From: Flavobacterium album | GTDB taxonomy: Bacteria; Bacteroidota; Bacteroidia; Flavobacteriales; Flavobacteriaceae | Reading direction: 5' to 3' | Length of the DNA: 64,000 nucleotides | Assembly (NCBI RefSeq): GCF_003096035.1 | Contig: NZ_CP029186.1 | Span: 509,001-573,000 of the forward strand | Part shown: piece by piece, positions 1-64,000 of the stretch | Layout: each line of letters opens with the position of its first letter | Numbering within the stretch: the stretch's first letter is position 1 | Notes under the pieces: generated by a model | Databases searched by the model: none | The model's input: the letters and a program-made list of their open reading frames with translations, nothing else | Told to the model about the DNA's origin: nothing | Program-made: the position numbers and the translations under genes

Positions 1-220
1 AGGATGGTATTCCATTTTTTGAAATTGAATGTTATCATGAAGGATAGATTATTCCAGATTATTCTAACTGCAAAGAAACTATTTTTTTAGGAAAGGGAAG
101 GAATTGCAGGCGGGATTTTATTACAGATGGGAAACGTAATAGCCTTACATTGTCATTTCAGCGATTCTCCCCCGGCAAGGCTGCAGCCAAAATGGCCAGG
201 AATTAACGGGTATTAAAACT

Positions 221-244
221 AAGGCCCCGCTATTGCAGGGCCTT
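221..244 (-). terminator. Hairpin terminator after the LacI-type gene
   Basis: AAGGCCCCGC and GCAGGGCCTT form a 10-bp stem with one mismatch around a TATT loop, six bases beyond the stop codon of the minus-strand regulator. The stem is nearly symmetrical, so it could also stop transcription coming from the left edge. Confidence 0.6.
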
Positions 245-249
245 TTGAT

Positions 250-1275
250 TTATAGCTTGCGGGTAGATTCCCGTTGCCTTAGTTCGGTTTTTATAACACG
301 GGTTTCATATTGCGGCTCCTCGCCTTCTTTGGCTTCGAGCCTTTTTATGAGCATTTCGGCGGCGGCCTCCCCTATTTCGGGGCCGTGCTGGCTGATGGTG
401 GAAAGGCTTGGCGTAAGGCGGCGTGACCATACCCCATCGGCAAACCCTATTATGCACAACTCCTCAGGTATCTTTATGCCGCGCTTAATGGCAGCCTTCA
501 TTGCCATAACCGATGCGTGCTCATCGAGGGCAAAAATACCATCTACCTTTTTCGAATCGAATAGTTTTTTGAGTTTTTCATCAAAATCATCGGTGTTGTC
601 GGTACGTATGATGATATCGTTATTAATATTGTAGCCCTTATCTTTCAGGGCTTTCATATAGCCTTCGGCCCTCAGCTTGCCCACGCTGAGGTTGTCAATG
701 CTTGATACCAGCGCTATGTTTTTGCAATCCAGCTTTATGAGGTGGTTAACGGCATCCTTGGACGCTTCAAAATCATCCACTATCACTTTGTCGCAATTTA
801 TCTCATCGGAAATCCTGTCGAACATCACTATCGGCAGATCATCAGAGATAGCGTCCTTAAAATGCCTGAACTCCTGCTCTTTCTGCGTTTCTTCGGATAT
901 TGACAGTATAAAGCCGTCAATGGTACCGTTGCTCAGCATGTCCATGGCATGGATCTCTTTCTCAAGCGACTCGTTGGAAATACAGGTGATTACATTGTAC
1001 CCTTTGTCATTGGCGCCTTTCTCGATACCGCTGAACACCTTTGCAAAAAACGGGTTCAGGATATTCGGGATGATCACCCCAATGGTTTTGGAGCGCTTGC
1101 TCTTAAGATTTACCGCAATATTATTAGGCTTATAGTTCTTAAGCTTTGCAAATTCCTGCACCTTGATCTTTGTAGGCTCACTTATCTCAGGGCTGTTGCT
1201 CAATGCCTTGGAAACTGTAGATACTGATACGTTCAGTTCTTTTGCTATCTGCTTCAGTGTTGCTTTTTGTTTCAT
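250..1275 (-). CDS. LacI/GalR family transcriptional regulator
   Basis: DNA-binding repressor or activator of the LacI family, 341 aa, the usual length. The N-terminal helix-turn-helix lies at residues 6-27 (IAKELNVSVSTVSKALS), followed by the hinge and a periplasmic-binding-protein-like effector domain that opens with the typical TIGVIIPNILNPFFAKVFSGIE. It probably senses a sugar or nucleoside, but the ligand cannot be read from sequence. It is divergent from the ferritin-like pair across 415 bp; neither a carbohydrate operon nor a SusC/D pair is visible beside it, so its target is unknown. A terminator follows directly. Confidence 0.9.
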   Translation of the reverse strand: MKQKATLKQIAKELNVSVSTVSKALSNSPEISEPTKIKVQEFAKLKNYKPNNIAVNLKSKRSKTIGVIIPNILNPFFAKVFSGIEKGANDKGYNVITCISNESLEKEIHAMDMLSNGTIDGFILSISEETQKEQEFRHFKDAISDDLPIVMFDRISDEINCDKVIVDDFEASKDAVNHLIKLDCKNIALVSSIDNLSVGKLRAEGYMKALKDKGYNINNDIIIRTDNTDDFDEKLKKLFDSKKVDGIFALDEHASVMAMKAAIKRGIKIPEELCIIGFADGVWSRRLTPSLSTISQHGPEIGEAAAEMLIKRLEAKEGEEPQYETRVIKTELRQRESTRKL

Positions 1276-1690
1276 GGCCTTCCGATTTTAGTTAATGTAA
1301 AGAAACGAAAAATTTAAAAATGAAAAAGGCATGAATTAGAGTTAATTGAAAAATTTGAAAGAAAAATATTTATCAGGCTTTAAAATTTGAGAGGAAAGCA
1401 CTTACAAAAAATAAAAACCTTCACTTGAACAAAAGTTAACGCTATTGTAAATTTTAAGTATTCTCACTATTTGTACTGATTCTAACAGCATTCAAAAACA
1501 AACCCCAAACCGTGTTACCGGCTACTAAAAACAAGAAATCTATAAATCCGGAATTTCATAATTTATTCTTAAAATTTCTTTTTTCTTAAAAATCCGGCAA
1601 ACCTATTAACAACTAATTAGCGTAAATAAAAAATATCTTTGAAAATCAACAAAACCACACCCACCATTATTAACCTAATTAATTGTTATT
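1276..1690. other. AT-rich intergenic region between divergent genes
   Basis: 415 bp without a plausible gene, between the LacI-type gene (minus) and the first ferritin-like gene (plus). It is strongly AT-rich. A TAnnTTTG box lies at 1634-1641. No clear LacI operator palindrome, minus-strand -7 box or conserved RNA was recognised. Confidence 0.6.
1634..1641 (+). promoter_or_regulatory. TAnnTTTG -7 box for the ferritin-like pair
   Basis: TATCTTTG matches the Bacteroidota -7 consensus exactly, 49 bp before the ATG at 1691. No TTG lies at the expected distance upstream, so only half of the promoter is supported. Confidence 0.5.
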
Positions 1691-2425
1691 ATGAAAAAAG
1701 TAGAAGTAAAGGAAGTCGGCACAAGCAGGAGAAGCTTCCTTAAGATCAGCGGGATCACCCTTGCAGGTGCAGGGCTCCTCCTGGCCGGTTGCAGCAGCGA
1801 CGACGACAGTTCGAACAACGACAACCAGCTTCCGGGCGTAAGGGGCGATAAATTTGACCTTGGCGGGGGCGACTTAGGTATACTTACCTACGCGTACGCA
1901 CTTGAACAGCTTGAAGCCGATTTTTACACAAAGGTGGTTAACGGCAGCATGTTCGGTACAATCTTTAATGCTGAAGAACAGGCAGTATTGGCCGATTTGT
2001 ATGCCCATGAGGTTGTACACAGGGAATTCTTTAAGGCAGCCCTTACAGGAGCGCTCGAAGACGACAGCCGTTTGCTGCCAAACCTGGAATTTAATTATGC
2101 TTCTGTAAATTTCAACAACAGGGCAAGCGTTCTCGGCACTGCCAAAGCGCTTGAAGACACCGGCGTTTCTGCTTATAATGGCGCGGGAAGGTATATCCAG
2201 AACTCAGACTATTTATTGATTGCAGGCAAGATTGTTTCGGTAGAAGCAAGGCACGCTTCGGCCATCAGGAGCCTGCTCAACCCGGGAACCGACTCTTTTG
2301 CAGGTGACGATGTGGTAACTGCATCTAACGGATTGGACAAAGCAGAAAGGCCATCGGTAATCATACCGCAGGTTGCATCGCTAAACTTTATCCAGACACC
2401 TTTTACAGCCAACTTCTTACCATAA
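1691..2425 (+). CDS. Tat-exported ferritin-like lipoprotein
   Basis: Exported ferritin-like domain protein (Ferritin_2 type, PF13668-like), 244 aa. The N-terminus combines a twin-arginine motif (SRRSFLK, residues 12-18) with a lipobox ending in Cys34 (LLAGC), followed by an acidic Ser/Asp/Asn linker. The four-helix domain keeps the carboxylate di-metal pattern: Glu in LEQLEADFY (72/75), ExxH at E107/H110, Glu in the ALEDTGV segment, and ExxH in VEARH. Export by Tat suggests that it folds, possibly with metal, in the cytoplasm. The next gene is a paralogue 18 bp downstream, so the two probably form an operon. Family function is unknown. Confidence 0.85.
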   Translation: MKKVEVKEVGTSRRSFLKISGITLAGAGLLLAGCSSDDDSSNNDNQLPGVRGDKFDLGGGDLGILTYAYALEQLEADFYTKVVNGSMFGTIFNAEEQAVLADLYAHEVVHREFFKAALTGALEDDSRLLPNLEFNYASVNFNNRASVLGTAKALEDTGVSAYNGAGRYIQNSDYLLIAGKIVSVEARHASAIRSLLNPGTDSFAGDDVVTASNGLDKAERPSVIIPQVASLNFIQTPFTANFLP

Positions 2426-2443
2426 CCATTAATTTACGAAATC

Positions 2444-3277
2444 ATGAATATCATAAAATTTATAGAGTCGTTCACTAACGAAGGCATGATAAAAAGCCTT
2501 AGTGAAAAAGGCTCCCGCAGGGATAGTTTTACACAGTTCCAAAACATAGGAAAAACGGCAGCATTTGCAGCAGTACCTTTCGGACTTTCAGCGCTATTGG
2601 CCCCAACAAAAGCAAGGGCGGCATCGGCAGCATTTTTTACCGAGGCAGCAGCAACACCTACCGATGCATTAAAACTTGCATTGACACTGGAATACCTTGA
2701 AGACGAATTTTACCAAATGGCGCTTGATACCAATGGCCTTATCCCGGCTGCCGACCAGGCGATCATAGCACAGATAAGCCAGCACGAATCGGCGCACGTT
2801 GAATTTTTAAAGCAGGCATTAGGTAATGATGCCCCTGAAAAACCAACTTTCGACTTTACCGTTGGCGGCGCGTTTCCAACATTTACAGACTACAATACAT
2901 TCCTTGCGCTTTCGCAGGCTTTTGAAGATACCGGCGTAAGGGCTTATAAAGGACAGGCAGCCAACCTGATGTCTAACGGCGACTTGCTGCAGGCTGCACT
3001 ACAGATACACTCTGTTGAAGCGAGGCACGCCTCGCAGATAAGGAGGCTGAGGGGCCAAAAAGGATGGATTGTAGGCAATGACCGTGGAGGGCTGCCATCT
3101 CAGGCACAGGCTGTTTACGATGGCGAGCAGGAAACAATGCAGGCAGGCTTTAACACTGCTGTTGTGAGCAATGCCGGCAACCCTGTAATTCCTGCAGCCG
3201 CAGGGCCGGAATCTTTTGATGAGCCACTTACAGGCGACCAGGCAACAAGCATTGCCAGCCTGTTCATAGTGCCATAA
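2444..3277 (+). CDS. Tat-exported ferritin-like protein, second of pair
   Basis: 277 aa paralogue of the preceding protein. It has a twin-arginine stretch (GSRRDSFTQF, residues 23-32), a hydrophobic segment (about 38-52) and a probable cleavage region around KARAASA, but no lipobox, so it should be released to the periplasm rather than anchored. Di-metal ligands are again present: LEYLEDEFY (83/86), ExxH at E115/H118, FEDTGV, and VEARH. A terminator lies 22 bp downstream. The two proteins may form a heteromeric complex; this is inference from pairing only. Confidence 0.85.
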   Translation: MNIIKFIESFTNEGMIKSLSEKGSRRDSFTQFQNIGKTAAFAAVPFGLSALLAPTKARAASAAFFTEAAATPTDALKLALTLEYLEDEFYQMALDTNGLIPAADQAIIAQISQHESAHVEFLKQALGNDAPEKPTFDFTVGGAFPTFTDYNTFLALSQAFEDTGVRAYKGQAANLMSNGDLLQAALQIHSVEARHASQIRRLRGQKGWIVGNDRGGLPSQAQAVYDGEQETMQAGFNTAVVSNAGNPVIPAAAGPESFDEPLTGDQATSIASLFIVP

Positions 3278-3299
3278 CGATAAAAATTAAGTTGATCTG

Positions 3300-3333
3300 C
3301 TGCCTACAGGATTATTTCCTGTGGGCAGTTTTT
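3300..3333 (+). terminator. Terminator of the ferritin-like operon
   Basis: CTGCCTACAGG and CCTGTGGGCAG form an 11-bp stem (one G-T pair) around ATTATTT, followed by TTTTT. Confidence 0.85.
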
Positions 3334-3485
3334 CGTTTTATCCATTTCTATAATGAAATTATATTGAAAACTGAATATCGCGACAAAGGAAACACCAATT
3401 TAGTCCGCTGTGCGCAAAGGAAATAATCCAAAAGATTATTCAGCAAAATTCTTATATTCGGCGCGCAATACAATTTAACTATCCC

Positions 3486-4088
3486 ATGATTATTTTCGGA
3501 ACCCGCGCCAGAAAAATTGCCGAACTAAAAATCAACACAACATGTACAAATTGCCAGACTGATGATTCCCTGGAGATGGACCTCTACCAACGATACGGGC
3601 ATATTTGGTACATTCCCTTTGTCCCATCCGGAAGAACAGCAGTTTCTCATTGCGGCAATTGCAATACGGTCGAACAGGAACCCTATTTCCCGGCAGGATA
3701 TAAGTCGGAATTCTTCAGGCTTAAAGATACCGTGAAAACCCCGTGGTGGACTTATTCAGGGCTCGGCCTGTTAGTTGCTTTAATTATTGTAATGTTTATA
3801 GTAATCGCAAACGACAATGCCCAGGATGCCGAATATATAGCGAAACCTAAAAAAGGCGACATTTATGAGATCAAACTTAACGATTCCCAATACACCCTTT
3901 ACAAGGTAGACCGTGTTGAAGGCAATATGGTATTCTTATTTGAGAATGAATTTTTAGTAGATGACGAGTCGGGCATTTATAAACTGAAAGACAAGCCTTT
4001 TTACAAAGAAAGCTATCCGGTTGGGCTGACGAACCTGAAACACATGCTCGATGTTGGCGAGATACTGGAAGTTGAACGGGACGAATAG
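3486..4088 (+). CDS. Zinc-ribbon single-pass membrane protein, unknown function
   Basis: 200 aa, no recognised family. The N-terminal part holds two Cys pairs, TCTNCQ (around residues 20-23) and HCGNCN (around 56-59), spaced like a zinc ribbon. One transmembrane helix follows at about 94-110 (LGLLVALIIVMFIVIA). The C-terminal 90 residues form a soluble domain rich in Lys, Asp and Tyr. It therefore looks like a cytosolic zinc-binding head with an external or periplasmic tail. The gene stands alone between the ferritin operon and the tRNA-Leu terminator. No function is proposed. Confidence 0.75.
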   Translation: MIIFGTRARKIAELKINTTCTNCQTDDSLEMDLYQRYGHIWYIPFVPSGRTAVSHCGNCNTVEQEPYFPAGYKSEFFRLKDTVKTPWWTYSGLGLLVALIIVMFIVIANDNAQDAEYIAKPKKGDIYEIKLNDSQYTLYKVDRVEGNMVFLFENEFLVDDESGIYKLKDKPFYKESYPVGLTNLKHMLDVGEILEVERDE

Positions 4089-4192
4089 CCTCCGCAAAAT
4101 CTTATATTGCTAAATCTCCACAGACGGATCAAAAATGCAATCCCACAATTTTTGGTATTGATCCCATAAATTTAGCTTCATATACAGGCAAT

Positions 4193-4223
4193 AAAAAAGC
4201 CCCTGAGACATCAGAGGCTTTTT
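4193..4223 (-). terminator. Terminator of tRNA-Leu (probably bidirectional)
   Basis: AAAAAGCCCCTGA and TCAGAGGCTTTTT pair around GACA (one bulge). The flanking A and T runs let it act for the tRNA on the minus strand and for the convergent membrane protein gene. Confidence 0.75.
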
Positions 4224-4228
4224 AGTTG

Positions 4229-4310
4229 TGCGGGTGATAGGACTCGAACCTACACACCGTGAGGCACCAGATCCTAAGTCTGGCGTGTCTACCAATTTCA
4301 CCACACCCGC
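4229..4310 (-). tRNA. tRNA-Leu (anticodon UAG)
   Basis: Class II tRNA of 82 nt. Acceptor stem GCGGGTG/CACCCGC with discriminator A, D-arm TGGTGAAATTGGTAGACAC, anticodon stem CCAGA/TCTGG with loop CTTAGGA giving anticodon TAG, a variable arm, and T-arm GGTTCGAGTCC. CCA is not encoded. Confidence 0.95.
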
Positions 4311-4351
4311 AGGAGATAATTAAACAGGTAATTGTTTCATTATTGTGGGTG

Positions 4352-4380
4352 CAAATATACGCATAGTTTCTTACTATCAA
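4352..4380 (-). promoter_or_regulatory. Promoter of tRNA-Leu
   Basis: On the minus strand TTG (4380-4378), an 18-bp spacer and TATATTTG (4359-4352) make a full Bacteroidota promoter, 42 bp upstream of the tRNA. Confidence 0.75.
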
Positions 4381-4416
4381 AGGAAAAATTGAAATTTTTT
4401 AAAATTTATTTTTTTG

Positions 4417-4424
4417 TACTTTTG
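4417..4424 (+). promoter_or_regulatory. TAnnTTTG -7 box for the dipeptidase gene
   Basis: TACTTTTG lies 28 bp before the ATG at 4453. The nearest upstream TTG (4389-4391) is 25 bp away, slightly long. Confidence 0.5.
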
Positions 4425-4452
4425 ACTGACAAACGTATATCACTAATTATAA

Positions 4453-5841
4453 ATGGATAACATAAAAAATTATGTGCAGCAGCACAAGCAAAGATTTATA
4501 GACGAACTTATAGAATTACTGAAAATACCGTCTGTGAGTGCCGACAGCGCCTACTCACAGGATGTGATCAATACGGCCGATGCGGTTAAGGCCAGCCTCG
4601 AAAAAGCGGGCTGCGATAAAGTAGAGCTTTGCGAGACACCGGGCTACCCTATTGTATATGGCGAAAAGATAATCGACCCCAACCTTCCTACTGTTCTTGT
4701 TTACGGCCATTATGACGTTCAGCCGCCGGACCCGGTAGACCTCTGGACATCGCCGCCGTTTGAGCCTGTCATAAGAAAAACCGAGCTGCACCCGGAAGGC
4801 GCAATATTTGCCCGCGGTGCCTGCGACGACAAAGGCCAGATGTATATGCACGTAAAAGCGCTGGAGTATATGGTGCAGAACAACGCGTTGCCATGCAACG
4901 TGAAATTCATGATCGAGGGCGAGGAAGAAGTAGGTTCGCCAAGCCTTGCCTGGTTTGTAGAGCGCAACCAGGAGAAGCTGGCCAATGATGTGATCCTTAT
5001 CTCAGACACGGGGATGATCTCCAACCAGCAGCCATCTATCACCACCGGATTGAGGGGACTGAGCTATGTTGAGGTGGAAGTTACCGGCCCGAACCGCGAC
5101 CTGCATTCAGGACTATACGGCGGCGCTGTAGCCAACCCGATAAACATCCTTGCCAAGATGATCGCGCAGCTGCATGACGAGAACAACCATATTACCATTC
5201 CCGGATTTTATGATAAGGTAGAAGAACTTACCCGCGAAGAGCGTGACGAGATGGCCAAAGCGCCTTTCTCGCTAGATGCCTATAAGAAAGCGCTGGACAT
5301 TGAAGATGTATATGGCGAAACCGACTATACTACCAACGAGCGCAACTCCATACGTCCTACGCTTGACGTGAACGGCATTTGGGGCGGCTATACCGGCGAA
5401 GGCGCCAAAACGGTTATTGCCAGCAAGGCTTTTGCCAAAATCTCGATGCGATTGGTGCCTGACCAGGACTGGAACGAGATCACGGAATTGTTCACCAAGC
5501 ATTTTACAAGCATTGCACCGAAAGGCGTTACCGTAAAAGTGAAGCCTCATCATGGCGGCCAGGCGTATGTAACACCGATAGACAGCATCGGTTACCGTGC
5601 CGCTGCCGCTGCCTATGAGGAAAGCTTTGGCATCAAGCCGATACCGGTGCGTTCCGGCGGCAGTATCCCTATCGTGGCGCTGTTCGAAAAAGAGCTGAAA
5701 AGCAAAACTATTATGATGGGCTTTGGGCTGGACAGCGATGCCATCCACTCCCCTAACGAGCACTACGGCATATTTAATTATATGAAAGGCATAGAGACGA
5801 TTCCGTTGTTTTATAAGCATTTTACGGAAATGAGTAAATAG
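4453..5841 (+). CDS. M20 family dipeptidase (carnosinase-like)
   Basis: Zinc metallopeptidase of the M20 family, 462 aa, most like cytosolic non-specific dipeptidases (CNDP2/DapE-related) that cleave dipeptides. Di-zinc ligands are visible: H86 and D88 in GHYDVQP, D125 in RGACDDKG, E158/E159 in EGEEEVGS, D185 in ISDTG, and the late histidine in DAIHSPNEHYG. The dimerisation (lid) domain sits between about 205 and 370. No signal peptide, so cytoplasmic. It has its own -7 box. The stop codon runs directly into a 45-nt dispersed palindrome whose first base is the G of TAG. Confidence 0.92.
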   Translation: MDNIKNYVQQHKQRFIDELIELLKIPSVSADSAYSQDVINTADAVKASLEKAGCDKVELCETPGYPIVYGEKIIDPNLPTVLVYGHYDVQPPDPVDLWTSPPFEPVIRKTELHPEGAIFARGACDDKGQMYMHVKALEYMVQNNALPCNVKFMIEGEEEVGSPSLAWFVERNQEKLANDVILISDTGMISNQQPSITTGLRGLSYVEVEVTGPNRDLHSGLYGGAVANPINILAKMIAQLHDENNHITIPGFYDKVEELTREERDEMAKAPFSLDAYKKALDIEDVYGETDYTTNERNSIRPTLDVNGIWGGYTGEGAKTVIASKAFAKISMRLVPDQDWNEITELFTKHFTSIAPKGVTVKVKPHHGGQAYVTPIDSIGYRAAAAAYEESFGIKPIPVRSGGSIPIVALFEKELKSKTIMMGFGLDSDAIHSPNEHYGIFNYMKGIETIPLFYKHFTEMSK

Positions 5842-5885
5842 GCCTCTCCCCAGCCCTCTCCAAAGGAGAGGGAGCAGCTTCACTC
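5841..5885 (+). repeat. 45-nt dispersed palindromic element, copy 1
   Basis: GGCCTCTCCCCAGCCCTCTC, then CAAAG, GAGAGGGAG and the tail CAGCTTCACTC. It contains a CCCTCTCC/GGAGAGGG hairpin with a AAA loop. It matches 19813-19857 at 42 of 45 positions. Shorter, degenerate relatives lie at 28707-28794 and 54152-54188. Confidence 0.8.
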
Positions 5886-5922
5886 AAAATGGAGACACTT
5901 CTGTATAAAGGTTTAAATGATG

Positions 5923-5955
5923 AAAATCCGCTAATAAAAAAGCGGATTTTTTTTA
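5923..5955 (+). terminator. Terminator of the dipeptidase gene
   Basis: AAAATCCGCT and AGCGGATTTT pair perfectly (10 bp) around AATAAAAA, followed by TTTT. Confidence 0.85.
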
Positions 5956-6019
5956 TACCTGTTACAACCCTTTTAGTTATACCCGCATCTTTATAGGAAA
6001 GAACCATAATAATCAGGGT

Positions 6020-6457
6020 ATGAAAGCGATACTAACAAGCACTTTATTTATATTTACATTAAGCGCCTCTGCGCAAAATCTTGTGTTATCCCAGAAAGAA
6101 CCATCACCTGAAAGCAGTTGGGTAAAAGTATACAACGAGGGGCTTATGGGGTATCTGGATGAGACAGGGCAGGAAATAATCCCTCCTGTGTATGAGGAGA
6201 CAGGCCGTTTTGGGGAATATTGCATAAATATGGCAGTGGTGAGAAAAGACGAGCTTTATGGCCTTATAGATACCGATGGCAATGTGGTTGCCGAAGCACA
6301 GTATGACATGATAGGCCGCGAGGGTGAATACAAGCCTGGCTGGATATTGGTACAAAGAGAAGGCCTTTACGGGTTTATTGACCGTAGCGGTGAAGAGATC
6401 GTAACGCCTGCTTACACCGAAATAGGAGTGAAAAGCGATACATTAAAAATTAATTGA
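6020..6457 (+). CDS. Exported WG-repeat protein
   Basis: 145 aa with an N-terminal signal peptide (LFIFTLSASAQN, cleavage near residue 18-19). The mature part has about three WG/KWG-type repeats of the form G-x-x-G-Y/L-I/L-D-x-x-G (GLMGYLDETG, ELYGLIDTDG, GLYGFIDRSG). The family is a small beta-repeat of unknown, presumably binding, function. Its stop overlaps the start of the ECF sigma gene (TGATG), so the three genes 6020-7954 are probably one translationally coupled operon, suggesting a link to envelope-stress control. Confidence 0.8.
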   Translation: MKAILTSTLFIFTLSASAQNLVLSQKEPSPESSWVKVYNEGLMGYLDETGQEIIPPVYEETGRFGEYCINMAVVRKDELYGLIDTDGNVVAEAQYDMIGREGEYKPGWILVQREGLYGFIDRSGEEIVTPAYTEIGVKSDTLKIN

Positions 6458-7002
6458 TGTCCGAAAAGGAACTTATTTCCGGTTGCGCACGCCAGGATCG
6501 ACTGGCACAGCACCATGCTTATACTGCGTATGGCCCAAAAGTCATGGGCATATGCAAGCGGTATATGAAGGACCGGGAGCGTGCCGAGGAGATGGCCATG
6601 AATACGTTTCTTTCCGTTTTCAAAAATATAGGGCAGTACAAAAACGAAGGGAGTTTTGAAGGCTGGATACTTAAGATCGCCGTAAATTGCTGCCTAATGG
6701 AACTACGCAAGAAAACCACCTTCAGCCTTGAAGTAACACACGATGCAATACAATTGCCCGCTCCTGATGAAACATCATCACACTCACACAATGACGATAT
6801 TGAAGCCATGCTGAAGACACTGCCCGATGGTGCGAGGATTGTATTTAACCTCTATGCCATAGAGGGCTATAAGCATGCCGAGATCGCCGAACAGCTAGGC
6901 ATCTCTGAAGGCACATCAAAATCGCAGCTGCACTATGCTAAGGAAAAATTAAAGCAGGCATTTTTCAGCCCTGCCGCTAAAACAGGAAGCCATGAAGGAT
7001 AA
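6457..7002 (+). CDS. ECF-type RNA polymerase sigma factor
   Basis: About 181 aa, the usual length of a sigma-70 family ECF factor. Region 2 is recognisable in RAEEMAMNTFLSVFKNI and FEGWILKIAVNCC; region 4 in IEGYKHAEIAEQLGISEG followed by TSKSQLHYAKEKL. The ATG at 6457 overlaps the stop of the WG-repeat gene (TGATG); a TTG three bases earlier is less likely. The downstream gene overlaps by 11 bp and encodes a membrane protein with the layout of an anti-sigma factor. Target promoters are not known. Confidence 0.9.
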   Translation: MSEKELISGCARQDRLAQHHAYTAYGPKVMGICKRYMKDRERAEEMAMNTFLSVFKNIGQYKNEGSFEGWILKIAVNCCLMELRKKTTFSLEVTHDAIQLPAPDETSSHSHNDDIEAMLKTLPDGARIVFNLYAIEGYKHAEIAEQLGISEGTSKSQLHYAKEKLKQAFFSPAAKTGSHEG

Positions 7003-7954
7003 CGAATTATATGACTTTTTTAAAGACCGGAAACAGGCCTTCGATGAAGCGCCCGGCGACGCTTTATGGTCTAGAATAGAAAGCGGACTTGAAAAGGTAC
7101 CTCAGCCTGTCGCACATAAAGGCGGACTGTCCGTGTTTAAAAAACTCTTATTTCTGCCGGTTGTGGGCATTGTGGCTGCAATAGTCTGGATGGTGGCTTA
7201 TAACCCAAAAAATGCAGAAGAAACTGCAAAGCCACAGCGTATAGGAGTAACTTTGGATGAAAGTAACATTGTAAAAACCGTCGAGGATGCCGCTGTGAAT
7301 AACCAATATAACAGCACTGATACGATAAAAAAGATTAAAGTGCCTGAACTTCAAACTGCTGTTAACCTTGCTCCTGCTCACAGTGCGTTACGTCCGGCTG
7401 ATGCTGTAATAGCAAAAGATACTTTAAGGCTTACGTCTCACGCCGTAAAAATGGAAGCCGTGACTAACCTTTCCCCGCAGATAGTGCAGGTTCAGGAGGC
7501 GGATAACACAAAACTTAAATTGAAAGATGCTCTTGCTTTTAAGACTAAGGCATTTTTTTCTAAAGAGAAGCTAAGGAAAAAGGAAAGCTTAAATCCGGAG
7601 GCAGTATTTTTCTATACGGATAGTGTTCCAAAGGAAAAACAGAAAAACGAATTCGATATTACTGCCGTCTATTCATCGGCGGTAAGACAGGGCACGGCCA
7701 ATGAGCTACTGATAACACCTGCAGATTCGCTTGGTTCTGAACTGAAAGTAATACAAACCGACACCAAAACAGAGCCCGGGCGTACTACCATTACCATAAA
7801 GCAGGCCGTGACAGATGCGCAATTTGACAGCTTTACCGAAAAAGTAAAAAAAGAAAAGACCCATAAGCCCGGCACCCTGATTATAATAACTGCGCCCGGC
7901 CACAAGCCATTCCGCTATAAGGTACCGAAGCCGGTTGGGGAGCTGGGGCCTTAG
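6992..7954 (+). CDS. Putative anti-sigma factor, single-pass membrane protein
   Basis: 320 aa. An N-terminal acidic/basic cytoplasmic part of about 50 residues (DALWSRIESGLEK) precedes one transmembrane helix at about 51-70 (KLLFLPVVGIVAAIVWMVAY) and a long Lys/Thr/Ala-rich periplasmic region. There is no strong family signature and no zinc-binding HxxxCxxC motif. The assignment rests on the 11-bp overlap with the ECF sigma gene and on the cytoplasm-membrane-periplasm layout. The gene ends nine bases before a perfect 22-bp palindrome that may terminate it. Confidence 0.65.
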   Translation: MKDNELYDFFKDRKQAFDEAPGDALWSRIESGLEKVPQPVAHKGGLSVFKKLLFLPVVGIVAAIVWMVAYNPKNAEETAKPQRIGVTLDESNIVKTVEDAAVNNQYNSTDTIKKIKVPELQTAVNLAPAHSALRPADAVIAKDTLRLTSHAVKMEAVTNLSPQIVQVQEADNTKLKLKDALAFKTKAFFSKEKLRKKESLNPEAVFFYTDSVPKEKQKNEFDITAVYSSAVRQGTANELLITPADSLGSELKVIQTDTKTEPGRTTITIKQAVTDAQFDSFTEKVKKEKTHKPGTLIIITAPGHKPFRYKVPKPVGELGP

Positions 7955-7962
7955 GAGTTTCC

Positions 7963-8015
7963 AGTCTCAGTCTCAGTTTTCAGTTTGTTTGTGACTGAAA
8001 ACTGAGACTGAGACT
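7963..8015 (+). repeat. Perfect 22-bp inverted repeat with tandem AGTCTC arms
   Basis: The left arm 7963-7984 is AGTCTC AGTCTC AGTTTT CAGT. The right arm 7994-8015 is its exact complement. The loop is TTGTTTGTG. It lies between the anti-sigma and endonuclease V-like genes, and could work as a terminator, though no strong T run follows. Confidence 0.85.
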
Positions 8016-8034
8016 AAATAACTACCTTAGCGCA

Positions 8035-8538
8035 ATGATATTGGCATTTGACACGTATTACTACGATAACAACGCAAAAACTATTGCATTGCAATTTGCA
8101 GGATGGCAAGATACAGAACCGCTTTCCACCTATTCGGAAATCATTCAGGGCGTGGCCGATTATGAGCCCAGGGCCTTTTACAAAAGAGAGTTACCTTGCA
8201 TATTGAGCCTTTTAAAACAGATAGACCTGTCACAGATAACAGTTATTGTTGTGGATGGTTTTGTATACCTGGATGACAAGGGCACCTTTGGACTTGGCGG
8301 GTATTTGTATTCTGCTTTGAAAGAGCAAATACCTGTTATAGGTGTTGCCAAGACTAATTTTGCCACTATTGAAAAATGCAAGGAACCAGTGTATCGCGGC
8401 GACAGCAAAAACCCGCTGTACATTACCGCAATTGGCACAGACCTGAACAGTGCTGCGCAAAATATCAGGCAGATGCATGGCAGTTTCAGGATGCCGGCAT
8501 TACTGCAAAAGCTGGACGGATTGACGAAGGCTGTTTAG
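8035..8538 (+). CDS. Endonuclease V-like protein (compact, divergent)
   Basis: 167 aa, shorter than typical endonuclease V (about 220 aa), the repair enzyme that nicks next to deaminated adenine. The expected landmarks are there: D6 in LAFDTYYY, E52 in YEPRAFYKREL (the PYxxGxLxFRE region), D74 in VVDGFVYLD followed by GTFGLGGYL, and K106 in GVAKT. The usual DGhG sequence is altered and the C-terminal part is short. A divergent branch is more likely than a truncation, since the frame is intact and conserved throughout. Activity is uncertain. Confidence 0.75.
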   Translation: MILAFDTYYYDNNAKTIALQFAGWQDTEPLSTYSEIIQGVADYEPRAFYKRELPCILSLLKQIDLSQITVIVVDGFVYLDDKGTFGLGGYLYSALKEQIPVIGVAKTNFATIEKCKEPVYRGDSKNPLYITAIGTDLNSAAQNIRQMHGSFRMPALLQKLDGLTKAV

Positions 8539-8601
8539 AATTTTTATTTTAATACAAGCTGAATTGATATAAAGCAGACTTTAACCCAAACTGCCTGATA
8601 A

Positions 8602-9552
8602 TTATTCATAGGCAATTATAGTATATCCAAAACCGATATTGAAGTCGGGATATTTCTTTATCTCGTGCAGGTGTGGCTCGTTAATAGCATGCCACGAGTT
8701 ATTATTGGAAAATGGCTCACGGATAAAAGTCAGCACTCCCTTTGGCCTTTCCACCAGTGGGAAATTTGGTTGGCAGTACTTAGGCCATTTCCGTACGCTG
8801 CCATCGGGATCTGTCGAGGTGAGATATCCTACTTCGTTGCTAAGGCTTCCATCGGGATTGACCCTGCCTAGAATGGTAATTTGCAGAAACATGCCATTCT
8901 CTGCAACCGGCAGCTCTTCTGTGAGGGTTATCCCGAAAGGCTCCTCTTTATTATTATTATCCACAATAGCTACCTGGCCCAAATCGAATAGCCTTTCGCC
9001 CGGCTGCCCACCGTTGTTTTCAAGTACTTCAATTTTTACAAAAGTGCGGAAAGGTACTTTATCAAAAGTACCAGGCCTTCCTTCTGCTTCGAATGCAGCC
9101 TTAAAAACGGGCAATATTATTTTGGAAAGATAAGCTTCCTTCTTATCCGACTTTACAAGGAAGGCATATTGCAGTCCTATTGACGACATATACATTGCGC
9201 CGTTGTCCCTGTGCAGTTTTGCCTTAATGACATCTTCACGCTTTTTTGATTTCTTTTTCGATACTACTACTTCTTTCAGTTCGATGGGTTGTGGCTCTAA
9301 AGTCAGCACATCGGTAATTGAAGAAATATCAGCCCTCTTTTCGCGGTAGCCGACGGATGACACCGTGATGGCCGTTACCGAAGTATCGGTGATAATCACA
9401 CTGCCGTCTTCGCCCGCATAAATTCCATAACCATTGTTGAGGTTGATGCCTGCGTATGGGACAGGAGCTTTGGTTGAGGCATCTATAACAGTGAATTTCT
9501 TTTGCGCGAAAGCTGTTGTGACGATAAAAAAGAATGCGATTAAATATTTCAT
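8602..9552 (-). CDS. Exported carboxypeptidase-like regulatory domain protein
   Basis: 316 aa with signal peptide (YLIAFFFIVTTAFAQ, about residues 3-17). Residues about 18-95 form a CarboxypepD_reg-like beta-sandwich (FTVIDASTKAPVPYAGINL ... TLEPQPIELKEVVV), common at the N-terminus of Bacteroidota outer-membrane proteins. The remaining about 200 residues show no TonB plug or barrel. It is most likely periplasmic or surface-associated with an unknown role. It is convergent with the endonuclease V-like gene; no terminator is evident between the two stops. Confidence 0.75.
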   Translation of the reverse strand: MKYLIAFFFIVTTAFAQKKFTVIDASTKAPVPYAGINLNNGYGIYAGEDGSVIITDTSVTAITVSSVGYREKRADISSITDVLTLEPQPIELKEVVVSKKKSKKREDVIKAKLHRDNGAMYMSSIGLQYAFLVKSDKKEAYLSKIILPVFKAAFEAEGRPGTFDKVPFRTFVKIEVLENNGGQPGERLFDLGQVAIVDNNNKEEPFGITLTEELPVAENGMFLQITILGRVNPDGSLSNEVGYLTSTDPDGSVRKWPKYCQPNFPLVERPKGVLTFIREPFSNNNSWHAINEPHLHEIKKYPDFNIGFGYTIIAYE

Positions 9553-9619
9553 TGGTTGTTCAGTTGTGTGGTAAAGATTGGCAAATAATACTTTACATCA
9601 AAAAAAAATGCTCTAAAAG

Positions 9620-9672
9620 TTGTGCATATCATTTTTTATTCTACATTTGTAGAAACAATTCTAAAATTGTAG
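9620..9672 (+). promoter_or_regulatory. Promoter of blaI-type operon with embedded BlaI operator
   Basis: TTG (9620-9622), a 19-bp spacer and TACATTTG (9642-9649) form a consensus promoter. The -7 box lies inside the palindrome TCTACA-TT-TGTAGA (9640-9653), which contains the BlaI/MecI core TACA-N2-TGTA. A second near-palindrome, CTAAAATTGTAG (9661-9672, one mismatch), follows 7 bp later. Bound repressor would cover the start site, consistent with autoregulation. Confidence 0.8.
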
Positions 9673-9678
9673 AGCACT

Positions 9679-10047
9679 ATGCAACTAACAAAAACCGAAG
9701 AACAACTGATGGAACTCCTTTGGAAACAGGAAAAGGCCTTTATGAAAGACCTGTTAGACCTGTTCCCTGAACCCAAGCCTGCAACCACAACCGTGGCTAC
9801 ACTTTTGAAACGTATGGCCGATAAAGGCTTCGTGGGCTACAAGGAGTACGGCAAGAGCCGTGAGTACTTTCCGCTGGTGGAAAAATCCGATTACTTTTCT
9901 AAACAGGTAAACGGAATGATAAAAAGTTTTTTCAACAACTCGGCGGCACAGTTTGCGTCCTTCTTCACTAAGGAAACGAACCTAAGCGCAACCGAGCTTG
10001 AAGAACTCCGTAAAATCATCGACAAAGAGATTCAAAAGAAAAAATAA
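9679..10047 (+). CDS. BlaI/MecI/CopY family repressor
   Basis: 122 aa winged-helix repressor. The N-terminal part (LTKTEEQLMELLWKQEKAF ... TTTVATLLKRMADKGFV) is the typical BlaI DNA-binding domain and the C-terminal helices dimerise. In the family, proteolysis by a BlaR1-type M56 peptidase relieves repression; exactly such a gene overlaps downstream (ATGA at 10047). Two operator-like palindromes lie directly upstream, one over the -7 box. No beta-lactamase is nearby, so the stimulus may be something other than beta-lactams, for instance cell-wall or envelope stress. Confidence 0.92.
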   Translation: MQLTKTEEQLMELLWKQEKAFMKDLLDLFPEPKPATTTVATLLKRMADKGFVGYKEYGKSREYFPLVEKSDYFSKQVNGMIKSFFNNSAAQFASFFTKETNLSATELEELRKIIDKEIQKKK

Positions 10048-11798
10048 TGATTGATTTCCTCATAAAATCTACGATAAGCATGGGACTGCTGCTGGCCGTG
10101 TACCATCTTGTACTGCAAAAAGAAAAAATGCATCGCTTTAACCGCTGGTACCTGCTTGGCTCGATCATATTCTCCCTGGCGCTTCCCTTCGTTACAATAG
10201 AGATTTATAGCGAAGCTGTGGCAGCGCCCATACCCGAAATAACGGATATGCCCGAAATAGCACCTGCACCTGTTACTGCTCCCGAAACAGATTACCTTCC
10301 TTACATCGGTTGGGGAATTTACGGACTGGTAACTTTAGTATTAATACTTCGTTTTATACGGAATGTCTCTCAGCTTACCAGGAAAATAAAGCAGCATGAA
10401 ACTACTGCCCACGAAGGCGCTGTATTGGTGCTGCTCGATGAGGCCGTGCTGCCGCACACGTTCCTGCATTACATCTTCATTAGCAGGGCAGCTCATGAAA
10501 ACCGCAGGATTGAACCGGAATTATTTACGCACGAACTGGTGCACGTCAACCAAAAGCATACGCTCGACATCTTATTTATCGAAAGCCTTAAAACACTGTT
10601 CTGGTTCAATCCGCTGCTTTATTTTTATAAAAAAGCGATACAGCTCAATCATGAATTCCTTGCCGATGAGATCGTGATTGCCGAAGCCAATGATGTGATC
10701 GGCTACCAGCAATTGCTGCTCCAAAAAGCAACACCTCTTACCTATTACCCTCTGGCGAGCAGCCTTAATTTTTCTGTAACCAAAAAACGTTTTACCATGA
10801 TGACAAAAGCCACAACAAGATCGAAGGCATTAGTATTAAAACTTGCCTCGCTGCCTGTAATTGCAGGATTGATTGCCCTTCTTTGCATTGAAACAGTAGC
10901 CCAGGAAAAACCTTTAAATAACACACAGGCTGGCGGAGCTATTGCGAAAGGACGACAGGCTGTAAAGGAAAGACGCGATGCCTATTACAGCGGCGTGCGT
11001 ATAGTTGTAGACGATAATGTGAATAAACGTAAAGTCGACAAGAAGTATGAAGAGCTTACCGAAGCTGAAAAAGACGGCTATATGCTTTATGCGCCTGAGG
11101 TTTATGCAGTGAAGCATCCGACTAAAAAAGAATTCGAGAGTTTTAAAAACAAAAAGGGATATGCCCTACAGATTGACGGAAAAGATGTGGATAACTCCAT
11201 TTTAAACAAATACAAGCCTGAAGATTTTGCGTATTACTCAGGATATACGATGTCTAAAAAAGCGCTCACTAAGGCACATCCGCAGATATTCCACTACCAG
11301 TTGTATACGCCTGAATATTTTGAAAAGTACCTGAAAGGCACTAATGATCATTACCCTGAAGACACTTTTACAATGGCAATAACAAGCGAAAAGGAGAATG
11401 AAAAAGCAGTGGCCGAAGCAGGAAGGAGAAAAACTTTTAATAATGTAGAAACTGCAATGGACTATCTTCAGGAAGACAATGTGTACAGCGCAGAAAAACT
11501 GGATGTACAACCCGAATTCCCCGGAGGCATCAACGCCTTATACAACATTATTTTGAAGAATTTCAGGGTTCCGGACCTTGAAGGAGAGCATACGCTAAAA
11601 ATATTTGTAAGCTTTGTAGTAGAGAAGAACGGAAGGATGTCGGATATAAAAGTTATTAAAGACCCGGGTCATGGCATGGGCGAAGAAGCTGTCGGCGTGC
11701 TGGGCCAGATCAAAGAAAAATGGACTCCTGGAAAGAAAGACAATAAAGTGGTAAGGACGTTCTATACATTGCCTATAAACATTGTGATCCAAAATTAA
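10047..11798 (+). CDS. BlaR1-like M56 metallopeptidase with C-terminal TonB-like domain
   Basis: 583 aa membrane sensor-peptidase. N-terminal transmembrane helices are at about 4-22, 33-52 and 88-106. The zinc-protease motif is H162-E-L-V-H166 with the downstream Glu/Asp ligand region NHEFLADE at about 201-208. Another helix lies near 272-288 (LASLPVIAGLIALLC). The extracytoplasmic part ends, at about 490-583, in a TonB C-terminal-like fold (LDVQPEFPGGINALYNII ... VRTFYTLPINI) in place of a penicillin-binding sensor domain. It is translationally coupled to the BlaI gene and presumably cleaves that repressor. The sensed signal is unknown. Confidence 0.87.
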   Translation: MIDFLIKSTISMGLLLAVYHLVLQKEKMHRFNRWYLLGSIIFSLALPFVTIEIYSEAVAAPIPEITDMPEIAPAPVTAPETDYLPYIGWGIYGLVTLVLILRFIRNVSQLTRKIKQHETTAHEGAVLVLLDEAVLPHTFLHYIFISRAAHENRRIEPELFTHELVHVNQKHTLDILFIESLKTLFWFNPLLYFYKKAIQLNHEFLADEIVIAEANDVIGYQQLLLQKATPLTYYPLASSLNFSVTKKRFTMMTKATTRSKALVLKLASLPVIAGLIALLCIETVAQEKPLNNTQAGGAIAKGRQAVKERRDAYYSGVRIVVDDNVNKRKVDKKYEELTEAEKDGYMLYAPEVYAVKHPTKKEFESFKNKKGYALQIDGKDVDNSILNKYKPEDFAYYSGYTMSKKALTKAHPQIFHYQLYTPEYFEKYLKGTNDHYPEDTFTMAITSEKENEKAVAEAGRRKTFNNVETAMDYLQEDNVYSAEKLDVQPEFPGGINALYNIILKNFRVPDLEGEHTLKIFVSFVVEKNGRMSDIKVIKDPGHGMGEEAVGVLGQIKEKWTPGKKDNKVVRTFYTLPINIVIQN

Positions 11799-11863
11799 AA
11801 ACCGGACCTACCATCAACTCTCCTGAAAACGCAAAAGCTACTTTATAATTCCAATACACGTTT

Positions 11864-13192
11864 ATGAAAGATTTCATCATCACATCTACCATAAGCCTGG
11901 GCGTGCTGCTGGCAGTTTACCATCTGCTGCTTGAACGGGAAAAAATGCACCGGTTTAACAGGTTTTACCTCTTAGCGGCGTTGGCATTCTCTTTTGTGAT
12001 TCCGTTTATAACGCTGCCGGCGGCGTTGGCGGTCATGCCAGCAGTAACGGAAAAAGCCACTGTATCCGGCCTGCTTTCGACGGGAGTTACCCCGGCAACA
12101 ATAACTGCAGCAGCAGCGCCACAAGACGTGAATTATTGGACGTATACCGGCTGGGGATTATATGGGCTCATAGTGCTTGGGCTAGCCATAAGGTTTTCAG
12201 TCAATATAAGGCGCTTTTATAATGTGAAGAAACAAAGCAGGACGCTTGCATACGAAGGGGTTGCTTTGGTAATCCTTAAAGATAATGTACTGCCACATAC
12301 ATTCCTGGACAACATTTTCATTTCTGAAAAAGATTATGAGGAACGGTTTGCTGCACCGGAACTTTTAACGCACGAACTTACACATATTCACCAGCGGCAC
12401 ACGTTAGATATTCTTTTCATAGAGTTAGTTAAGATAGTATTGTGGTTTAACCCGCTGGTGTATTTGTACAAAAGGGCGATACAGATGAACCACGAGTTCC
12501 TGGCTGATGAAAACGTGGTCGGTGAACACAACAATGTGCCTGCCTACCAGCAGCTCCTGCTTGAAAAAGCAATCCCTTCGCCTGTATATGCGCTGGCGAG
12601 TACGATTAATTTCAATATAACAAAAAAACGATTTATCATGATGACAAAAACCACCACAAAAATAAGGGCAGCGATACTACAGCTTGCCATATTGCCGGTA
12701 ATTGCAGCGCTAATGCTTTTGTCCTGCAGCACAAGTGATATTGTTGAAAGCAAAACCGCTGCGGCAATTGTTACCGAAAACATCACGCCAACCGGAAGTG
12801 TTGAGGTGACTACCGTGACTGAAGATGAAAAGAAGGCCTTACTGGTATCAGACCCGAAAACATTTGACGACCCTACAGCCGAATACAAACGTATAAAGAT
12901 TACAGATAAAGAGAAAAACGGAAGCACGACGGAAAAGATCACTTATAGAAAAGATGAGCCGATGAATTATGACTGGGACCATAATAGTGAAGCAGCGAAA
13001 ATAGACCCTAATGAGCTTGTCAGTATCGATGTATTCTCCATGTCGGATGCCCAAATTGATTCCCTGAAAACAACTAACCCGGGAAAATATGGCAAATATG
13101 AACCTAAAAGCTGCAGTGTAGTAGTTTATAAGCTAAAGGATGGAAAAACAATAAAAGAAGTCGTCCACCGAAAATCTGTGGCTTCCAATTGA
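11864..13192 (+). CDS. Second BlaR1-like M56 metallopeptidase
   Basis: 442 aa paralogue of the preceding gene, 65 bp downstream. N-terminal helices and the metallopeptidase core are conserved (H170-E-L-T-H174, NHEFLADE about 35 residues later), as is the segment FNITKKRFIMMTKTTTK just before the last transmembrane helix. The extracytoplasmic tail is only about 150 residues, Lys/Asp/Glu-rich, and lacks the TonB-like domain of its neighbour. This suggests a tandem duplication with divergence of the sensing part. A strong terminator ends the operon here. Confidence 0.87.
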   Translation: MKDFIITSTISLGVLLAVYHLLLEREKMHRFNRFYLLAALAFSFVIPFITLPAALAVMPAVTEKATVSGLLSTGVTPATITAAAAPQDVNYWTYTGWGLYGLIVLGLAIRFSVNIRRFYNVKKQSRTLAYEGVALVILKDNVLPHTFLDNIFISEKDYEERFAAPELLTHELTHIHQRHTLDILFIELVKIVLWFNPLVYLYKRAIQMNHEFLADENVVGEHNNVPAYQQLLLEKAIPSPVYALASTINFNITKKRFIMMTKTTTKIRAAILQLAILPVIAALMLLSCSTSDIVESKTAAAIVTENITPTGSVEVTTVTEDEKKALLVSDPKTFDDPTAEYKRIKITDKEKNGSTTEKITYRKDEPMNYDWDHNSEAAKIDPNELVSIDVFSMSDAQIDSLKTTNPGKYGKYEPKSCSVVVYKLKDGKTIKEVVHRKSVASN

Positions 13193-13197
13193 TATTG

Positions 13198-13226
13198 ATA
13201 TCCGCCCACCGTGGCGGATATTTTTT
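13198..13226 (+). terminator. Terminator of the BlaI/M56 operon
   Basis: ATATCCGCC and GGCGGATAT (9 bp, perfect) around CACCGT, followed by TTTTT. Confidence 0.9.
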
Positions 13227-13278
13227 GCCTTAAACCAAAACATACCAGCCCGTTACAACATTGCATCGAAAAACGCGT

Positions 13279-13286
13279 TACATTTG
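13279..13286 (+). promoter_or_regulatory. TAnnTTTG -7 box for the DUF4407 gene
   Basis: TACATTTG, 28 bp before the ATG at 13315. A TTG at 13261-13263 is 15 bp upstream, shorter than ideal. Confidence 0.5.
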
Positions 13287-13314
13287 TATCAATCATCATC
13301 AAAAACAATCAATC

Positions 13315-14415
13315 ATGTTAAAACGTTTTTTCATCACCTGTTCCGGGGCCGACAAAGACCTCATTTACAGCTGCTCTAACGGCGAGCAGAACAAGTATGC
13401 CGGCATCGGTGCCACTGTATTATTCACCGCGCTCATGGCCTGGATAGCTGCCAGCTATGCGCTTTACACGGTATTCGACAATGTTTACACAGCCACTTTC
13501 TTCGGCTTAGTGTGGGGACTGCTGATCTTTAACCTTGACCGTTTTATCGTATCGACCATCCGTAAGCGCAACCGCTTTGGGCAGGAGCTACTGCAGGCCA
13601 CACCTCGTATCCTACTCGCTATGATCATTGCCATCGTAATATCAAAACCTTTGGAAATAAAGATCTTCCAGAAAGAGATCGATACCGTATTGCTTAAGGA
13701 AAAGAATGATATGGCGCTTGCAAACAAGAAGCAGGTAGCCAATTATTTCCAGGGCGACCTCGACAAGAACAAGGCAGAAACAGACAGCCTGAAGTCGGCT
13801 ATTACCAAAAAAGAGAAAGAGGTAAATGCACTGTACAGTACTTACATCACCGAAGCCGAAGGCACCAAAGGCACCATGAAGCTGGGTAAAGGCCCTGTGT
13901 ATGCCGAAAAGCGCCAAAAGCATGATGCCGCCCTTGCCGAACTGGAAGCGCTGCGCAAAACCAATACCGACAAGATCGCCGCAAAAGAAAAGCAGGCCGA
14001 AACCCTGAAAGCCGACCTTGATAAAAAGGTGTCTGACAGCCAGCCGGTAATCGACGGCTTTGACGGGCTTATGGCGCGCATCAATGCTTTGGACAAACTG
14101 CCGTGGCTGCCATCGTTCTTTATAATGCTGCTGTTTTTAGCCATAGAGACCTCGCCTATAATTGCCAAACTGCTTTCGCCAAAAGGGGAATACGACTTTA
14201 AGCTCGAAGATGCCGAAATGGCCGTGAAGACCAATCTCGAGCAGAACAACTACCAGCGCGAACTGCTCCGTACAACCGACGCAGGCATCTATGACGATGT
14301 ATATGCCGAGATACGCAGCGACAGGGAACTGTACAACTACAAGAAGAAAAAAGCCATTGAAATGCTCGAAATGCAGGCAGACCGGTTTGCAGAGAAGCAG
14401 AAGGGTGTGATGTAG
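13315..14415 (+). CDS. DUF4407 membrane protein
   Basis: 366 aa. The ATG at 13315 is chosen because it follows the -7 box and begins at the conserved MLKRFFITCSGADKDLI. Three transmembrane helices lie at about 28-50, 58-75 and 97-112, then a long charged coiled-coil-like region (about 115-260, Lys/Glu/Ala-rich), a fourth helix at about 263-283 (FFIMLLFLAIETSPII) and a C-terminal helical tail. This matches the DUF4407 family, whose function is not established. It is a single-gene unit facing a block of repeats. Confidence 0.85.
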   Translation: MLKRFFITCSGADKDLIYSCSNGEQNKYAGIGATVLFTALMAWIAASYALYTVFDNVYTATFFGLVWGLLIFNLDRFIVSTIRKRNRFGQELLQATPRILLAMIIAIVISKPLEIKIFQKEIDTVLLKEKNDMALANKKQVANYFQGDLDKNKAETDSLKSAITKKEKEVNALYSTYITEAEGTKGTMKLGKGPVYAEKRQKHDAALAELEALRKTNTDKIAAKEKQAETLKADLDKKVSDSQPVIDGFDGLMARINALDKLPWLPSFFIMLLFLAIETSPIIAKLLSPKGEYDFKLEDAEMAVKTNLEQNNYQRELLRTTDAGIYDDVYAEIRSDRELYNYKKKKAIEMLEMQADRFAEKQKGVM

Positions 14416-14418
14416 ATT

Positions 14419-14500
14419 GTCGGAGGTCCGGGGCCGGAAGAAATTGGAATGCGGATGACGCGGATTGGGCGGATGACCGCTGATTTTCAGCTTACACAAT
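14419..14500 (+). repeat. Two dispersed repeat fragments side by side
   Basis: 14419-14440 carries heptamer-like units (TCGGAGG TCCGGGG CCGGAAG) of the kind found in the arms at 31178-31265 and 52261-52397. 14450-14487 carries a GCGG-rich repeat (ATGCGGATGACGCGGATTGG, then GCGGATGACC) related to 21711-21752. No gene is present. Confidence 0.6.
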
Positions 14501-14520
14501 TATAAATCAATCCATTTGGG

Positions 14521-14590
14521 GTAGAGACGCATTGAATGTGTCTCCCACAATAATTTTACATTATGCGAGACGCAGGCACTGCGTCTCTAC
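14521..14590 (+). repeat. Double-hairpin GAGACGC repeat
   Basis: GTAGAGACGC (14521-14530) and GCGTCTCTAC (14581-14590) are perfect outer arms. Inside lie two smaller hairpins: GAGACGCATT/AATGTGTCTC and GAGACGCAG/CTGCGTCTC. The type resembles the GTAGAGACGC intergenic palindromes known from Bacteroidota and cyanobacteria (recollection, not searched). Confidence 0.75.
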
Positions 14591-14603
14591 ATAACATTTA
14601 AAC

Positions 14604-14633
14604 AAAAAATCCTCGTTAATAGCGAGGATTTTT
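14604..14633 (-). terminator. Terminator of the PH/SHOCT gene
   Basis: AAAAATCCTCG and CGAGGATTTTT (11 bp, perfect) around TTAATAG. It lies just after the minus-strand stop and can also serve the plus strand. Confidence 0.88.
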
Positions 14634-14636
14634 GTA

Positions 14637-15395
14637 TTATAAGTGGCTTAGTATCTCTTTCTTCAGGGCATCATATTCGCCTTGCAGGATCAGGCCGTTA
14701 TCAAGCAGTTTTTTGTAATTCTGCAATTTGTCAAAAAGCTCTTCCTTGCTGAGTTCGCTTAGCGACCTGTCTTTTGAAGCAGGCTTTTCCTCAATTGCAG
14801 GAGCAGCAACCGGTTCAGGTTCTGCTGCCGGCGGTTCGTTGTATACGTGAACCTGCGGCTGGATACCGGCAGGCATTATTTCGGTAAAGTCGTTCACCTC
14901 TTCGGTTTCCACTTCCTCGATCTCTTCAGCAGCAGCTACAGGTTCCGGCGCAATCGGGGCAGGTTCGGCAACAGGTTCCGGTTTTGCAGGAGCATTACCT
15001 TCTTTCAAAAGCTCCATCTGCTCCCTCGCGAAGGTATTTATCTTCCTTGCCTGTATTTTCGGGATATAATCTATGGTAACCGGGATGTCAGTTGTTGTGT
15101 TGAAAGAAAACTCAGAACCGAGTATGTTCTCCTTCACAAAGGTGCTGGCAATCTCCGACCACGAATAATCGGTGAATTCCATTGAAAGCCCTAAATTCTT
15201 AGGCTTACAGATGATTATCCTTTTGTTGGTAAGCACGATACTGTCGGGGAACACCGTGATGGCAGGTTTTTTCTGTACGCCAATATAGCCAATCTCTTCA
15301 TTCCTCATCAGTATATCCTGTATCTTGGAAGTGATCTTTTCTACCGCTTTTGGGTCCTGCTCCTCGTTAAGGAAGTTTTTGATATGTTCTTTCAT
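14637..15395 (-). CDS. PH-like and SHOCT domain protein
   Basis: 252 aa cytoplasmic protein. Residues about 20-130 resemble a bacterial PH-like domain (EEIGYIGVQKK ... DSIVLTNKRIIICKPKNLG). A long Pro/Ala/Glu-rich linker (about 135-205) follows. The C-terminal 35 residues form a SHOCT motif (LQNYKKLLDNGLILQGEY, then DALKKEIL), a short domain often found at protein ends and thought to mediate oligomerisation. No enzymatic role is apparent. A -7 box TAACTTTG (15422-15415) lies 20 bp upstream, so it is probably a separate unit from the MmcQ operon. Confidence 0.75.
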   Translation of the reverse strand: MKEHIKNFLNEEQDPKAVEKITSKIQDILMRNEEIGYIGVQKKPAITVFPDSIVLTNKRIIICKPKNLGLSMEFTDYSWSEIASTFVKENILGSEFSFNTTTDIPVTIDYIPKIQARKINTFAREQMELLKEGNAPAKPEPVAEPAPIAPEPVAAAEEIEEVETEEVNDFTEIMPAGIQPQVHVYNEPPAAEPEPVAAPAIEEKPASKDRSLSELSKEELFDKLQNYKKLLDNGLILQGEYDALKKEILSHL

Positions 15396-15414
15396 CAGAT
15401 AAATAATTGTTGTC

Positions 15415-15422
15415 CAAAGTTA
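15415..15422 (-). promoter_or_regulatory. TAnnTTTG -7 box for the PH/SHOCT gene
   Basis: TAACTTTG on the minus strand, 20 bp before the ATG at 15395. No well-placed TTG was found. Confidence 0.4.
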
Positions 15423-15441
15423 CAAAGTCAGCCGGAAAATC

Positions 15442-15813
15442 CTAATTATCTTTTTGGGTAATTTCAGCCTGTGCCTTTTTTGTCAGGCTTTTAAACACCA
15501 GCTCATACGAATGGTCGATCAGTTTGCGCAACAGTTTTTGCGGCACATCGCCATTTACATCAATGGTGTTCCAATGCACTTTGCTCATGTGGTAGCCCGG
15601 CTTTATGGACTCGTATTGTGCGCGAAGCTCTGTGCCACGGTCGGGGTCGCACTTCAGGTTTACCGAAGGCCGGCCTCTCTCCCACTCGCTAAGCGATGAC
15701 AGGGCAAACATCTTGCCGCCAACCTTGAACACCAATGTATCCTCATCGAAAGGAAAATGCTCGGTGACGCCTTTTTTGGAGAGGCAATAGTCGTAGTAAT
15801 CCTGTATGGTCAT
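15442..15813 (-). CDS. MmcQ/YjbR family protein
   Basis: 123 aa, full length for the MmcQ/YjbR family (CyaY-like fold, often called DNA-binding). Typical elements are the N-terminal YCLSKKGVTEHFPFDEDTLVFKV, the GRPSVNLKCDPDRG stretch, and KVHWNTIDVNGDVPQKLLRKLIDHSYELV. It is the last gene of a three-gene minus-strand operon; its ATG overlaps the stop of the DUF4260 gene by 4 bp. The molecular function of the family is not settled. Confidence 0.88.
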   Translation of the reverse strand: MTIQDYYDYCLSKKGVTEHFPFDEDTLVFKVGGKMFALSSLSEWERGRPSVNLKCDPDRGTELRAQYESIKPGYHMSKVHWNTIDVNGDVPQKLLRKLIDHSYELVFKSLTKKAQAEITQKDN

Positions 15814-16169
15814 GGTTTCTTAGTTTCGAGGTTTCCCAAATGGGTAAATTTAAAGCCTTCCTCATATTTGAGTCCGTAACCGAACATACGGTCCATTGAG
15901 GAATGGGCAAAAAGCATCACGCCTGCCAGTTGCATCCATTCGTTCTCCAGATAAATGCCAGCAATATAAACAGCAATAGCAATACCCCTGTGATGGAAAA
16001 AATTATACATCCACGCTCCGGATTTATTGCCGCCAAGATAGCCCAGCATGGAAAGGTCGGGTGCCAAGAGTAGCGCGGCAAACCACCACCATTCAAAATT
16101 AAGCAGGCTGAAGAGGTATATGCCTAATCCGAAAAGGGCGGCTTCTTCAAGTTTTATAAGTGTGTTCAT
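15810..16169 (-). CDS. DUF4260 membrane protein
   Basis: 119 aa, strongly hydrophobic, with about four transmembrane stretches (LIKLEEAALFGLGIYLFSLL, WWFAALLLAPDLSML, GIAIAVYIAGIYL, MQLAGVMLFAHSSMDRM). The HHRGI and AHSSMDRMFGYGLKY motifs are characteristic of DUF4260. Function unknown. It overlaps both neighbours by 4 bp, so translation is coupled through cyclase, DUF4260 and MmcQ. Confidence 0.85.
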   Translation of the reverse strand: MNTLIKLEEAALFGLGIYLFSLLNFEWWWFAALLLAPDLSMLGYLGGNKSGAWMYNFFHHRGIAIAVYIAGIYLENEWMQLAGVMLFAHSSMDRMFGYGLKYEEGFKFTHLGNLETKKP

Positions 16170-16930
16170 ATTATTTTATATAAAACCGGCTTGCTTGGGC
16201 TGGCATCATTCTCGAACGAAGCGATCTGCAGGTTCAGGAGGTAGCTGCCATCCGCTACGGTATCGGGTACAAAGATCATTTCAGTTATGGTGGCATCGTG
16301 GCGTGCATCACTGTTGAGGTTGGTCACATCTGTTACATTCCAAAAAGCTTTGTGCGCTACGAGCTTTCCTCCGTCCTCTTCCCTATCCACGCTTGGCAGG
16401 TCGATCAGCAGGTGCTTTATCCCGCTTTCGCGAAGGAACAAGGCAGCCGCTTCTTCCAGATAGGGCGGATTGGTATTGCTGTAGTTCTTTGATCTTTTGT
16501 TTAAATCATTTGGCAATGTGCGGATAACGATGGCTTCAACCGGTTTTCCTACAAGAGCTTTTTCAATCTGTGCTTTTGTTATTAGAAGATCTTCGCCCTG
16601 CGGTTCCGGCTGTATCGAAACCACTTCCGCCAAAAAGAAGAACTGCTTCAGTGCGCGGTTCACACTATAAAAATCTTTGGTGATATGGCCCAGGCATTCG
16701 GTGTGCGTACCGTGACCATGCGGGTTGAAGAAAATATTATTGAAATTGGTCGATGCGCCTTCGCTGACTTTTCCGGTCCAGTCGCCCATTTTTACCGGTT
16801 CGATAACGGGCTTGCTGAGGTACCATGCAATGGGGTTTTCCTCATTATACGTAAGGGGGATCGAGATATCGATGGGTTGTGAAAGGTCGACTTCGAAGGT
16901 TGTGTTGTTGTGGTTTATGGTTGCTTTCAT
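16166..16930 (-). CDS. Cyclase family protein (kynurenine formamidase-like)
   Basis: 254 aa metal-dependent hydrolase of the cyclase/KynB family. The signature metal-binding motif appears as HGHGTHTE (about residues 91-98); a second conserved segment is LLIDLPSVDREEDGGKLVAHKAFW. Bacterial relatives open N-formylkynurenine or related cyclic and amide substrates. No tryptophan-degradation gene is nearby, so the substrate is open. It is the first gene of the operon continuing into DUF4260. A dispersed palindrome fills the gap to hemW upstream. Confidence 0.82.
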   Translation of the reverse strand: MKATINHNNTTFEVDLSQPIDISIPLTYNEENPIAWYLSKPVIEPVKMGDWTGKVSEGASTNFNNIFFNPHGHGTHTECLGHITKDFYSVNRALKQFFFLAEVVSIQPEPQGEDLLITKAQIEKALVGKPVEAIVIRTLPNDLNKRSKNYSNTNPPYLEEAAALFLRESGIKHLLIDLPSVDREEDGGKLVAHKAFWNVTDVTNLNSDARHDATITEMIFVPDTVADGSYLLNLQIASFENDASPSKPVLYKII

Positions 16931-16965
16931 TTGGCCTTATCCTCTGTCGGCCTATCGTAATAGTT

Positions 16966-17045
16966 TGTCATTCTGACGAAGGAAGAATCTCTAGTCATAA
17001 TTAATTTGAGATTTCTCCACTACGCTGCGCTTCGGTCGAAATGAC
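16966..17045. repeat. Dispersed TGTCATTCTGACGAAGG / TCGAAATGACA element
   Basis: An 80-bp imperfect palindrome: TGTCATTCTGACGAAGGAAG with AATCTC on the left and GAGATTTCTCC ... TTCGGTCGAAATGACA on the right. Many Bacteroidota genomes carry near-identical intergenic copies (recollection of the family, no search run). It separates hemW and the cyclase operon and may also work as a transcription stop. Confidence 0.75.
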
Positions 17046-17079
17046 ACACACGATGGCTTAAAAGGAATATATTTTAAGT

Positions 17080-18273
17080 TCAATCCAAATTTAGGAAAAA
17101 CAGGTCACTTGCAATGCCATCGGCCAAAAACTTTCCGCTTTTGGTTGCTTTCAGGATACCGTTGTCGTTGGATAAAAGTCCCTGCTCTATGAATTTTGCG
17201 GCTTCTTTTTCGAGATGGTGCTTGTATATACTACCGATTTCGGTTTCGACCCGCTCCAGTGAAACGCCCCAAATGGTGCGCAGCCCGGTCATGATATACT
17301 CGTTATAGCGGTCGGCAATGCTGAGCTTTTCGGTTTCTGAAGGCAGCTTACCATCCTCCATTGATTTGAGGTAAAGCGTATTGTTGGCAACGTTCCAGCT
17401 GCGGTGCATGCCGTCATAGCTGTGGGCCGATGGGCCGACGCCGATGTACTTTTTGCCAAGCCAATAAGCTGTGTTATTCCGTGAAAAATAACCTTCCTTT
17501 CCAAAGTTGGACAGCTCGTAATGCACAAAACCATTCGCTTCAAGGATATCAACCAGGATCTGGAATTGCTCCTGTGCGGCTTCATCGCTTGGCGCGGAAA
17601 TAATGCCTTTTTTCACGAGGGTATGCAATGCTGTCTTCGGCTCAACGGTCAGGGCATAACTGGATATGTGCGGAATTCCGAACGACAATGCTTTCTCTAC
17701 ATTCTCAATCCAACGCTCGTTGCCCATACCGGGAATGCCATAGATGAGGTCGATGGAAATATTATCGAAATGCTTTACCGCTTCAGCAATGCTCACTTCT
17801 GCCTGAAGCGCATTGTGGGCACGGTTCATCATCTTCAGGTCTTCCTCAAAAAAAGACTGTACGCCAATGCTAAGGCGGTTAACGGGGCTTTGGGATAATT
17901 GGATTATCCTTTCTGCCGAAAGGTCGTCTGGGTTGGCCTCAAGCGTAATTTCGGGATTAGAACCGACAGTATAATTTTGGTAAACCGCATCGATCAGGAA
18001 TTGGATCTCTTCGTTCGAAAGCACCGAAGGCGTACCTCCGCCAAAGTAGATCGTTTCGACAGTTTCATTTTTAAATTCCTCCCGGCGTACGGTGATTTCT
18101 TTGGCTAATGCCAAAACCATCTCATCGCGTTTCTTCATTGAAGTCGAAAAATGGAAGTCGCAATAGTGGCATGCCTGCCTGCAAAACGGGATATGGATGT
18201 AGATGCCCGAAGCCCCCTGACCCCCAAAGGGGGAAAAGGACTGAAAAGCTGTATGTCCACTCTCATTTTCCAT
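17080..18273 (-). CDS. hemW: HemW-like radical SAM protein
   Basis: 397 aa radical SAM protein of the HemW (coproporphyrinogen III oxidase-like) family, now considered a haem chaperone. The cluster motif is C31-x3-C35-x2-C38 in IPFCRQACHYCDFHF, with GGGTPS about 50 residues later and the HemN C-terminal region present. It begins 3 bp after the ruvC stop, so the two are coupled. Residues about 12-22 (SFSPFGGQGAS) are encoded by a copy of the CCCCCTGACCCCCAAAGGGG repeat; relatives usually start directly before the GIYIHIPFC strand, and no alternative start lies downstream of the repeat. Confidence 0.88.
   Translation of the reverse strand: MENESGHTAFQSFSPFGGQGASGIYIHIPFCRQACHYCDFHFSTSMKKRDEMVLALAKEITVRREEFKNETVETIYFGGGTPSVLSNEEIQFLIDAVYQNYTVGSNPEITLEANPDDLSAERIIQLSQSPVNRLSIGVQSFFEEDLKMMNRAHNALQAEVSIAEAVKHFDNISIDLIYGIPGMGNERWIENVEKALSFGIPHISSYALTVEPKTALHTLVKKGIISAPSDEAAQEQFQILVDILEANGFVHYELSNFGKEGYFSRNNTAYWLGKKYIGVGPSAHSYDGMHRSWNVANNTLYLKSMEDGKLPSETEKLSIADRYNEYIMTGLRTIWGVSLERVETEIGSIYKHHLEKEAAKFIEQGLLSNDNGILKATKSGKFLADGIASDLFFLNLD
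18209..18235 (+). repeat. CCCCCTGACCCCCAAAGGGG palindrome, copy A (inside hemW)
   Basis: GAAGCCCCCTGACCCCCAAA followed by GGGGGAA. It encodes part of the HemW N-terminus on the minus strand. The second copy at 18291-18317 is inverted relative to it. Confidence 0.8.
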
Positions 18274-18276
18274 GTT

Positions 18277-18861
18277 CTATCTTCCGGCTACTCCCCCCTT
18301 GGGGGTCGGGGGGCTTATCCTCTCCTCATTCTGCTTTACAAAAGCATCCCAACCGGAATAGCTTTTGCCTGCAACGATCTTTCCGGAGTTGAAGAAATGG
18401 CATACCGCTGCTGCAAGGCCATCGGTACTGTCGAGGTTTTTGGGGAGCTCTTTCAGGCCCAGAAGCTGCTGTAGCATTTTAGCTACCTGTTCTTTACTGG
18501 CGTTCCCGTTACCCGTTATAGCCATTTTTATCTTTTTCGGCTCGTACTCGGTAATGGGGATCTGGCGCGAAAGGCCTGCCGCCATAGCAACACCCTGTGC
18601 CCTGCCCAGCTTGAGCATCGACTGTACGTTCTTGCCGAAAAACGGCGCTTCAATGGCGATCTCATCGGGATGGTGGGTCTCGATCAGCTCAATAGTACGT
18701 TCAAAGATGATGCGCAGCTTTACATAATGGTCGTCGTATTTGCTTAACTGGAGCTCGTTAAGCTGGAGGAATTCCATTTTTTTGTTGATGACCTTTATAA
18801 GGCCGAAACCCATGATGGTCGTACCGGGGTCGATGCCTAATATGATGCGTTCGGTTGCCAA
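18277..18861 (-). CDS. ruvC: Holliday junction resolvase RuvC
   Basis: About 194 aa from the TTG at 18861, placed just before the conserved ATERIILGIDPGTT. RuvC resolves Holliday junctions with RuvAB. The catalytic pattern is visible: Asp in GIDPGT, Glu in IEAPFFGKN, the GRAQGVAMAA helix, and the C-terminal Asp in NLDSTDGLAAAVCH. The last about 12 residues (ISPPTPKGGVAGR) are not RuvC sequence; they are the translation of a dispersed palindrome that also supplies the region of the stop codon. hemW follows after 3 bp. A minus-strand promoter lies within the divergent flippase gene. Confidence 0.9.
   Translation of the reverse strand: MATERIILGIDPGTTIMGFGLIKVINKKMEFLQLNELQLSKYDDHYVKLRIIFERTIELIETHHPDEIAIEAPFFGKNVQSMLKLGRAQGVAMAAGLSRQIPITEYEPKKIKMAITGNGNASKEQVAKMLQQLLGLKELPKNLDSTDGLAAAVCHFFNSGKIVAGKSYSGWDAFVKQNEERISPPTPKGGVAGR
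18291..18317 (-). repeat. CCCCCTGACCCCCAAAGGGG palindrome, copy B (inside ruvC)
   Basis: CTCCCCCCTTGGGGGTCGGG followed by GGGCTTA, the inverse of copy A at 18209-18235. It encodes the RuvC C-terminal extension. Confidence 0.8.
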
Positions 18862-18873
18862 TTTTAAATTCTT

Positions 18874-18881
18874 TACTTTTG
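18874..18881 (+). promoter_or_regulatory. TAnnTTTG -7 box for the flippase-like gene
   Basis: TACTTTTG, with TTG 16 bp upstream (18855-18857). Its predicted start site falls on or next to the ATG at 18887, suggesting a leaderless transcript. Confidence 0.5.
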
Positions 18882-18886
18882 CGGGG

Positions 18887-19849
18887 ATGTTGACCCTCTC
18901 GCGCAAAGCTAAACAATTCCTCGTACTTACGGCCAAACTTTTGATAGTTGGCGGGGCATTTTATTTCATCTACAGCCGCATTGCCGATAATGACCAACTG
19001 GACTGGTCGCGCGTTACCGAGGCTGCTTCGCAAAAAGACGCGACGGTGCTTATATTCGCCATACTGCTGCTCACGTTCCTGAACCGTTTCCTCGAGATAC
19101 TCAAATGGCAAAACCTCGTTTCATGGCTGCTGCCTTTATCGTTGGGCAAAGCAACTGAACAGGTGCTTGCTGCAGTTACCGCTGCGATATTTACACCGAA
19201 CGGCATTGGGGAATATGCTGCGAAGGCGCTTTATTATAAAAAGCAGCAGGCAAAAGACATCATCTTCCTGAACCTTGTATGCAACGGAGCACAGCTCATT
19301 ATAGCAGTATTGGCCGGAATCATTGGGCTGGTTGTTTTTAATGCATTATACCATGTGATGGGAACAGGCACTCTCCTTGCAATAATCGGTGCATTGTTGG
19401 GCGTTTGCGGACTGGTGTTTGCGTCGCGCAACATTACCATCAAAGGCTACTCAATGCAGCGGCTGTTTGCCAAAGTCGGCGAAATGCCAAAAGCCATCCA
19501 CCGTAAAAACATAATATTGGCTATAGGGCGTTACCTGTCTATCATCCACCAGCATTATTTTATATTCCTGCTGTTTGGTGTCGACCTGCCTTATCCGATA
19601 ATGATAAGCGCTATTGCAGGGGTTTATTTCCTTGGGTCATCACTGCCTACATTCCAGCTGCTGGACTTTGCTGTGCGTGGGAGTGTTGCCATAGGGTTCT
19701 TCGGGATACTTGGCGTAAACGAATGGATCGTGGTATTTGCGGCAACACTGCAATGGCTGCTGAATATCGTACTGCCGGTTTCGGTGGGGAGCTATTTTGT
19801 TTTTCGGTTCAGGGCCTCACCCCAGCCCTCTTCAAAGGAGAGGGAGTAG
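18887..19849 (+). CDS. Flippase-like integral membrane protein (UPF0104/LPG synthase TM family)
   Basis: 320 aa from the ATG at 18887; any longer reading would run back through the ruvC start and lacks conservation. About eight transmembrane helices. Landmarks typical of the lysylphosphatidylglycerol synthase TM/UPF0104 family are NRFLEILKWQ, the TPNGIGEYAAKALYY segment, and LDFAVRGSVAIGFFG near the end. The substrate is unknown. The C-terminus (RASPQPSSKERE, then stop) is the translation of the 45-nt dispersed palindrome at 19813-19857, which provides the stop codon. Confidence 0.82.
   Translation: MLTLSRKAKQFLVLTAKLLIVGGAFYFIYSRIADNDQLDWSRVTEAASQKDATVLIFAILLLTFLNRFLEILKWQNLVSWLLPLSLGKATEQVLAAVTAAIFTPNGIGEYAAKALYYKKQQAKDIIFLNLVCNGAQLIIAVLAGIIGLVVFNALYHVMGTGTLLAIIGALLGVCGLVFASRNITIKGYSMQRLFAKVGEMPKAIHRKNIILAIGRYLSIIHQHYFIFLLFGVDLPYPIMISAIAGVYFLGSSLPTFQLLDFAVRGSVAIGFFGILGVNEWIVVFAATLQWLLNIVLPVSVGSYFVFRFRASPQPSSKERE
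18904..18936 (-). promoter_or_regulatory. Promoter of ruvC-hemW, inside the divergent gene
   Basis: On the minus strand TTG (18936-18934), a 22-bp spacer and TAGCTTTG (18911-18904). It lies inside the first codons of the flippase gene and faces its promoter; the two predicted transcripts overlap by about 10 bp. Confidence 0.5.
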
Positions 19850-19857
19850 CTTCACTC
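19813..19857 (+). repeat. 45-nt dispersed palindromic element, copy 2 (coding end of flippase gene)
   Basis: GGCCTCACCCCAGCCCTCTT, then CAAAGGAGAGGGAGTAGC and TTCACTC. It differs from copy 1 at 5841-5885 at three positions. One of these changes (CAG to TAG) creates the stop codon of the flippase-like gene. Confidence 0.85.
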
Positions 19858-19859
19858 GG

Positions 19860-19905
19860 ACCTGCTACTTCCTGCCTCAGACTTCGGACCTCGGACTTTT
19901 TACTT
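19860..19905 (+). repeat. Heptamer-type repeat fragment
   Basis: CCTCAGACTTCGGACCTCGG followed by ACTTTTT, made of units like CGGACCT/CGGACTT as in the hairpins at 31178-31265 and 52261-52397. It lies between the convergent flippase and lipoprotein genes and may act as their terminator. Confidence 0.55.
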
Positions 19906-20376
19906 CACATCTAAAATTACAGGCAGGATAAATTGCGTGGTGACCGGTACGCCTTCTTTTTGGGCAGGCTCTATTTTTGGGAAATCTACCAAACGGGTTT
20001 TAAGGATGCTGTCTATTGTAGTGGTATTGTAGGAAACGCTGTCTGTGGGCATTTCGGGCTCAAATTTCAGTGTGGCATCAGGATATACAGTCACCTTAAC
20101 ATTGATCGTGTCTATTTCGGGATATAGCATAGAGATGGTATCTAGGTCCAGCTTTTCCTGCACCAGCCGCGCCATCAACTCAAAAAAGCATTCTTTTTTC
20201 TGCTCTTTGTCCAGTATAGGATCGCATTCAGCCATCGACGGATAACTGCTCACTTCCTTCCAGTTGATCTCTTTCAGGCGTTTTTGCAGCAGCGCATCCT
20301 CATCGGGCACCTGTTTTTCAAAATACTGGCAGGAGCTTAGGATAAGCAGGGATACTATGGCAATGGTTTTCTTCAT
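19900..20376 (-). CDS. Small lipoprotein with TonB-C-like ending
   Basis: 158 aa. The signal peptide ends in a lipobox (LLILSSC, Cys16). The mature part is acidic and has two further Cys (CDPI and KKECFF). The last about 40 residues (KTRLVDFPKIEPAQKEGVPV then TTQFILPVIL) resemble the end of TonB C-terminal domains, where P-A-x-K-x-G-x-P-V is common, but the domain is too short for a full TonB-C. Probably a periplasmic-face lipoprotein of unknown function. A candidate structured leader lies 50-130 bp upstream. Confidence 0.72.
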   Translation of the reverse strand: MKKTIAIVSLLILSSCQYFEKQVPDEDALLQKRLKEINWKEVSSYPSMAECDPILDKEQKKECFFELMARLVQEKLDLDTISMLYPEIDTINVKVTVYPDATLKFEPEMPTDSVSYNTTTIDSILKTRLVDFPKIEPAQKEGVPVTTQFILPVILDVK

Positions 20377-20424
20377 TCATGCCAAAAATAGCGAAAAATT
20401 ATTTAGCGGGACAAAATGGGCTAA

Positions 20425-20505
20425 AATCAAAAAAGCCCTCCGGTTAAGGAAAGCTTTTCATTGGTCTAACTACTAAACCTACCGCTCGCGCGGCATAAAC
20501 AACAC
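20425..20505 (-). ncRNA. Candidate structured RNA or attenuator
   Basis: On the minus strand three hairpins follow one another: CCGC-GCGA-GCGG (GNRA tetraloop, 20495-20484), GGTTTA-GTAGT-TAGACC, and a terminator AGCTTTCC-TTAACC-GGAGGGCT followed by TTTTT. They lie between the tRNA-Asp terminator and the lipoprotein gene. No known RNA family was recognised and no clear promoter seen; it may be a leader of the lipoprotein gene. Confidence 0.4.
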
Positions 20506-20541
20506 AACTGCATTCTGGTTTTTTCAAAAACCCAATTGGGC

Positions 20542-20568
20542 AAAAAAGCCTTTCTTTACGAAAGGCTT
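20542..20568 (-). terminator. Terminator of tRNA-Asp
   Basis: AAGCCTTTC and GAAAGGCTT (9 bp) around TTTA/C, followed on the minus strand by TTTTTT. Confidence 0.85.
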
Positions 20569-20581
20569 CTCCCAATTTAAG

Positions 20582-20655
20582 CGGTCTGGACGGGACTCGA
20601 ACCCGCGACCCCGTGCGTGACAGGCACGTATTCTAACCAACTGAACTACCAAACC
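20582..20655 (-). tRNA. tRNA-Asp (anticodon GUC)
   Basis: 74 nt. Acceptor stem GGTTTGG/CCAGACC (one G-T pair) with discriminator G, D-arm TAGTTCAGTTGGTTAGAA, anticodon stem CGTGC/GCACG with loop CTGTCAC giving GTC, and T-arm GCGGGTTCGAGTCCCGT. CCA is not encoded. Confidence 0.95.
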
Positions 20656-20673
20656 AGTGCTTTATTGCGGTTG

Positions 20674-20703
20674 CAAATATACAACAGATTTCTATTTATC
20701 CAA
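20674..20703 (-). promoter_or_regulatory. Promoter of tRNA-Asp
   Basis: Minus strand: TTG (20703-20701), a 19-bp spacer, TATATTTG (20681-20674), 19 bp before the tRNA. Same architecture as the tRNA-Leu promoter. Confidence 0.8.
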
Positions 20704-20741
20704 ACGTTTTTGAAACATTTTGAAAATTATTTTTCAGCCCG

Positions 20742-21668
20742 TCAGCCAAACTTTTGTTTTTCAGCAAGGTATGTCGTCAAAATTTTTTCAAATTTTTCAT
20801 CGACAGAGACAGGAACATACTTAATTCTGTACTGTATGCAGGTGTCGGCAACTTTTTTAAAGTAGGCCTCCACAAGCTTTTCATACTCTTCTTTTACGTT
20901 TTCGGCAAAAAGGTTCACCTGCTCCCCACTCTCCAGGTCGATAAATTTGCGTGGCGTGTTGTCAAAATCAAAGCTGAACTCCGTCTTTTTATCGATCACG
21001 TGGAATAAAACCACTTTGTGCTTGTTGTGCTTCAGGTGCTGCAGCGCATTGAACAACGCCTCATCGTTACCCGGCTGGAACATATCGGTAAACAAAATGA
21101 TCATTGAGCGCCTGTGCATCTTCTGGGCTATCTGGTGCAGGAACGTGATCGTGTCGGTGGCTTTTGCCTGACCCGGAGCCGACAATATACCCTCCAGCTT
21201 GTTCAGGAGCATCCGGTGATGCCTTCCGCTGCCTTTTTCGGGCGCGTAGAACTCATACGTATCCGAATAGACACTCAGTCCCACAGCATCGCGCTGGCGC
21301 TTCAGCAGGTCCATCAGCACCGCCGAGGCCAGTACCGAAAACCCGATCTTGTTCTCATAGAACGGCTGCCCGTCCTTCAGCTTCGGATAATGCATCGACG
21401 AGGAATTGTCTACGATAATATGGCAGCGCAGGTTGGTTTCCTCCTCATAGCGCTTGGTGTACAGCCTGTCGGTACGCGCGAACAGCTTCCAGTCGATGTG
21501 CTTGGTGCTCTCCCCTGCATTGTATACCTTGTGCTCGGCAAACTCCGAAGAGAAGCCATGGAACGGGCTCTTGTGCATCCCCGATATAAAGCCTTCCACA
21601 ATCTGGTTGGCCAGCAGCTCCAGATGCGAGAAAGCCGATATCTTTTCTAATTGCTCTTCTATCTTCAT
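20742..21668 (-). CDS. DUF58 domain protein (vWA-like, MoxR-associated type)
   Basis: 308 aa cytoplasmic protein. The DUF58 signature is at about 45-75 (VYNAGESTKHIDWKLFART), followed by a von Willebrand A-like fold with a metal-ion-dependent adhesion site DNSSSM (about 88-93) and the TDMFQPG strand. Relatives normally sit beside a MoxR AAA ATPase and Bat proteins; no such genes are here, so it stands alone. Its promoter-like box ends about 6 bp before the ATG, so the message may be leaderless. Confidence 0.88.
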   Translation of the reverse strand: MKIEEQLEKISAFSHLELLANQIVEGFISGMHKSPFHGFSSEFAEHKVYNAGESTKHIDWKLFARTDRLYTKRYEEETNLRCHIIVDNSSSMHYPKLKDGQPFYENKIGFSVLASAVLMDLLKRQRDAVGLSVYSDTYEFYAPEKGSGRHHRMLLNKLEGILSAPGQAKATDTITFLHQIAQKMHRRSMIILFTDMFQPGNDEALFNALQHLKHNKHKVVLFHVIDKKTEFSFDFDNTPRKFIDLESGEQVNLFAENVKEEYEKLVEAYFKKVADTCIQYRIKYVPVSVDEKFEKILTTYLAEKQKFG

Positions 21669-21673
21669 AATTC

Positions 21674-21700
21674 CAAATGTAGAAATTTTATTCCTAACAA
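21674..21700 (-). promoter_or_regulatory. Promoter of the DUF58 gene
   Basis: Minus strand: TTG (21700-21698), a 16-bp spacer and TACATTTG (21681-21674). The expected start site coincides with the ATG at 21668-21666. Confidence 0.5.
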
Positions 21701-21708
21701 TATATATG

Positions 21709-21920
21709 GAACGCGGATAACACGGATTTAGGCGGATTGACGCGGATTTTTTTGGAGCGGCTGTTTAAGCGCTTTTCCAGGAAAGGCCTGGTCCTGCTGT
21801 CCGCTGTATCCCTCCTGTATCGGAAATACAGGCAGGCAGGTAACATCATGGGCTAAAGAGGGAAAGCTTTGTGTGTCTTTGGGCTTTTAGTGCATCTTTG
21901 CGAAATAGCTGTACACTTCA
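21709..21920. repeat. Cluster of dispersed intergenic repeats
   Basis: Between the DUF58 gene and the Old Yellow Enzyme terminator lie a GCGG-type repeat (GAACGCGGATAACACGGATT then TAGGCGGATTGACGCGGAT, 21709-21746), a hairpin CCTGTAT-CGGA-AATACAGG (21812-21831) in a segment GGCCTGGTCCTGCTGTCCGC familiar from flavobacterial intergenic repeats, and a GTCTTTGG ... CTTTGCGAAAT stretch (about 21873-21907). No gene is present in 21669-21941. Confidence 0.5.
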
Positions 21921-21941
21921 TCTGGAAAATTTGTGGAAAAA

Positions 21942-21963
21942 GAAAAAGCCCCGAAGGGCTTTA
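21942..21963 (-). terminator. Terminator of the Old Yellow Enzyme gene
   Basis: AAGCCC-CGAA-GGGCTT, with TTTTTC following on the minus strand, just beyond the stop at 21967. Confidence 0.8.
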
Positions 21964-21966
21964 CTA

Positions 21967-23031
21967 TTAATACAACGTCCCGGCGCTCGCCGCTTCAAAA
22001 GCTTTCAGTTCATCAAACCGTCCGGCTTTTACTTTCTGCACCCATTCAGGATCCTGCAATAGCGAACGGCCTACAGCCACAAGGTCAAAATCGCCGCGGT
22101 CAAAGCGGCGGAGCAACTCGTCCATACTGGCCGTCCCTGTTCCTTCGCCCTTGCCGAAAAATCCCATTACATCGCCGGTAAGCCCTACAGACCCAACAGT
22201 GATGCTCGGCTGCCCGGTTACTTTTTTCAGCCATCCGGCAAAGTTAAGGTCGCTGCCTTCAAATTCGTTTTCCCAGTACCTGCGCTGTGACCCGTGGAAG
22301 ATATCCACCCCGGCATCAACCAACGGCAGCACCCAATCTTCAAGTTCCTGTGGCGTATGTGCCAGCTTTACAGTATAATCCTGCTGCTTCCATTGCGAAA
22401 GGCGCAGGATAATGACCATATCCGGCCCCACGGCTGCACGCATCGCTTTTACGACTTCCACGGCAAAGCGGCTGCGCTCCTTAATGGTTTTGCCGCCATA
22501 TTCATCCGTGCGGTGGTTGGTGCCTTCCCAAAAGAACTGGTCAATAAGGTAGCCATGCGCGCCATGTATCTCAAATGCGTCAAATCCCAGGTTCTTAGCA
22601 TCCAGGGCGGCATCAGCAAACGCTTTTATGGTATCCTGTATATCCTGTACCGACATGGTATCCGGGCTTTCGAAAGGCGCATCCGGCCTCCATTCGCCGT
22701 AGGGCGTATTGCCAACATGCCATAGCTGCGGCGCGATCTTACCTCCTGCAGCATGTACGCTTTCTACCACATGTTTCCATCCTTTTAGTGCCTGCTCACC
22801 GTAAAAATCAGGTATCGTCTTTATGTTTTTTGACGCAGGACGGTTGATAACAGTACCTTCCGTCAGGATCAGGCCCACACCGGCTGCGGCCCTGCGGGAA
22901 TAGTAATCGGCATTTTGCTGTACCGGTACGCCATTGGCTGTCATGGCACGCGTCATAGGCGCCATCACAAAGCGGTTATCAAGGGTTAAATTCTTGTACT
23001 TAAACGGCATAAAAAGTGAGTCCATATTCAT
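21967..23031 (-). CDS. NADH:flavin oxidoreductase (Old Yellow Enzyme family)
   Basis: 354 aa FMN-dependent TIM-barrel ene-reductase. The start (LFMPFKYKNLTLDNRFVMAPMTRAM) and the active-site segment with H156 and H159 (FEIHGAHGYLIDQFFW) are standard; TNHRTDEYGG and the phosphate-binding VAVGRSLLQDPEW complete the barrel. Such enzymes reduce activated alkenes, quinones or nitro compounds with NAD(P)H. The gene is divergent from an HxlR-type regulator, a frequent pairing in which the regulator senses electrophiles or redox stress and controls the reductase. Confidence 0.9.
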   Translation of the reverse strand: MNMDSLFMPFKYKNLTLDNRFVMAPMTRAMTANGVPVQQNADYYSRRAAAGVGLILTEGTVINRPASKNIKTIPDFYGEQALKGWKHVVESVHAAGGKIAPQLWHVGNTPYGEWRPDAPFESPDTMSVQDIQDTIKAFADAALDAKNLGFDAFEIHGAHGYLIDQFFWEGTNHRTDEYGGKTIKERSRFAVEVVKAMRAAVGPDMVIILRLSQWKQQDYTVKLAHTPQELEDWVLPLVDAGVDIFHGSQRRYWENEFEGSDLNFAGWLKKVTGQPSITVGSVGLTGDVMGFFGKGEGTGTASMDELLRRFDRGDFDLVAVGRSLLQDPEWVQKVKAGRFDELKAFEAASAGTLY

Positions 23032-23059
23032 AAACCTATTGATTTTAAAGATTCTTATG

Positions 23060-23127
23060 CAAAATTACGCCATAATAGTCTACTTTTGTAACCAATGATA
23101 GTTTATACCGGTAACCTTTAAGTAACC
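23060..23127. promoter_or_regulatory. Divergent promoters with three GTAACC sites
   Basis: A minus-strand -7 box TAATTTTG (23067-23060) serves the oxidoreductase; a plus-strand -7 box TACTTTTG (23081-23088) serves the HxlR gene. GTAACC occurs at 23088-23093, 23111-23116 and 23122-23127, spacings of 23 and 11 bp, close to two and one helix turns. They are candidate regulator sites. Confidence 0.45.
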
Positions 23128-23132
23128 ACATA

Positions 23133-23534
23133 ATGAAAAACGATGTTTTCCGATACAGCGACTGCCCCATGCACCGCTCCATGGCAATATTAGGCACCAA
23201 GTGGAAGCCGATTATCATCTACGCGTTGCGGGAGCGGAAGGCTCGTTTCGGGCAGCTACACACGGCTGTGGGATCCATTTCAAAAAAAGTATTGACTACC
23301 ACCTTGCGTGAACTCGAAGCGGATGGCGTGCTGCTGCGTGAGGAATTCAGGGAATTGCCGCCACGTGTGGAATACAGCCTCACCGAAAAAGGACTTGCGC
23401 TCATACCGATCATCCTGAAACTGGCGGAGTGGGATCATATATATCATGAAGGGAGTGCAGCGCAATGCGGAAAAGATAATTTCACGCAAAGCCGAAAAGT
23501 CGCAAAGGCCCATGCTGAAAAAGATACTCTTTAA
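23133..23534 (+). CDS. HxlR family winged-helix regulator
   Basis: 133 aa. The HxlR domain runs from about residue 11 (C11-PMHRSMAILGTKWKPIII) through SISKKVLTTTLRELEADGVL and the wing PPRVEYSLTEKG to about residue 108. Cys11 is in the position used for redox or quinone sensing in some relatives (YodB/QorR type). The last about 20 residues (NFTQSRKVAKAHAEKDTL) lie outside the domain and are encoded by a CGCAAAG-type intergenic repeat, an apparent read-in extension. Probably controls the divergent ene-reductase and itself. Confidence 0.88.
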   Translation: MKNDVFRYSDCPMHRSMAILGTKWKPIIIYALRERKARFGQLHTAVGSISKKVLTTTLRELEADGVLLREEFRELPPRVEYSLTEKGLALIPIILKLAEWDHIYHEGSAAQCGKDNFTQSRKVAKAHAEKDTL

Positions 23535-23545
23535 GTCGCAAAGCT
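23470..23545 (+). repeat. CGCAAAG-type repeat overlapping the end of the HxlR gene
   Basis: TTTCACGCAAAGCCGAAAAG followed by TCGCAAAGGC and, further on, AAGTCGCAAAGC: three CGCAAAG units. The type is a common Bacteroidota intergenic repeat (recollection). It provides the last codons and stop of the upstream gene. Confidence 0.5.
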
Positions 23546-23615
23546 ATTGCTCGGCTATATTCTGTTCCCGATTTTGAATGTTAGCACATTACGGTAAAAG
23601 TATGGACAAAAAATA

Positions 23616-23640
23616 AAGCCCTAACATTATGTTAGGGCTT
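23616..23640 (-). terminator. Bidirectional terminator between HxlR and thioredoxin genes
   Basis: AAGCCCTAACA-TTA-TGTTAGGGCTT, 11-bp perfect stem, with TTTATTTTTT on the minus strand. Confidence 0.9.
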
Positions 23641-23663
23641 CAAACATCCAAAGAGGATCAATA

Positions 23664-23981
23664 TTATAGTAATGCGTCGATAGCGTTGGTGTACGTTTGC
23701 TTAGGAGCAACGCCTACCTGCCTTCCCACAACTTCTCCGTTCTGGAAAACCAATACCGTAGGAATGTTCCTTACACCATATTTAGCTGCAAATTCCTGAT
23801 TAGCATCAACGTCAACTTTGCCTACTACCGCTTTGCCTGCGTATTCGTTGCTAATCTCGTCAATGATTGGGCCTACCATACGGCACGGTCCGCACCATGC
23901 TGCCCAAAAATCTACTAATACCGGTTTATCTGATTTCAATACCAACTCATCGAAGTTAGCATCTGTTATTGCTTGTGCCAT
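23664..23981 (-). CDS. trxA: Thioredoxin
   Basis: 105 aa, complete thioredoxin fold with the active site WC30-GP-C33 in FWAAWCGPCRM, the buried Asp in VLVDFW and the cis-proline in RNIPTVLVF. No signal peptide, so it is the cytoplasmic disulfide reductant, reduced by thioredoxin reductase. It is monocistronic: it ends in a strong terminator and has its own -7 box TAAATTTG (24020-24013). Confidence 0.95.
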   Translation of the reverse strand: MAQAITDANFDELVLKSDKPVLVDFWAAWCGPCRMVGPIIDEISNEYAGKAVVGKVDVDANQEFAAKYGVRNIPTVLVFQNGEVVGRQVGVAPKQTYTNAIDALL

Positions 23982-24012
23982 ATTATTTTGTACTTAGAGT
24001 GATTTATACGTA

Positions 24013-24020
24013 CAAATTTA
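24013..24020 (-). promoter_or_regulatory. TAnnTTTG -7 box for thioredoxin
   Basis: TAAATTTG on the minus strand, 31 bp before the start codon. No TTG at ideal spacing. Confidence 0.45.
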
Positions 24021-24096
24021 CGCAATTATACGTCAAAGATGTGTTAAACAATATTGGATTTAGCTATAGTAATATAGGCTAAATTTATTAGGAAAT

Positions 24097-27000
24097 TTAA
24101 TTCAGCCTAAATTGTAACTGCAGCTTATCCAGTTCCTGTAACAGCTCATTTGATATCTTCACCTTTAGCTTCCTGCTCGGCATGGTCAGTTTTGTAACTA
24201 CCTGTATTTCCTCAACATCCGTCTCGATCACTGCATTGATTTCCGGGTCGTCAAACTCTCCCGCATTTCCGTCATCGGCACCCTCTGTAACAACGGCTGC
24301 CGTAGCGGCTATCTCTACTTTCTTCTTAACTTTTTCCAGTTCCATGACTTCAAAGGTCACCATATTGTCGCCTGAATTTTGCCGGAATATCTGGTTGAGC
24401 GTTTCAATGAGCTGTTCCTGCAGTTCGAGCACATTGAACTGGATGATGAGCTTTTTGGCAAATGATGTAAGTACATCCTGAAGGTACTGTATCGCGATGA
24501 ATTGCAGCCTTGGCTCCCCCTTCTTGCCTTCCTGGTTCACCCAGCCTTCTTTTACCAAAACGCGTATATAGGTAAAGTTATTCCCTATAAGGAAATGCCT
24601 GAACTTTAGGTACTCCTCACCGTATATCCTGAACTCGTAGTTCTCGTCATACCCTTCCAGTACGAATGACGCCCAGCCTTTGCCGTTCTTGGCTACTTTA
24701 TGCTGCACATTCGATATGATGCCTCCAAAGCTTAGGTTCTTGCCCACATGCTGCTCCAGGCTTTTCAGCGCGTCCAGCCTTGTGTTGCAGAAGTATTTCA
24801 TCTCAAATTTATAATCATCCAGCGGATGGCCGGAAATGTAGATGCCTACTACTTCTTTTTCTTTGGCCAACTTTTCCATGGTACTCCACTCTTCGCATGG
24901 CGGCACTACCGGCTCAGGTATCTGCACTTCGCTGGCTTCACCAAAAAGGCTCACCTGCGAGGAGTTTTCGTTCTCCTGGAATTTCGAGCCATAACGCATT
25001 GCCTTCTCAAGGAAGGAAATATTCTCGCTGGCATCCATATAAAAGTACTGTGCCCTGTGGGTATTGATAAAGCAGTCGAAACCACCCGCGAGCGCGAGGT
25101 TCTCAAAGGCCTTTTTGTTGGCTGCACGCAGGTCGATGCGTTTTGCAAGGTCGAATATCGATTTGTATTTACCGTTCTTACGGTTCTCTACTATAGTCTC
25201 AACCGCACCGGAGCCAACGCCTTTGATGGCGCCCATCCCGAAACGCACAGCATTCTGGTCGTTTACGGTAAACTTATAAAAGGACTCGTTCACGTCCGGG
25301 CCCAGAACCTGCAGCCCCATACGCTTACATTCTTCCATAAAGAAGGACACCTGCTTGATGTCGTTCATGTTGTTGGAAAGCACCGCCGCCATATATTCGG
25401 CCGGGTAATGTGCTTTCAGGTAGGCCGTCTGGTACGCAATCCACGCATAGCAGGTGGAGTGCGACTTGTTGAAGGCGTAACTTGCAAAAGCTTCCCAGTC
25501 TTTCCATATCTTTTCGAGTATGGCAGGATCGTGGCCTTTTTCAGCAGCCTTATCTATGAACTTCGGCTTCATTTTATCAAGAACGTCCTTCTGCTTTTTA
25601 CCCATTGCCTTTCGCAGTACGTCGGCCTCGCCTTTGGTAAATCCGGCCAGCTTCTGGGAGAGGAGCATCACCTGTTCCTGGTAAACGGTAATGCCATAGG
25701 TCTCTTTCAGGTATTCCTCGCAGGCATCAAGGTCGTATTTTATCTCTTCCTCGCCATTTTTCCTGCGGACGAAGCTCGGGATATATTCCAAAGGCCCCGG
25801 GCGATACAGTGCATTCATGGCAATAAGGTCGCCAAACACGGTAGGCTTCAGGTCCTTCATGTATTTTTGCATCCCGGGCGATTCGTACTGGAATATCCCT
25901 ACCGTTTCCCCACGCTGGAAGAGCTCGTAGGTTTTCACATCGTCTATCGGGAAGGTATCCGGGTCAAGCTCGATGCCAGTACGGTATTTTACGAGCTTCG
26001 CAGTATCTTTTATCAGGGTAAGCGTTTTCAGCCCAAGGAAGTCCATCTTCAGCAAACCTGCGCTTTCCACCACCGAGTTGTCGAACTGCGTTACATACAG
26101 GTCGGAATCCTTTGCTACCGAAACCGGAACGAAATTGGTAATATCATCCGGGGTAATGATCACTCCACAGGCGTGGATACCCGTATTACGCAGCGACCCT
26201 TCGAGCACTTTGGCCTGCTGTATGGTCTCGGCACTCAGGTCGCCCGCTGTGGCCATCGCTATCAGTTCCTGTACCCGGTCGTACTCATCAGAGCGCAACG
26301 CCGACTTGAGTGCCGCGGGGTCGAGGTTGAATATCTTGTCGAGTTTCAGGTTCGGTATCAGCTTGGCGATCTTGTCGGCCTCAAAGAGCGGGAGGTCGAG
26401 CACACGGGCAGTATCACGTATGGATGATTTCGCCGCCATCGTACCGTAGGTAATGATCTGTGCTACCTGATTCGCGCCGTATTTGTTGATTACGTAATCC
26501 ATAACGCGGCTGCGGCCCTCGTCATCAAAGTCGATATCAATATCGGGCATCGATACACGGTCCGGGTTAAGGAAACGCTCAAAAAGAAGGTCATACTTAA
26601 TCGGGTCGATATTGGTAATCCCAAGGCAATAAGCCACCGCCGATCCCGCCGCCGATCCCCTGCCGGGACCTACAGAAACCCCCAGGTTGCGGGCTTCGGC
26701 AATGAAATCCTGTACGATAAGGAAGTAGCCGGGGTATCCGGTATTCTCAATGGTCTTTAATTCGAAATCAAGACGCTCCCGTATGTCTTCGGTAATCTCG
26801 CCATAGCGCCTCTCAGCACCTTTATAAGTAAGGTAGGCCAGGTATTTGTTCTCTCCGCGCTTGCCGCCGTCGGCTTCATCTTCAGGCACCAGAAATTCTT
26901 CGGGAATATCGAATTTAGGGAGGAGCACATCGCGGTAAAGTGAATAGGCCTCTATCTTATCTACGATCTCCTGAACGTTGATTATGGCTTCGGGAATATT

Positions 27001-28608
27001 GGAGAAGAGCTTTTTCATTTCTTCGCCCGACTTGAAATAGTACTCGTTGTTCGGTAGCCCGTAACGGAAACCACGGCCACGGCCTATCGGGGTGGCCTGC
27101 TTCTCGCCGTCTTTCACACATAACAAAATATCATGCGCGTGGGAATCTTCCTTGTTTACATAATAGGTATTATTGGTAGCAACGAGTTTTACATTATTCT
27201 TTCTGGCCAGCGCTATCAGCGTTTGGTTCACGCGGTTCTCATCTTCCTGCCCGTGGTTCATGATCTCTACATAAAGATCATCGCCAAAGGCTTCCTTCCA
27301 CCATAGCAATGCTTCTTCGGCCTGGTTCTCCCCCATGTTAAGTACCTTGTTGGGCACCTCTCCATACAGGTTTCCTGTAAGGACTATGATATCCTCCTTA
27401 TACTTAAGGATAACATTCCTGTCTATCCTGGGCACGTAGTAAAACCCGTCGGTATACGCTACCGACGACATCTTAGCAAGGTTATGGTATCCCTTTTTAT
27501 TTTTTGCCAAAAGCACGATCTGGTAGCCGTTGTCTTTGCGGGTCTTGTCTTTATGGTCATCGCACACAAAGAACTCAACACCTACTATCGGCTTGATGAT
27601 TACCTCTGTTGGCTCTTCACCATTCTCTACCGCGGCTTTGTTCTTTGCTTCGGCAGCTTTGTTATGATTGAACACATTGCTCACAAAATGGAACGCGCCC
27701 ATCATGTTGGCATGGTCGGTCATGGCGACGGCCGGCATTTTATGCTTTGCAGCGGCCTTTACGAGGTCGGGAACCGCAATGGTGCTTTGCAGCACCGAGA
27801 ACTGCGTATGGTTGTGCAGGTGCACGAAGTCGACATCTTTAAGATCCTGCTTAACGGCAGGTGTATTTGACTGTGTTATTTCAGCTGACTTCAGTTTTTC
27901 AAGACGGAGCCTTACTTCTTCTGAAGCCTTCTTTAAATTGATATGCTTAAGCCCTATCAGCTGTATAGGCTGCGGGTTTTTTTCGCGGAACTCGTGAAAG
28001 TAGGTTGGGTGAACATCCAGCTCTTCCTGCCTGAAAGTTTCCCTTTTAAGAAGTTCCAGGAAACAGCGTGTGGTAGCCTCAACGTCGGCAGTAGCATTGT
28101 GCGCTTCGGCAAAAGGCTCTCCGAAAAGGTACTCGTGCAGCTCTGTAAGCGTAGGGAGCTTGAACTTACCGCCACGCCCGCCGGGCAGCTTCAGCATTTC
28201 GGCAGTGACCTCTGTACAGGTATCCAGCACTTTCATTGCCGTGAGGCCGCAATCCATAGAATGGCGGTGGAATTCGCAGCCCATAATGTTTACGTCGAAA
28301 CCTACATTCTGGCCTACGATGAACTTAGAGCGTGAAAGCGCAGCATTGAATTTTTCCAGCACTTCCTTCAGGCTATGGCCCTGCTCCTGCGCCAGCTCTG
28401 TAGAGATCCCGTGGATGCGCTCGGCATCATAGGGTATATTGAAGCCCTCGGGCTTTATTATATAATCCTGGTTCTCTATAAGCGCACCCATATCGTCGTG
28501 CAGCTGCCACGCTATCTGTATGCAGCGGGGCCAGTTGTCGGTATCGGTAATCGGGGCATCCCAGCGTTTGGGCAATCCGGTGGTTTCAGTGTCAAATATC
28601 AGGTACAT
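24097..28608 (-). CDS. dnaE: DNA polymerase III alpha subunit with fused proofreading exonuclease
   Basis: 1503 aa replicative polymerase, about 340 residues longer than E. coli DnaE because of an N-terminal DnaQ-like DEDDh exonuclease (about 1-200). Exonuclease motifs: D6 and E8 in FDTETTG, the VGQNVGFDVNIM segment and AHNATADVEAT. The PHP domain begins near residue 262 (FVHLHNHTQFSVLQ). Polymerase aspartates are D689 and D691 in PDIDIDFDDEGR, preceded by the SVGPGRGSAAGS loop; helix-hairpin-helix and OB regions follow (IKGVGSGAVE; LSFGGIISNVQHKV). The fused layout, known from Bacteroidota, joins polymerisation and 3'-5' editing in one chain. Confidence 0.95.
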   Translation of the reverse strand: MYLIFDTETTGLPKRWDAPITDTDNWPRCIQIAWQLHDDMGALIENQDYIIKPEGFNIPYDAERIHGISTELAQEQGHSLKEVLEKFNAALSRSKFIVGQNVGFDVNIMGCEFHRHSMDCGLTAMKVLDTCTEVTAEMLKLPGGRGGKFKLPTLTELHEYLFGEPFAEAHNATADVEATTRCFLELLKRETFRQEELDVHPTYFHEFREKNPQPIQLIGLKHINLKKASEEVRLRLEKLKSAEITQSNTPAVKQDLKDVDFVHLHNHTQFSVLQSTIAVPDLVKAAAKHKMPAVAMTDHANMMGAFHFVSNVFNHNKAAEAKNKAAVENGEEPTEVIIKPIVGVEFFVCDDHKDKTRKDNGYQIVLLAKNKKGYHNLAKMSSVAYTDGFYYVPRIDRNVILKYKEDIIVLTGNLYGEVPNKVLNMGENQAEEALLWWKEAFGDDLYVEIMNHGQEDENRVNQTLIALARKNNVKLVATNNTYYVNKEDSHAHDILLCVKDGEKQATPIGRGRGFRYGLPNNEYYFKSGEEMKKLFSNIPEAIINVQEIVDKIEAYSLYRDVLLPKFDIPEEFLVPEDEADGGKRGENKYLAYLTYKGAERRYGEITEDIRERLDFELKTIENTGYPGYFLIVQDFIAEARNLGVSVGPGRGSAAGSAVAYCLGITNIDPIKYDLLFERFLNPDRVSMPDIDIDFDDEGRSRVMDYVINKYGANQVAQIITYGTMAAKSSIRDTARVLDLPLFEADKIAKLIPNLKLDKIFNLDPAALKSALRSDEYDRVQELIAMATAGDLSAETIQQAKVLEGSLRNTGIHACGVIITPDDITNFVPVSVAKDSDLYVTQFDNSVVESAGLLKMDFLGLKTLTLIKDTAKLVKYRTGIELDPDTFPIDDVKTYELFQRGETVGIFQYESPGMQKYMKDLKPTVFGDLIAMNALYRPGPLEYIPSFVRRKNGEEEIKYDLDACEEYLKETYGITVYQEQVMLLSQKLAGFTKGEADVLRKAMGKKQKDVLDKMKPKFIDKAAEKGHDPAILEKIWKDWEAFASYAFNKSHSTCYAWIAYQTAYLKAHYPAEYMAAVLSNNMNDIKQVSFFMEECKRMGLQVLGPDVNESFYKFTVNDQNAVRFGMGAIKGVGSGAVETIVENRKNGKYKSIFDLAKRIDLRAANKKAFENLALAGGFDCFINTHRAQYFYMDASENISFLEKAMRYGSKFQENENSSQVSLFGEASEVQIPEPVVPPCEEWSTMEKLAKEKEVVGIYISGHPLDDYKFEMKYFCNTRLDALKSLEQHVGKNLSFGGIISNVQHKVAKNGKGWASFVLEGYDENYEFRIYGEEYLKFRHFLIGNNFTYIRVLVKEGWVNQEGKKGEPRLQFIAIQYLQDVLTSFAKKLIIQFNVLELQEQLIETLNQIFRQNSGDNMVTFEVMELEKVKKKVEIAATAAVVTEGADDGNAGEFDDPEINAVIETDVEEIQVVTKLTMPSRKLKVKISNELLQELDKLQLQFRLN

Positions 28609-28706
28609 AACCGGGTATGGGTTTGGAAGTTAAAAAGAATGCGCTCGATGGCAGACTTTTCAAAAATACATCATTTAGCGGGAATAGGAAAATCGAATTA
28701 TCAACA

Positions 28707-28794
28707 GGCCTCGCCCCAAACCTTCTTCAAAGAAGGGGAGCACCCAGATGTGCTAAAGGCCAACTGTCAGGCTGAGTGAAGCTGCCCCTCCTCC
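28707..28794 (+). repeat. Degenerate relative of the 45-nt palindromic element
   Basis: GGCCTCGCCCCAAACCTTCT followed by TCAAAGAAGGGGAGCA (28707-28742), then about 30 bp later the inverted tail GAGTGAAGCTGCCCCTCCTC (28774-28793). It shares the GGCCTC start, the CCTTCTTC/GAAGGGG hairpin and the AGCTTCACTC tail with the copies at 5841 and 19813. It lies upstream of dnaE. Confidence 0.6.
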
Positions 28795-28811
28795 GGCGTA
28801 AGGCAAAACAA

Positions 28812-28837
28812 AAAAACCACCCCGAAGGATGGTTTTT
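28812..28837 (-). terminator. Terminator of the RRM protein gene
   Basis: AAAACCACCC-CGAA-GGATGGTTTT, nine of ten pairs, then TTT on the minus strand. Confidence 0.75.
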
Positions 28838-28858
28838 GTATATGCTTTATACTAATGA

Positions 28859-29239
28859 CTAGTAGCTGCCTCCGCGGTTGTATCCGCCACGGTCTCCGCC
28901 GCCACGGTTATATCCGCCGCCGCCGCCACGGTTATTGTCCCTGTTGAAACCACCGCCGCCTGGACGGTTGTTGTTAAAGCTCCTTCTCTCACCTTCCGGT
29001 CTTGGCTCTGATTTGTTAACCACGATTGCCCTTCCGGATACGGTTGCACCATTCAGCTCATCAATAGCTTTTTGGGCTTCTTCTTCGTTTGGCATCTCAA
29101 CGAAGCCAAAACCTTTACTCCTGCCGGTAAATTTATCTGTAATGATCTTTACAGAATCTACCGATCCATAAGCCTCAAAAGACTCTCTTAAATCTGCCTC
29201 CTCAATGCTGAATGGAAGGCTTCCAACGAATATGTTCAT
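28859..29239 (-). CDS. RRM RNA-binding protein with Gly/Asn/Arg-rich tail
   Basis: 126 aa. One RNA recognition motif spans residues about 1-80, with RNP2 as IFVGSL (3-8) and RNP1 as KGFGFVEM (about 42-49). The tail from about 85 is a low-complexity GGGGGYNRGGGDR-type region, as in plant glycine-rich and cyanobacterial cold-shock RNA-binding proteins. It probably acts as a single-stranded RNA chaperone. The long AT-rich 5' leader (about 45 nt) after the -7 box TATATTTG is a possible site of autoregulation, which is inference. Confidence 0.9.
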   Translation of the reverse strand: MNIFVGSLPFSIEEADLRESFEAYGSVDSVKIITDKFTGRSKGFGFVEMPNEEEAQKAIDELNGATVSGRAIVVNKSEPRPEGERRSFNNNRPGGGGFNRDNNRGGGGGYNRGGGDRGGYNRGGSY

Positions 29240-29284
29240 AAAAAATTAATTAATTTATTTTATTTTGCGGCTTTGTACCGTTTA

Positions 29285-29292
29285 CAAATATA
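29285..29292 (-). promoter_or_regulatory. TAnnTTTG -7 box for the RRM gene
   Basis: TATATTTG on the minus strand, 45 bp before the ATG at 29239. No TTG well placed upstream. Confidence 0.5.
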
Positions 29293-29369
29293 ACCTTATT
29301 TCGTTATAAATAACCGTATTATTTTTTTTTAATAAAATTTTAATATAACGATTAACGGCAAATGTATGT

Positions 29370-29843
29370 TTAAGGAGCCGCAGTAATGGGAACCCTGAAG
29401 AATACGCCCTGCTGGAAATTCACTACATTACCATCCTCATCTTCTGCATTAAAGTAGAATTTTCCTGTAACATACCCGGCAGCCACATTGGTTTCCCTTG
29501 GATCTGCACTTATAGTTATCTGCCCGTCGCCAATGCCTGCACCTGCAGTATAAGACATATCAATATCATCTACAAATAAGGTATAAGAAGCCTTGCTTGT
29601 ATTACCCACCCCGAACGTATACACACCCGGATCTATACTCTGCGTTTTCAGCGTTATGGTCTCAAACCCATTCGTCGCAGATACAGTAAGGGAATTATCT
29701 GTTCCCTTAACAGCTGTAAACTCGGTAGCTTTCCATAACTCATTATCTTTAAGTCCCTGCACGGCGGGATTGTTAAATTTCACGTCTTCTTCACATGAGG
29801 TTAAAACAGCCAGCAGCACTATAAGCGATAAAATCTTTTTCAT
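29370..29843 (-). CDS. Lipoprotein, DUF6252-like
   Basis: 157 aa. Signal peptide with lipobox LAVLTSC (Cys17). The mature protein is a beta-rich domain (LWKATEFTAVKGTDNSLTV ... TGKFYFNAEDEDGN) resembling the DUF6252 group of small Bacteroidota lipoproteins. Family membership is by impression and function is unknown. A -7 box TATTTTTG (29891-29884) with TTG 24 bp further upstream could drive it. Confidence 0.7.
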   Translation of the reverse strand: MKKILSLIVLLAVLTSCEEDVKFNNPAVQGLKDNELWKATEFTAVKGTDNSLTVSATNGFETITLKTQSIDPGVYTFGVGNTSKASYTLFVDDIDMSYTAGAGIGDGQITISADPRETNVAAGYVTGKFYFNAEDEDGNVVNFQQGVFFRVPITAAP

Positions 29844-29883
29844 TATTAAATAGTTAGAAGGGGTAACTCAAATTTTACAACGA

Positions 29884-29918
29884 CAAAAATAGTTTTTTAT
29901 AGAATATATCCTAATCAA
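29884..29918 (-). promoter_or_regulatory. Promoter of the DUF6252-like gene
   Basis: Minus strand: TTG (29918-29916), a 24-bp spacer (slightly long) and TATTTTTG (29891-29884). Confidence 0.4.
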
Positions 29919-30017
29919 AATGGAAGAAATCATAATAATTTTTTAATATTTTTAAATCCACACCTCGCAAATATTCAAAAAAACAGGTATATATAGTATT
30001 TGAAGACTAAAGTTTAT

Positions 30018-30025
30018 TATCTTTG
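30018..30025 (+). promoter_or_regulatory. TAnnTTTG -7 box for rpsP-rimM
   Basis: TATCTTTG, 48 bp before the rpsP start. A TTG lies 15 bp upstream (30000-30002). Confidence 0.5.
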
Positions 30026-30073
30026 CGCCCTTATTAACGGAGGTCGGGTACCTCAAAATTTAATCTAAAGATT

Positions 30074-30625
30074 ATGCCTGTAAAAATCAGACTACAAAGA
30101 CACGGTAAAAAAGGTAAACCATTTTACTGGGTAGTAGCAGCGGACAGCCGCTCTAAAAGGGACGGTAAATTCCTTGAAAAACTAGGAACTTACAATCCAA
30201 ACACCAACCCTGCAACTATTGAGCTTAACCTTGACACCACTGTAGAGTGGCTATGGAACGGTGCACAGCCAACGGATACTGCAAGGGCAATCCTTTCTTA
30301 TAAAGGAGCACTATTGAAGCACCACCTTGAGGGAGGCGTTCGCAAAGGCGCGCTTACCCAGGAGCAGGCTGACGAGAAACTAGCAAAATGGCTTGATGAG
30401 AAATCAGGAAAAGTTGATGCTAAAAAAGACGGACTTTCTAAAGCTGACGCTGATGCTAAGGCAAAAGCGCTTGCTGCTGAGAAAAAAGTAAATGAAGAGC
30501 GTATCGCTGCAGCTAAACAAGCTGAGGCAGATGCAGCAAAAGCAAACGAGCCTGTAGCAGAAGAAGCTGAGGAAACTGCTGCTGAAGCATCTTCAGAAGG
30601 AAACACAGAAGAAACCCAGGCTTAA
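30074..30625 (+). CDS. rpsP: 30S ribosomal protein S16 with extended tail
   Basis: 183 aa. Residues 1 to about 80 are standard S16 (MPVKIRLQRHGKKGKPFYWV ... LGTYNPNT ... WLWNGAQPTDTARAILSYKG), a 30S protein essential for assembly. The remaining about 100 residues are a Lys/Ala/Glu-rich, probably disordered extension (ADADAKAKALAAEKK ... EEAEETAAEASSEG). Long S16 tails are common in Bacteroidota. rimM follows 13 bp downstream, the usual rpsP-rimM order, but trmD and rplS are not here. Confidence 0.95.
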   Translation: MPVKIRLQRHGKKGKPFYWVVAADSRSKRDGKFLEKLGTYNPNTNPATIELNLDTTVEWLWNGAQPTDTARAILSYKGALLKHHLEGGVRKGALTQEQADEKLAKWLDEKSGKVDAKKDGLSKADADAKAKALAAEKKVNEERIAAAKQAEADAAKANEPVAEEAEETAAEASSEGNTEETQA

Positions 30626-30638
30626 TTTTACCGGCGCA

Positions 30639-31169
30639 ATGCGTAAAGAAGATTGTTTCTATTTAGGCAAGATCGCCAAAAAATTCAGTTACAAGGGAGA
30701 AGTGCTGGCCTGGCTGGACACGGACGACCCGGGTCTCTATCAAAATATGGAATCAGTGTTCGTTGAATTCAACGGACACCTGGTTCCATTTTTTATTGAA
30801 AGCAGCTCGCTGCACAAAAATGATTTCCTCCGCATCCGTTTTGAGGACATCACCAATGAAGATGAAGCCGACAAAATTATGGGCTGCGCGATATACTTAC
30901 CGCTATCCATGCTGCCGAAACTGGAAGGCAACAAATTCTATTTCCACGAGATCATAGGCTTTACTGCCGAAGACCAAAGGCTTGGCGATATCGGCACTAT
31001 AGTTGGCGTGAACGACACTTCATCACAAGCACTTTTTGAAATCAAAAAAGGCGACATCGAAATACTTGTCCCGATGATCGACCACTTCATAGTGAAAGTC
31101 GACAGGGAAAACAAAAAGATCATCCTTGACACCCCGGAAGGGCTGGTGGACTTGTACCTTAATAGTTAA
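30639..31169 (+). CDS. rimM: Ribosome maturation factor RimM
   Basis: 176 aa, normal length. RimM binds S19 and the 30S head and promotes 16S maturation. The N-terminal barrel opens with CFYLGKIAKKFSYKGEVLAW, and the PRC-barrel part contains KFYFHEIIGFTAEDQRLGDIGT and EILVPMIDHFIVKVDREN. Cotranscribed with rpsP. The operon ends in a heptamer-type long inverted repeat. Confidence 0.94.
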   Translation: MRKEDCFYLGKIAKKFSYKGEVLAWLDTDDPGLYQNMESVFVEFNGHLVPFFIESSSLHKNDFLRIRFEDITNEDEADKIMGCAIYLPLSMLPKLEGNKFYFHEIIGFTAEDQRLGDIGTIVGVNDTSSQALFEIKKGDIEILVPMIDHFIVKVDRENKKIILDTPEGLVDLYLNS

Positions 31170-31177
31170 TAGTTTTT

Positions 31178-31265
31178 GTCGGAAGTCCGAAGTCTGAGGT
31201 CGGATGTAAAATACCGGCTTCATACTAGTAATACTGCATCGGACTTCAGACCTCCGACTTCGAAC
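31178..31265 (+). repeat. Long imperfect inverted repeat built from heptamers
   Basis: The left arm 31178-31206 consists of TCGGAAG TCCGAAG TCTGAGG TCGGATG. The right arm 31237-31265 is a near-complement with about six mismatches. The loop is about 30 nt. Same family as 52261-52397, located between rimM and trmN6. Confidence 0.8.
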
Positions 31266-31282
31266 TTTTAATAAACAAAAAA

Positions 31283-31990
31283 ATGTTCTCCTTCAAGCAA
31301 TTCAACATACAGCAGGACAAGTGCGCCATGAAAGTGGGCACTGATGGCGTATTGCTTGGCGCGTGGGCTCCGCTGGATCACAACCCCTACTCTATCCTTG
31401 ATATTGGCGCGGGCACAGGGCTTATTGCCCTTATGCTGGCACAGCGCAGCAATGCCGAACAGATAGACGCGCTTGAAATTGACGATGATGCTTATGAGCA
31501 GGCTGTAGATAACTTTGAAAGCTCTCCTTGGGGCGACAGGCTGTTTTGCTATCATGCCGGCCTGGACGAATTTATGGAAGAGCCGGAAGACGAGTACGAC
31601 CTCATAGTCTCAAACCCTCCTTTTTATACCGAAGACTATACCAGCGGCAATGAACAACGCGATACGGCACGGTTTGCATCCTCACTCCCTTTTGAAGACC
31701 TGGTCGAAGCTGCCTCTTTATTATTATCGGATAACGGTGTTTTTGCAGTGATCCTCCCTTTTAAGGAAGAGGAAAAGTTTTTGGCGCTGGCCAAAGAGAA
31801 TGGATTGTATCCGGTAAAGATTACCCACGTAAAAGGAACGCCAACCACCGAAACCAAACGCACCCTGATGGCCTTTTCGAGGCAGGAAAATACACCTCCT
31901 GATATTGATGAGCTCGTTATTGAGACCGAACGCCATAAATACACCCCCGCGTATATTGCTCTTACTCAGGATTTTTACTTAAAAATGTAA
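31283..31990 (+). CDS. trmN6: tRNA1(Val) (adenine(37)-N6)-methyltransferase
   Basis: 235 aa class I SAM methyltransferase of the TrmN6/YfiC type, which makes m6A37 in tRNA-Val1. The opening FKQFNIQQDKCAMKVGTDGV and the glycine motif ILDIGAGTGLIALMLAQRS bind SAM; the N6-adenine motif is NPPF in LIVSNPPFYTED. The frame is full length. It follows rimM across the heptamer palindrome; both act on translation, but a separate transcript is likely. Confidence 0.9.
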   Translation: MFSFKQFNIQQDKCAMKVGTDGVLLGAWAPLDHNPYSILDIGAGTGLIALMLAQRSNAEQIDALEIDDDAYEQAVDNFESSPWGDRLFCYHAGLDEFMEEPEDEYDLIVSNPPFYTEDYTSGNEQRDTARFASSLPFEDLVEAASLLLSDNGVFAVILPFKEEEKFLALAKENGLYPVKITHVKGTPTTETKRTLMAFSRQENTPPDIDELVIETERHKYTPAYIALTQDFYLKM

Positions 31991-32090
31991 AATAGGCTGT
32001 AAATAATCTTCTTAAATGAAGAAAACATAAAATAATTACCTGAACTCTAACGTTTTCGAAGATACTGCATGAATTTTTACTGTTAAACAT

Positions 32091-32121
32091 TTGTTTACAA
32101 ACATTGCTTTTTATAATTTTG
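32091..32121 (+). promoter_or_regulatory. Promoter of the small exported protein gene
   Basis: TTG (32091-32093), a 20-bp spacer and TAATTTTG (32114-32121). The predicted start site is only a few bases before the ATG at 32130. Confidence 0.65.
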
Positions 32122-32129
32122 TCCACAAT

Positions 32130-32567
32130 ATGAAGAAGTTCCTGATTCAATCTTACTTATGGCTTTCTGTTCTCTTTTTAGGAGGACATGCAGAGGCATT
32201 TGCGAAGCAGGATGCTTTTTTGCAAAACACACCAAAAAATTCTGCGGGAAAAGAGCTTGACAGTTTTCACTCTACATCGATCGAAAACTATGCGGCGCTC
32301 ATCAACTACGCTACCCTGCATTTTGAAAAGCAAAATGACAAGATAGAATCTTTTGACAACGAGGAAGAGGAAGAAGAACTTTCGATCTCCAGGCTTCCGT
32401 TCTACAAAAAATATATCGAGCTTAATAAGCAATTTTCAACGCCTTATTACGCGAACACCCCCGAACTTAGTTACCAAAGCCTTAAAAAAAGCGTGCCCAC
32501 AAGCAGGCCTTTTTTGCATTATACCCCACAAAGGCGGTACATTATGTTCAGGGTGATCAGGATATGA
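32130..32567 (+). CDS. Small exported protein, unknown function
   Basis: 145 aa from the ATG at 32130; the promoter position excludes the more upstream in-frame start. A signal peptide (KKFLIQSYLWLSVLFLGGHA) is followed by a charged mature part with an acidic run (DNEEEEEELSI) and many Tyr/Lys/Ser residues. No family recognised. It lies 155 bp before the RND efflux operon in the same direction, but has its own promoter. Confidence 0.65.
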   Translation: MKKFLIQSYLWLSVLFLGGHAEAFAKQDAFLQNTPKNSAGKELDSFHSTSIENYAALINYATLHFEKQNDKIESFDNEEEEEELSISRLPFYKKYIELNKQFSTPYYANTPELSYQSLKKSVPTSRPFLHYTPQRRYIMFRVIRI

Positions 32568-32722
32568 TGTAACTCCGGGCATTCTGTTGCCTAAATCTTC
32601 ACACTTTTACTATGCTGATTATCGTGGTGTTAGCCATCGAAATATGCATTCGTATTGTTCACACAATACTTTTTTTCCGAAACTCAAAACCAAAATAGCG
32701 TTCCGCTTAAAAGCAATTAACA

Positions 32723-33805
32723 ATGAAAAGAATCATCGTAATGATGGGCTTGTGTGCAGTATTGTTCACAAGTTGCCAGTCTAAAGAAGAGACAAAAGAA
32801 GAAGAAACAGAATTCCTTGTGACCAATCCTGTTCAAAAGGACACCCTGATCACCAAAGATTATGTAGCCCAGGTGCGCTCCATCCAGCACATTGAGCTAA
32901 GGGCACAGGAAAGAGGTTACCTGGAAAAAATTTATGTGGATGAAGGCCAGGCTGTAAAGAAAGGCACGCTGCTTTTCCGTATCATGCCAAACCTTTATGA
33001 AGCCGAAATGCAGCGTGCACAGGCAGAAGCCAACTTCGCTGAGATTGAATACCAAAACACCAAAAGGCTGGCCGACAGCAAAGTTGTAGCCCCTAACGAA
33101 TTGGCCATGGCCAAAGCAAAACTGGATAAGGCCAAAGCCGAGCTTTCGCTTACCAAAGTACACTTACAGTTCACCGAGATCCGCGCCCCTTTTGATGGGA
33201 TCATCGACCGTTTCCACGTAAGGCTTGGAAGCCTTGTTGATGAAGGCGACCTGCTTACCGAACTTTCGGACAACAGCAAAATGTGGGTTTACTACAACGT
33301 ACCTGAAGCCGAATACCTTGCCTACAAAGAAAAGCTGAAAAACACCAATGAAAAACCGCATGTAGGCCTGTTAATGGCTAATGGTGAGTTATTCGATTAT
33401 CCGGGTGTGGTGGAAACCATTGAGGCCGACTTTAACAACGAGACCGGTAACATTGCGTTCAGGGCTACATTCCCGAACCCTAAAGGGTTATTAAGGCATG
33501 GAGAGACCGGTAACGTGCGTATGACAGAGCCGTACAAGAACGCGCTTATGATCCCGCAGAAAGCTACTTTTGAAGTACTTGAGAAAAAATATGTATTTGT
33601 GATCGACAAGAACAATGAAGTAAAATCGAGGGAAATTACCATTGCTGCAGAATTGCCGCACATATTCATCGTAAAAGAAGGCCTTACTACAGGCGACAAA
33701 ATACTTCTTGAAGGCCTTCGCCTTGTAAAAGAAAACGAAAAAATTAAGTACAAGTTAGAGAAACCGGAATATGTGCTTTCTCACCTTGAGCTATACGCTG
33801 AATAA
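32723..33805 (+). CDS. RND efflux periplasmic adaptor (membrane fusion lipoprotein)
   Basis: 360 aa HlyD/AcrA-type adaptor linking the inner-membrane pump to the outer-membrane channel. Lipobox LFTSC (Cys18). The barrel-sandwich (lipoyl) half motifs are IELRAQERGYLEKIYVDEGQ and LTKVHLQFTEIRAPFDGIID, with an alpha-hairpin between (EAEMQRAQAEANFAEIEYQN) and a beta-barrel and membrane-proximal domain behind. First gene of an adaptor, pump, channel operon; 25 bp separate it from the pump gene. Confidence 0.93.
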   Translation: MKRIIVMMGLCAVLFTSCQSKEETKEEETEFLVTNPVQKDTLITKDYVAQVRSIQHIELRAQERGYLEKIYVDEGQAVKKGTLLFRIMPNLYEAEMQRAQAEANFAEIEYQNTKRLADSKVVAPNELAMAKAKLDKAKAELSLTKVHLQFTEIRAPFDGIIDRFHVRLGSLVDEGDLLTELSDNSKMWVYYNVPEAEYLAYKEKLKNTNEKPHVGLLMANGELFDYPGVVETIEADFNNETGNIAFRATFPNPKGLLRHGETGNVRMTEPYKNALMIPQKATFEVLEKKYVFVIDKNNEVKSREITIAAELPHIFIVKEGLTTGDKILLEGLRLVKENEKIKYKLEKPEYVLSHLELYAE

Positions 33806-33830
33806 TTGAACAACTTAAAAAGAAAAAAAC

Positions 33831-36800
33831 ATGTTTAGTAAATTCATACAAAGGCCCGTCTTTGCGATTGTGATCTCGATCATGATCGTTTTCATGGGAT
33901 CGTTGTCAATTATGCAGCTGCCAACATCGCAATTTCCAGAAATTGCGCCGACAACTGTGAATATCTTTATCGCCTATCCGGGCGCGAGTGCCGACGTATT
34001 GGTTAAATCGACCCTTATTACGTTGGAAAATGCCATCAACGGTGTGCAGGATGCACGTTATGTAGCCACCGATGCGACCAGTGCCGGTGAAGCAACACTA
34101 AGGATCATCTTTGAACCGGGCACCGACCCTAACCAGGCGGTTATCAGGGTTAAGACCAGGGTTGACCAGGTTATGCCGCTGTTACCGGAACTTGTACAGC
34201 GGGAAGGGGTTGTTATCACCCCTATCCAGCCGAGTATGTTGATGTATGTGAACCTGTACGCGAAGAATAAGACCATGGATGAAAAATTCCTGTACAATTA
34301 TGCGAGCGTAAAAATGATCCCTGAGATCAACAGGATCAAGGGTGTGGGACGTACACAGATATTGGGTAGCCGTACTTACGCAATGCGTATCTGGCTGAAC
34401 CCTGAGCGTATGAGGGCATACAATATCTCTGTAGACGAGGTGATGAAGGCGCTGGGCGAGCAGAGTATCGTAGGGCGTCCGGGACGTATCGGGCAGAGCT
34501 CAGGTATCCAGGCTCAGTCGCTTGAATATGTACTGACATATAAAGGCCGTTTCAGTGAGCCTTCGGAATATGAGAATGTTATTATCCGTGCCAATGCCGG
34601 TGGTGAAGCCATCCGCCTGAAAGACATTGGCCGTGCCGAGCTGGGCAGTGAATTCTTCGATATCTACTCGAACCTTGACGGGCACCCTTCGGCATCCATC
34701 GTATTGAAACAGAATTACGGTAGTAACGCGAGTGATGTAATCAAGAACGTGAAATTGAAACTGGAGGAAATGAGGCAAACCTTCCCTCCGGGAATGGACT
34801 ATAAGATCAGTTATGACGTATCGCAGTTCCTTGATGCATCGATCGAACAGGTAGTGCATACACTAAGGGATGCGTTCATCCTTGTGGCTATCGTGGTATT
34901 CATCTTCCTTGGCGACTGGCGTTCTACCCTGATCCCGATCCTTGCTGTGCCGGTATCCCTCATCGGGGCATTCTTTGCCATTCAGATGTTCGGCCTTTCC
35001 ATCAATCTGGTAACGCTGTTTGCACTTGTACTCGCTATTGGTATCGTTGTGGATGACGCGATTGTCGTCGTCGAGGCGGTGCATGCCAAGTTTGAGGAAT
35101 TCCCGCATATATCGCCATATCTTGCCGTGAAAAAAGTATTGGGTGAGATCACCGGGGCGATCATCGCGATCACTGCGGTAATGGTGTCGGTATTCCTTCC
35201 TATATCGTTCATGTCGGGCCCTGTAGGTACATTCTACCGCCAGTTCTCTATTACCATGGCGAGCTCGATCGTAATTTCGGCTATTGTGGCGCTTACGCTG
35301 ACACCTGTATTGTGTGCCATGCTTTTGAAAAACCACCATGGCCATGAAAAGAAAAAGAACATCCTTACCAAAGGCCTTGACAGCTTTAACCGCGGCTTTG
35401 ATAAAATGACCGGTAAATATGTAGGCTTGCTGCGTAATATTGTTAGCAGGAGATTGGTTACCTTCGTAGTACTTATCGCGTTTTGTGCCGGTACCTTCTA
35501 TGTGAACAAGATACTTCCGGGAGGCTTTATCCCGATTGAAGACCAGGGTACCATCTATGCGATCATCCAGACACCTCCGGGCTCTACGCTTGAAACCACA
35601 AACCAGGTTTCGCAAAGGCTTCAGAAAATATGTGAAGAGGTAGATGGTGTAGAATCGGTTTCATCGCTTGCAGGTTATGAGATCATGACCGAAGGCCGCG
35701 GATCCAACGCCGGTACCTGTCTTATCAACCTTAAGCCTTGGCATGACAGGAAACATAAAGTTACCGAGATCATGGAAGAGCTGGAAGGCAAGACCAGGAA
35801 CCTTGGGGCAAAAATTGAGTTCTTCGAGCCGCCGGCCATCCCGGGTTTCGGTTCTTCGGGAGGTTTCTCAATGCGTTTGCTTGACAAAAATACGACTACC
35901 GATTACCAGGATTTCGACAAAGTGAACAAGCAGTTTATGGATGAGCTAGGCAAGCGTAAAGAGCTTACCGGTTTATTTACCTTCTTCGCGGCCAACTATC
36001 CGCAGTATGAATTGGTGATAGACAACAACCTTGCGATGCAGAAAGGCGTATCTATCGGTGAAGCGATGGAAAACCTTAACATCATGGTAGGTAGTACTTA
36101 CGAACAGGGCTTCATTAAGTTCAACCGTTTCTTTAAGGTATATGTACAGTCCGACCCTAAATTCAGGAGGCTTCCATCAGACATCCTTAATATGTTCGTG
36201 AAAAATGATAAAGGCGAAATGGTACCTTACTCTGCTTTCATGAAGCTTGTAAAAGGACAGGGGCCGAATGAGATTACCCGTTATAACATGTACAACTCTG
36301 CAGCGATCCAGGGGCTTCCTGCCAAAGGCTACACTACGGCCGATGCCATCGCCGCCGTTAAGGAAGTTGCCGAAAAGCTGCCGAAGGGCTACGGTATTGC
36401 ATGGGAAGGCCTTTCGTATGACGAGGCCAACAGGGGTAACGAATCGGTTTACATCTTCCTTATCGTACTGGCGTTCGTATACTTTGTGCTTGCTGCGCAG
36501 TATGAAAGCTTCATCATCCCGCTTGCGGTTGTGTTCTCGCTTCCGGTAGGGGTTTTCGGAACATTCCTTATGCTTAAGCTAATGGGACTTGAAAACAACA
36601 TCTATGCACAGATCGGGCTTATCATGCTCGTCGGGCTCTTGGGTAAGAACGCAGTATTGATCGTAGAGTTTGCCGTCCAGAAGCGACACGAAGGCTTTAC
36701 GATATTTGAAGCAGCCATTGAAGGTGCCAAGGTGCGTTTCCGTCCGATCCTGATGACCTCATTCGCGTTCATCGCAGGTTTGATCCCGCTGATCATCGCC

Positions 36801-37034
36801 ACAGGTGCAGGTGCTATCGGTAACAAGACTATTGGTGGCGCTGCACTGGGAGGTATGCTTTTCGGAACCGTATTCGGAGTAATTATCGTACCTGGATTAT
36901 ATTACATCTTTGGTTCCATGGCAGACGGACGGAAACTGATCAAGTTTGAAGACGAAAGTTCCTTATCCGACTCGCTTGCCCACCAGGTAGATAATTTCGC
37001 TACAAATAATGATGAAACTAATGAAACCAAATAG
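33831..37034 (+). CDS. RND multidrug efflux pump (HAE1/AcrB family)
   Basis: 1067 aa inner-membrane proton antiporter, normal length. It begins with the family hallmark MFSKFIQRPVFAIVISIMIV and PTSQFPEIAPTTV. The paired transmembrane bundles contain the proton-relay aspartates in LAIGIVVDDAIVVVEAVHAK, and the second half shows GLLGKNAVLIVEFA. Two large periplasmic porter domains lie between TM1-2 and TM7-8. Likely exports drugs, detergents, dyes or lipids; the exact substrate cannot be inferred. No local regulator gene adjoins the operon. Confidence 0.95.
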   Translation: MFSKFIQRPVFAIVISIMIVFMGSLSIMQLPTSQFPEIAPTTVNIFIAYPGASADVLVKSTLITLENAINGVQDARYVATDATSAGEATLRIIFEPGTDPNQAVIRVKTRVDQVMPLLPELVQREGVVITPIQPSMLMYVNLYAKNKTMDEKFLYNYASVKMIPEINRIKGVGRTQILGSRTYAMRIWLNPERMRAYNISVDEVMKALGEQSIVGRPGRIGQSSGIQAQSLEYVLTYKGRFSEPSEYENVIIRANAGGEAIRLKDIGRAELGSEFFDIYSNLDGHPSASIVLKQNYGSNASDVIKNVKLKLEEMRQTFPPGMDYKISYDVSQFLDASIEQVVHTLRDAFILVAIVVFIFLGDWRSTLIPILAVPVSLIGAFFAIQMFGLSINLVTLFALVLAIGIVVDDAIVVVEAVHAKFEEFPHISPYLAVKKVLGEITGAIIAITAVMVSVFLPISFMSGPVGTFYRQFSITMASSIVISAIVALTLTPVLCAMLLKNHHGHEKKKNILTKGLDSFNRGFDKMTGKYVGLLRNIVSRRLVTFVVLIAFCAGTFYVNKILPGGFIPIEDQGTIYAIIQTPPGSTLETTNQVSQRLQKICEEVDGVESVSSLAGYEIMTEGRGSNAGTCLINLKPWHDRKHKVTEIMEELEGKTRNLGAKIEFFEPPAIPGFGSSGGFSMRLLDKNTTTDYQDFDKVNKQFMDELGKRKELTGLFTFFAANYPQYELVIDNNLAMQKGVSIGEAMENLNIMVGSTYEQGFIKFNRFFKVYVQSDPKFRRLPSDILNMFVKNDKGEMVPYSAFMKLVKGQGPNEITRYNMYNSAAIQGLPAKGYTTADAIAAVKEVAEKLPKGYGIAWEGLSYDEANRGNESVYIFLIVLAFVYFVLAAQYESFIIPLAVVFSLPVGVFGTFLMLKLMGLENNIYAQIGLIMLVGLLGKNAVLIVEFAVQKRHEGFTIFEAAIEGAKVRFRPILMTSFAFIAGLIPLIIATGAGAIGNKTIGGAALGGMLFGTVFGVIIVPGLYYIFGSMADGRKLIKFEDESSLSDSLAHQVDNFATNNDETNETK

Positions 37035-37035
37035 T

Positions 37036-38472
37036 ATGGTTAAGAAGATAATATACAGAGGCCTCGTCGTAGCCGCAGTTGCGATAGCCTTTACAGCATG
37101 TAAACTCCCGGGCGTAGTGCAGCGGGATGAGAACAGGAACGTTCCGGCCGCCTATGCGACCGGCATGTCGCAGGATACTACAAATACCGCCCAGATGAAA
37201 TGGAAGCAGTATTTTACCGACCCGAACCTTGTGTCCCTTATTGATACGGCCCTGCAAAACAACCAGGAGCTGAATATCACGATGCAGGAAATACAGATCG
37301 CCAAGAACGAGATACGTGCCCGTAAAGGGGAGTACCTTCCGTTCGTAGGGCTGGGTGCCGGTGCAGGCGTAGACAAAGTAGGCCGGTACACCAATATTGG
37401 TGCACTGGAGGCTACGACCGACATCACGCCGGGCAAGGAAATGCCGGAGCCGCTGCAGGACTACAGGTTTGGCGCTACCGCATCATGGGAGATCGATATC
37501 TGGAATAAATTGCATAATGCTAAAAAGGCAGCCGTGAACAGGTACCTTTCTACTGTAGAAGGCAAGAACTTTATGGTGACCAACCTTATCGGTGAGATTG
37601 CTGCTACCTATTATGAGCTGCTTGCGCTGGATAACCAGCTGGCTATTGTAAAGCAGAACATTGAGATACAGACGAATGCTTTGGAAATCGTGAAGCTGCA
37701 AAAACAGTCGGCCCGTGTTACCGAGCTTGCCGTGCGCAGGTTCCAGGCACAGGTGCTTAACACACAAAGCCTTCAGTACGACATACAGCAGAAGATCGTG
37801 GAGACCGAGAACAGGATAAACTTTCTTGTGGGCCGTTTCCCGCAGCCGGTACAGCGCAGCAACCAGGCTTTTACCGACCTTGTGCCACAGATAGTACAGT
37901 CAGGTATCCCTTCGCAGATGCTGGCTAACCGCCCTGATATCCGTCAGGCAGAGCTTGACCTTATGGCAGCTAAACTCGATGTAAAAGTGGCTAAGGCACG
38001 CTTCTACCCGCAGCTTGGCATTTCGGCAGGCATAGGCTACCAGGCGTTTGACCCGTCGTACCTTATAAAACCGAAATCATTGCTGTATACCCTCGCGGGC
38101 GACCTTACCGCACCGCTCATCAACAGGAATGCGATAAAGGCGGCTTACTACAGCGCTAACTCGAAACAGATACAAGCCGTTATCAACTACGAGCGTACGA
38201 TACTTGAAGCGTATATCCAGATAGCCAACCAGGTTTCGAGAATAAGCAACCTGCAAAAAAGCTACGACCTGAAAGCACAGGAAGTGGACGCATTGAACCA
38301 GTCGATCACGATATCGAACGACCTTTTCCAATCGGCACGTGCAGATTATATGGAAGTACTACTGACCCAGCGTGATGCGCTTGAGTCGAAATTTGACCTT
38401 ATTGAAACAAGGCTTCAGCAGATGAATGCCACAGTTACCATCTATCGTTCTCTTGGCGGCGGATGGAATTAA
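37036..38472 (+). CDS. RND efflux outer-membrane channel (NodT/OprM family lipoprotein)
   Basis: 478 aa from the ATG at 37036, two bases after the pump stop. In-frame ATGs inside the pump gene are less likely because the signal peptide (IIYRGLVVAAVAIAFTAC, lipobox Cys22) starts best here. Two repeated outer-membrane-efflux domains are visible (YRFGATASWEIDIWNKLHNA in the first; LANRPDIRQAELDLMAAKLD in the second), typical of TolC-like trimers. Completes the tripartite system; a terminator follows. Confidence 0.93.
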   Translation: MVKKIIYRGLVVAAVAIAFTACKLPGVVQRDENRNVPAAYATGMSQDTTNTAQMKWKQYFTDPNLVSLIDTALQNNQELNITMQEIQIAKNEIRARKGEYLPFVGLGAGAGVDKVGRYTNIGALEATTDITPGKEMPEPLQDYRFGATASWEIDIWNKLHNAKKAAVNRYLSTVEGKNFMVTNLIGEIAATYYELLALDNQLAIVKQNIEIQTNALEIVKLQKQSARVTELAVRRFQAQVLNTQSLQYDIQQKIVETENRINFLVGRFPQPVQRSNQAFTDLVPQIVQSGIPSQMLANRPDIRQAELDLMAAKLDVKVAKARFYPQLGISAGIGYQAFDPSYLIKPKSLLYTLAGDLTAPLINRNAIKAAYYSANSKQIQAVINYERTILEAYIQIANQVSRISNLQKSYDLKAQEVDALNQSITISNDLFQSARADYMEVLLTQRDALESKFDLIETRLQQMNATVTIYRSLGGGWN

Positions 38473-38506
38473 GATGCTTTGTTTATTAATTGGTTTGGTT
38501 TGAGTG

Positions 38507-38541
38507 AAAGTCCCGGTGTAAAAGCCGGGCTTTCTTTTTTT
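38507..38541 (+). terminator. Terminator of the RND efflux operon
   Basis: AAAGTCCCGG and CCGGGCTTT pair around TGTAAAAG with one mismatch, followed by CTTTTTTT. Confidence 0.85.
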
Positions 38542-38554
38542 AAATTAAATACTG

Positions 38555-38581
38555 TTGTTAATCCGGTATTTAGTATTTTTG
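38555..38581 (+). promoter_or_regulatory. Promoter of the small lipoprotein gene
   Basis: TTG (38555-38557), a 16-bp spacer and TATTTTTG (38574-38581), 15 bp before the ATG at 38596. Confidence 0.5.
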
Positions 38582-38595
38582 GACAGCCATTTATT

Positions 38596-39237
38596 ATGAC
38601 ACGACATTTTATCACATTACTACTGCTGTTGCTTTTGCTGTCCTGCAGCAACAAACCTGATATTGTATTGCAGTATCAATTTAGCGAACATATTATTGAC
38701 TATGACGGAAGCGATAAATATGATACCAGGATAGGTTACCGTGAATTTTTTCCTGAATTTGCAGTAATGAATTACGAGGTGGCACATGCAGATTTTGTGG
38801 CAACAGACAGCACAGTAAATGTTTGGAAAGATGGCAAACTGGTTAAAAGATATAATGATTTCAGTTATACCCACGGCTATGGGCTAAAAAAATATAAAGT
38901 TTCAGATTTTATTTATGATAGTTATGGGCCGGAGGTTATTAGCCATTGCAGTTGTTGGCCAAAAGATAAGCCAAGGGGATCTTGGGAAATATCAATTGGG
39001 AATTATGAATACTCAGTTTTCGAGGAAAATGGGAAAAATTTTGTCGCCATTTGCGATAAAGATAAAATGCAGGTTTTGCCATTAAGAGATGTGGAAAACA
39101 GTATTGGGCCGCCAATTATCAATTTTCATTATTTCTATTATGATAAATCGCCTGAAATGTTTGTTTACACTCCCATTGCCGATTATCGGGAAGCAAAAGC
39201 ATATTGCCTTGATGTATATAGTGTAACAAAACCGTAA
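38596..39237 (+). CDS. Lipoprotein, unknown function
   Basis: 213 aa from the ATG at 38596, directly after the promoter; the upstream open frame crosses the efflux terminator and is not coding. The signal peptide is a run of leucines ending in LLSC (Cys17). The mature part is rich in Tyr, Asp and aromatic residues, with SHCSCWPKD containing a C-x-C pair. No family recognised. The gene is more AT-rich than its neighbours. No terminator is seen before the next promoter. Confidence 0.68.
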   Translation: MTRHFITLLLLLLLLSCSNKPDIVLQYQFSEHIIDYDGSDKYDTRIGYREFFPEFAVMNYEVAHADFVATDSTVNVWKDGKLVKRYNDFSYTHGYGLKKYKVSDFIYDSYGPEVISHCSCWPKDKPRGSWEISIGNYEYSVFEENGKNFVAICDKDKMQVLPLRDVENSIGPPIINFHYFYYDKSPEMFVYTPIADYREAKAYCLDVYSVTKP

Positions 39238-39283
39238 CCTTTGCTTATATTTCATTTTCGATAGAATATCACACATTTTTTTA

Positions 39284-39313
39284 TTGATTTGTTAGAATAC
39301 TTCTTTACTTTTG
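39284..39313 (+). promoter_or_regulatory. Promoter of the acyl-CoA dehydrogenase gene
   Basis: TTG (39284-39286), a 19-bp spacer and TACTTTTG (39306-39313), 21 bp before the ATG. Confidence 0.75.
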
Positions 39314-39334
39314 CCCCTATTAAAACAAAACTAC

Positions 39335-40513
39335 ATGAAACCTGATCTTTTCCAGGCACCTGACTACTACCTGTTGGACGAGCTGCTGACAGATGAGCAT
39401 AAAATGGTGCGCGATGCTGCCCGCGAGTGGGTTAAGCGTGAAGTTTCCCCGATAATAGAAGACTATGCCCAAAAAGCAGAATTCCCAACGCAGATCATAA
39501 AAGGCCTTGCCGATATTGGCGCTTTTGGCCCTTATATCCCTGAAGAGTATGGCGGCGCAGGCCTTGACCAGATCTCTTACGGGCTTATCATGCAGGAGAT
39601 CGAAAGGGGCGACAGCGGCGTACGCTCTACCGCATCGGTACAATCGTCGCTGGTAATGTACCCTATATGGAAATATGGCAACGAGGAGCAGCGTATGAAA
39701 TACCTGCCGAAACTTGCCTCAGGCGAATTCATGGGCTGTTTTGGCCTTACCGAGCCTGACTATGGCTCGAACCCAGGCGGGATGGTGACCAACTTTAAAG
39801 ATAAAGGCGACCACTACCTGCTTAACGGTGCCAAAATGTGGATCTCTAATGCACCATTTGCCGACATAGCGGTAGTATGGGCGAAAGACGAGAGTGGCCG
39901 TATCCACGGGCTTATCGTAGAGCGTGGAATGGAAGGCTTTACTACTCCTGAAACACACAACAAATGGTCGCTAAGGGCATCTGCTACCGGCGAGCTTATA
40001 TTTGACAATGTAAAGGTTCCGAAAGAGAACCTGCTTCCTAATAAATCGGGGCTTGGTGCGCCGCTTGGCTGCCTTGACTCGGCACGCTACGGTATTGCAT
40101 GGGGCGCTATCGGCGCTGCAATGGACTGCTACGATACGGCGCTTCGCTACTCACAGGAGCGTATCCAGTTCGACAAGCCTATCGGGGCTACACAGCTGCA
40201 GCAAAAGAAACTGGCCGAAATGATTACCGAAATCACCAAAGCTCAGCTCCTTACCTGGAGGCTTGGCGTACTTCGCAATGAAGGCAAAGCCACTACAGCA
40301 CAGATCTCTATGGCAAAGCGTAACAATGTTGATATGGCACTTACCATAGCTCGCGATGCGCGCCAGATGCTGGGCGGTATGGGTATTACCGGTGAATACT
40401 CTATCATGCGCCACATGATGAACCTTGAAAGTGTTGTAACTTATGAAGGTACACACGACATCCACTTACTTATTACAGGTATGGATGTTACTGGTTTTGC
40501 TGCGTTTAAATAA
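39335..40513 (+). CDS. Acyl-CoA dehydrogenase, glutaryl-CoA dehydrogenase-like
   Basis: 392 aa FAD enzyme. The C-terminal signature with the catalytic base E371 in VTYEGTHDIHLLITGMDVTG, and the arginine-containing MVRDAAREWVKREVSPIIED and ERGDSGVRSTASVQSSLVM segments, resemble glutaryl-CoA dehydrogenases (lysine/tryptophan degradation, giving crotonyl-CoA) more than short- or medium-chain types. FAD-binding segment CFGLTEPDYGSNPGGM. The ATG at 39335 is used because the longer frame starts inside the promoter. Monocistronic, with a terminator after it. Confidence 0.88.
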   Translation: MKPDLFQAPDYYLLDELLTDEHKMVRDAAREWVKREVSPIIEDYAQKAEFPTQIIKGLADIGAFGPYIPEEYGGAGLDQISYGLIMQEIERGDSGVRSTASVQSSLVMYPIWKYGNEEQRMKYLPKLASGEFMGCFGLTEPDYGSNPGGMVTNFKDKGDHYLLNGAKMWISNAPFADIAVVWAKDESGRIHGLIVERGMEGFTTPETHNKWSLRASATGELIFDNVKVPKENLLPNKSGLGAPLGCLDSARYGIAWGAIGAAMDCYDTALRYSQERIQFDKPIGATQLQQKKLAEMITEITKAQLLTWRLGVLRNEGKATTAQISMAKRNNVDMALTIARDARQMLGGMGITGEYSIMRHMMNLESVVTYEGTHDIHLLITGMDVTGFAAFK

Positions 40514-40556
40514 GAATAGATTATATAAAGAACATTTAGTTCCTAATTAATATACA

Positions 40557-40590
40557 GGCCCCAAAGGTTTAAAGCTTTTGGGGTCTTTTC
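40557..40590 (+). terminator. Terminator of the acyl-CoA dehydrogenase gene
   Basis: GGCCCCAAAGG and GCTTTTGGGGTC pair (two G-T/mismatch positions) around TTTAAA, followed by TTTTC. Confidence 0.8.
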
Positions 40591-40859
40591 ATTTTCATTT
40601 ACATAGCAAGTGGGAGCATGTATTTCATTTCGACCGAATGGAAAGCAAAATATGGCATATATGCAAAACTTTTCAACAATAACCTTTTCGTAGGGAAATC
40701 AGAATTAAAAAATCAGTTAAACGTTCAATATTTCTTAAAATACGGCGTTATATTTATAAATTCCAATAATAGTCAGGCACTATATTTGTATTGGTAAAAA
40801 CAATTACAACGGTGTTCCTAATAAGAGCCTCTTTCATAATTTTGTAAAAAACTAATGCT
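40591..40859 (+). other. Intergenic region with two promoter-like boxes
   Basis: No gene is seen. TATATTTG (40781-40788) and TAATTTTG (40837-40844) are possible -7 boxes for the DUF3050 gene. A TTTCATTTCGACCGAA stretch (40623-40638) resembles half of the element at 16966-17045. The rest is AT-rich and featureless. Confidence 0.5.
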
Positions 40860-41645
40860 ATGAATATTTCTACGATCAACAACAGCATCCAGCCCCAAAG
40901 GGATCTGTTGTTACAGCATTCCTTATACACTAAGGTAAAAACTATTGACGATCTGAAGCATTTTCTTGAAGGGCATGTTCATGCAGTTTGGGATTTTATG
41001 TCGCTGCTTAAGGCGTTGCAGTCAAAGCTTACCTGCACCACTACCCCATGGCTGCCTGTAGGCAACCCCGAGATACGATACCTTATCAATGAGATCGTGC
41101 TTGCAGAGGAGACCGACATTAATGCCGAGGGGCAAAGGCAGAGCCATTATGAAATGTACCTGGATGCCATGAAGGCATGTGGCGCTGATACATCGGCCAT
41201 AGAAGCCTTCCTTGATGATGTGGTGGAGACCCAGAATATTTTTGTATCCATCAAAAAAAGCGGGCTGCACGAAAACATAAAGGCATTTCTCGATTTCACG
41301 TTCAGGGTTATCGATAAAGGCCATCCTCATGAAATTGCAGCGGCATTTACCTTTGGCCGCGAAGACCTTATACCTTCAATGTTTACCGAGATACTGAAGA
41401 ACTTCAGGGAAAGTTTCCCCGAAGCCAATCTTGATAAGCTCATTTATTACTTCGAGCGCCACATTGCCCTGGATGCCGATGAGCACGGGCCAATGGCAAT
41501 GCAGATGGTTACTGAGCTGTGCGGCTCCGACTCAAGGAAATGGAAAGAGGTGGAAGAAGTATCGGTACAGGCGCTCGAAAAAAGGATCGCCCTGTGGGAT
41601 GCGATCGAGGAAAATATACTCCAGCACGACCTCGCTTCGATATAA
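40860..41645 (+). CDS. DUF3050 family protein
   Basis: 261 aa, helical. The DUF3050 group has a haem oxygenase-like fold of unknown activity. Typical segments are LLQHSLYTKVKTIDDLKHFL, HVHAVWDFMSLLKALQ, GNPEIRYLINEIVLAEETD and the C-terminal HIALDADEHGPMAMQMV, with conserved His and Glu residues placed as possible metal ligands (H in HVHAVWDFM, E in EIVLAEETD, H in ERHIALDADEHG). Single-gene unit; its terminator begins the block that carries the first 52-bp direct repeat. Confidence 0.87.
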   Translation: MNISTINNSIQPQRDLLLQHSLYTKVKTIDDLKHFLEGHVHAVWDFMSLLKALQSKLTCTTTPWLPVGNPEIRYLINEIVLAEETDINAEGQRQSHYEMYLDAMKACGADTSAIEAFLDDVVETQNIFVSIKKSGLHENIKAFLDFTFRVIDKGHPHEIAAAFTFGREDLIPSMFTEILKNFRESFPEANLDKLIYYFERHIALDADEHGPMAMQMVTELCGSDSRKWKEVEEVSVQALEKRIALWDAIEENILQHDLASI

Positions 41646-41655
41646 GTTAAAGTTG

Positions 41656-41684
41656 ATCCCCGCCATTATAAGCGGGGATTTTTT
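41656..41684 (+). terminator. Terminator of the DUF3050 gene
   Basis: ATCCCCGC and GCGGGGAT (8 bp, perfect) around CATTATAA, followed by six T. The right arm and T run are the start of the 52-bp direct repeat. Confidence 0.88.
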
Positions 41685-41725
41685 ATGCCTTGTTGTGTCG
41701 CGGTTAACATAATTTTAACTACATT
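41674..41725 (+). repeat. 52-bp direct repeat, left copy
   Basis: Starts GGGGATTTTTTATGCCTTGT and ends AACATAATTTTAACTACATT. It is identical to 43636-43687. It includes the 3' arm and T run of a terminator, then a promoter-like stretch (TTG, 17 bp, TAATTTTA). Confidence 0.93.
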
Positions 41726-41754
41726 GAGAGCTTATTAAATTAAAATCTATAAAT

Positions 41755-43536
41755 ATGTCATATCTAAACATTACTGTAGGAAACATTGCGGAATTAAAGA
41801 ATTATCCTGTTGGTACAGATGAAATTACTGCTTTTGTTCAGGCATATACCAACAGAGGCGATGGAGGTGGTGGGACTTTCATTTTTAAACGTCCTTTATC
41901 AGGTATAGCGACAGATGACGGCGGCATCTTTATTGCGCCCACTACTCAAACCTCAGGTCATGAAGGTATGTGGATTCGGCAATTTACAGGGTTTATCGAT
42001 GTTAGGTTTTATGGTGTAATGGGCGAGAATCCCAGTGTTGATGCTACAGATGGCTTTCAGGCAGCCATTAATTATGCTGCAAAAAGCACAGCGAATTATC
42101 CTGCCAACCCTTTCATTTACAATAAAAGCAACGTAGTCTTTGTACCTAATGGAGAGTATAAAGTGAAACAACTTACTTTAAAAACAGGTGTTACACTTAT
42201 GGGTAGTTCCTCCGAGCATACTAAAATTGGAGTACATCCTGACTCAACAGCCGATTATTTAATACAGATGGCGCCAGGAGTTAACCGATCAGTTAATATT
42301 AGTGGAATTTGGTTTGTTGGAAATAGAGTGGCAAATTTTAACCCTCTTACAGGTAAGCTCATAGGTGGTTTGAATTTTACGGCCCAACTCGATGGCAATC
42401 CCGATAAAGTTTCAGGAGGACTTTGGGAATCTTCTATTAAAAATGTGCTAATTACAAATTTTACGCGACATTCTCTACTTTTTGGAGGTGGAGGGGATGA
42501 GATAGACTACCAATATAATCTCATGAACCAATTCATTACACTTGAAAACGTTTTTATAGAAGGAGTATCGGACCTTAAACCAGATTTTCCGACATTCGAT
42601 ATTCCAAATTCATTGCAAATTATAGGACAAAATGCACAATTCTCGTTTACTAATTGCAGAGTCGATAGTGGCCCATATAAAGTTGCAGCCGGAGTACCAA
42701 ATTACACAATTAATGGCATCAATGTTTACATAGGCCCGCTACAGAATGGTATTGTAAGTCCATGTATAATTACTTTCAATACATGTACTTTTCAGTTTGG
42801 GGAACATGCGATATTCATACAGGATTCTAGTAATATTAAAATTGATGGTTGTTGGTTCGAAAACCTTAACAGAGCAATTGTAGCAAAGGGTTCTAGCATA
42901 GACAAAACCGCAAAAGCTATTAATATTCTCAATAATTATTTCCTTTATAGTGCAACACCATATAAAACCGTACCTAATTCAGGACGTGTTATTTTGGCCG
43001 AATTTGCACACGTTAATGTACATAATAATCAAGTCATGGATCCTCGCAACAATTCGGGACACACATACTTTGTATCTGTTGAAAATATAAATAATACAAT
43101 AGGTATTAACGGAAGTGGAAATTATTTTAATAACGCACCAACTAATCTAGGGGATACACAAGGCATAAAGCGAAATATAGATATTTCAAATCTTACAACT
43201 ACTGAAAACCTTGTTACTTCAAAAAATGACATTAATTTGATATCGTCGCGCATGGTTATATTAGCTACAGGTACGAGCCTAAAAATTGTAAACGAAATTA
43301 AATCTAACGCGGTAGGAGGTGAATTCATAATTATTCAGGCAGTAGGAGGTAATATAAAATTTACTGAACTCTATAACATAAGACTAGGCTTATTAGCTGG
43401 TGGAACTGGACAAATTACATTAAATAATGGGAGATTTGCACTTTTCGCAAAAATTGATGGATTCTACTATTCAAAATCCACACCTAACGGACCTAAAGAT
43501 TTTTTTGATATTTACCAATTAATAAATATTAATTAA
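41755..43536 (+). CDS. Beta-helix protein of pectate lyase 3/tailspike type
   Basis: 593 aa with no signal peptide or T9SS domain. The N-terminal part (VGTDEITAFVQAYTNRGDGG, then GGTFIFKRP) and the start of the helix (VRFYGVMGENPSVDATDGFQ, VVFVPNGEYKVKQLTLKTG) match the Pectate_lyase_3 layout shared by phage tailspikes, GH55-like enzymes and surface polysaccharide depolymerases. Repeating N/G/I-rich coils fill the middle; the C-terminal about 130 residues form a different beta-rich domain. The gene is clearly more AT-rich than all neighbours and sits between two 52-bp direct repeats, signs of acquisition. Substrate and delivery route are unknown. Confidence 0.8.
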   Translation: MSYLNITVGNIAELKNYPVGTDEITAFVQAYTNRGDGGGGTFIFKRPLSGIATDDGGIFIAPTTQTSGHEGMWIRQFTGFIDVRFYGVMGENPSVDATDGFQAAINYAAKSTANYPANPFIYNKSNVVFVPNGEYKVKQLTLKTGVTLMGSSSEHTKIGVHPDSTADYLIQMAPGVNRSVNISGIWFVGNRVANFNPLTGKLIGGLNFTAQLDGNPDKVSGGLWESSIKNVLITNFTRHSLLFGGGGDEIDYQYNLMNQFITLENVFIEGVSDLKPDFPTFDIPNSLQIIGQNAQFSFTNCRVDSGPYKVAAGVPNYTINGINVYIGPLQNGIVSPCIITFNTCTFQFGEHAIFIQDSSNIKIDGCWFENLNRAIVAKGSSIDKTAKAINILNNYFLYSATPYKTVPNSGRVILAEFAHVNVHNNQVMDPRNNSGHTYFVSVENINNTIGINGSGNYFNNAPTNLGDTQGIKRNIDISNLTTTENLVTSKNDINLISSRMVILATGTSLKIVNEIKSNAVGGEFIIIQAVGGNIKFTELYNIRLGLLAGGTGQITLNNGRFALFAKIDGFYYSKSTPNGPKDFFDIYQLININ

Positions 43537-43622
43537 CCGAGATATGGAAAACTAATCATGCTTAACTGTCTCTCTTATAGAGGTCAATTATTGATCACAA
43601 GCGTAAAGCCACTATATAATAT

Positions 43623-43646
43623 AATCCCCTATGAAGGGGATTTTTT
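43623..43646 (+). terminator. Terminator of the tailspike-like gene
   Basis: AATCCCCT-ATGA-AGGGGATT then a T run. The loop and left arm differ from the DUF3050 terminator, but the right arm and T run are shared through the 52-bp repeat. Confidence 0.88.
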
Positions 43647-43687
43647 ATGCCTTGTTGTGTCGCGGTTAACATAATTTTAACTACATT
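43636..43687 (+). repeat. 52-bp direct repeat, right copy
   Basis: Identical to 41674-41725, offset 1962 bp. It ends 31 bp before the M43 protease start, so its promoter-like part lies in the natural promoter position of that gene. Confidence 0.93.
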
Positions 43688-43718
43688 CGGCGCAATTATC
43701 AATCTCACCTATTATTAA

Positions 43719-45755
43719 ATGAAATTAAACTTTACCATCAAAGCCGGTTTGCTCGGCCTGGCTTTCATTTCCCTCGGAGCCAACGCACAGACACATCCAG
43801 CCAAAAGGTTTGGAAAGCCAGTAGAATTTGCAAAATGCGGCGTTACGGAATACGAATCGCTTTTGCAGCGAAAAGATCCGCAAAGGGCGAACAAGCAACA
43901 GTTTGAACAATGGATAGCGCCAAAAGTTGCCGAAGCAAAAGCAAGGCGCCTGCAGAAAAGCGGGCAGAATACTAACACTGTTGTAACTATACCGGTGGTA
44001 GTACATGTAATACACAATGGAGACCCTGTTGGAACAAACGAAAATATTGCCGATGGACAAATCCTGTCACAGATTACAGTTCTTAACCAGGATTTCAGGA
44101 AAATGCTGAATACTCCCGGCTACAACGACAACCCTGTGGGAGCTGACCTTGAAATTGAATTCTGCATGGCGCAACGCGATCCGGCAGGACTCAATACATC
44201 GGGTATCATCCGTTATGAACTTGGCTCTGATGAAGGTTGGGATATGGAGGATGTCGAAGTCCTTAAAACCCAAACCCAATGGGACCCTACAAAATACCTT
44301 AACCTTTGGGTTGTGAATGAAATATATGTTGGAGGCTTTCTTCAGCTGGCGGGATATGCACAATTCCCCACCGACTCCGGACTGGATGGGCTTGACGACG
44401 GAACGCCTGTAACAGCCAATACCGACGGTGTTGTAATCGCTGCCAATTGCTTTGGCTCGGTAGACGTTTATCCCGGCGGAAATTATTTCCCGAATAAAGA
44501 CAAAGGAAGGACAGCTTCGCACGAGATTGGGCACTTTTTTGGCCTTAGGCACATTTGGGGAGATGAAACAGATTGCATGGGCAACGACTTTTGCGACGAT
44601 ACCCCAGCAGCTGCTGATGCTAACCAGGGATGTCCTGATGCCGACTGGGATTCATGCCCTAACGATGCGGGCCACGATATGGTGCAGAATTATATGGACT
44701 ATACCGACGATGCCTGCCTGAATATTTTTACACTGAACCAAAAAGACAGGATGATGGCCGTGCTGGCTAACTCACCAAGGAGGGCTTCGCTTACAACATC
44801 TAACGGCTGCGTACCGGGCGAGGTCTTCAACACTGACGGCTCTTTGAACATTCAGGGTGTGAATCCGGGGTGTGGCAGTACATTCGCTCCGCAGGTTGTG
44901 CTTAAAAACACAGGCAACACAACGTTGACTACCGCTGCCATTAATTATTACATTGATGCCCAGGCACCGGCAGTGTACAACTGGTCAGGAAGCCTTGCTA
45001 ACGGACAGCAAACAACCATCCAGCTTCCTGAGTTTACTGTTGCACCGGGAAGCCATACTTTTAACGTTGCCATAGATTCGGCTAACGGTATTGACGACCA
45101 GGCGCCTGCAAACGACAACAAGTCGCAGGCATTTACCATTGTTGGAGCATACAACACTTCATCGGTTATAGTAACTATTATGACGGACGATTTTGGAGAA
45201 GAAACTATTTGGGCAGTAGTAGACGGCGATCAAAACCCAATCGCGGCGAATATCGATTTCAATACGGGCCAGTTTGACACTTATGGGCCTAATGAGCTTC
45301 ACACTATAACGGTGCCGATTCCTGCAGACGGATGTTATTCATTTGGCGTATTTGACCTTCAGGGTGACGGAATGTGCTGCGAATATGGCGAGGGCTACTA
45401 CAGGGTGGAAACAGCCGAGGGTATACTGATCGCTGAAGGCGGACAGTTCGGACAGCAGGAAACCAAAGATTTCAGGATTGACAGCAATCTTGGCCTTGGA
45501 GAAAAAGCAGAAGGGCTTAACCTCATCAGCCTGTACCCGAACCCTGCGAGCAGCCAGCTTACGATTGCTCTGCCACAGGCATTGGCGCTTCCTGATAGCT
45601 ACACCATATACAACAGCCTTGGCCAGGTTATGGGCAATGGCAAATTTGCTTCGGCTACGCAACAGGTAAATGTTTCCGGCTATGCCAACGGTGTTTACTT
45701 CATCAAAATCGCTTCGGGCGAAAATTCACGAACACTACGATTCATTAAATCCTAG
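43719..45755 (+). CDS. Secreted M43 metalloprotease with T9SS sorting domain
   Basis: 678 aa. Signal peptide (about 1-23, LGLAFISLGANAQ). Pro-region with a conserved Cys (FAKCGVTEYE), a possible cysteine switch. The catalytic motif is H268-E-I-G-H272-F-F-G-L-R-H278 with the Met-turn in MVQNYMDYTDDAC, as in M43 cytophagalysins/pappalysins. A CARDB-like beta domain and another beta domain (TDDFGEETIWAV ... SFGVFDLQGDGMCC) follow. The last about 80 residues are a type A T9SS sorting domain (LISLYPNPASSQ ... YANGVYFIKIAS). Paralogue of the protease at 47784. Confidence 0.92.
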   Translation: MKLNFTIKAGLLGLAFISLGANAQTHPAKRFGKPVEFAKCGVTEYESLLQRKDPQRANKQQFEQWIAPKVAEAKARRLQKSGQNTNTVVTIPVVVHVIHNGDPVGTNENIADGQILSQITVLNQDFRKMLNTPGYNDNPVGADLEIEFCMAQRDPAGLNTSGIIRYELGSDEGWDMEDVEVLKTQTQWDPTKYLNLWVVNEIYVGGFLQLAGYAQFPTDSGLDGLDDGTPVTANTDGVVIAANCFGSVDVYPGGNYFPNKDKGRTASHEIGHFFGLRHIWGDETDCMGNDFCDDTPAAADANQGCPDADWDSCPNDAGHDMVQNYMDYTDDACLNIFTLNQKDRMMAVLANSPRRASLTTSNGCVPGEVFNTDGSLNIQGVNPGCGSTFAPQVVLKNTGNTTLTTAAINYYIDAQAPAVYNWSGSLANGQQTTIQLPEFTVAPGSHTFNVAIDSANGIDDQAPANDNKSQAFTIVGAYNTSSVIVTIMTDDFGEETIWAVVDGDQNPIAANIDFNTGQFDTYGPNELHTITVPIPADGCYSFGVFDLQGDGMCCEYGEGYYRVETAEGILIAEGGQFGQQETKDFRIDSNLGLGEKAEGLNLISLYPNPASSQLTIALPQALALPDSYTIYNSLGQVMGNGKFASATQQVNVSGYANGVYFIKIASGENSRTLRFIKS

Positions 45756-45776
45756 ACATTAACAATTCTATTTAAA

Positions 45777-45803
45777 TAGCCCCCGCCAATAAAGCGGGGG
45801 CTA
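45777..45803 (+). terminator. Terminator of the first M43 protease gene
   Basis: TAGCCCCCGC and GCGGGGGCTA (10 bp, perfect) around CAATAAA, followed by TTC. Confidence 0.85.
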
Positions 45804-45865
45804 TTCATTTACCGCGGTAATAGACCGTTTTACCTCATAATTTCGCGTCAGCGGTATTTTCTCAG

Positions 45866-45873
45866 TAATTTTG
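45866..45873 (+). promoter_or_regulatory. TAnnTTTG -7 box for the LytS/LytTR pair
   Basis: TAATTTTG, 17 bp before the ATG of the kinase gene. No matching TTG upstream. Confidence 0.45.
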
Positions 45874-45890
45874 GCGCAATATTTCCTGTA

Positions 45891-46919
45891 ATGGCAAAAA
45901 AAACGCAAACCTACCTTCTTCATATACTGGGCAGTGTGCTCTTCCTGAGCATCCCGATACTGTCGTCACCGGATCGCGAATCGCCCGGCCTGTTTCACAT
46001 AGCGCCTTTTCAGCGCGATTTTAGTACCTATGTATTGCTCCTTGCTTTTTTTTACGCAAACTACGTGTACTTTATCCCAAAGCTGTATTTCTCTAACCGA
46101 CGGCTGCTTTTCTTTTTAGCAATTACAGGCTGTTATTTTACAATAGCATTGCTGCCATGCTTTGTTTTGGGCAACGGACGTATGCCCTCTGCTATGCCAC
46201 AGCACGAATTTCACCACCGGGACTACGGACACCATTTTGTGCCTTTTTTCCGTGGCGGGTCGGTGTTCCAGTTCCTGCTTGTATTTTTCCTTTCTTTCTT
46301 TATGCGGGTAAGCCAGCGCCTGGCAACGATTCAAAGTGAAAAGCTAAAGACAGAGGTCTCTTACCTTAAAGCACAGATTAATCCACATTTCCTGTTCAAT
46401 ACATTAAACAGCCTGTATGCGCTGGCCCTTGAAAAATCGGATGCAGCACCTGAGGCTATACTGAAGCTCTCGGCCATGATGCGGTATGTGGTTACTGAAA
46501 GCAGCCGCGACATTGTACCGCTTGAAAGCGAGATAGGGTACCTGAAAAATTACATCAGCCTGCAACAGCTGCGTATGGACGGCGGCACGCCTTTTTCATT
46601 TATCATTACAGGCGATCTTACCGGCAAAAGGATATCGCCAATGCTGCTGATCCCATTTATAGAAAATGCCTTTAAGCACGGGCTGAATCCCGAGGAGGAT
46701 ACCTTTATAGCTATCGCTATCGACGTTACGGAAAAAGAACTGGAACTGAGCGTTAAGAACAACAAAGTAGCTGTAGCAATACCGCTTGAGGAAAAAAGCG
46801 AGCAGGGTATAGAAAATACCCGGCAAAGGCTGGAATATCTTTATCCGCAAAAGCACAAATTGGCTATATTTGATACTGATGCTTCCTTTGAGGTTAAACT
46901 AACACTTACATTGGCATGA
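45891..46919 (+). CDS. LytS/YehU-type sensor histidine kinase
   Basis: 342 aa. About four transmembrane helices in the first 145 residues (LLHILGSVLFLSIPIL, YVLLLAFFYANYVYF, LLFFLAITGCYFTIALLP, VFQFLLVFFLSFFMRVS), then the His_kinase domain with H166 in AQINPHFLFNTLNSLYA, and the ATP-binding region (LLIPFIENAFKHGLNPEED). No sensory domain outside the membrane bundle. The stop overlaps the LytTR regulator start by 4 bp. It sits between two secreted M43 proteases. Confidence 0.92.
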   Translation: MAKKTQTYLLHILGSVLFLSIPILSSPDRESPGLFHIAPFQRDFSTYVLLLAFFYANYVYFIPKLYFSNRRLLFFLAITGCYFTIALLPCFVLGNGRMPSAMPQHEFHHRDYGHHFVPFFRGGSVFQFLLVFFLSFFMRVSQRLATIQSEKLKTEVSYLKAQINPHFLFNTLNSLYALALEKSDAAPEAILKLSAMMRYVVTESSRDIVPLESEIGYLKNYISLQQLRMDGGTPFSFIITGDLTGKRISPMLLIPFIENAFKHGLNPEEDTFIAIAIDVTEKELELSVKNNKVAVAIPLEEKSEQGIENTRQRLEYLYPQKHKLAIFDTDASFEVKLTLTLA

Positions 46920-47596
46920 TAAAAGCCATAGCCATAGACGATGAGCCCCTGGCCCTTAAGGTCATAGAGCATTTTTGCAGGCAATCGGCAACTGTTGAGC
47001 TGGAAAAAACCTTTACCAATACGGCAGAAGCCTTAAAGTACCTGAATAAATTTCCGGTAGACCTCCTGTTTCTTGACATCCAGATGCCGGGAAAAAATGG
47101 GCTCGACTTTTACAGGCAGCTTGACAACGATATAATGGTAATATTTACCACAGCCTATAGCGAATATGCGGTAGAAGGTTTTAATGTGAATGCTGTTGAT
47201 TATCTTCTGAAGCCTTTCTCGTTCGAGCGGTTTATGACAGCGACAGAGAAAGCCACAAAAGAACAGAAAGCAAGGCAAAACACAACAGAGCACAACCACC
47301 TCCTGATACGTGCCGATTACAAACTGCACCGTATAGAATTTAGTGATATACTGTTGGTAGAAGGGCTTGATGACTATATCCGGATCCACCTGAAAGGCAA
47401 AACTCCTATAACCACCCGGCTATCAATGAAAAGCATCCTTGAAAAACTGCCAGATTCAGAATTTTTAAGGGTACACAGGTCGTATATAGTCCCATTGAGA
47501 AAAATTAAAACAATTTACAATAAAACCATACAAATTGACGATTTCGTTATTCCTATCGGCGACACTTATAAAGACGAAATAAATAAACGCATTTAA
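46916..47596 (+). CDS. LytTR family response regulator
   Basis: 226 aa. The receiver domain is at 1 to about 115 with phosphoacceptor D54 in LLFLDIQMPG and conserved DDEP (8-11) and K103-region (LLKPFSFERF). The LytTR DNA-binding domain is at about 125-226 (RADYKLHRIEFSDILLVEGL, DYIRIHLKGK, FLRVHRSYIVPL). Such regulators bind direct repeats related to [TA][AC][CA]GTTN[AG][TG]; one match (TACGTTTGT, 47668-47676) lies over the -7 box of the downstream protease gene, making that gene a plausible target. Confidence 0.93.
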   Translation: MIKAIAIDDEPLALKVIEHFCRQSATVELEKTFTNTAEALKYLNKFPVDLLFLDIQMPGKNGLDFYRQLDNDIMVIFTTAYSEYAVEGFNVNAVDYLLKPFSFERFMTATEKATKEQKARQNTTEHNHLLIRADYKLHRIEFSDILLVEGLDDYIRIHLKGKTPITTRLSMKSILEKLPDSEFLRVHRSYIVPLRKIKTIYNKTIQIDDFVIPIGDTYKDEINKRI

Positions 47597-47604
47597 CATT
47601 TACT

Positions 47605-47708
47605 TAACGTTTACCGCTGCATTTAGTGTTTTTACCTACATTTTTTGCATTTCGCAGCACTTTGATTTACGTTTGTATACTGATAATCAGCTACTAATTT
47701 TAACGTTT
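47605..47708 (+). promoter_or_regulatory. Protease promoter with ACGTTT motifs (possible LytTR sites)
   Basis: TTG (47645-47647), a 20-bp spacer and TACGTTTG (47668-47675) give a consensus promoter. TAACGTTT occurs at 47605-47612 and again at 47701-47708, and TACGTTTGT at 47668-47676 fits the LytTR-site consensus. The 5' leader is about 105 nt. Confidence 0.55.
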
Positions 47709-47783
47709 TTTATTTGGAATAACACTGATTTTAAGTACCTTTCGAGACTTTTTTAAAACATTTTTATTACTTTTTACCCAAAC

Positions 47784-49163
47784 ATGAAAAAAACTATCTA
47801 TAGTAAACTTGCTTTACTAGCCATCTTCCTTACATTGGGCTACACTGCTAATGCCCAAAAACAGGCAAGGGCATTTGGAAGGCCTGTAAAAGCAGCCCCA
47901 ACCGAAAGCGGCCACATACGATGTGTATCAACAGAATACGAAGATTACCTGCAGGAAAAATTTGAAGACAGGGCTACAAAAGAACAATTTGAACAGTGGA
48001 TTGCAGGAAAAATTGCTGAGGAAAAATTACACAGGCAGGCATCCCCAAGCAATGAAGCTATTGTAATCACGATACCTGTTGTTGTACACGTAATACACGA
48101 CGGCGATAATGTAGGCTCAGGTGAAAACATTAAAGAAGGACAGGTACTTTCCCAGATCACGGTTCTTAACCAGGATTACAGGAAAATGGCCGGCACACCC
48201 GGATTCAACAGCGATGAGGTAGGCGCCGATGTCGAGATAGAATTCTGCCTTGCCAAAACAGCGCCCGATGGCACGCTTACCAATGGTATTGACAGGGTAA
48301 ACCTTGGAGTGTCTCAATGGGGCAACGATGATATTGAGAACATCATGAAACCTGAAACAATATGGGATCCGACTAAATACTTTAACATCTGGGTATGCCG
48401 TTTTGGACTTGACCTTAGCGATGTACTGGGTTACGCGCAATTCCCTGCCGCATCTACCCTTCAGGGCCTTAGTGGACCTTATACCGCCAACACTGATGGC
48501 GTTGTGATTGGGTATCAAAATTTCGGGTCAAGGACTATTTTCCCTGGAGGCACTTATCAGACACCTTATGACAAAGGCCGTACTGCAACACACGAAATAG
48601 GCCACGCACTTGGCTTAAGGCATATTTGGGGCGATTATGATGGGTGTAGCTCTGCACCTCAAAACGGGGATTACTGTGCTGACACGCCAGTCTCTGAAAC
48701 AGCAAATGACACATGTCCTGACGGTTTTGACTCCTGCCCATCGTTAGCCGGAGTGGATATGACCAATAACTATATGGACTATACCAGGGACAACTGCATG
48801 AACTTATTTACAGCTGACCAAAAAATAAGGATCAGGACGGTAATGCAAAACTCACCAAGAAGGGCTTCGCTCACTACCTCTACAGTATGCCAGCCACCTC
48901 TCGGAGTTCAGGATTTTGAATTGCTTAACGGTATAAACCTATATCCGAACCCTGCCCAGGATATCCTGAACATTGCAGTGGAAAATGGCGAACTGCCTGA
49001 CAGCTTCACGATCTACAATAACCTTGGCCAAACGATTGCCACAGTAAAAGTAAGCAGCAACGCTAACCTTACTGTTAACACTTCTTCTTATAGCAATGGT
49101 ATTTACTTTATCAAAATAGATAAAGGCAGCCAGTCTAAGAAACTGAAATTCGTTAAGAACTAA
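47784..49163 (+). CDS. Secreted M43 metalloprotease with T9SS sorting domain, second copy
   Basis: 459 aa. Signal peptide (LALLAIFLTLGYTANAQ). Pro-region GRPVKAAPTESGHIRCVSTE has a conserved Cys. Catalytic motif H270-E-I-G-H274-A-L-G-L-R-H280 and Met-turn NNYMDYTRDNC. The type A T9SS domain at the C-terminus (LLNGINLYPNPAQDILNIAV ... YSNGIYFIKIDKGSQSKKL) targets it to the cell surface. Strongly similar to the first protease over the catalytic domain (shared QITVLNQDYRKM and SPRRASLTTS segments) but without its two inserted beta domains. Confidence 0.93.
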   Translation: MKKTIYSKLALLAIFLTLGYTANAQKQARAFGRPVKAAPTESGHIRCVSTEYEDYLQEKFEDRATKEQFEQWIAGKIAEEKLHRQASPSNEAIVITIPVVVHVIHDGDNVGSGENIKEGQVLSQITVLNQDYRKMAGTPGFNSDEVGADVEIEFCLAKTAPDGTLTNGIDRVNLGVSQWGNDDIENIMKPETIWDPTKYFNIWVCRFGLDLSDVLGYAQFPAASTLQGLSGPYTANTDGVVIGYQNFGSRTIFPGGTYQTPYDKGRTATHEIGHALGLRHIWGDYDGCSSAPQNGDYCADTPVSETANDTCPDGFDSCPSLAGVDMTNNYMDYTRDNCMNLFTADQKIRIRTVMQNSPRRASLTTSTVCQPPLGVQDFELLNGINLYPNPAQDILNIAVENGELPDSFTIYNNLGQTIATVKVSSNANLTVNTSSYSNGIYFIKIDKGSQSKKLKFVKN

Positions 49164-49186
49164 CACTAACGAATACCATATACAAA

Positions 49187-49216
49187 AAGCGGGGCATTGA
49201 TTGCCCCGCTTTTTTA
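49187..49216 (+). terminator. Bidirectional terminator between protease and ferredoxin genes
   Basis: AAGCGGGGCA and TGCCCCGCTT (10 bp, perfect) around TTGAT, followed by TTTTT on the plus strand and TTT on the minus. Confidence 0.9.
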
Positions 49217-49236
49217 TTGATATAAATTCAAAATCC

Positions 49237-49563
49237 TTATTCCTCCGGTGCCAATTCCAGCGCTAATCCATCCAGCTCTTCCGTTATCGGTATCTGGCAG
49301 CCAAGGCGGCTGTTGGGCTTTACATTGTATGCTTCCGAAAGCATGGCCTCCTCGTCAGGGCCCATTTCGGGAAGGGCAACATCATTAAGGATATAGCACT
49401 GGCAGGAAGCGCACATGGCCATTCCGCCGCAGATGCCAATAGTGCCTTCGGGTGCCAACTCATAGGCCCTGCACACTTCCATGATGTTCATGGCCATATC
49501 GGTTGGAGCCTGCACTTCGTGTACAATGCCTTCGCGGTCGGTTATTTTTAGGGTTATTTCCAT
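49237..49563 (-). CDS. 2Fe-2S ferredoxin, adrenodoxin type
   Basis: 108 aa electron carrier. Cluster ligands C45, C51, C54 and C89 follow the C-x5-C-x2-C ... C pattern of adrenodoxin/Isc-type ferredoxins (GICGGMAMCASCQCYIL and RLGCQI). No signal peptide. Last gene of a minus-strand group mrp, nifU, reductase, ferredoxin; the reductase gene directly upstream is the natural electron donor. Confidence 0.93.
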   Translation of the reverse strand: MEITLKITDREGIVHEVQAPTDMAMNIMEVCRAYELAPEGTIGICGGMAMCASCQCYILNDVALPEMGPDEEAMLSEAYNVKPNSRLGCQIPITEELDGLALELAPEE

Positions 49564-49656
49564 TTTCTTAGTTTGAATGTTGAATGTTTAAATGCTATAA
49601 AGTTTTTAAGCGTAACGATAAGACTTTTTAACTTTCAACATTATAACATTCAACTA

Positions 49657-50709
49657 TTATTCTATTGCCTTGACTACCTGCTTCTCTGCTTCTTTTCTTG
49701 TACCATCAAAGCCGTCGACACCGCTTACGGTCGTGTATTTAAGGACATACTTCTTTCCGGGGTTCAGCTTGTTGTACACGCTCTGGCACATCAGTGTCGC
49801 CTCATGGAAGCCGCATAATATCAGCTTTAGTTTTCCGGGATAGGTATTGATGTCGCCTATCGCATAGATGCCCTCAATATTCGTTTGGTAATCCAGCGCG
49901 TTGTTTACCTTAATAGCGTTCTTTTCTATTTCAAGGCCCCAGTTGGCCAACGCGCCAAGTTTTGGCGTAAGCCCGAATAATGGTATAAAATAGTCGGTTT
50001 CTATCTTAGCGTGGGCACCATCTACCTCAACATCCAGCGCCTCCACTTTTTCGGAACCATATATACCGGTCACTTCGGCCGGAGTTATGAGGCGTATCTT
50101 GCCTGCTTTTTTCAGTTCCTGTACTTTCTCTACCGAGTCGAGCGCACCGCGGAACTCATTGCGCCTGTGCACGAGCGTAACCTCGGATGCTACATCGGCA
50201 AGGAAAACGCTCCAGTCCAGCGCGGAGTCGCCACCGCCTGCAATAACGATACGCTTGCCGCGGAAAAGTTCAGGGTCCTTAACAAAATACTCTACGCCCT
50301 TATCTTCGTAGAATGCAATATTTTCAATTAGTGGCTTACGGGGTTCAAAGCTGCCCAACCCACCGGCTATGGCAATGGCTTTGGCATGGTGCTCCGTACC
50401 TTTATTGGTAGTTACTAAAAAAGTTCCGTCTTCCAGTTTTTGTACTGTTTCGGCCTTTTCATTTAGTGTAAAGCCCGGCTGGAACTGCTTTATCTGCTCC
50501 ATAAGGTTATCTACCAGGTCGCCCGCCAATACAGAAGGAAATCCGGGAATATCGAAGATCGGTTTTTTCGGGTAAAGTTCTGTAAGCTGCCCTCCCGGTT
50601 GCGGAAGGCCATCGATAATATGGCATTTCAGCTTGAGCAGCCCTGCTTCAAACACGGCAAAAAGCCCTGTAGGGCCCGCACCGATTATTAATATATCTGT
50701 TGTGATCAT
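49657..50709 (-). CDS. Ferredoxin--NADP reductase, thioredoxin reductase-like
   Basis: 350 aa FAD/NAD(P)-dependent oxidoreductase. FAD-binding GAGPTG at 10-15, second nucleotide motif GGGDSALDWS at about 155-164, C-terminal FAD contact YAIGDINTYPGKLKLI. The CxxC disulfide of thioredoxin reductase is absent, and the length and GGQLTELYP segment fit the TrxR-like ferredoxin-NADP reductases. It likely passes electrons between NADPH and the ferredoxin encoded 93 bp downstream. Confidence 0.9.
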   Translation of the reverse strand: MITTDILIIGAGPTGLFAVFEAGLLKLKCHIIDGLPQPGGQLTELYPKKPIFDIPGFPSVLAGDLVDNLMEQIKQFQPGFTLNEKAETVQKLEDGTFLVTTNKGTEHHAKAIAIAGGLGSFEPRKPLIENIAFYEDKGVEYFVKDPELFRGKRIVIAGGGDSALDWSVFLADVASEVTLVHRRNEFRGALDSVEKVQELKKAGKIRLITPAEVTGIYGSEKVEALDVEVDGAHAKIETDYFIPLFGLTPKLGALANWGLEIEKNAIKVNNALDYQTNIEGIYAIGDINTYPGKLKLILCGFHEATLMCQSVYNKLNPGKKYVLKYTTVSGVDGFDGTRKEAEKQVVKAIE

Positions 50710-50799
50710 TATTAAGTTTTGGATATAAGCATTTCTAAAGCAAAGTTCTTTAAAACAGCTTTCCTAAAATATGATGGTTATCAGCTTTCGCCAAAATAT

Positions 50800-51039
50800 T
50801 TATGCAACGTTTACTACCGTCTCGATCTGCGGGGCATACTTTTTAATGGTAGTCTCCACGCCGGCCTTAAGGGTCATCTGGTTCACGCTGCAGCCTACAC
50901 AGGCCCCTTCAAGGCGCACTTGCACGTGCTTGTCATCCTCAATACTGATAAGCGAAATATTCCCTCCGTCAGATTCAAGGAACGGGCGGATCTCATCGAG
51001 GGCCCTTTCTACACTGCTTTTAATTTCTTCTGTTGTCAT
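50800..51039 (-). CDS. NifU C-terminal domain Fe-S scaffold protein
   Basis: 79 aa, consisting of only the NifU C-terminal (Nfu) domain. Cluster ligands C47 and C50 in EGACVGCSVNQMTLKAGVE; the DGGNISLISIE segment is typical. Delivers Fe-S clusters to apo-proteins. One base separates it from the mrp gene, so both are translated together. Confidence 0.93.
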   Translation of the reverse strand: MTTEEIKSSVERALDEIRPFLESDGGNISLISIEDDKHVQVRLEGACVGCSVNQMTLKAGVETTIKKYAPQIETVVNVA

Positions 51040-51040
51040 T

Positions 51041-52171
51041 TTATTTCTTTTTTACTGCTGAACAGCCAGCCATCGTCGTTATTTTGATTGCTTCGGTTGC
51101 CGGAAGGTTCTCGTTCCTGTTTACCGTTTCCTGCACTACCTCGCGGGCAAGCGCTTCAAAGGCGGCTTCGAGCGGGGTCGCGGTCTGCAATGCGGCAGGG
51201 CGGCCATAGTCGCCGGCCTCGCGGATGCTTTGTACTAAAGGCACTTCGCCAAGGAACGGCACCTCAAGGTCTTCGGCAAGGTTCCTTGCGCCTTCTTTAC
51301 CAAAGATATAGTATTTGTTATCAGGAAGCTCTTCGGGCGTAAAGTAAGCCATATTTTCGATGATCCCCAGTACCGGTACATTGATGCTTTCCTGGCGGAA
51401 CATGGCTACTCCTTTTTTGGCATCGGCCAAAGCCACCGCCTGCGGCGTGCTTACCACTACTGCGCCCGTTACCGGAAGCGACTGCATGATAGAAAGGTGT
51501 ATATCTCCCGTTCCCGGCGGCAGGTCAATCAGCATGAAGTCAAGCTCACCCCAGTCGGCATCAAATATCATCTGGTTCAGCGCCTTGCTGGCCATTGGCC
51601 CGCGCCATATTACCGCCTGCTCAGGGCTGGTAAAGAATCCTATCGACAACAGCTGTACGCCGTAATTTTCGATTGGCTTCATTTTCGACTTTCCGTCCAC
51701 CTGTACAGATATAGGGCGCTCGCGCTCCACATCGAACATGATAGGCATTGATGGCCCGTAGATGTCGGCATCAAGCACGCCTACCTTAAAGCCCATTTTG
51801 GCAAGGGTAACCGCAAGGTTAGCCGTTATGGTCGATTTACCCACACCGCCTTTACCCGATGACACCGCAATAACATTGCTGATACCCGGTATGCCTTTCC
51901 CTTTGATCTCCGGCTTTTCAGGAGTTTCCACTTTTACATTTACCTTTACTTTCGCATCGGCATATATTTTTTCCTGTATGGTTTTGATGATATCGGCTTC
52001 CGCGCGCTTGCGGATGTGCATGGCAGGAGTATGCATCACCATTTCTACCACTACCTCATCACCAAATGTGAGTACATTTCTCACAGCACCACTTTCTACC
52101 ATGTTCTGGCCTTCTCCGGCAAGTGTTATGGTTTCGAGGGCACTAAGTATTTCTTTTCTGTCTAGTTTCAT
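51041..52171 (-). CDS. Mrp/NBP35 family Fe-S carrier P-loop ATPase
   Basis: 376 aa. An N-terminal DUF59/MIP18-like domain (about 1-85) precedes the Mrp ATPase with deviant Walker A GKGGVGKS at 106-113, switch LIDLPPGTGDIHLS and ENMAYFTPEELPDN. At the position where many Mrp proteins have the cluster-binding CxxC after ENMxYF, this protein has none; the only C-terminal Cys is in TTMAGCSAVKKK. Operon with the NifU-type gene. A -7 box TATCTTTG (52220-52213) lies 42 bp upstream. Confidence 0.92.
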   Translation of the reverse strand: MKLDRKEILSALETITLAGEGQNMVESGAVRNVLTFGDEVVVEMVMHTPAMHIRKRAEADIIKTIQEKIYADAKVKVNVKVETPEKPEIKGKGIPGISNVIAVSSGKGGVGKSTITANLAVTLAKMGFKVGVLDADIYGPSMPIMFDVERERPISVQVDGKSKMKPIENYGVQLLSIGFFTSPEQAVIWRGPMASKALNQMIFDADWGELDFMLIDLPPGTGDIHLSIMQSLPVTGAVVVSTPQAVALADAKKGVAMFRQESINVPVLGIIENMAYFTPEELPDNKYYIFGKEGARNLAEDLEVPFLGEVPLVQSIREAGDYGRPAALQTATPLEAAFEALAREVVQETVNRNENLPATEAIKITTMAGCSAVKKK

Positions 52172-52212
52172 GATATATCTAACAGCCTCTTATTAAGACT
52201 AATTTCAAACAG

Positions 52213-52220
52213 CAAAGATA
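52213..52220 (-). promoter_or_regulatory. TAnnTTTG -7 box for the mrp-nifU group
   Basis: TATCTTTG on the minus strand, 42 bp before the mrp start. No ideal TTG. Confidence 0.5.
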
Positions 52221-52260
52221 ATAGGAAAAGGTGATACGGGAAAGTTTTTTTGCTGGAAGT

Positions 52261-52397
52261 GTGGGAAGTCCGAAGTCGGAGGTCCGATGTACTGAGCTGG
52301 AAGTTAAAGCGTGAACAACGAGGATGAAAGGTTGTAAACTAATGCCACATAACGTTTTAGGCACCAGACATCGGACCTCCGACTTCGGACTTCCCAC
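52261..52397. repeat. 30-bp perfect inverted repeat built from heptamers
   Basis: The left arm 52261-52290 reads GTGGGAAG TCCGAAG TCGGAGG TCCGATG T. The right arm 52368-52397 is its exact reverse complement. They enclose a 77-nt loop. The right arm ends 8 bp from the stop of the alkyltransferase-like gene and the left arm lies 90 bp before the mrp start. Confidence 0.9.
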
Positions 52398-52404
52398 CTT
52401 CGAC

Positions 52405-52740
52405 CTAAAACCCCAGCTCCTTCACCGGGTCCCAGAAGAGCTTTTCGAATTTTACGACTTTGTTTTCCTTTACTTTCACACCTTCATTTTCCAGCAGCTG
52501 CTGCATGAGGTTGGTGCCTTCAAAATGGTGCTTGCCCGATAGCAGGCCTACACGGTTTACCACACGGTGTGCCGGGACATCATCGCGGCCGCCACAGGCA
52601 TTCATCGCCCAGCCTACCATGCGTGCCGATCTTGCTGCACCCAGGTATTTTGCAATAGTGCCATACGATGTAACCCTGCCTTCGGGTACCTGCTTTACGA
52701 CCTCATACACGCGTTCGAAAAAGTTATCGTTATCCACCAT
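52405..52740 (-). CDS. Alkyltransferase-like protein (MGMT family, no active Cys)
   Basis: 111 aa, only the C-terminal DNA-binding domain of the O6-alkylguanine transferase family. The helix-turn-helix (EGRVTSYGTIAKYLGAARS) and arginine finger region (RSARMVGWAMNACGG) are intact. The active-site PCHR reads P56-A57-H58-R59, so it cannot transfer alkyl groups. Such ATL proteins bind alkylated guanine, flip it and recruit nucleotide excision repair. Upstream are LysE-type and trmB genes with gaps of 3-12 bp, probably cotranscribed. Confidence 0.92.
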   Translation of the reverse strand: MVDNDNFFERVYEVVKQVPEGRVTSYGTIAKYLGAARSARMVGWAMNACGGRDDVPAHRVVNRVGLLSGKHHFEGTNLMQQLLENEGVKVKENKVVKFEKLFWDPVKELGF

Positions 52741-52752
52741 GGCAGTTTAATT

Positions 52753-53388
52753 TTATTGGCTGCGCAATATCCTGATAAGCGTAAGGACGGAGACCAGGCC
52801 TGTTACCCCACCAATGAAATAGTTGACATTCTTCATGAAAAAGTCGGCCTTGTGCTCTAATTTTTTAAAGAAGACAATGTAGAGGTAAAATATGGAAAAC
52901 GAACCGACTACCACGCCTATTACAAAGAGCGACACAAACAGGTTGGTAAAGTAAAAGTATTTATAGGCCGAAAAAGAAACGCTTATAAACACGTAATAGG
53001 GTATCGGGAAGAAATTGAGCGCCGAAAGCAGTGCCCCCAGGAAAAAGTTGCTGGTGCGGCTTTTCAGCTTTACGATGTCTTTACCTTTTTTTATTTTTTT
53101 CTTCTTTGCGATAAAGAGAAAATATAAAGTGAGTATCGAGAAGATAACGAGCCCGGTCTCTTCGAGTATCGCAATAATATCGGGCCGGCTATTAAGGAAC
53201 TTTGCAAATGATACGGCAATATACGTCTGGAAAAAGACCACTACGGAAGCGCCAAGCGCAAAAACAAGGGCTCTTTGCCTTCCTTCCTTCAGGCTGATCT
53301 TGGCTGCCGTCATGTTGAGCAGCCCCGGAAGGGCTACACCTATGGATGACATGACAAAGCCCAAAAGCAGCGGAAGGAGTATCTCCAT
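52753..53388 (-). CDS. LysE family transporter
   Basis: 211 aa with about six transmembrane helices. The start (LLPLLLGFVMSSIGVALPGL then LNMTAAKISLKEG) carries the proline/glycine-rich signature of LysE/RhtB exporters. A basic cytoplasmic loop KKKKIKKGKDIVKLKSR separates the two halves. Family members export amino acids; the substrate here is not predictable. It starts 3 bp after the trmB stop. Confidence 0.85.
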   Translation of the reverse strand: MEILLPLLLGFVMSSIGVALPGLLNMTAAKISLKEGRQRALVFALGASVVVFFQTYIAVSFAKFLNSRPDIIAILEETGLVIFSILTLYFLFIAKKKKIKKGKDIVKLKSRTSNFFLGALLSALNFFPIPYYVFISVSFSAYKYFYFTNLFVSLFVIGVVVGSFSIFYLYIVFFKKLEHKADFFMKNVNYFIGGVTGLVSVLTLIRILRSQ

Positions 53389-53391
53389 AAA

Positions 53392-54066
53392 TTATTTTAT
53401 TTTGAAGCGTATGTAGGTTATTGCCTTGTTCTGCTCCAGGTATTGCTGCTCATAAAAAGTCTGGATGCCCGTAACGATCTCGGGCGCACCCTCGTTGCGG
53501 TACACATGGTGATTGGCATAAATAACCTCGTGCCCCTCGCCATGAAGCAGACCAAGGGTATAGCCGTGCATGAATTCGCTGTCGGTTTTCAGGTTTACCA
53601 CGCCATCCGGCTTGAGTATCTTTTTATAGCGCTGTAGGAATTCGGTATTCGTAAGCCTGTGCTTGGTACGCTTGTATTTTATCTGCGGGTCAGGGAAGGT
53701 GATCCATATCTCTGACACCTCGCCATCGGCAAAGAAATTTTCGATAAGCTCTATCTGTGTGCGAAGGAACGCTACATTGTCCAACCCTTTTTCTAAGGCT
53801 GTTTTGGCCCCTCTCCAAAAGCGGGCGCCCTTAATATCTATACCTATGTAATTGTTTTCGGGGTACCTTTCGGCCATACCGATGGTATATTCGCCTTTGC
53901 CACATCCCAGCTCGAGCACTATAGGCTTGTCGTTCTTAAAGAATTCAGCATTCCAATTCCCTTTCAAAGGAAACTCCCCTGCCATCGCATCTTCCCGCCT
54001 GGGCTGCAATACATTCCCAAACGTTTCATTTTCCCTGAACCTTTTTAATTTGTTCTTACTTCCCAC
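53392..54066 (-). CDS. trmB: tRNA (guanine-N7-)-methyltransferase
   Basis: 224 aa. Makes m7G46 in tRNAs. SAM-binding motif VLELGCGKGEYTIGMA, followed by YIGIDIKGARFWRGAKTA and the catalytic/substrate region WITFPDPQIKYKRTKHRLTN. The N-terminal KLKRFRENETFGNVLQPRR is the usual tRNA-binding lead. First gene of the minus-strand trmB, lysE-type, ATL group. Confidence 0.95.
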   Translation of the reverse strand: MGSKNKLKRFRENETFGNVLQPRREDAMAGEFPLKGNWNAEFFKNDKPIVLELGCGKGEYTIGMAERYPENNYIGIDIKGARFWRGAKTALEKGLDNVAFLRTQIELIENFFADGEVSEIWITFPDPQIKYKRTKHRLTNTEFLQRYKKILKPDGVVNLKTDSEFMHGYTLGLLHGEGHEVIYANHHVYRNEGAPEIVTGIQTFYEQQYLEQNKAITYIRFKIK

Positions 54067-54151
54067 GCTTATATTTAAATTTCGGTAAAATTAGGGAAAT
54101 ATATGACAATGGGAATAATTTTAGATTGCACTTATTAAGATAGTTTTGAAC

Positions 54152-54188
54152 GGCCGGCACTCTGCCAAAGAGATGGGGCAGCTTCACT
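54152..54188 (+). repeat. Degenerate relative of the 45-nt palindromic element
   Basis: GGCCGGCACTCTGCCAAAGA then GATGGGGCAGCTTCACT. The CAAAG core and AGCTTCACT tail match the copies at 5841 and 19813. It lies between trmB and the PhoR-like kinase gene and may end transcription of the latter. Confidence 0.55.
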
Positions 54189-54211
54189 TTCGCTGAAAAG
54201 AGGTCATGCAA

Positions 54212-55255
54212 TTACTTCATTTTCTCCAGTGTAAAAGAAAATTCTGACCCTTCGCCAAATTTGCTTTCCACATAGATTTTTTCGTCGTGGCCTTCTATGA
54301 TGTGCTTTACAATAGAAAGGCCTAAACCTGAGCCGCCTTCGGTACGGGCACCGCTCTTGTCGACACGGTAAAAACGCTCGAACAGGCGCGGGATGTGTTT
54401 TTTCTCGATTCCCTCGCCATTGTCTTTTATCCTGACGATGATCTTGTTGTTCACCAGGTCTTCGATACTTATTTCGGTAGTACCGTTTTCGCGGCCGTAT
54501 TTTATGGAGTTCACCACAAGGTTGGTAATCACCTGCTGTATCTTTTCGCGGTCGGCATATACCATTACAGGCTTGATGTACTTCATGTCGAACATGAGCA
54601 TAATGTTTTTCTTATCGGCTTTCATCTCCAGCAGGTCGAAAACATTCTGCACCACTTCAACAATATTGAATTTTGTATAATTTAGGTTCAGGTCTCCCAC
54701 CTCAAGCTTGGTTATCATATCGAGGTCCTGTACGATATAGATAAGCCTTTCCACACCTTTTTCGGCACGCTGCAGGTACTTTTTGCGGAGTGTTTTATCG
54801 TTCATCGCGCCATCAAGCAGTGTTAACAGGTAGCCCTGCACTGTAAACAGCGGGGTTTTAAGCTCGTGGGATACATTGCCCAGAAATTCGCGCCGGTATT
54901 CTTCGCGTATTTTCAGCGTTTCGATCTCGATCTTCTTATCCCGCGCGAATTTTTGCACCTCGCGGGTAAGCGTGGCCATATCTGTGGTGATGGATTTGTT
55001 GCGGAAGGTGCTCGACTCGAGCAGCGAAACGTCGTCGTATATTTTTTTTACCCTGCGGTAAATGAACCGTTCTACGCGGTACTGTATAACAAAAAAAGAA
55101 AATATGAAAAGGGAAACTACAAAGATGGCAATGAAATCCCACCGGAGGATATCGAAGAAATACATCATCCCCGCAAGGAACCCGGTTGAGAACAGCGTAA
55201 TGTATAATGCTGACTTAACAGCAAACTTGTATGTTTTCTTAAAACTTATTGCCAC
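54212..55255 (-). CDS. PhoR-like sensor histidine kinase
   Basis: 347 aa. Two transmembrane helices (about 12-33 and 38-58) with almost no periplasmic loop, a short linker, HisKA with H130 in NVSHELKTPLF, and HATPase_c with the N box NLVVNSIKYG and G boxes IKDNGEGIEKKH and GSGLGLSIVKHI. The GTG start shares its G with the regulator stop (TAGTG), so translation is coupled. The reduced input region suggests that sensing depends on partner proteins, as for PhoR, but the stimulus is not proven. Confidence 0.9.
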   Translation of the reverse strand: MAISFKKTYKFAVKSALYITLFSTGFLAGMMYFFDILRWDFIAIFVVSLFIFSFFVIQYRVERFIYRRVKKIYDDVSLLESSTFRNKSITTDMATLTREVQKFARDKKIEIETLKIREEYRREFLGNVSHELKTPLFTVQGYLLTLLDGAMNDKTLRKKYLQRAEKGVERLIYIVQDLDMITKLEVGDLNLNYTKFNIVEVVQNVFDLLEMKADKKNIMLMFDMKYIKPVMVYADREKIQQVITNLVVNSIKYGRENGTTEISIEDLVNNKIIVRIKDNGEGIEKKHIPRLFERFYRVDKSGARTEGGSGLGLSIVKHIIEGHDEKIYVESKFGEGSEFSFTLEKMK

Positions 55256-55938
55256 TAAACCTCCAGCTTATAGCCTACTCCTTTTATTGTTTTAAACAGA
55301 TCCTCCCCTATTTTTTCGCGAAGCTTGCGAATGTGAACGTCTATTGTCCTGCCGCCTACCACTACCTCGTTGCCCCACACTTTGTCCAGTATCTCTTCCC
55401 TTTTGAATACCTTGCCCGGTTTTGAAGCCAGCAGGTAAAAAAGCTCGAATTCTTTTCGCGGGAGCACGATTTCGCGGTCTTCCATAACGATCTTGTATTC
55501 TTCGCGGTTTATCTCTATTGCGCCTACACGCAGTACATCGTCTTTGCTTTCATCATCCTTAAGCCTCCTTAGCAGCGCTTTTACTTTGCTCACAAGCAGC
55601 TTCGGTTTTATTGGCTTGGCGATGTAATCATCTGCCCCGGCATCGAAACCTGCCACTTGCGAATAGTCTTCACTGCGGGCAGTAAGGAACGTTATGATCA
55701 CATTACTGAGCTCCGGCATCCTCCTTATATTTTCTACCGCTTCCATGCCGTCCATTTCGGGCATCATCACGTCCATTATTATTAGGTGCGGCAACTCTTT
55801 TTTGGCTTTGGCAATAGCCTCTCTGCCATTGGCCGCCGTTACCACCTGATAGCCTTCCTGTGAAAGGTTATACCCCACTATTTCCAGGATATCCTGCTCA
55901 TCGTCAACCAGTAAGATCTTGATGTCTTTTTTCTTCAT
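55255..55938 (-). CDS. OmpR/PhoB-type response regulator
   Basis: 227 aa. Receiver domain with DDE (12-14) and phosphoacceptor D56 in IIMDVMMPEMDG, KPIKPKLLVSKVK after it; C-terminal winged helix (about 130-227) with REILDKVWGNEVVVGGRTID and VHIRKLREKIGEDLFKTIKG then VGYKLEV. Coupled to the kinase gene downstream and divergent from a TonB-dependent receptor 196 bp away, so that receptor locus is a plausible target. No Pho-box was identified. Confidence 0.92.
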   Translation of the reverse strand: MKKKDIKILLVDDEQDILEIVGYNLSQEGYQVVTAANGREAIAKAKKELPHLIIMDVMMPEMDGMEAVENIRRMPELSNVIITFLTARSEDYSQVAGFDAGADDYIAKPIKPKLLVSKVKALLRRLKDDESKDDVLRVGAIEINREEYKIVMEDREIVLPRKEFELFYLLASKPGKVFKREEILDKVWGNEVVVGGRTIDVHIRKLREKIGEDLFKTIKGVGYKLEV

Positions 55939-56134
55939 AGTAACACGTATGTGTATGTTTTGCGGTGGTAAAGGTAAAGATAATACAAAACCGTCAAACG
56001 TGTTAACCGTAATTTAATGTCTTAACAATTTAATAATAAAAACCAATTCTAAAGCTAACAATTCAGTAACATCTGATTTAGATACTAGGCCCAACTTTGC
56101 ACGAAAATTTAGGAACAACAACAACACGACACGA

Positions 56135-58906
56135 ATGAAATTCAAATTTCTTTTAATTGCACTATTTACATTTTTCGCGGGGTTGGCCCAGGAGAATGCG
56201 ACCATTAAAGGAACTGTTACAGACAGGGACATGAACAATGAAACCTTACCCTTTGCGACAGTAATGGTAAAAGGCACGAAAATTTTGGCCACAACAGACG
56301 AAAACGGCAGTTATACCCTTACGGTACCTGCAGGCACACACACTATTGTTTTCAGCTTTCTCGGGTACCTGGATGCTTCGGTGCAGGTAACGGTAGCTGC
56401 AGGCGAAACAAAAACGGTAGACCAGCAGCTTCACTCGGACAGCGTACAGCTGAACGATGTGATTATTGAAAAAGTGGTGAACCGCGAAAAAGAATCTACA
56501 CTACTGGTAGAACAGCAAAAAGCCATCGAAATGAAGCAGGCTATCGGCGCACAGGAACTTACAAGAAAAGGAGTAAACGATGCTGCCGCCGCTGTAATAA
56601 AAACTACCGGCGTATCTAAACAGGAAGGCGTTAACAGCGTATTTGTGCGGGGCCTTGGCGACCGTTACAATTCCACAACACTCAACGGTTTGCCGCTCCC
56701 ATCCGAAAACCCTTTGTATAAAAACATCTCTTTGGACTTCTTCCAGTCAAATATTATTAAAAACATCAATATAAACAAGACTTTTTCGGCCAACCTGAGC
56801 GGTGATAATTCAGGGGCGAATATTGATATTACTTCAAAAGAATTGGAAAGCAAAGCACTGCTTTCGGTACAGGGAGGCGCCAGCATTAACACAAGCGCTA
56901 TTTCGGCCGATAATTTCCAGGTTGCAGACGGCGCCTACAGCTATTTTGGGTTTCTTAAAAACGGAAAGGATGTCCCTATTACCGACCTGAACCAATATAC
57001 ATTTAAATCAAACTTTAAGACCAATACCATTTCAAGCCCTGTTAATACGAATTTCAACATTACTGGAGGCGGGAAAATTAATGTAGGGGAAGGTAATAAC
57101 ACGATTTCATTTTTTGGGGTAGCAAGCAATATTACCGACTATGCCTACAAAAAAGGTTTCGTGGGTGTGGCAACAAATACCGGCGACTACCAACAGCGCA
57201 TGAATATGGATCGTTATGATTACAAAACCACGCAGTCACTACTCGGAAACGTTAAGTTCAAGCACGATAAAGGAAGTGTTTCCTTAAACTCGCTGCTCAT
57301 TCATAACAATAATCAATTCGTAGGTAATTATTTGGGATATAATAAAGACATCAACGATGCACTGGGTACCGACATAGCTGAGCAATCGCTTATAACCCGT
57401 CAGCAAAACAACAACAATAATTTAATAACCAACCAATTATTGGGTGATTACAAATTTAGCGACAAAATAAGCGCTAATGCGGGCGTTGTTTACAGCACCA
57501 TGCGCGGAAGTGAGCCGGACAGGAAAACCAACACCTACGCAATGACGGAAACCGGGCACTACATTTTGGGCACGAATTCTTACGCAGATAACAACCGCTT
57601 TTTTTCGACACTAGACGAAAATGACTTAGGTGCAACGGCAGAAGTAAATTACAGCGTTAACCCTGAAGCAAACAGCCCAATGATCATTACGTTAGGCGGG
57701 AACTACAGGAAAACAGACCGTACTTTCAATTTTACTGAATTTGATTATAAGCAAAACGGATTAACCGTAGACCCAAATAATCCTGATTTGGTACTTAACC
57801 AGGAAAACTTTAATTCAGGCGCGTTTAGTCTTATTACCTTACGGGGCGGCACCAACATAAACCCTATGTATTACATTGGCAACCGCAAGATCGGGGCCGG
57901 CTATGCGCAGTTTCTTTATCCTGTAAACGAAAAACTTACCATACAGGTGGGCCTTCGCGATGAGCAGGTAAAACAAACCATTATCTGGGACACGAACATA
58001 ACCAGTACGGTGACCGACCTTACAACGCCACCGTCGCTTATAGACAAAAACTACATATTGCCAAGTGCAAATTTAAAATACAGCTTTAACGAGAAAAACG
58101 CATTGCGCTTTGCTGCGAGCAAAACCTACACCATGCCACAGTTTAAGGAAATGGCAAACTTCCTGTACACTGATGTTAACTTTAACGAGCGCGGAAACCC
58201 GTATTTAAAGCCTTCTACTGTTTACAATGCAGACATTAAGTACGATTACTACCTGTCTCAAAAAGAGATTATTTCGATAGGCGGTTTCTATAAGTACATC
58301 CAGGACCCTATTTTGAGGATGATCATGAACACACCCGGTCTTGATTATTCGTATGTAAATACTAATAAAGCCTATGTAGCGGGTGCCGAGATCGAAGCCC
58401 GGAAAACATTATACAGCGTTGAAAGCGACATCCGTAACAAAGACCTTTCTTTCGGTTTAAATGCTTCTTATTTATACAGCGAGCAAACCCAGGAAGACGT
58501 AACTACCGGCGCAGTATCGGCCTCTTTCACAAACCGTAAAGGAAAAATGCAGGGAGCTTCGCCATTGCTTGTAAATGCCGACCTTAGTTACAACACCAGC
58601 ACCGAAAACACCTCACTTTTGTCTACCCTGGTATTTAATTACTTCTATGACAAAGTATATTCTGTAGGTACAACAGGCCGCGAAAACCTGGTAGAGAAGT
58701 CAGTCCCGACTCTTGATTTCATCAACCGCTTTGAGTTGAAAAAAACCAAAATGACAATAAGCCTTGGTGCGCGTAACATATTGAATCCAAAATACAGGCT
58801 TACACAAGAGGCCACATCAAACGTAACAGGCCAGACGAGCGATGTATTGATAAGCAGCTACCGCAAAGGCGCCGTTATTATGGCCGGGCTTAGTTGGCAG
58901 CTATAA
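56135..58906 (+). CDS. TonB-dependent outer-membrane receptor with CarboxypepD_reg domain
   Basis: 923 aa. Signal peptide (about 1-19, LLIALFTFFAGLAQ). Residues about 22-108 form a carboxypeptidase-like regulatory domain (KGTVTDRDMNNETLPFATVM ... FSFLGYLDASVQV). The plug (about 125-235) contains VFVRGLGDRYNSTTLNGLPL then PSENPLYKN, a TonB receptor signature, and the rest is a 22-strand barrel. No SusD follows; the next gene encodes a beta-helix lipoprotein instead. Substrate unknown; divergent PhoB-like genes hint at regulated uptake, perhaps of phosphorus compounds (inference). Confidence 0.92.
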   Translation: MKFKFLLIALFTFFAGLAQENATIKGTVTDRDMNNETLPFATVMVKGTKILATTDENGSYTLTVPAGTHTIVFSFLGYLDASVQVTVAAGETKTVDQQLHSDSVQLNDVIIEKVVNREKESTLLVEQQKAIEMKQAIGAQELTRKGVNDAAAAVIKTTGVSKQEGVNSVFVRGLGDRYNSTTLNGLPLPSENPLYKNISLDFFQSNIIKNININKTFSANLSGDNSGANIDITSKELESKALLSVQGGASINTSAISADNFQVADGAYSYFGFLKNGKDVPITDLNQYTFKSNFKTNTISSPVNTNFNITGGGKINVGEGNNTISFFGVASNITDYAYKKGFVGVATNTGDYQQRMNMDRYDYKTTQSLLGNVKFKHDKGSVSLNSLLIHNNNQFVGNYLGYNKDINDALGTDIAEQSLITRQQNNNNNLITNQLLGDYKFSDKISANAGVVYSTMRGSEPDRKTNTYAMTETGHYILGTNSYADNNRFFSTLDENDLGATAEVNYSVNPEANSPMIITLGGNYRKTDRTFNFTEFDYKQNGLTVDPNNPDLVLNQENFNSGAFSLITLRGGTNINPMYYIGNRKIGAGYAQFLYPVNEKLTIQVGLRDEQVKQTIIWDTNITSTVTDLTTPPSLIDKNYILPSANLKYSFNEKNALRFAASKTYTMPQFKEMANFLYTDVNFNERGNPYLKPSTVYNADIKYDYYLSQKEIISIGGFYKYIQDPILRMIMNTPGLDYSYVNTNKAYVAGAEIEARKTLYSVESDIRNKDLSFGLNASYLYSEQTQEDVTTGAVSASFTNRKGKMQGASPLLVNADLSYNTSTENTSLLSTLVFNYFYDKVYSVGTTGRENLVEKSVPTLDFINRFELKKTKMTISLGARNILNPKYRLTQEATSNVTGQTSDVLISSYRKGAVIMAGLSWQL

Positions 58907-58963
58907 TTTTCTGAACTATTAAATCCCAATATTAACACACTTAAATTACTAAAATTAAAAAAA

Positions 58964-60322
58964 ATGAAAAAAATGTTAATGTTTGCTGCTATTGCAGCGA
59001 TGGCAGTTGGTTGTAGCGATGACAGCGACAACAACAATAACAATGGCAACCAGGTTGCTGACGGTTACATTTCGTCTCTTACAGATCCTGATTATGATGC
59101 CAACAATCTTAAGGGCAAAATAAACGCCGACATTACCCTGCCTGCAGGTAACTACAAGCTTACAGGCCGTCTTATCGTGGTTGATGGTTCGGTATTGACT
59201 TTAACTCCGGGTTCTACATTTACTGCTGATGCTACAAATGCAGGCGGTGGAACGAACGTATCTGTAGAGGTAAACCGTGGCGCTAAACTAATGGCTGTAG
59301 GTACTGCAAGCGCGCCAATTGTCTTCACTTCGGTTAACAAACACACGGGCGACTGGTCCGGAGTATTTTTATGTGGTAAAGCAACCCTTGTAAATGCTGC
59401 GAGCGGTACACGTGACGGTTCATTTACACAGACTACCGAGCTTGGAGACGAGCTTTATGGCGGTAATAACGATGCCGATTCATCAGGACACCTTGAATAT
59501 GTAGAGATTGGCTATGCTGGTGCGCGTATTAATGCAACAAAAGAAGGAAACAACCTGTCTCTATACGCTCAGGGTACAGGCACTATCCTTAAAAACCTTT
59601 ACCTTCACGATGGTTCTGATGACAACATCGAATTCTTTGGAGGCCGTGTAAATGTAGAGAACATTTTGGTGGTAAACTCTGCCGATGATACTGTAGACTG
59701 GTGTTTAGGATGGACAGGTACTGCTACAAACATAATTGAAGTTCGTGAGGCTGGTTTTAATGACATTACAAACGGTTCCGGTATGATGGAAGGCGACGGA
59801 GGTTTCGCTGACCTTGCTTCAACTCCCCTTGTTACAACTAATCTGTCTAACCCTACATTCACTAACATTTCTGTAGGTGTGTACAACGCTAATGGTGTTG
59901 ACTCAGGCTCTTCAAGCGGTGCTGCTTATTCACTTCGTGCCGGCTTTACTTTCCGTACAGGCTGTAAAGTTACTATTAACAATGGGAAAGTGCTTTGGGG
60001 CAGTGCAGCTGCTAACCCTGTAAACGGTTTATTTAAATTTAATGATGGTACAGGTACTGCCCTTGCTCCAGACGTTAAAATTAACCTTAATTATACTGGC
60101 GCTAATTTCATTGGACAAACCGGTGTAATAACATCTGTAGACAGTCCAATTCCGGGTGCTAATTACAATGAAGTTCTTGTAAACGGCAATGTTGCTTATC
60201 CTGGTTTTGTACTGGGTAATTTTTCACAGCTTGTTTTCAACAATACAGCTGCAACAGGTGCAGACAAATCTGCCTTTGCCTGGACAGGTTATGACTTCGC
60301 TACTAAAGCTCCGGGCCTATAA
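58964..60322 (+). CDS. Surface beta-helix lipoprotein, partner of the TonB receptor
   Basis: 452 aa. Signal peptide with lipobox MAVGC (Cys17), then a CSDDSDNNNNNGN spacer; the Asp-rich start after Cys resembles lipoprotein surface-export signals of Bacteroidota. The rest is a parallel beta-helix-like fold (YKLTGRLIVVDGSVLTLTPG, HTGDWSGVFLCGKATLVN, LEYVEIGYAGARI, LKNLYLHDGSDDNIEFFGGR). It lies 57 bp after the receptor gene and probably forms a receptor/lid or binding-protein pair by analogy to SusC/D, though unrelated to SusD in sequence. Confidence 0.83.
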   Translation: MKKMLMFAAIAAMAVGCSDDSDNNNNNGNQVADGYISSLTDPDYDANNLKGKINADITLPAGNYKLTGRLIVVDGSVLTLTPGSTFTADATNAGGGTNVSVEVNRGAKLMAVGTASAPIVFTSVNKHTGDWSGVFLCGKATLVNAASGTRDGSFTQTTELGDELYGGNNDADSSGHLEYVEIGYAGARINATKEGNNLSLYAQGTGTILKNLYLHDGSDDNIEFFGGRVNVENILVVNSADDTVDWCLGWTGTATNIIEVREAGFNDITNGSGMMEGDGGFADLASTPLVTTNLSNPTFTNISVGVYNANGVDSGSSSGAAYSLRAGFTFRTGCKVTINNGKVLWGSAAANPVNGLFKFNDGTGTALAPDVKINLNYTGANFIGQTGVITSVDSPIPGANYNEVLVNGNVAYPGFVLGNFSQLVFNNTAATGADKSAFAWTGYDFATKAPGL

Positions 60323-60348
60323 TCAACCGGTTTAAGCTATGCTATATA

Positions 60349-60378
60349 AGAGGCTGCCAATGGCAGCCTCTTCTGTTT
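60349..60378 (+). terminator. Terminator after the beta-helix lipoprotein gene
   Basis: AGAGGCTGCCA and TGGCAGCCTCT, a nearly loopless 11-bp palindrome, followed by TCTGTTT. Confidence 0.8.
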
Positions 60379-60459
60379 AAAAAAAATGGTTTGGCTGCAT
60401 ATATTCTTTGGTACAATATTTGAAATATTTTATATATATTTACAAAATCAATCACCACT

Positions 60460-60794
60460 ATGTCAAAAAATACTTTTATATTACCTTACTGCTGTTCTGT
60501 TTGTTTTCGCTTGGCGCTAAAGCCCAGGAAAACAAAGGGGTTGCTGCTGCCGGCAAGGAAGCTATAGAGGGATTGAACATTTACCCCAACCCTGCAACTT
60601 CCGACAGGATTTACATCACTTCCAAGTCATCTCAAAGCAAGGATGTGGAGATCTACGATGTGCTTGGTAAGAAAATACTGCAAAGCACCCTTTCCGGAAA
60701 AGAACTTAACATCACAAGCCTTACTCCGGGTGTTTACATCATCAAAGTTAAAGAAGGTGATGCCTCTGCCACCCGCAAACTGATCGTTAAGTAA
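60460..60794 (+). CDS. Bare T9SS sorting-domain protein, start interrupted by A-tract frameshift
   Basis: About 110 aa. The coding frame has a signal peptide (KKYFYITLLLFCLFSLGAKA then Q) and, directly after a short linker, a complete type A T9SS domain (IEGLNIYPNPATSDRIYITS ... LTPGVYIIKVKEGD), with no cargo domain. The only well-placed ATG (60460, after a TATATTTA box at 60435-60442) is out of frame: ATGTC is followed by six A and TAC; seven A would give MSKKYFYIT in frame. The only in-frame start without a shift is a TTG at 60408, upstream of the probable promoter. Either sequence error, pseudogene or slippage-controlled gene. Confidence 0.62.
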
Positions 60795-60877
60795 TTAACT
60801 TACTTAACACGAAGTTAACTCGCTGATAAAAATGTCTTAATTTTACTACGGGCTTTTCTATTGAACTAAAATGTTCC

Positions 60878-60885
60878 TATATTTG
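60878..60885 (+). promoter_or_regulatory. TAnnTTTG -7 box for the T9SS cargo gene
   Basis: TATATTTG, 37 bp before the ATG at 60922; TTG at 60861-60863 is too close (14 bp). Confidence 0.5.
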
Positions 60886-60921
60886 TACAGGAGAAATATC
60901 AAAAAATTAAAAACTAACGAC

Positions 60922-61953
60922 ATGAAAAAAATCTACACTTTAACATTATTAATGGCCGCCGGACTATCGTTCGGGCAGACATTTGACGCCTTTACAGGTA
61001 CAGGACCCCTGACCGCAAATGGATGGACACACCATAGTGGATCGGCTTCTGATCAGGTAACAATACTTACTACATCAAGTGATAGTGGCAATAGCCTATA
61101 TTACCCTGGCCTTGCAGCATCTACCGGAAATCGTATCGCTATTGCAGCAGGAAATAATGAAGATTTAAATAAGCCACTTGCGACACCTGTTACTGAAGGT
61201 TCTGTTTACTATTCTGCACTTATAAAAGTTCAAAACACTACAGGCTTAAACGAAAATGGAGTAGCAGGCGACTACTTTCTTGGTTTTACAGTAAATACAG
61301 GTAATGGCATGGCTCCAAATCCTGAAGTTACCGCTTTTTATGGCCGTCTTTACGTGAAAAAAGGGACTGCTGAAAACACTGTGAATATTGGTGTTTTAAA
61401 CACAAGCGGCGGAACTGTTGCTCCATCTTATGTTGCAACTAATTTTGCAGTTAACACTACGTTGTTTGTAGTTGTAAAATATGAATTTGCAACCAATACT
61501 GCTACTCTATGGGTAAACCCTACACCTGGAAGTACAGAAACAGCTGGTACAACAAATGCAACAGGAAGTTCTGCAGCGCCAACAATCCTGGGCGGGATGT
61601 TTATAAGAGAAGGCGGTAACGGCACTGCCGGAACTGGAAACATAGAAATTGACGAATTAAGGGCAGGCACTACATTTGCGGGTGTAACCCCAACAGGAAC
61701 TGCCGGAGTTAAAGAGAGTGCAATCGCAGGCCTTAAAGTATATCCTAACCCATTGACAGGAAACATACTTAATATCACATCTAACGCTAATGCTGCAAAA
61801 ACAGTTGCGATATATGACGTTCTTGGAAAACAGGTTATAAACACTACAACTTCTAATACAAGCATCAACGTAAGCAGCCTTACAAGCGGTGTTTATATGG
61901 TAAAAATCACTGAAGAAGGCAAAACAGCTACTAAGAAGTTAGTAGTTCAATAA
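60922..61953 (+). CDS. T9SS-exported protein with beta-sandwich domain
   Basis: 343 aa from the ATG at 60922; an upstream in-frame start would lie on the -7 box. Signal peptide (YTLTLLMAAGLSFGQ). Residues about 20-255 form a beta-rich, Gly/Thr/Asn-rich domain (VYYSALIKVQNTTGLNENGV, DYFLGFTVNTGNG, VVVKYEFATNTATLWVNP) with the look of a lectin/concanavalin-like sandwich. The C-terminal about 75 residues are a type A T9SS domain (IAGLKVYPNPLTGNILNITS) closely similar to that of the bare sorting-domain protein before it. Confidence 0.85.
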   Translation: MKKIYTLTLLMAAGLSFGQTFDAFTGTGPLTANGWTHHSGSASDQVTILTTSSDSGNSLYYPGLAASTGNRIAIAAGNNEDLNKPLATPVTEGSVYYSALIKVQNTTGLNENGVAGDYFLGFTVNTGNGMAPNPEVTAFYGRLYVKKGTAENTVNIGVLNTSGGTVAPSYVATNFAVNTTLFVVVKYEFATNTATLWVNPTPGSTETAGTTNATGSSAAPTILGGMFIREGGNGTAGTGNIEIDELRAGTTFAGVTPTGTAGVKESAIAGLKVYPNPLTGNILNITSNANAAKTVAIYDVLGKQVINTTTSNTSINVSSLTSGVYMVKITEEGKTATKKLVVQ

Positions 61954-61972
61954 TCTTCTCAAACATATTTGG

Positions 61973-62000
61973 AAAAGCACTGCTTCGGCGGTGCTTTTTT
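61973..62000 (+). terminator. Terminator of the T9SS cargo gene
   Basis: AAAAGCACTGC and GCGGTGCTTTT pair (11 bp, one G-T) around a TTCG tetraloop, followed by TT. Confidence 0.9.
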
Positions 62001-62006
62001 ATTTTG

Positions 62007-62014
62007 TATTTTTG
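62007..62014 (+). promoter_or_regulatory. TAnnTTTG -7 box for the LuxE-like gene
   Basis: TATTTTTG, 15 bp before the TTG start at 62029. It rules out start codons inside the preceding terminator. Confidence 0.5.
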
Positions 62015-62028
62015 CCAAAACTTCCGCA

Positions 62029-63009
62029 TTGATTACTTCCTCCGACATATTTGCCATTTCTTCCAAAAAAGAGTTTGAGAAGATCACCTTAAAGGTTTTC
62101 CGCCACCAGTACGATAACAATACCGTTTATCGTGATTTTTGCGGCTTCCTGAATAAGAATAAACAGAATGTAAAGTCGGTAAAGGATATCCCTTTTCTCC
62201 CGATACAGTTTTTTAAGACGCATGATGTACTGAGCTCCCGGGAACCTGTACAGACAACATTTACCAGCAGCGGCACCACCGGGATGACAACCAGCCGCCA
62301 TCTGGTAACCGACATTAACTATTACGAGCAGAGCTTCCGGTTGGCGTTCTCACAGTTTTATGGCAATATAGAGAATTATGCTGTTTTAGCGCTGCTGCCC
62401 TCCTATCTGGAACGCGAAGGGTCATCGTTAATTTATATGGTGGAAGACCTCATACAGGGCTCTAATAACCCTGACAGCGGCTTTTACCTGCACAACTACG
62501 ATGAACTCATTGCAAAGCTTACAAAGCTGGATTCCGAGGGCCAGAATGTATTACTTATAGGAGTTACCTATGCGCTTCTCGATCTTATTGAAAAGCAGGA
62601 TTTCAACCTGAAGAACACCATCATAATGGAGACCGGCGGTATGAAAGGCCGTCGCCGTGAGATGATCCGCGAAGAGCTGCACGAAGTGTTATGTAAAGGC
62701 TTTGGTGTGGGCGAGATCCATTCTGAGTACGGGATGACGGAGCTGCTGTCGCAGGCCTATTCCCTGGGCAACGGCATTTTTGAGTGCCCACCCTGGATGG
62801 ACATCCTTATCCGGGATACCGAGGATGCATTGACGTATGTCGATTATGGAAAAACCGGCGGCATCAACGTGATCGATCTCGCTAATATAAATTCCTGCTC
62901 TTTTATCGCTACACAGGACCTCGGAAAAAAATATACTAACCAGTCGTTTGAAGTGCTGGGCCGCTTTGATAACTCAGATATACGGGGATGTAATTTGATG
63001 GTGGTGTAG
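62029..63009 (+). CDS. LuxE/PaaK-like acyl-protein synthetase family protein
   Basis: About 326 aa from the TTG at 62029 (LITSSDIFAISSKKEFEKIT); the frame extends further upstream but only through a terminator and promoter. The adenylate-forming signature FTSSGTTGMTTSRH is at about residues 73-86, with the later MTELLSQAYSLGNGIFECPP segment typical of the LuxE domain. LuxE activates fatty acids as acyl-AMP and transfers them; Bacteroidota homologues without lux genes have no settled role. Single-gene unit. Confidence 0.85.
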   Translation: MITSSDIFAISSKKEFEKITLKVFRHQYDNNTVYRDFCGFLNKNKQNVKSVKDIPFLPIQFFKTHDVLSSREPVQTTFTSSGTTGMTTSRHLVTDINYYEQSFRLAFSQFYGNIENYAVLALLPSYLEREGSSLIYMVEDLIQGSNNPDSGFYLHNYDELIAKLTKLDSEGQNVLLIGVTYALLDLIEKQDFNLKNTIIMETGGMKGRRREMIREELHEVLCKGFGVGEIHSEYGMTELLSQAYSLGNGIFECPPWMDILIRDTEDALTYVDYGKTGGINVIDLANINSCSFIATQDLGKKYTNQSFEVLGRFDNSDIRGCNLMVV

Positions 63010-63068
63010 GAATTATTGATTTTATTTTACCGAATCACTTGTCGGGAATTCCTTATTTATGAAGCTTT

Positions 63069-63076
63069 TATTTTTG
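63069..63076 (+). promoter_or_regulatory. TAnnTTTG -7 box for the FN3 protein gene
   Basis: TATTTTTG, 42 bp before the ATG at 63119. The 5' leader in between contains a hairpin TTAAATGTTGAG ... CTCAAACATTAA. Confidence 0.5.
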
Positions 63077-63118
63077 TTAAATGTTGAGTAGATTTGCTCA
63101 AACATTAAAAAAGCTTTT

Positions 63119-64000
63119 ATGAATAAAATAATTACTTTAAGAAATCTGCTCAGCCTCATTTTTTGTATCAGCATTTTTGCCAATGCAAAAGCCAACACAA
63201 TTGCTCTTCCGTTAGATGCACCCGTAGCAACCGAAGCGACTGATATTACATTCCATAGCTTCACAGCGCATTGGAATGAAGTGGCCGGAGCAGACAACTA
63301 TATAATTGAGATCAGCACAAGTAGTGATTTCTCTACAATCCTGCCCGGTTGGAATGACTGGCTAATTTGGGGAACATCACAGGAAGTACATAATCTTACC
63401 GGCACTACTACCTATTATTACCGGGTGGTCGCTGTTTCCGGTAATACATTTTCTGCCTATTCAAATATTATTGAAGTGACAACAGGCTGTGGGCCGTTTA
63501 TTTATGCCGCAGACAATATTGATGAATATTGCGGTGTTACGACAATAGGAGATTTGCCGTTATCGCTAAATGATTATCATTGGTATTTATCCGAAACCGG
63601 AGGGGAGCCTTTGACCGCAGAGACCGTAATCCCTTCAGGAATAATTTACTACACAAACTACTATGACAATTGCGAAAGTCCAAGGCAGCCCTACCTGGCG
63701 CAAATAACAATAGCAGACACCCCTGTGATCGAAGATAATGAAGTGGCAGTATGCCATAGCGGCACTGTTGACGATATAACGCCTGAAGGGTCGGGTTATA
63801 AATGGTATGCCGATGCTGCAAGCGGGACGGCACTTGCGGGCGGGACGGCGCTTGCCAACGGCACCTTATACGTATCGCGGGTAGCAGGCAATTGTGAAAG
63901 CGAACGGGTAGCCATAATGGTTGAAATTGCGAACCCTGCTGTACCACAAGGCGAACAACAACAAACATTCATTACCGGAGAAGCGCTTTCGGACGTTGAG
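63119..64000 (+). CDS. Exported fibronectin type III protein (partial, runs off the window)
   Basis: 294 residues visible, 3' end missing. Signal peptide (LRNLLSLIFCISIFANAKA). Residues about 33-120 are a fibronectin type III domain (APVATEATDITFHSFTAHWN, YYYRVVAVSGNTFSAYSNII). Then follow short Cys-containing Ig-like repeats seen in Bacteroidota adhesins (SLNDYHWYLSETGGEPL, EGSGYKWYADAASGTALAGG). Such proteins usually end in a T9SS domain, which would lie beyond the window. Probably a surface adhesin-like protein. Confidence 0.82.
   Translation, partial: MNKIITLRNLLSLIFCISIFANAKANTIALPLDAPVATEATDITFHSFTAHWNEVAGADNYIIEISTSSDFSTILPGWNDWLIWGTSQEVHNLTGTTTYYYRVVAVSGNTFSAYSNIIEVTTGCGPFIYAADNIDEYCGVTTIGDLPLSLNDYHWYLSETGGEPLTAETVIPSGIIYYTNYYDNCESPRQPYLAQITIADTPVIEDNEVAVCHSGTVDDITPEGSGYKWYADAASGTALAGGTALANGTLYVSRVAGNCESERVAIMVEIANPAVPQGEQQQTFITGEALSDVE

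Follow-up and report, generated by a model that had tools for sequence, protein, structure and literature searches.

The 64,000-nt stretch of Flavobacterium album DNA analysed here (the window, to which all coordinates without a prefix refer) holds a genuine and clean insertion of one gene, whose joint can be read unusually well. Two identical copies of a 52-bp direct repeat (41674-41725 and 43636-43687, plus strand, spacing 1962 bp) enclose an insert of 1910 bp (41726-43635, plus strand; GC 0.355), whose sole open reading frame of at least 80 aa encodes a 593-aa protein, a putative short-form beta-helix of the "tailspike-like", fibre-tip kind (41755-43536, plus strand). To the left is a DUF3050 gene (40860-41645, plus strand; PF11251, E 6.6e-103), and to the right the gene for an M43 metalloprotease with a type IX sorting domain (43719-45755, plus strand; PF05572, E 6.9e-18; PF18962, E 8.4e-14). 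The reading favoured here over att-type integration, with a probability of roughly one in two, is that the gene entered by an insertion anchored at a terminator, in the course of which the host junction was copied.

A preliminary description of this DNA had placed the two copies at just these positions around one gene, and its coordinates proved exact. Identity ends abruptly outside both copies, on each side, and a perfect 52-mer cannot have arisen by chance. Duplication of the 52-mer during assembly is unlikely because the outer flanks differ; more generally, an assembly artefact has nothing to recommend it beyond the presence of the repeat, and with a single-contig genome and unique outer flanks it is very improbable indeed. 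Further genomic copies, for which the preliminary description had proposed a search, did not turn up: there is no third copy in the 3.98-Mb contig (3,983,546 bases searched), where the other matches are four of only 14-19 nt each (E 3.95). Among 398 genomes of the genus (the strain's own included), searched with a 131-base query and at most two candidates scored per genome, the 52-mer was not found in the 397 others; nor was it found in phages and plasmids, nor its first 30 bases, the only part used as query there, in viral contigs. Partial foreign matches of 19-54 bases to the 131-base query occur in 39 of the 397 genomes, and the three inspected by eye are AT-rich or unrelated stretches. The 52-mer was rejected as a reused site, the genus genomes having given partial matches only and the phages and plasmids none. 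A search of Rfam gave no match. Within the beta-helix gene, 43158-43169 is a 12-nt exact inverted match to TTTATGCCTTGT of the repeat, which may be chance; elsewhere in the window, a perfect inverted repeat of 30 bp, its arms 77 nt apart, lies at 52261-52397, with related dispersed repeats near 31177 and 19866.

Each copy of the repeat carries the 3' arm and T-run of a terminator-like hairpin, completed in each case by a different 5' arm. At the left copy this arm is the host's, DUF3050's own (hairpin 41655-41680, plus strand; 9 pairs, -16.0 kcal/mol). At the right copy the 5' arm comes from the end of the insert and pairs with the repeat's GGGGATT (hairpin 43623-43642, plus strand, 3' of the beta-helix gene; 8 pairs, -12.3 kcal/mol). 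Both hairpins belong to a set of 14 terminator-like sites found in 10 kb, where shuffled sequences lead one to expect 9.5. Exact hairpins of the form ATCCCC..GGGGATTTTT occur at only eight loci in 3.98 Mb (nine matches, two of which are one site on both strands; a reversed control pattern gave 0), and since two of the eight are at the insert joint, their presence there is unlikely to be accidental. The original end of the insert was therefore probably a terminator with GGGGATTTTTT in common with that of the host.

The remainder of the repeat resembles a promoter more weakly. The candidate -7 box of the M43 gene, TACATTCG (43682-43689, plus strand), is split at the repeat's right edge, as TACATT|CG; it is similar to the TAnnTTTG promoter consensus, with an equally good match in 273 of 500 shuffles and hence no significance alone, and the corresponding box of the beta-helix gene is equalled in 323 of 500 (the start codon used for one relative, L009, in this test was one base off). 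The preliminary description had read each copy as the 3' half of a terminator plus a promoter-like stretch; the two hairpins bear out the first part, and the shuffles leave the second weak. Its statement that the insertion leaves the DUF3050 terminator and the protease promoter intact agrees with the present reading, in which all three transcription units are whole. TTCGGCGCA starts inside the right copy, extends beyond its edge and recurs in one relative, L044, almost equally far from the start codon; L044 also has TAAATTCG at a place similar to that of TACATTCG. Judging from these comparisons, the native junction seems to continue across both outer edges of the repeat, into the host 5' arm on the left and through TTCGGCGCA on the right.

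The empty site can be seen in relatives. Loci compared were 29 from a DUF3050 search and 80 more; an acyl-CoA dehydrogenase gene precedes DUF3050 in most of those fetched, and the nearest DUF3050 homologue is 82% identical. In six (L008, L009, L043, L044, L045, and L094) DUF3050 is followed by M43, and in all six the beta-helix gene is absent within the stretch examined. The gap between the two genes is 92-235 nt in five of them, to be compared with 111 nt for the window once the insert and one repeat are subtracted, and a hairpin with T-run 3' of DUF3050 is readable by eye in four of these five short-gap relatives. Because six relatives keep both neighbours without the gene, it was most likely gained at the DUF3050-M43 site of the window. 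The 52-mer was not found in any of the relatives' empty sites.

In the sixth relative, F. akiainvivens (L045), the interval is 1.2 kb long and holds two overlapping open frames on the minus strand (90 and 132 aa), perhaps one broken gene, flanked by two copies of a 124-bp repeat that are 86% identical. This repeat is full-length only at this interval in the F. akiainvivens genome, nine further matches being fragments. Since other frames lie there between different repeats, the DUF3050-M43 interval appears to have accepted other DNA as well. The suggestion that the junction serves as a cassette site is supported in part, by the empty sites of five relatives and by the other frames in F. akiainvivens. 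The latter lie between different repeats, and exchange through the 52-mer, for which no other copy was found, was not borne out.

Several other features of the neighbourhood may be mentioned. A PADLOC search gave one weak match, to DUF3050 (E 0.0083). Two M43 proteases with sorting domains enclose genes which by eye are kinase-like and regulator-like (43719-49163); homologues of the latter genes follow DUF3050 in two further loci that gave no M43 match (L046 and L087).

The favoured mechanism would run as follows; its order of events, anchor, promoter activity, and source are what we infer. One foreign gene, bringing its own terminator, would have entered the gap that separates DUF3050 from the M43 protease. 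The donor terminator would have shared GGGGATTTTTT with the resident DUF3050 terminator, and recombination or template switching may have been anchored there, with the other end joined just beyond the protease promoter, using little homology. In the process the host's 52-bp stretch, comprising the terminator half and the promoter, would have been copied. The left copy would then complete the DUF3050 terminator and supply a promoter to the new gene, and the right copy complete the new gene's terminator and preserve the protease promoter. This model is favoured because the insert probably ended in a terminator sharing GGGGATTTTTT with that of the host. Also counted in its favour are a second clean case (L172, below) and the lack of a tyrosine-integrase gene in the window; counted against it are that an attachment core would likewise give a perfect 52-bp repeat, that the donor sequence was not found and its terminator is deduced, that the relatives compared come no closer than 82% identity in DUF3050, and that the promoter box is non-significant.

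Whether other members of the family carry such scars was assessed by scoring direct repeats in the 800-bp flanks of 18 family genes and 591 other genes from 88 sequences (1.19 Mb). Bracketing repeats with a score of at least 20 were found for 4/18 family genes and 6/591 others (Fisher p 1.0e-4), and with a score of at least 30 for 3/18 and 3/591. The four positives are the window gene, L172, L170, and L166; the other 14 score at most 17, which also counts against anchored insertion. Leaving out the window gives 3/17 (p not recomputed). The test was post hoc, the repeats of the window, L166, and L170 having been seen beforehand, and the rule by which a short gene lying upstream is counted as part of the unit was introduced after a first run, in which six of 324 genes scored at least 20, three of them family genes, with L166 not among them. 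The controls are mostly core-gene neighbourhoods, and repeats may be more frequent at accessory genes. On such scars, the case for a recurrent route by which fibre-tip genes enter is suggestive only.

In L172, a homologue has a recQ-like gene on one side and a convergent gene on the other, and is bracketed by near-identical terminators (38 of 44 columns). The two flanking genes are kept in 27 of 29 relatives' loci, with gaps of 9-263 nt in 23 and 442-1423 nt in four, and the homologue is absent from all 29. In L170 the unit follows an rfbD-like gene, with a copy of the rfbD 3' end beyond it (183 alignment columns); in L166, also after an rfbD-like gene, the copy beyond the unit is 41 bp long, and a further decayed rfbD 3'-end copy stands before the unit. 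The repeats of L166 and L170 are therefore gene 3' ends and not terminators as in L172, another point against the anchored model. (The names recQ, rfbD, histidine kinase, response regulator, and lysozyme-like are presumptive throughout.) An rfbD 3'-end hotspot independent of the family was considered and rejected: among the matches listed for 121 genus genomes, a set that excluded G241 and G323 and in which copies as short as that of L166 would escape detection, there was no extra copy of the 3' end alone, the exceptions being a split gene in G107 and a contig end in G140.

These cases bear on a second possibility, that the two copies are attL and attR. A circular cassette comprising terminator, core, and beta-helix gene would have integrated, site-specifically or by short homology, with the 52-mer as the core common to chromosome and circle and a recombinase acting in trans or since lost. 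Such a core would explain the perfect 52-bp identity equally well, and both sides read terminator-core-promoter, as restored attachment sites do; integrase-type insertions at gene 3' ends are alike in having a direct repeat that restores the host unit. The repeats at other family units, of 41 (L166), 44 (L172), and 183 (L170) columns, include two copies of gene 3' ends, and the 3' end of a gene is a usual integrase target. Five integrase-family matches are present at four places elsewhere in the genome. On the other side, the preliminary description had reported no integrase, and a PF00589 search agrees, finding no gene of the tyrosine-integrase family in the insert or the window; the model also requires a recombinase and a donor that carries the identical 52-mer, and the genus, phage, plasmid, and viral-contig searches supplied no such donor. 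Only one gene is present, and there is no common att core, because the repeats vary between loci and the orientation of the unit relative to rfbD differs between L166 and L170. Integration of this kind is on the unlikely side. With the beta-helix gene as its only frame of at least 80 aa and no PF00589 match, the insert shows no recombinase gene such as a site-specific integrative element would carry; with no inverted pair of at least 11 nt at its two ends and no second such frame it does not qualify as a transposon or insertion sequence, and the window has no PF00589 gene by which an integron might be recognized.

A third possibility, raised in the preliminary description, is that the junction was duplicated in tandem by unequal crossing-over and that the beta-helix gene then took the place of the duplicated gene. 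Two identical junctions would be expected here too, and the match of the insert's 3' tail to the DUF3050 end of L044 is beaten by only 4 of 500 shuffles, that to the strain's own whole DUF3050 gene by 10. However, an unrelated window stretch reaches 19/500 and the strain's own DUF3050 end 36/500, and the six relatives together give 389, 146, 4 (L044), 73, 58, and 61 of 500. With eight comparisons made and the unrelated stretch at 19/500, there is no clear DUF3050 trace in the tail; a decayed DUF3050 3' end there, by analogy with L166 and L170, was rejected for the same reasons, as one low value among eight. A tblastn search with M43 proteins gave no match inside the insert (L037), the five relatives examined have one short junction, and two steps are less economical than one insertion. 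This explanation is improbable.

The inserted gene is more AT-rich than its neighbours (GC 0.359, against 0.469 and 0.485), as the preliminary description had it, though the stretch at 38.5-39.2 kb is equally AT-rich (0.36), so that composition alone proves little. The description of the product as a putative beta-helix-type protein lacking a signal peptide is supported; the stop-to-stop frame has only 602 codons to the 593 from the ATG and leaves no room for a signal peptide. The protein has an N-terminal GDGGGGxF region and beta-helix-type repeats. It has no match in PHROGs, NCBIfam, or the copy of Pfam searched; a protein database assigns it PF27114.1, among 37 in all of the 52 proteins listed. 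Its relatives are from Flavobacterium and metagenomes, at no more than 44% identity over most of the length (a partial one, P0025, at 47%), and family matches occur in 15 of the 398 genus genomes (own included; three with fragments only). Alone against a structure database it matches only polyhedrin (E 0.22); the family profile matches 2pyg (E 2.3e-6), 8jhh (E 2.8e-5), and 5c1c (E 5.7e-4), an AlgE4-type epimerase, a laminarinase-like protein, and pectinesterases being the structures concerned, which we take to be beta-helix enzymes.

Short members of the family, the window protein among them, lack an N-terminal part, so that the window protein corresponds to the tip half; long members add an N-terminus like that of MAT fibres. 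The MAT N-terminal model is matched by 13 of 24 aligned members at E 0.1 or better (best 1.7e-13), a number equal to that of the aligned long forms, which may or may not be the same proteins. MAT membership of the long forms is unproven, since L166, at 22.2 bits, stays below the model's curated cut-off of 60. Several long forms lie after a small gene, the one scanned having a type IX sorting tail; their signal peptides are presumptive. Short and long forms are intermixed in a tree of 67 proteins (support values not inspected), which makes repeated gain and loss of the N-terminal module probable. In one genome three long-form genes lie near one another, a small gene being interspersed (L171:6751-13254); in two others (L160 and L165, about 2300-8700), short-form genes are preceded by a common set of three genes that are 50-73% identical, at a location unlike that of the window.

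The likeness to phage tailspikes (PF12708 and its kin) lies in the GDGGGGxF region, the beta-helix-type repeats, and a paralogue in the resident prophage that matches a tail-fibre PHROG (E 1.4e-9); the unlikeness is that the window protein itself matches none of the PHROG, NCBIfam, and searched Pfam models. PF12708 is matched by 8 of the 24 family members, the window protein not among them, and phage records gave three weak matches to it. As the gene is not among tail genes and both neighbours are conserved in relatives, it does not rank as a phage tail component. "Tailspike-like tip" is nonetheless a fair description of the predicted protein, which is probably a tip that binds a receptor or glycan and descends from phage-like fibres.

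The paralogue, a distant one and the genome's second short-form member, sits before the terminase genes of the prophage (G000:C1:1632800-1660500; L189 from 3824, L275 to about 16538), in which repressor, terminase, and neck-like genes are recognized by PHROGs and, as in the window, PF00589 is absent. Repeats containing CCTCTCCTTTGGAGAGG flank the terminase large-subunit gene there (L189:10578-10693 and 12583-12712). The resident prophage was rejected as the source of the window gene, the two proteins being far apart in the tree. That the insert is itself the remnant of a prophage, of which only the attachment sites and a single tail gene escaped deletion, could draw on this homologue and on the 92 stretches in viral contigs matched by the family's N-terminal part. 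Against this, a single gene is left and has a terminator-like hairpin of its own, its homologue in the prophage is no near relative in the tree, and the neighbours are conserved in relatives, making a remnant quite improbable.

Among known systems, 10-18% of the variable segments in three species are flanked by direct repeats, and illegitimate recombination assisted by homology was already known, according to PMC2884548. The segments described there are similar to the present one in being small, present in some genomes only, and bracketed by a direct repeat; 66-94% of their repeats are shorter than 30 bp, whereas that of the window is 52 bp, perfect, made up of a terminator half and a promoter, and leaves all units whole. 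The mosaic adhesive trimer (MAT) fibres of Bdellovibrio (PMC10769870) resemble the family members that match the MAT N-terminal model; the window protein, with neither that N-terminus, nor room for a signal peptide, nor an NCBIfam match, is not one of them. No title on insertion joints of the beta-helix family was found among the literature matches listed.

Genes are commonly gained with no mobile element in sight, but the joints can rarely be read. The perfect joint described here shows the addition of a gene that may come under a copied host promoter, with the neighbouring terminator and promoter left whole. It is a speculative and rather unlikely extension that in Flavobacteria a trans-mobilised or recombination-borne system might add fibre-tip genes as single promoter-ready cassettes, targeting terminators or gene 3' ends and copying the host junction, with tip-only genes as a pool from which prophage spikes and secreted MAT-like fibres would be re-tipped. 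How signal-less tips are connected with MAT-like fibres and with a prophage gene deserves following up, and similar scars at other members of the fibre-tip family would make the entry route testable.
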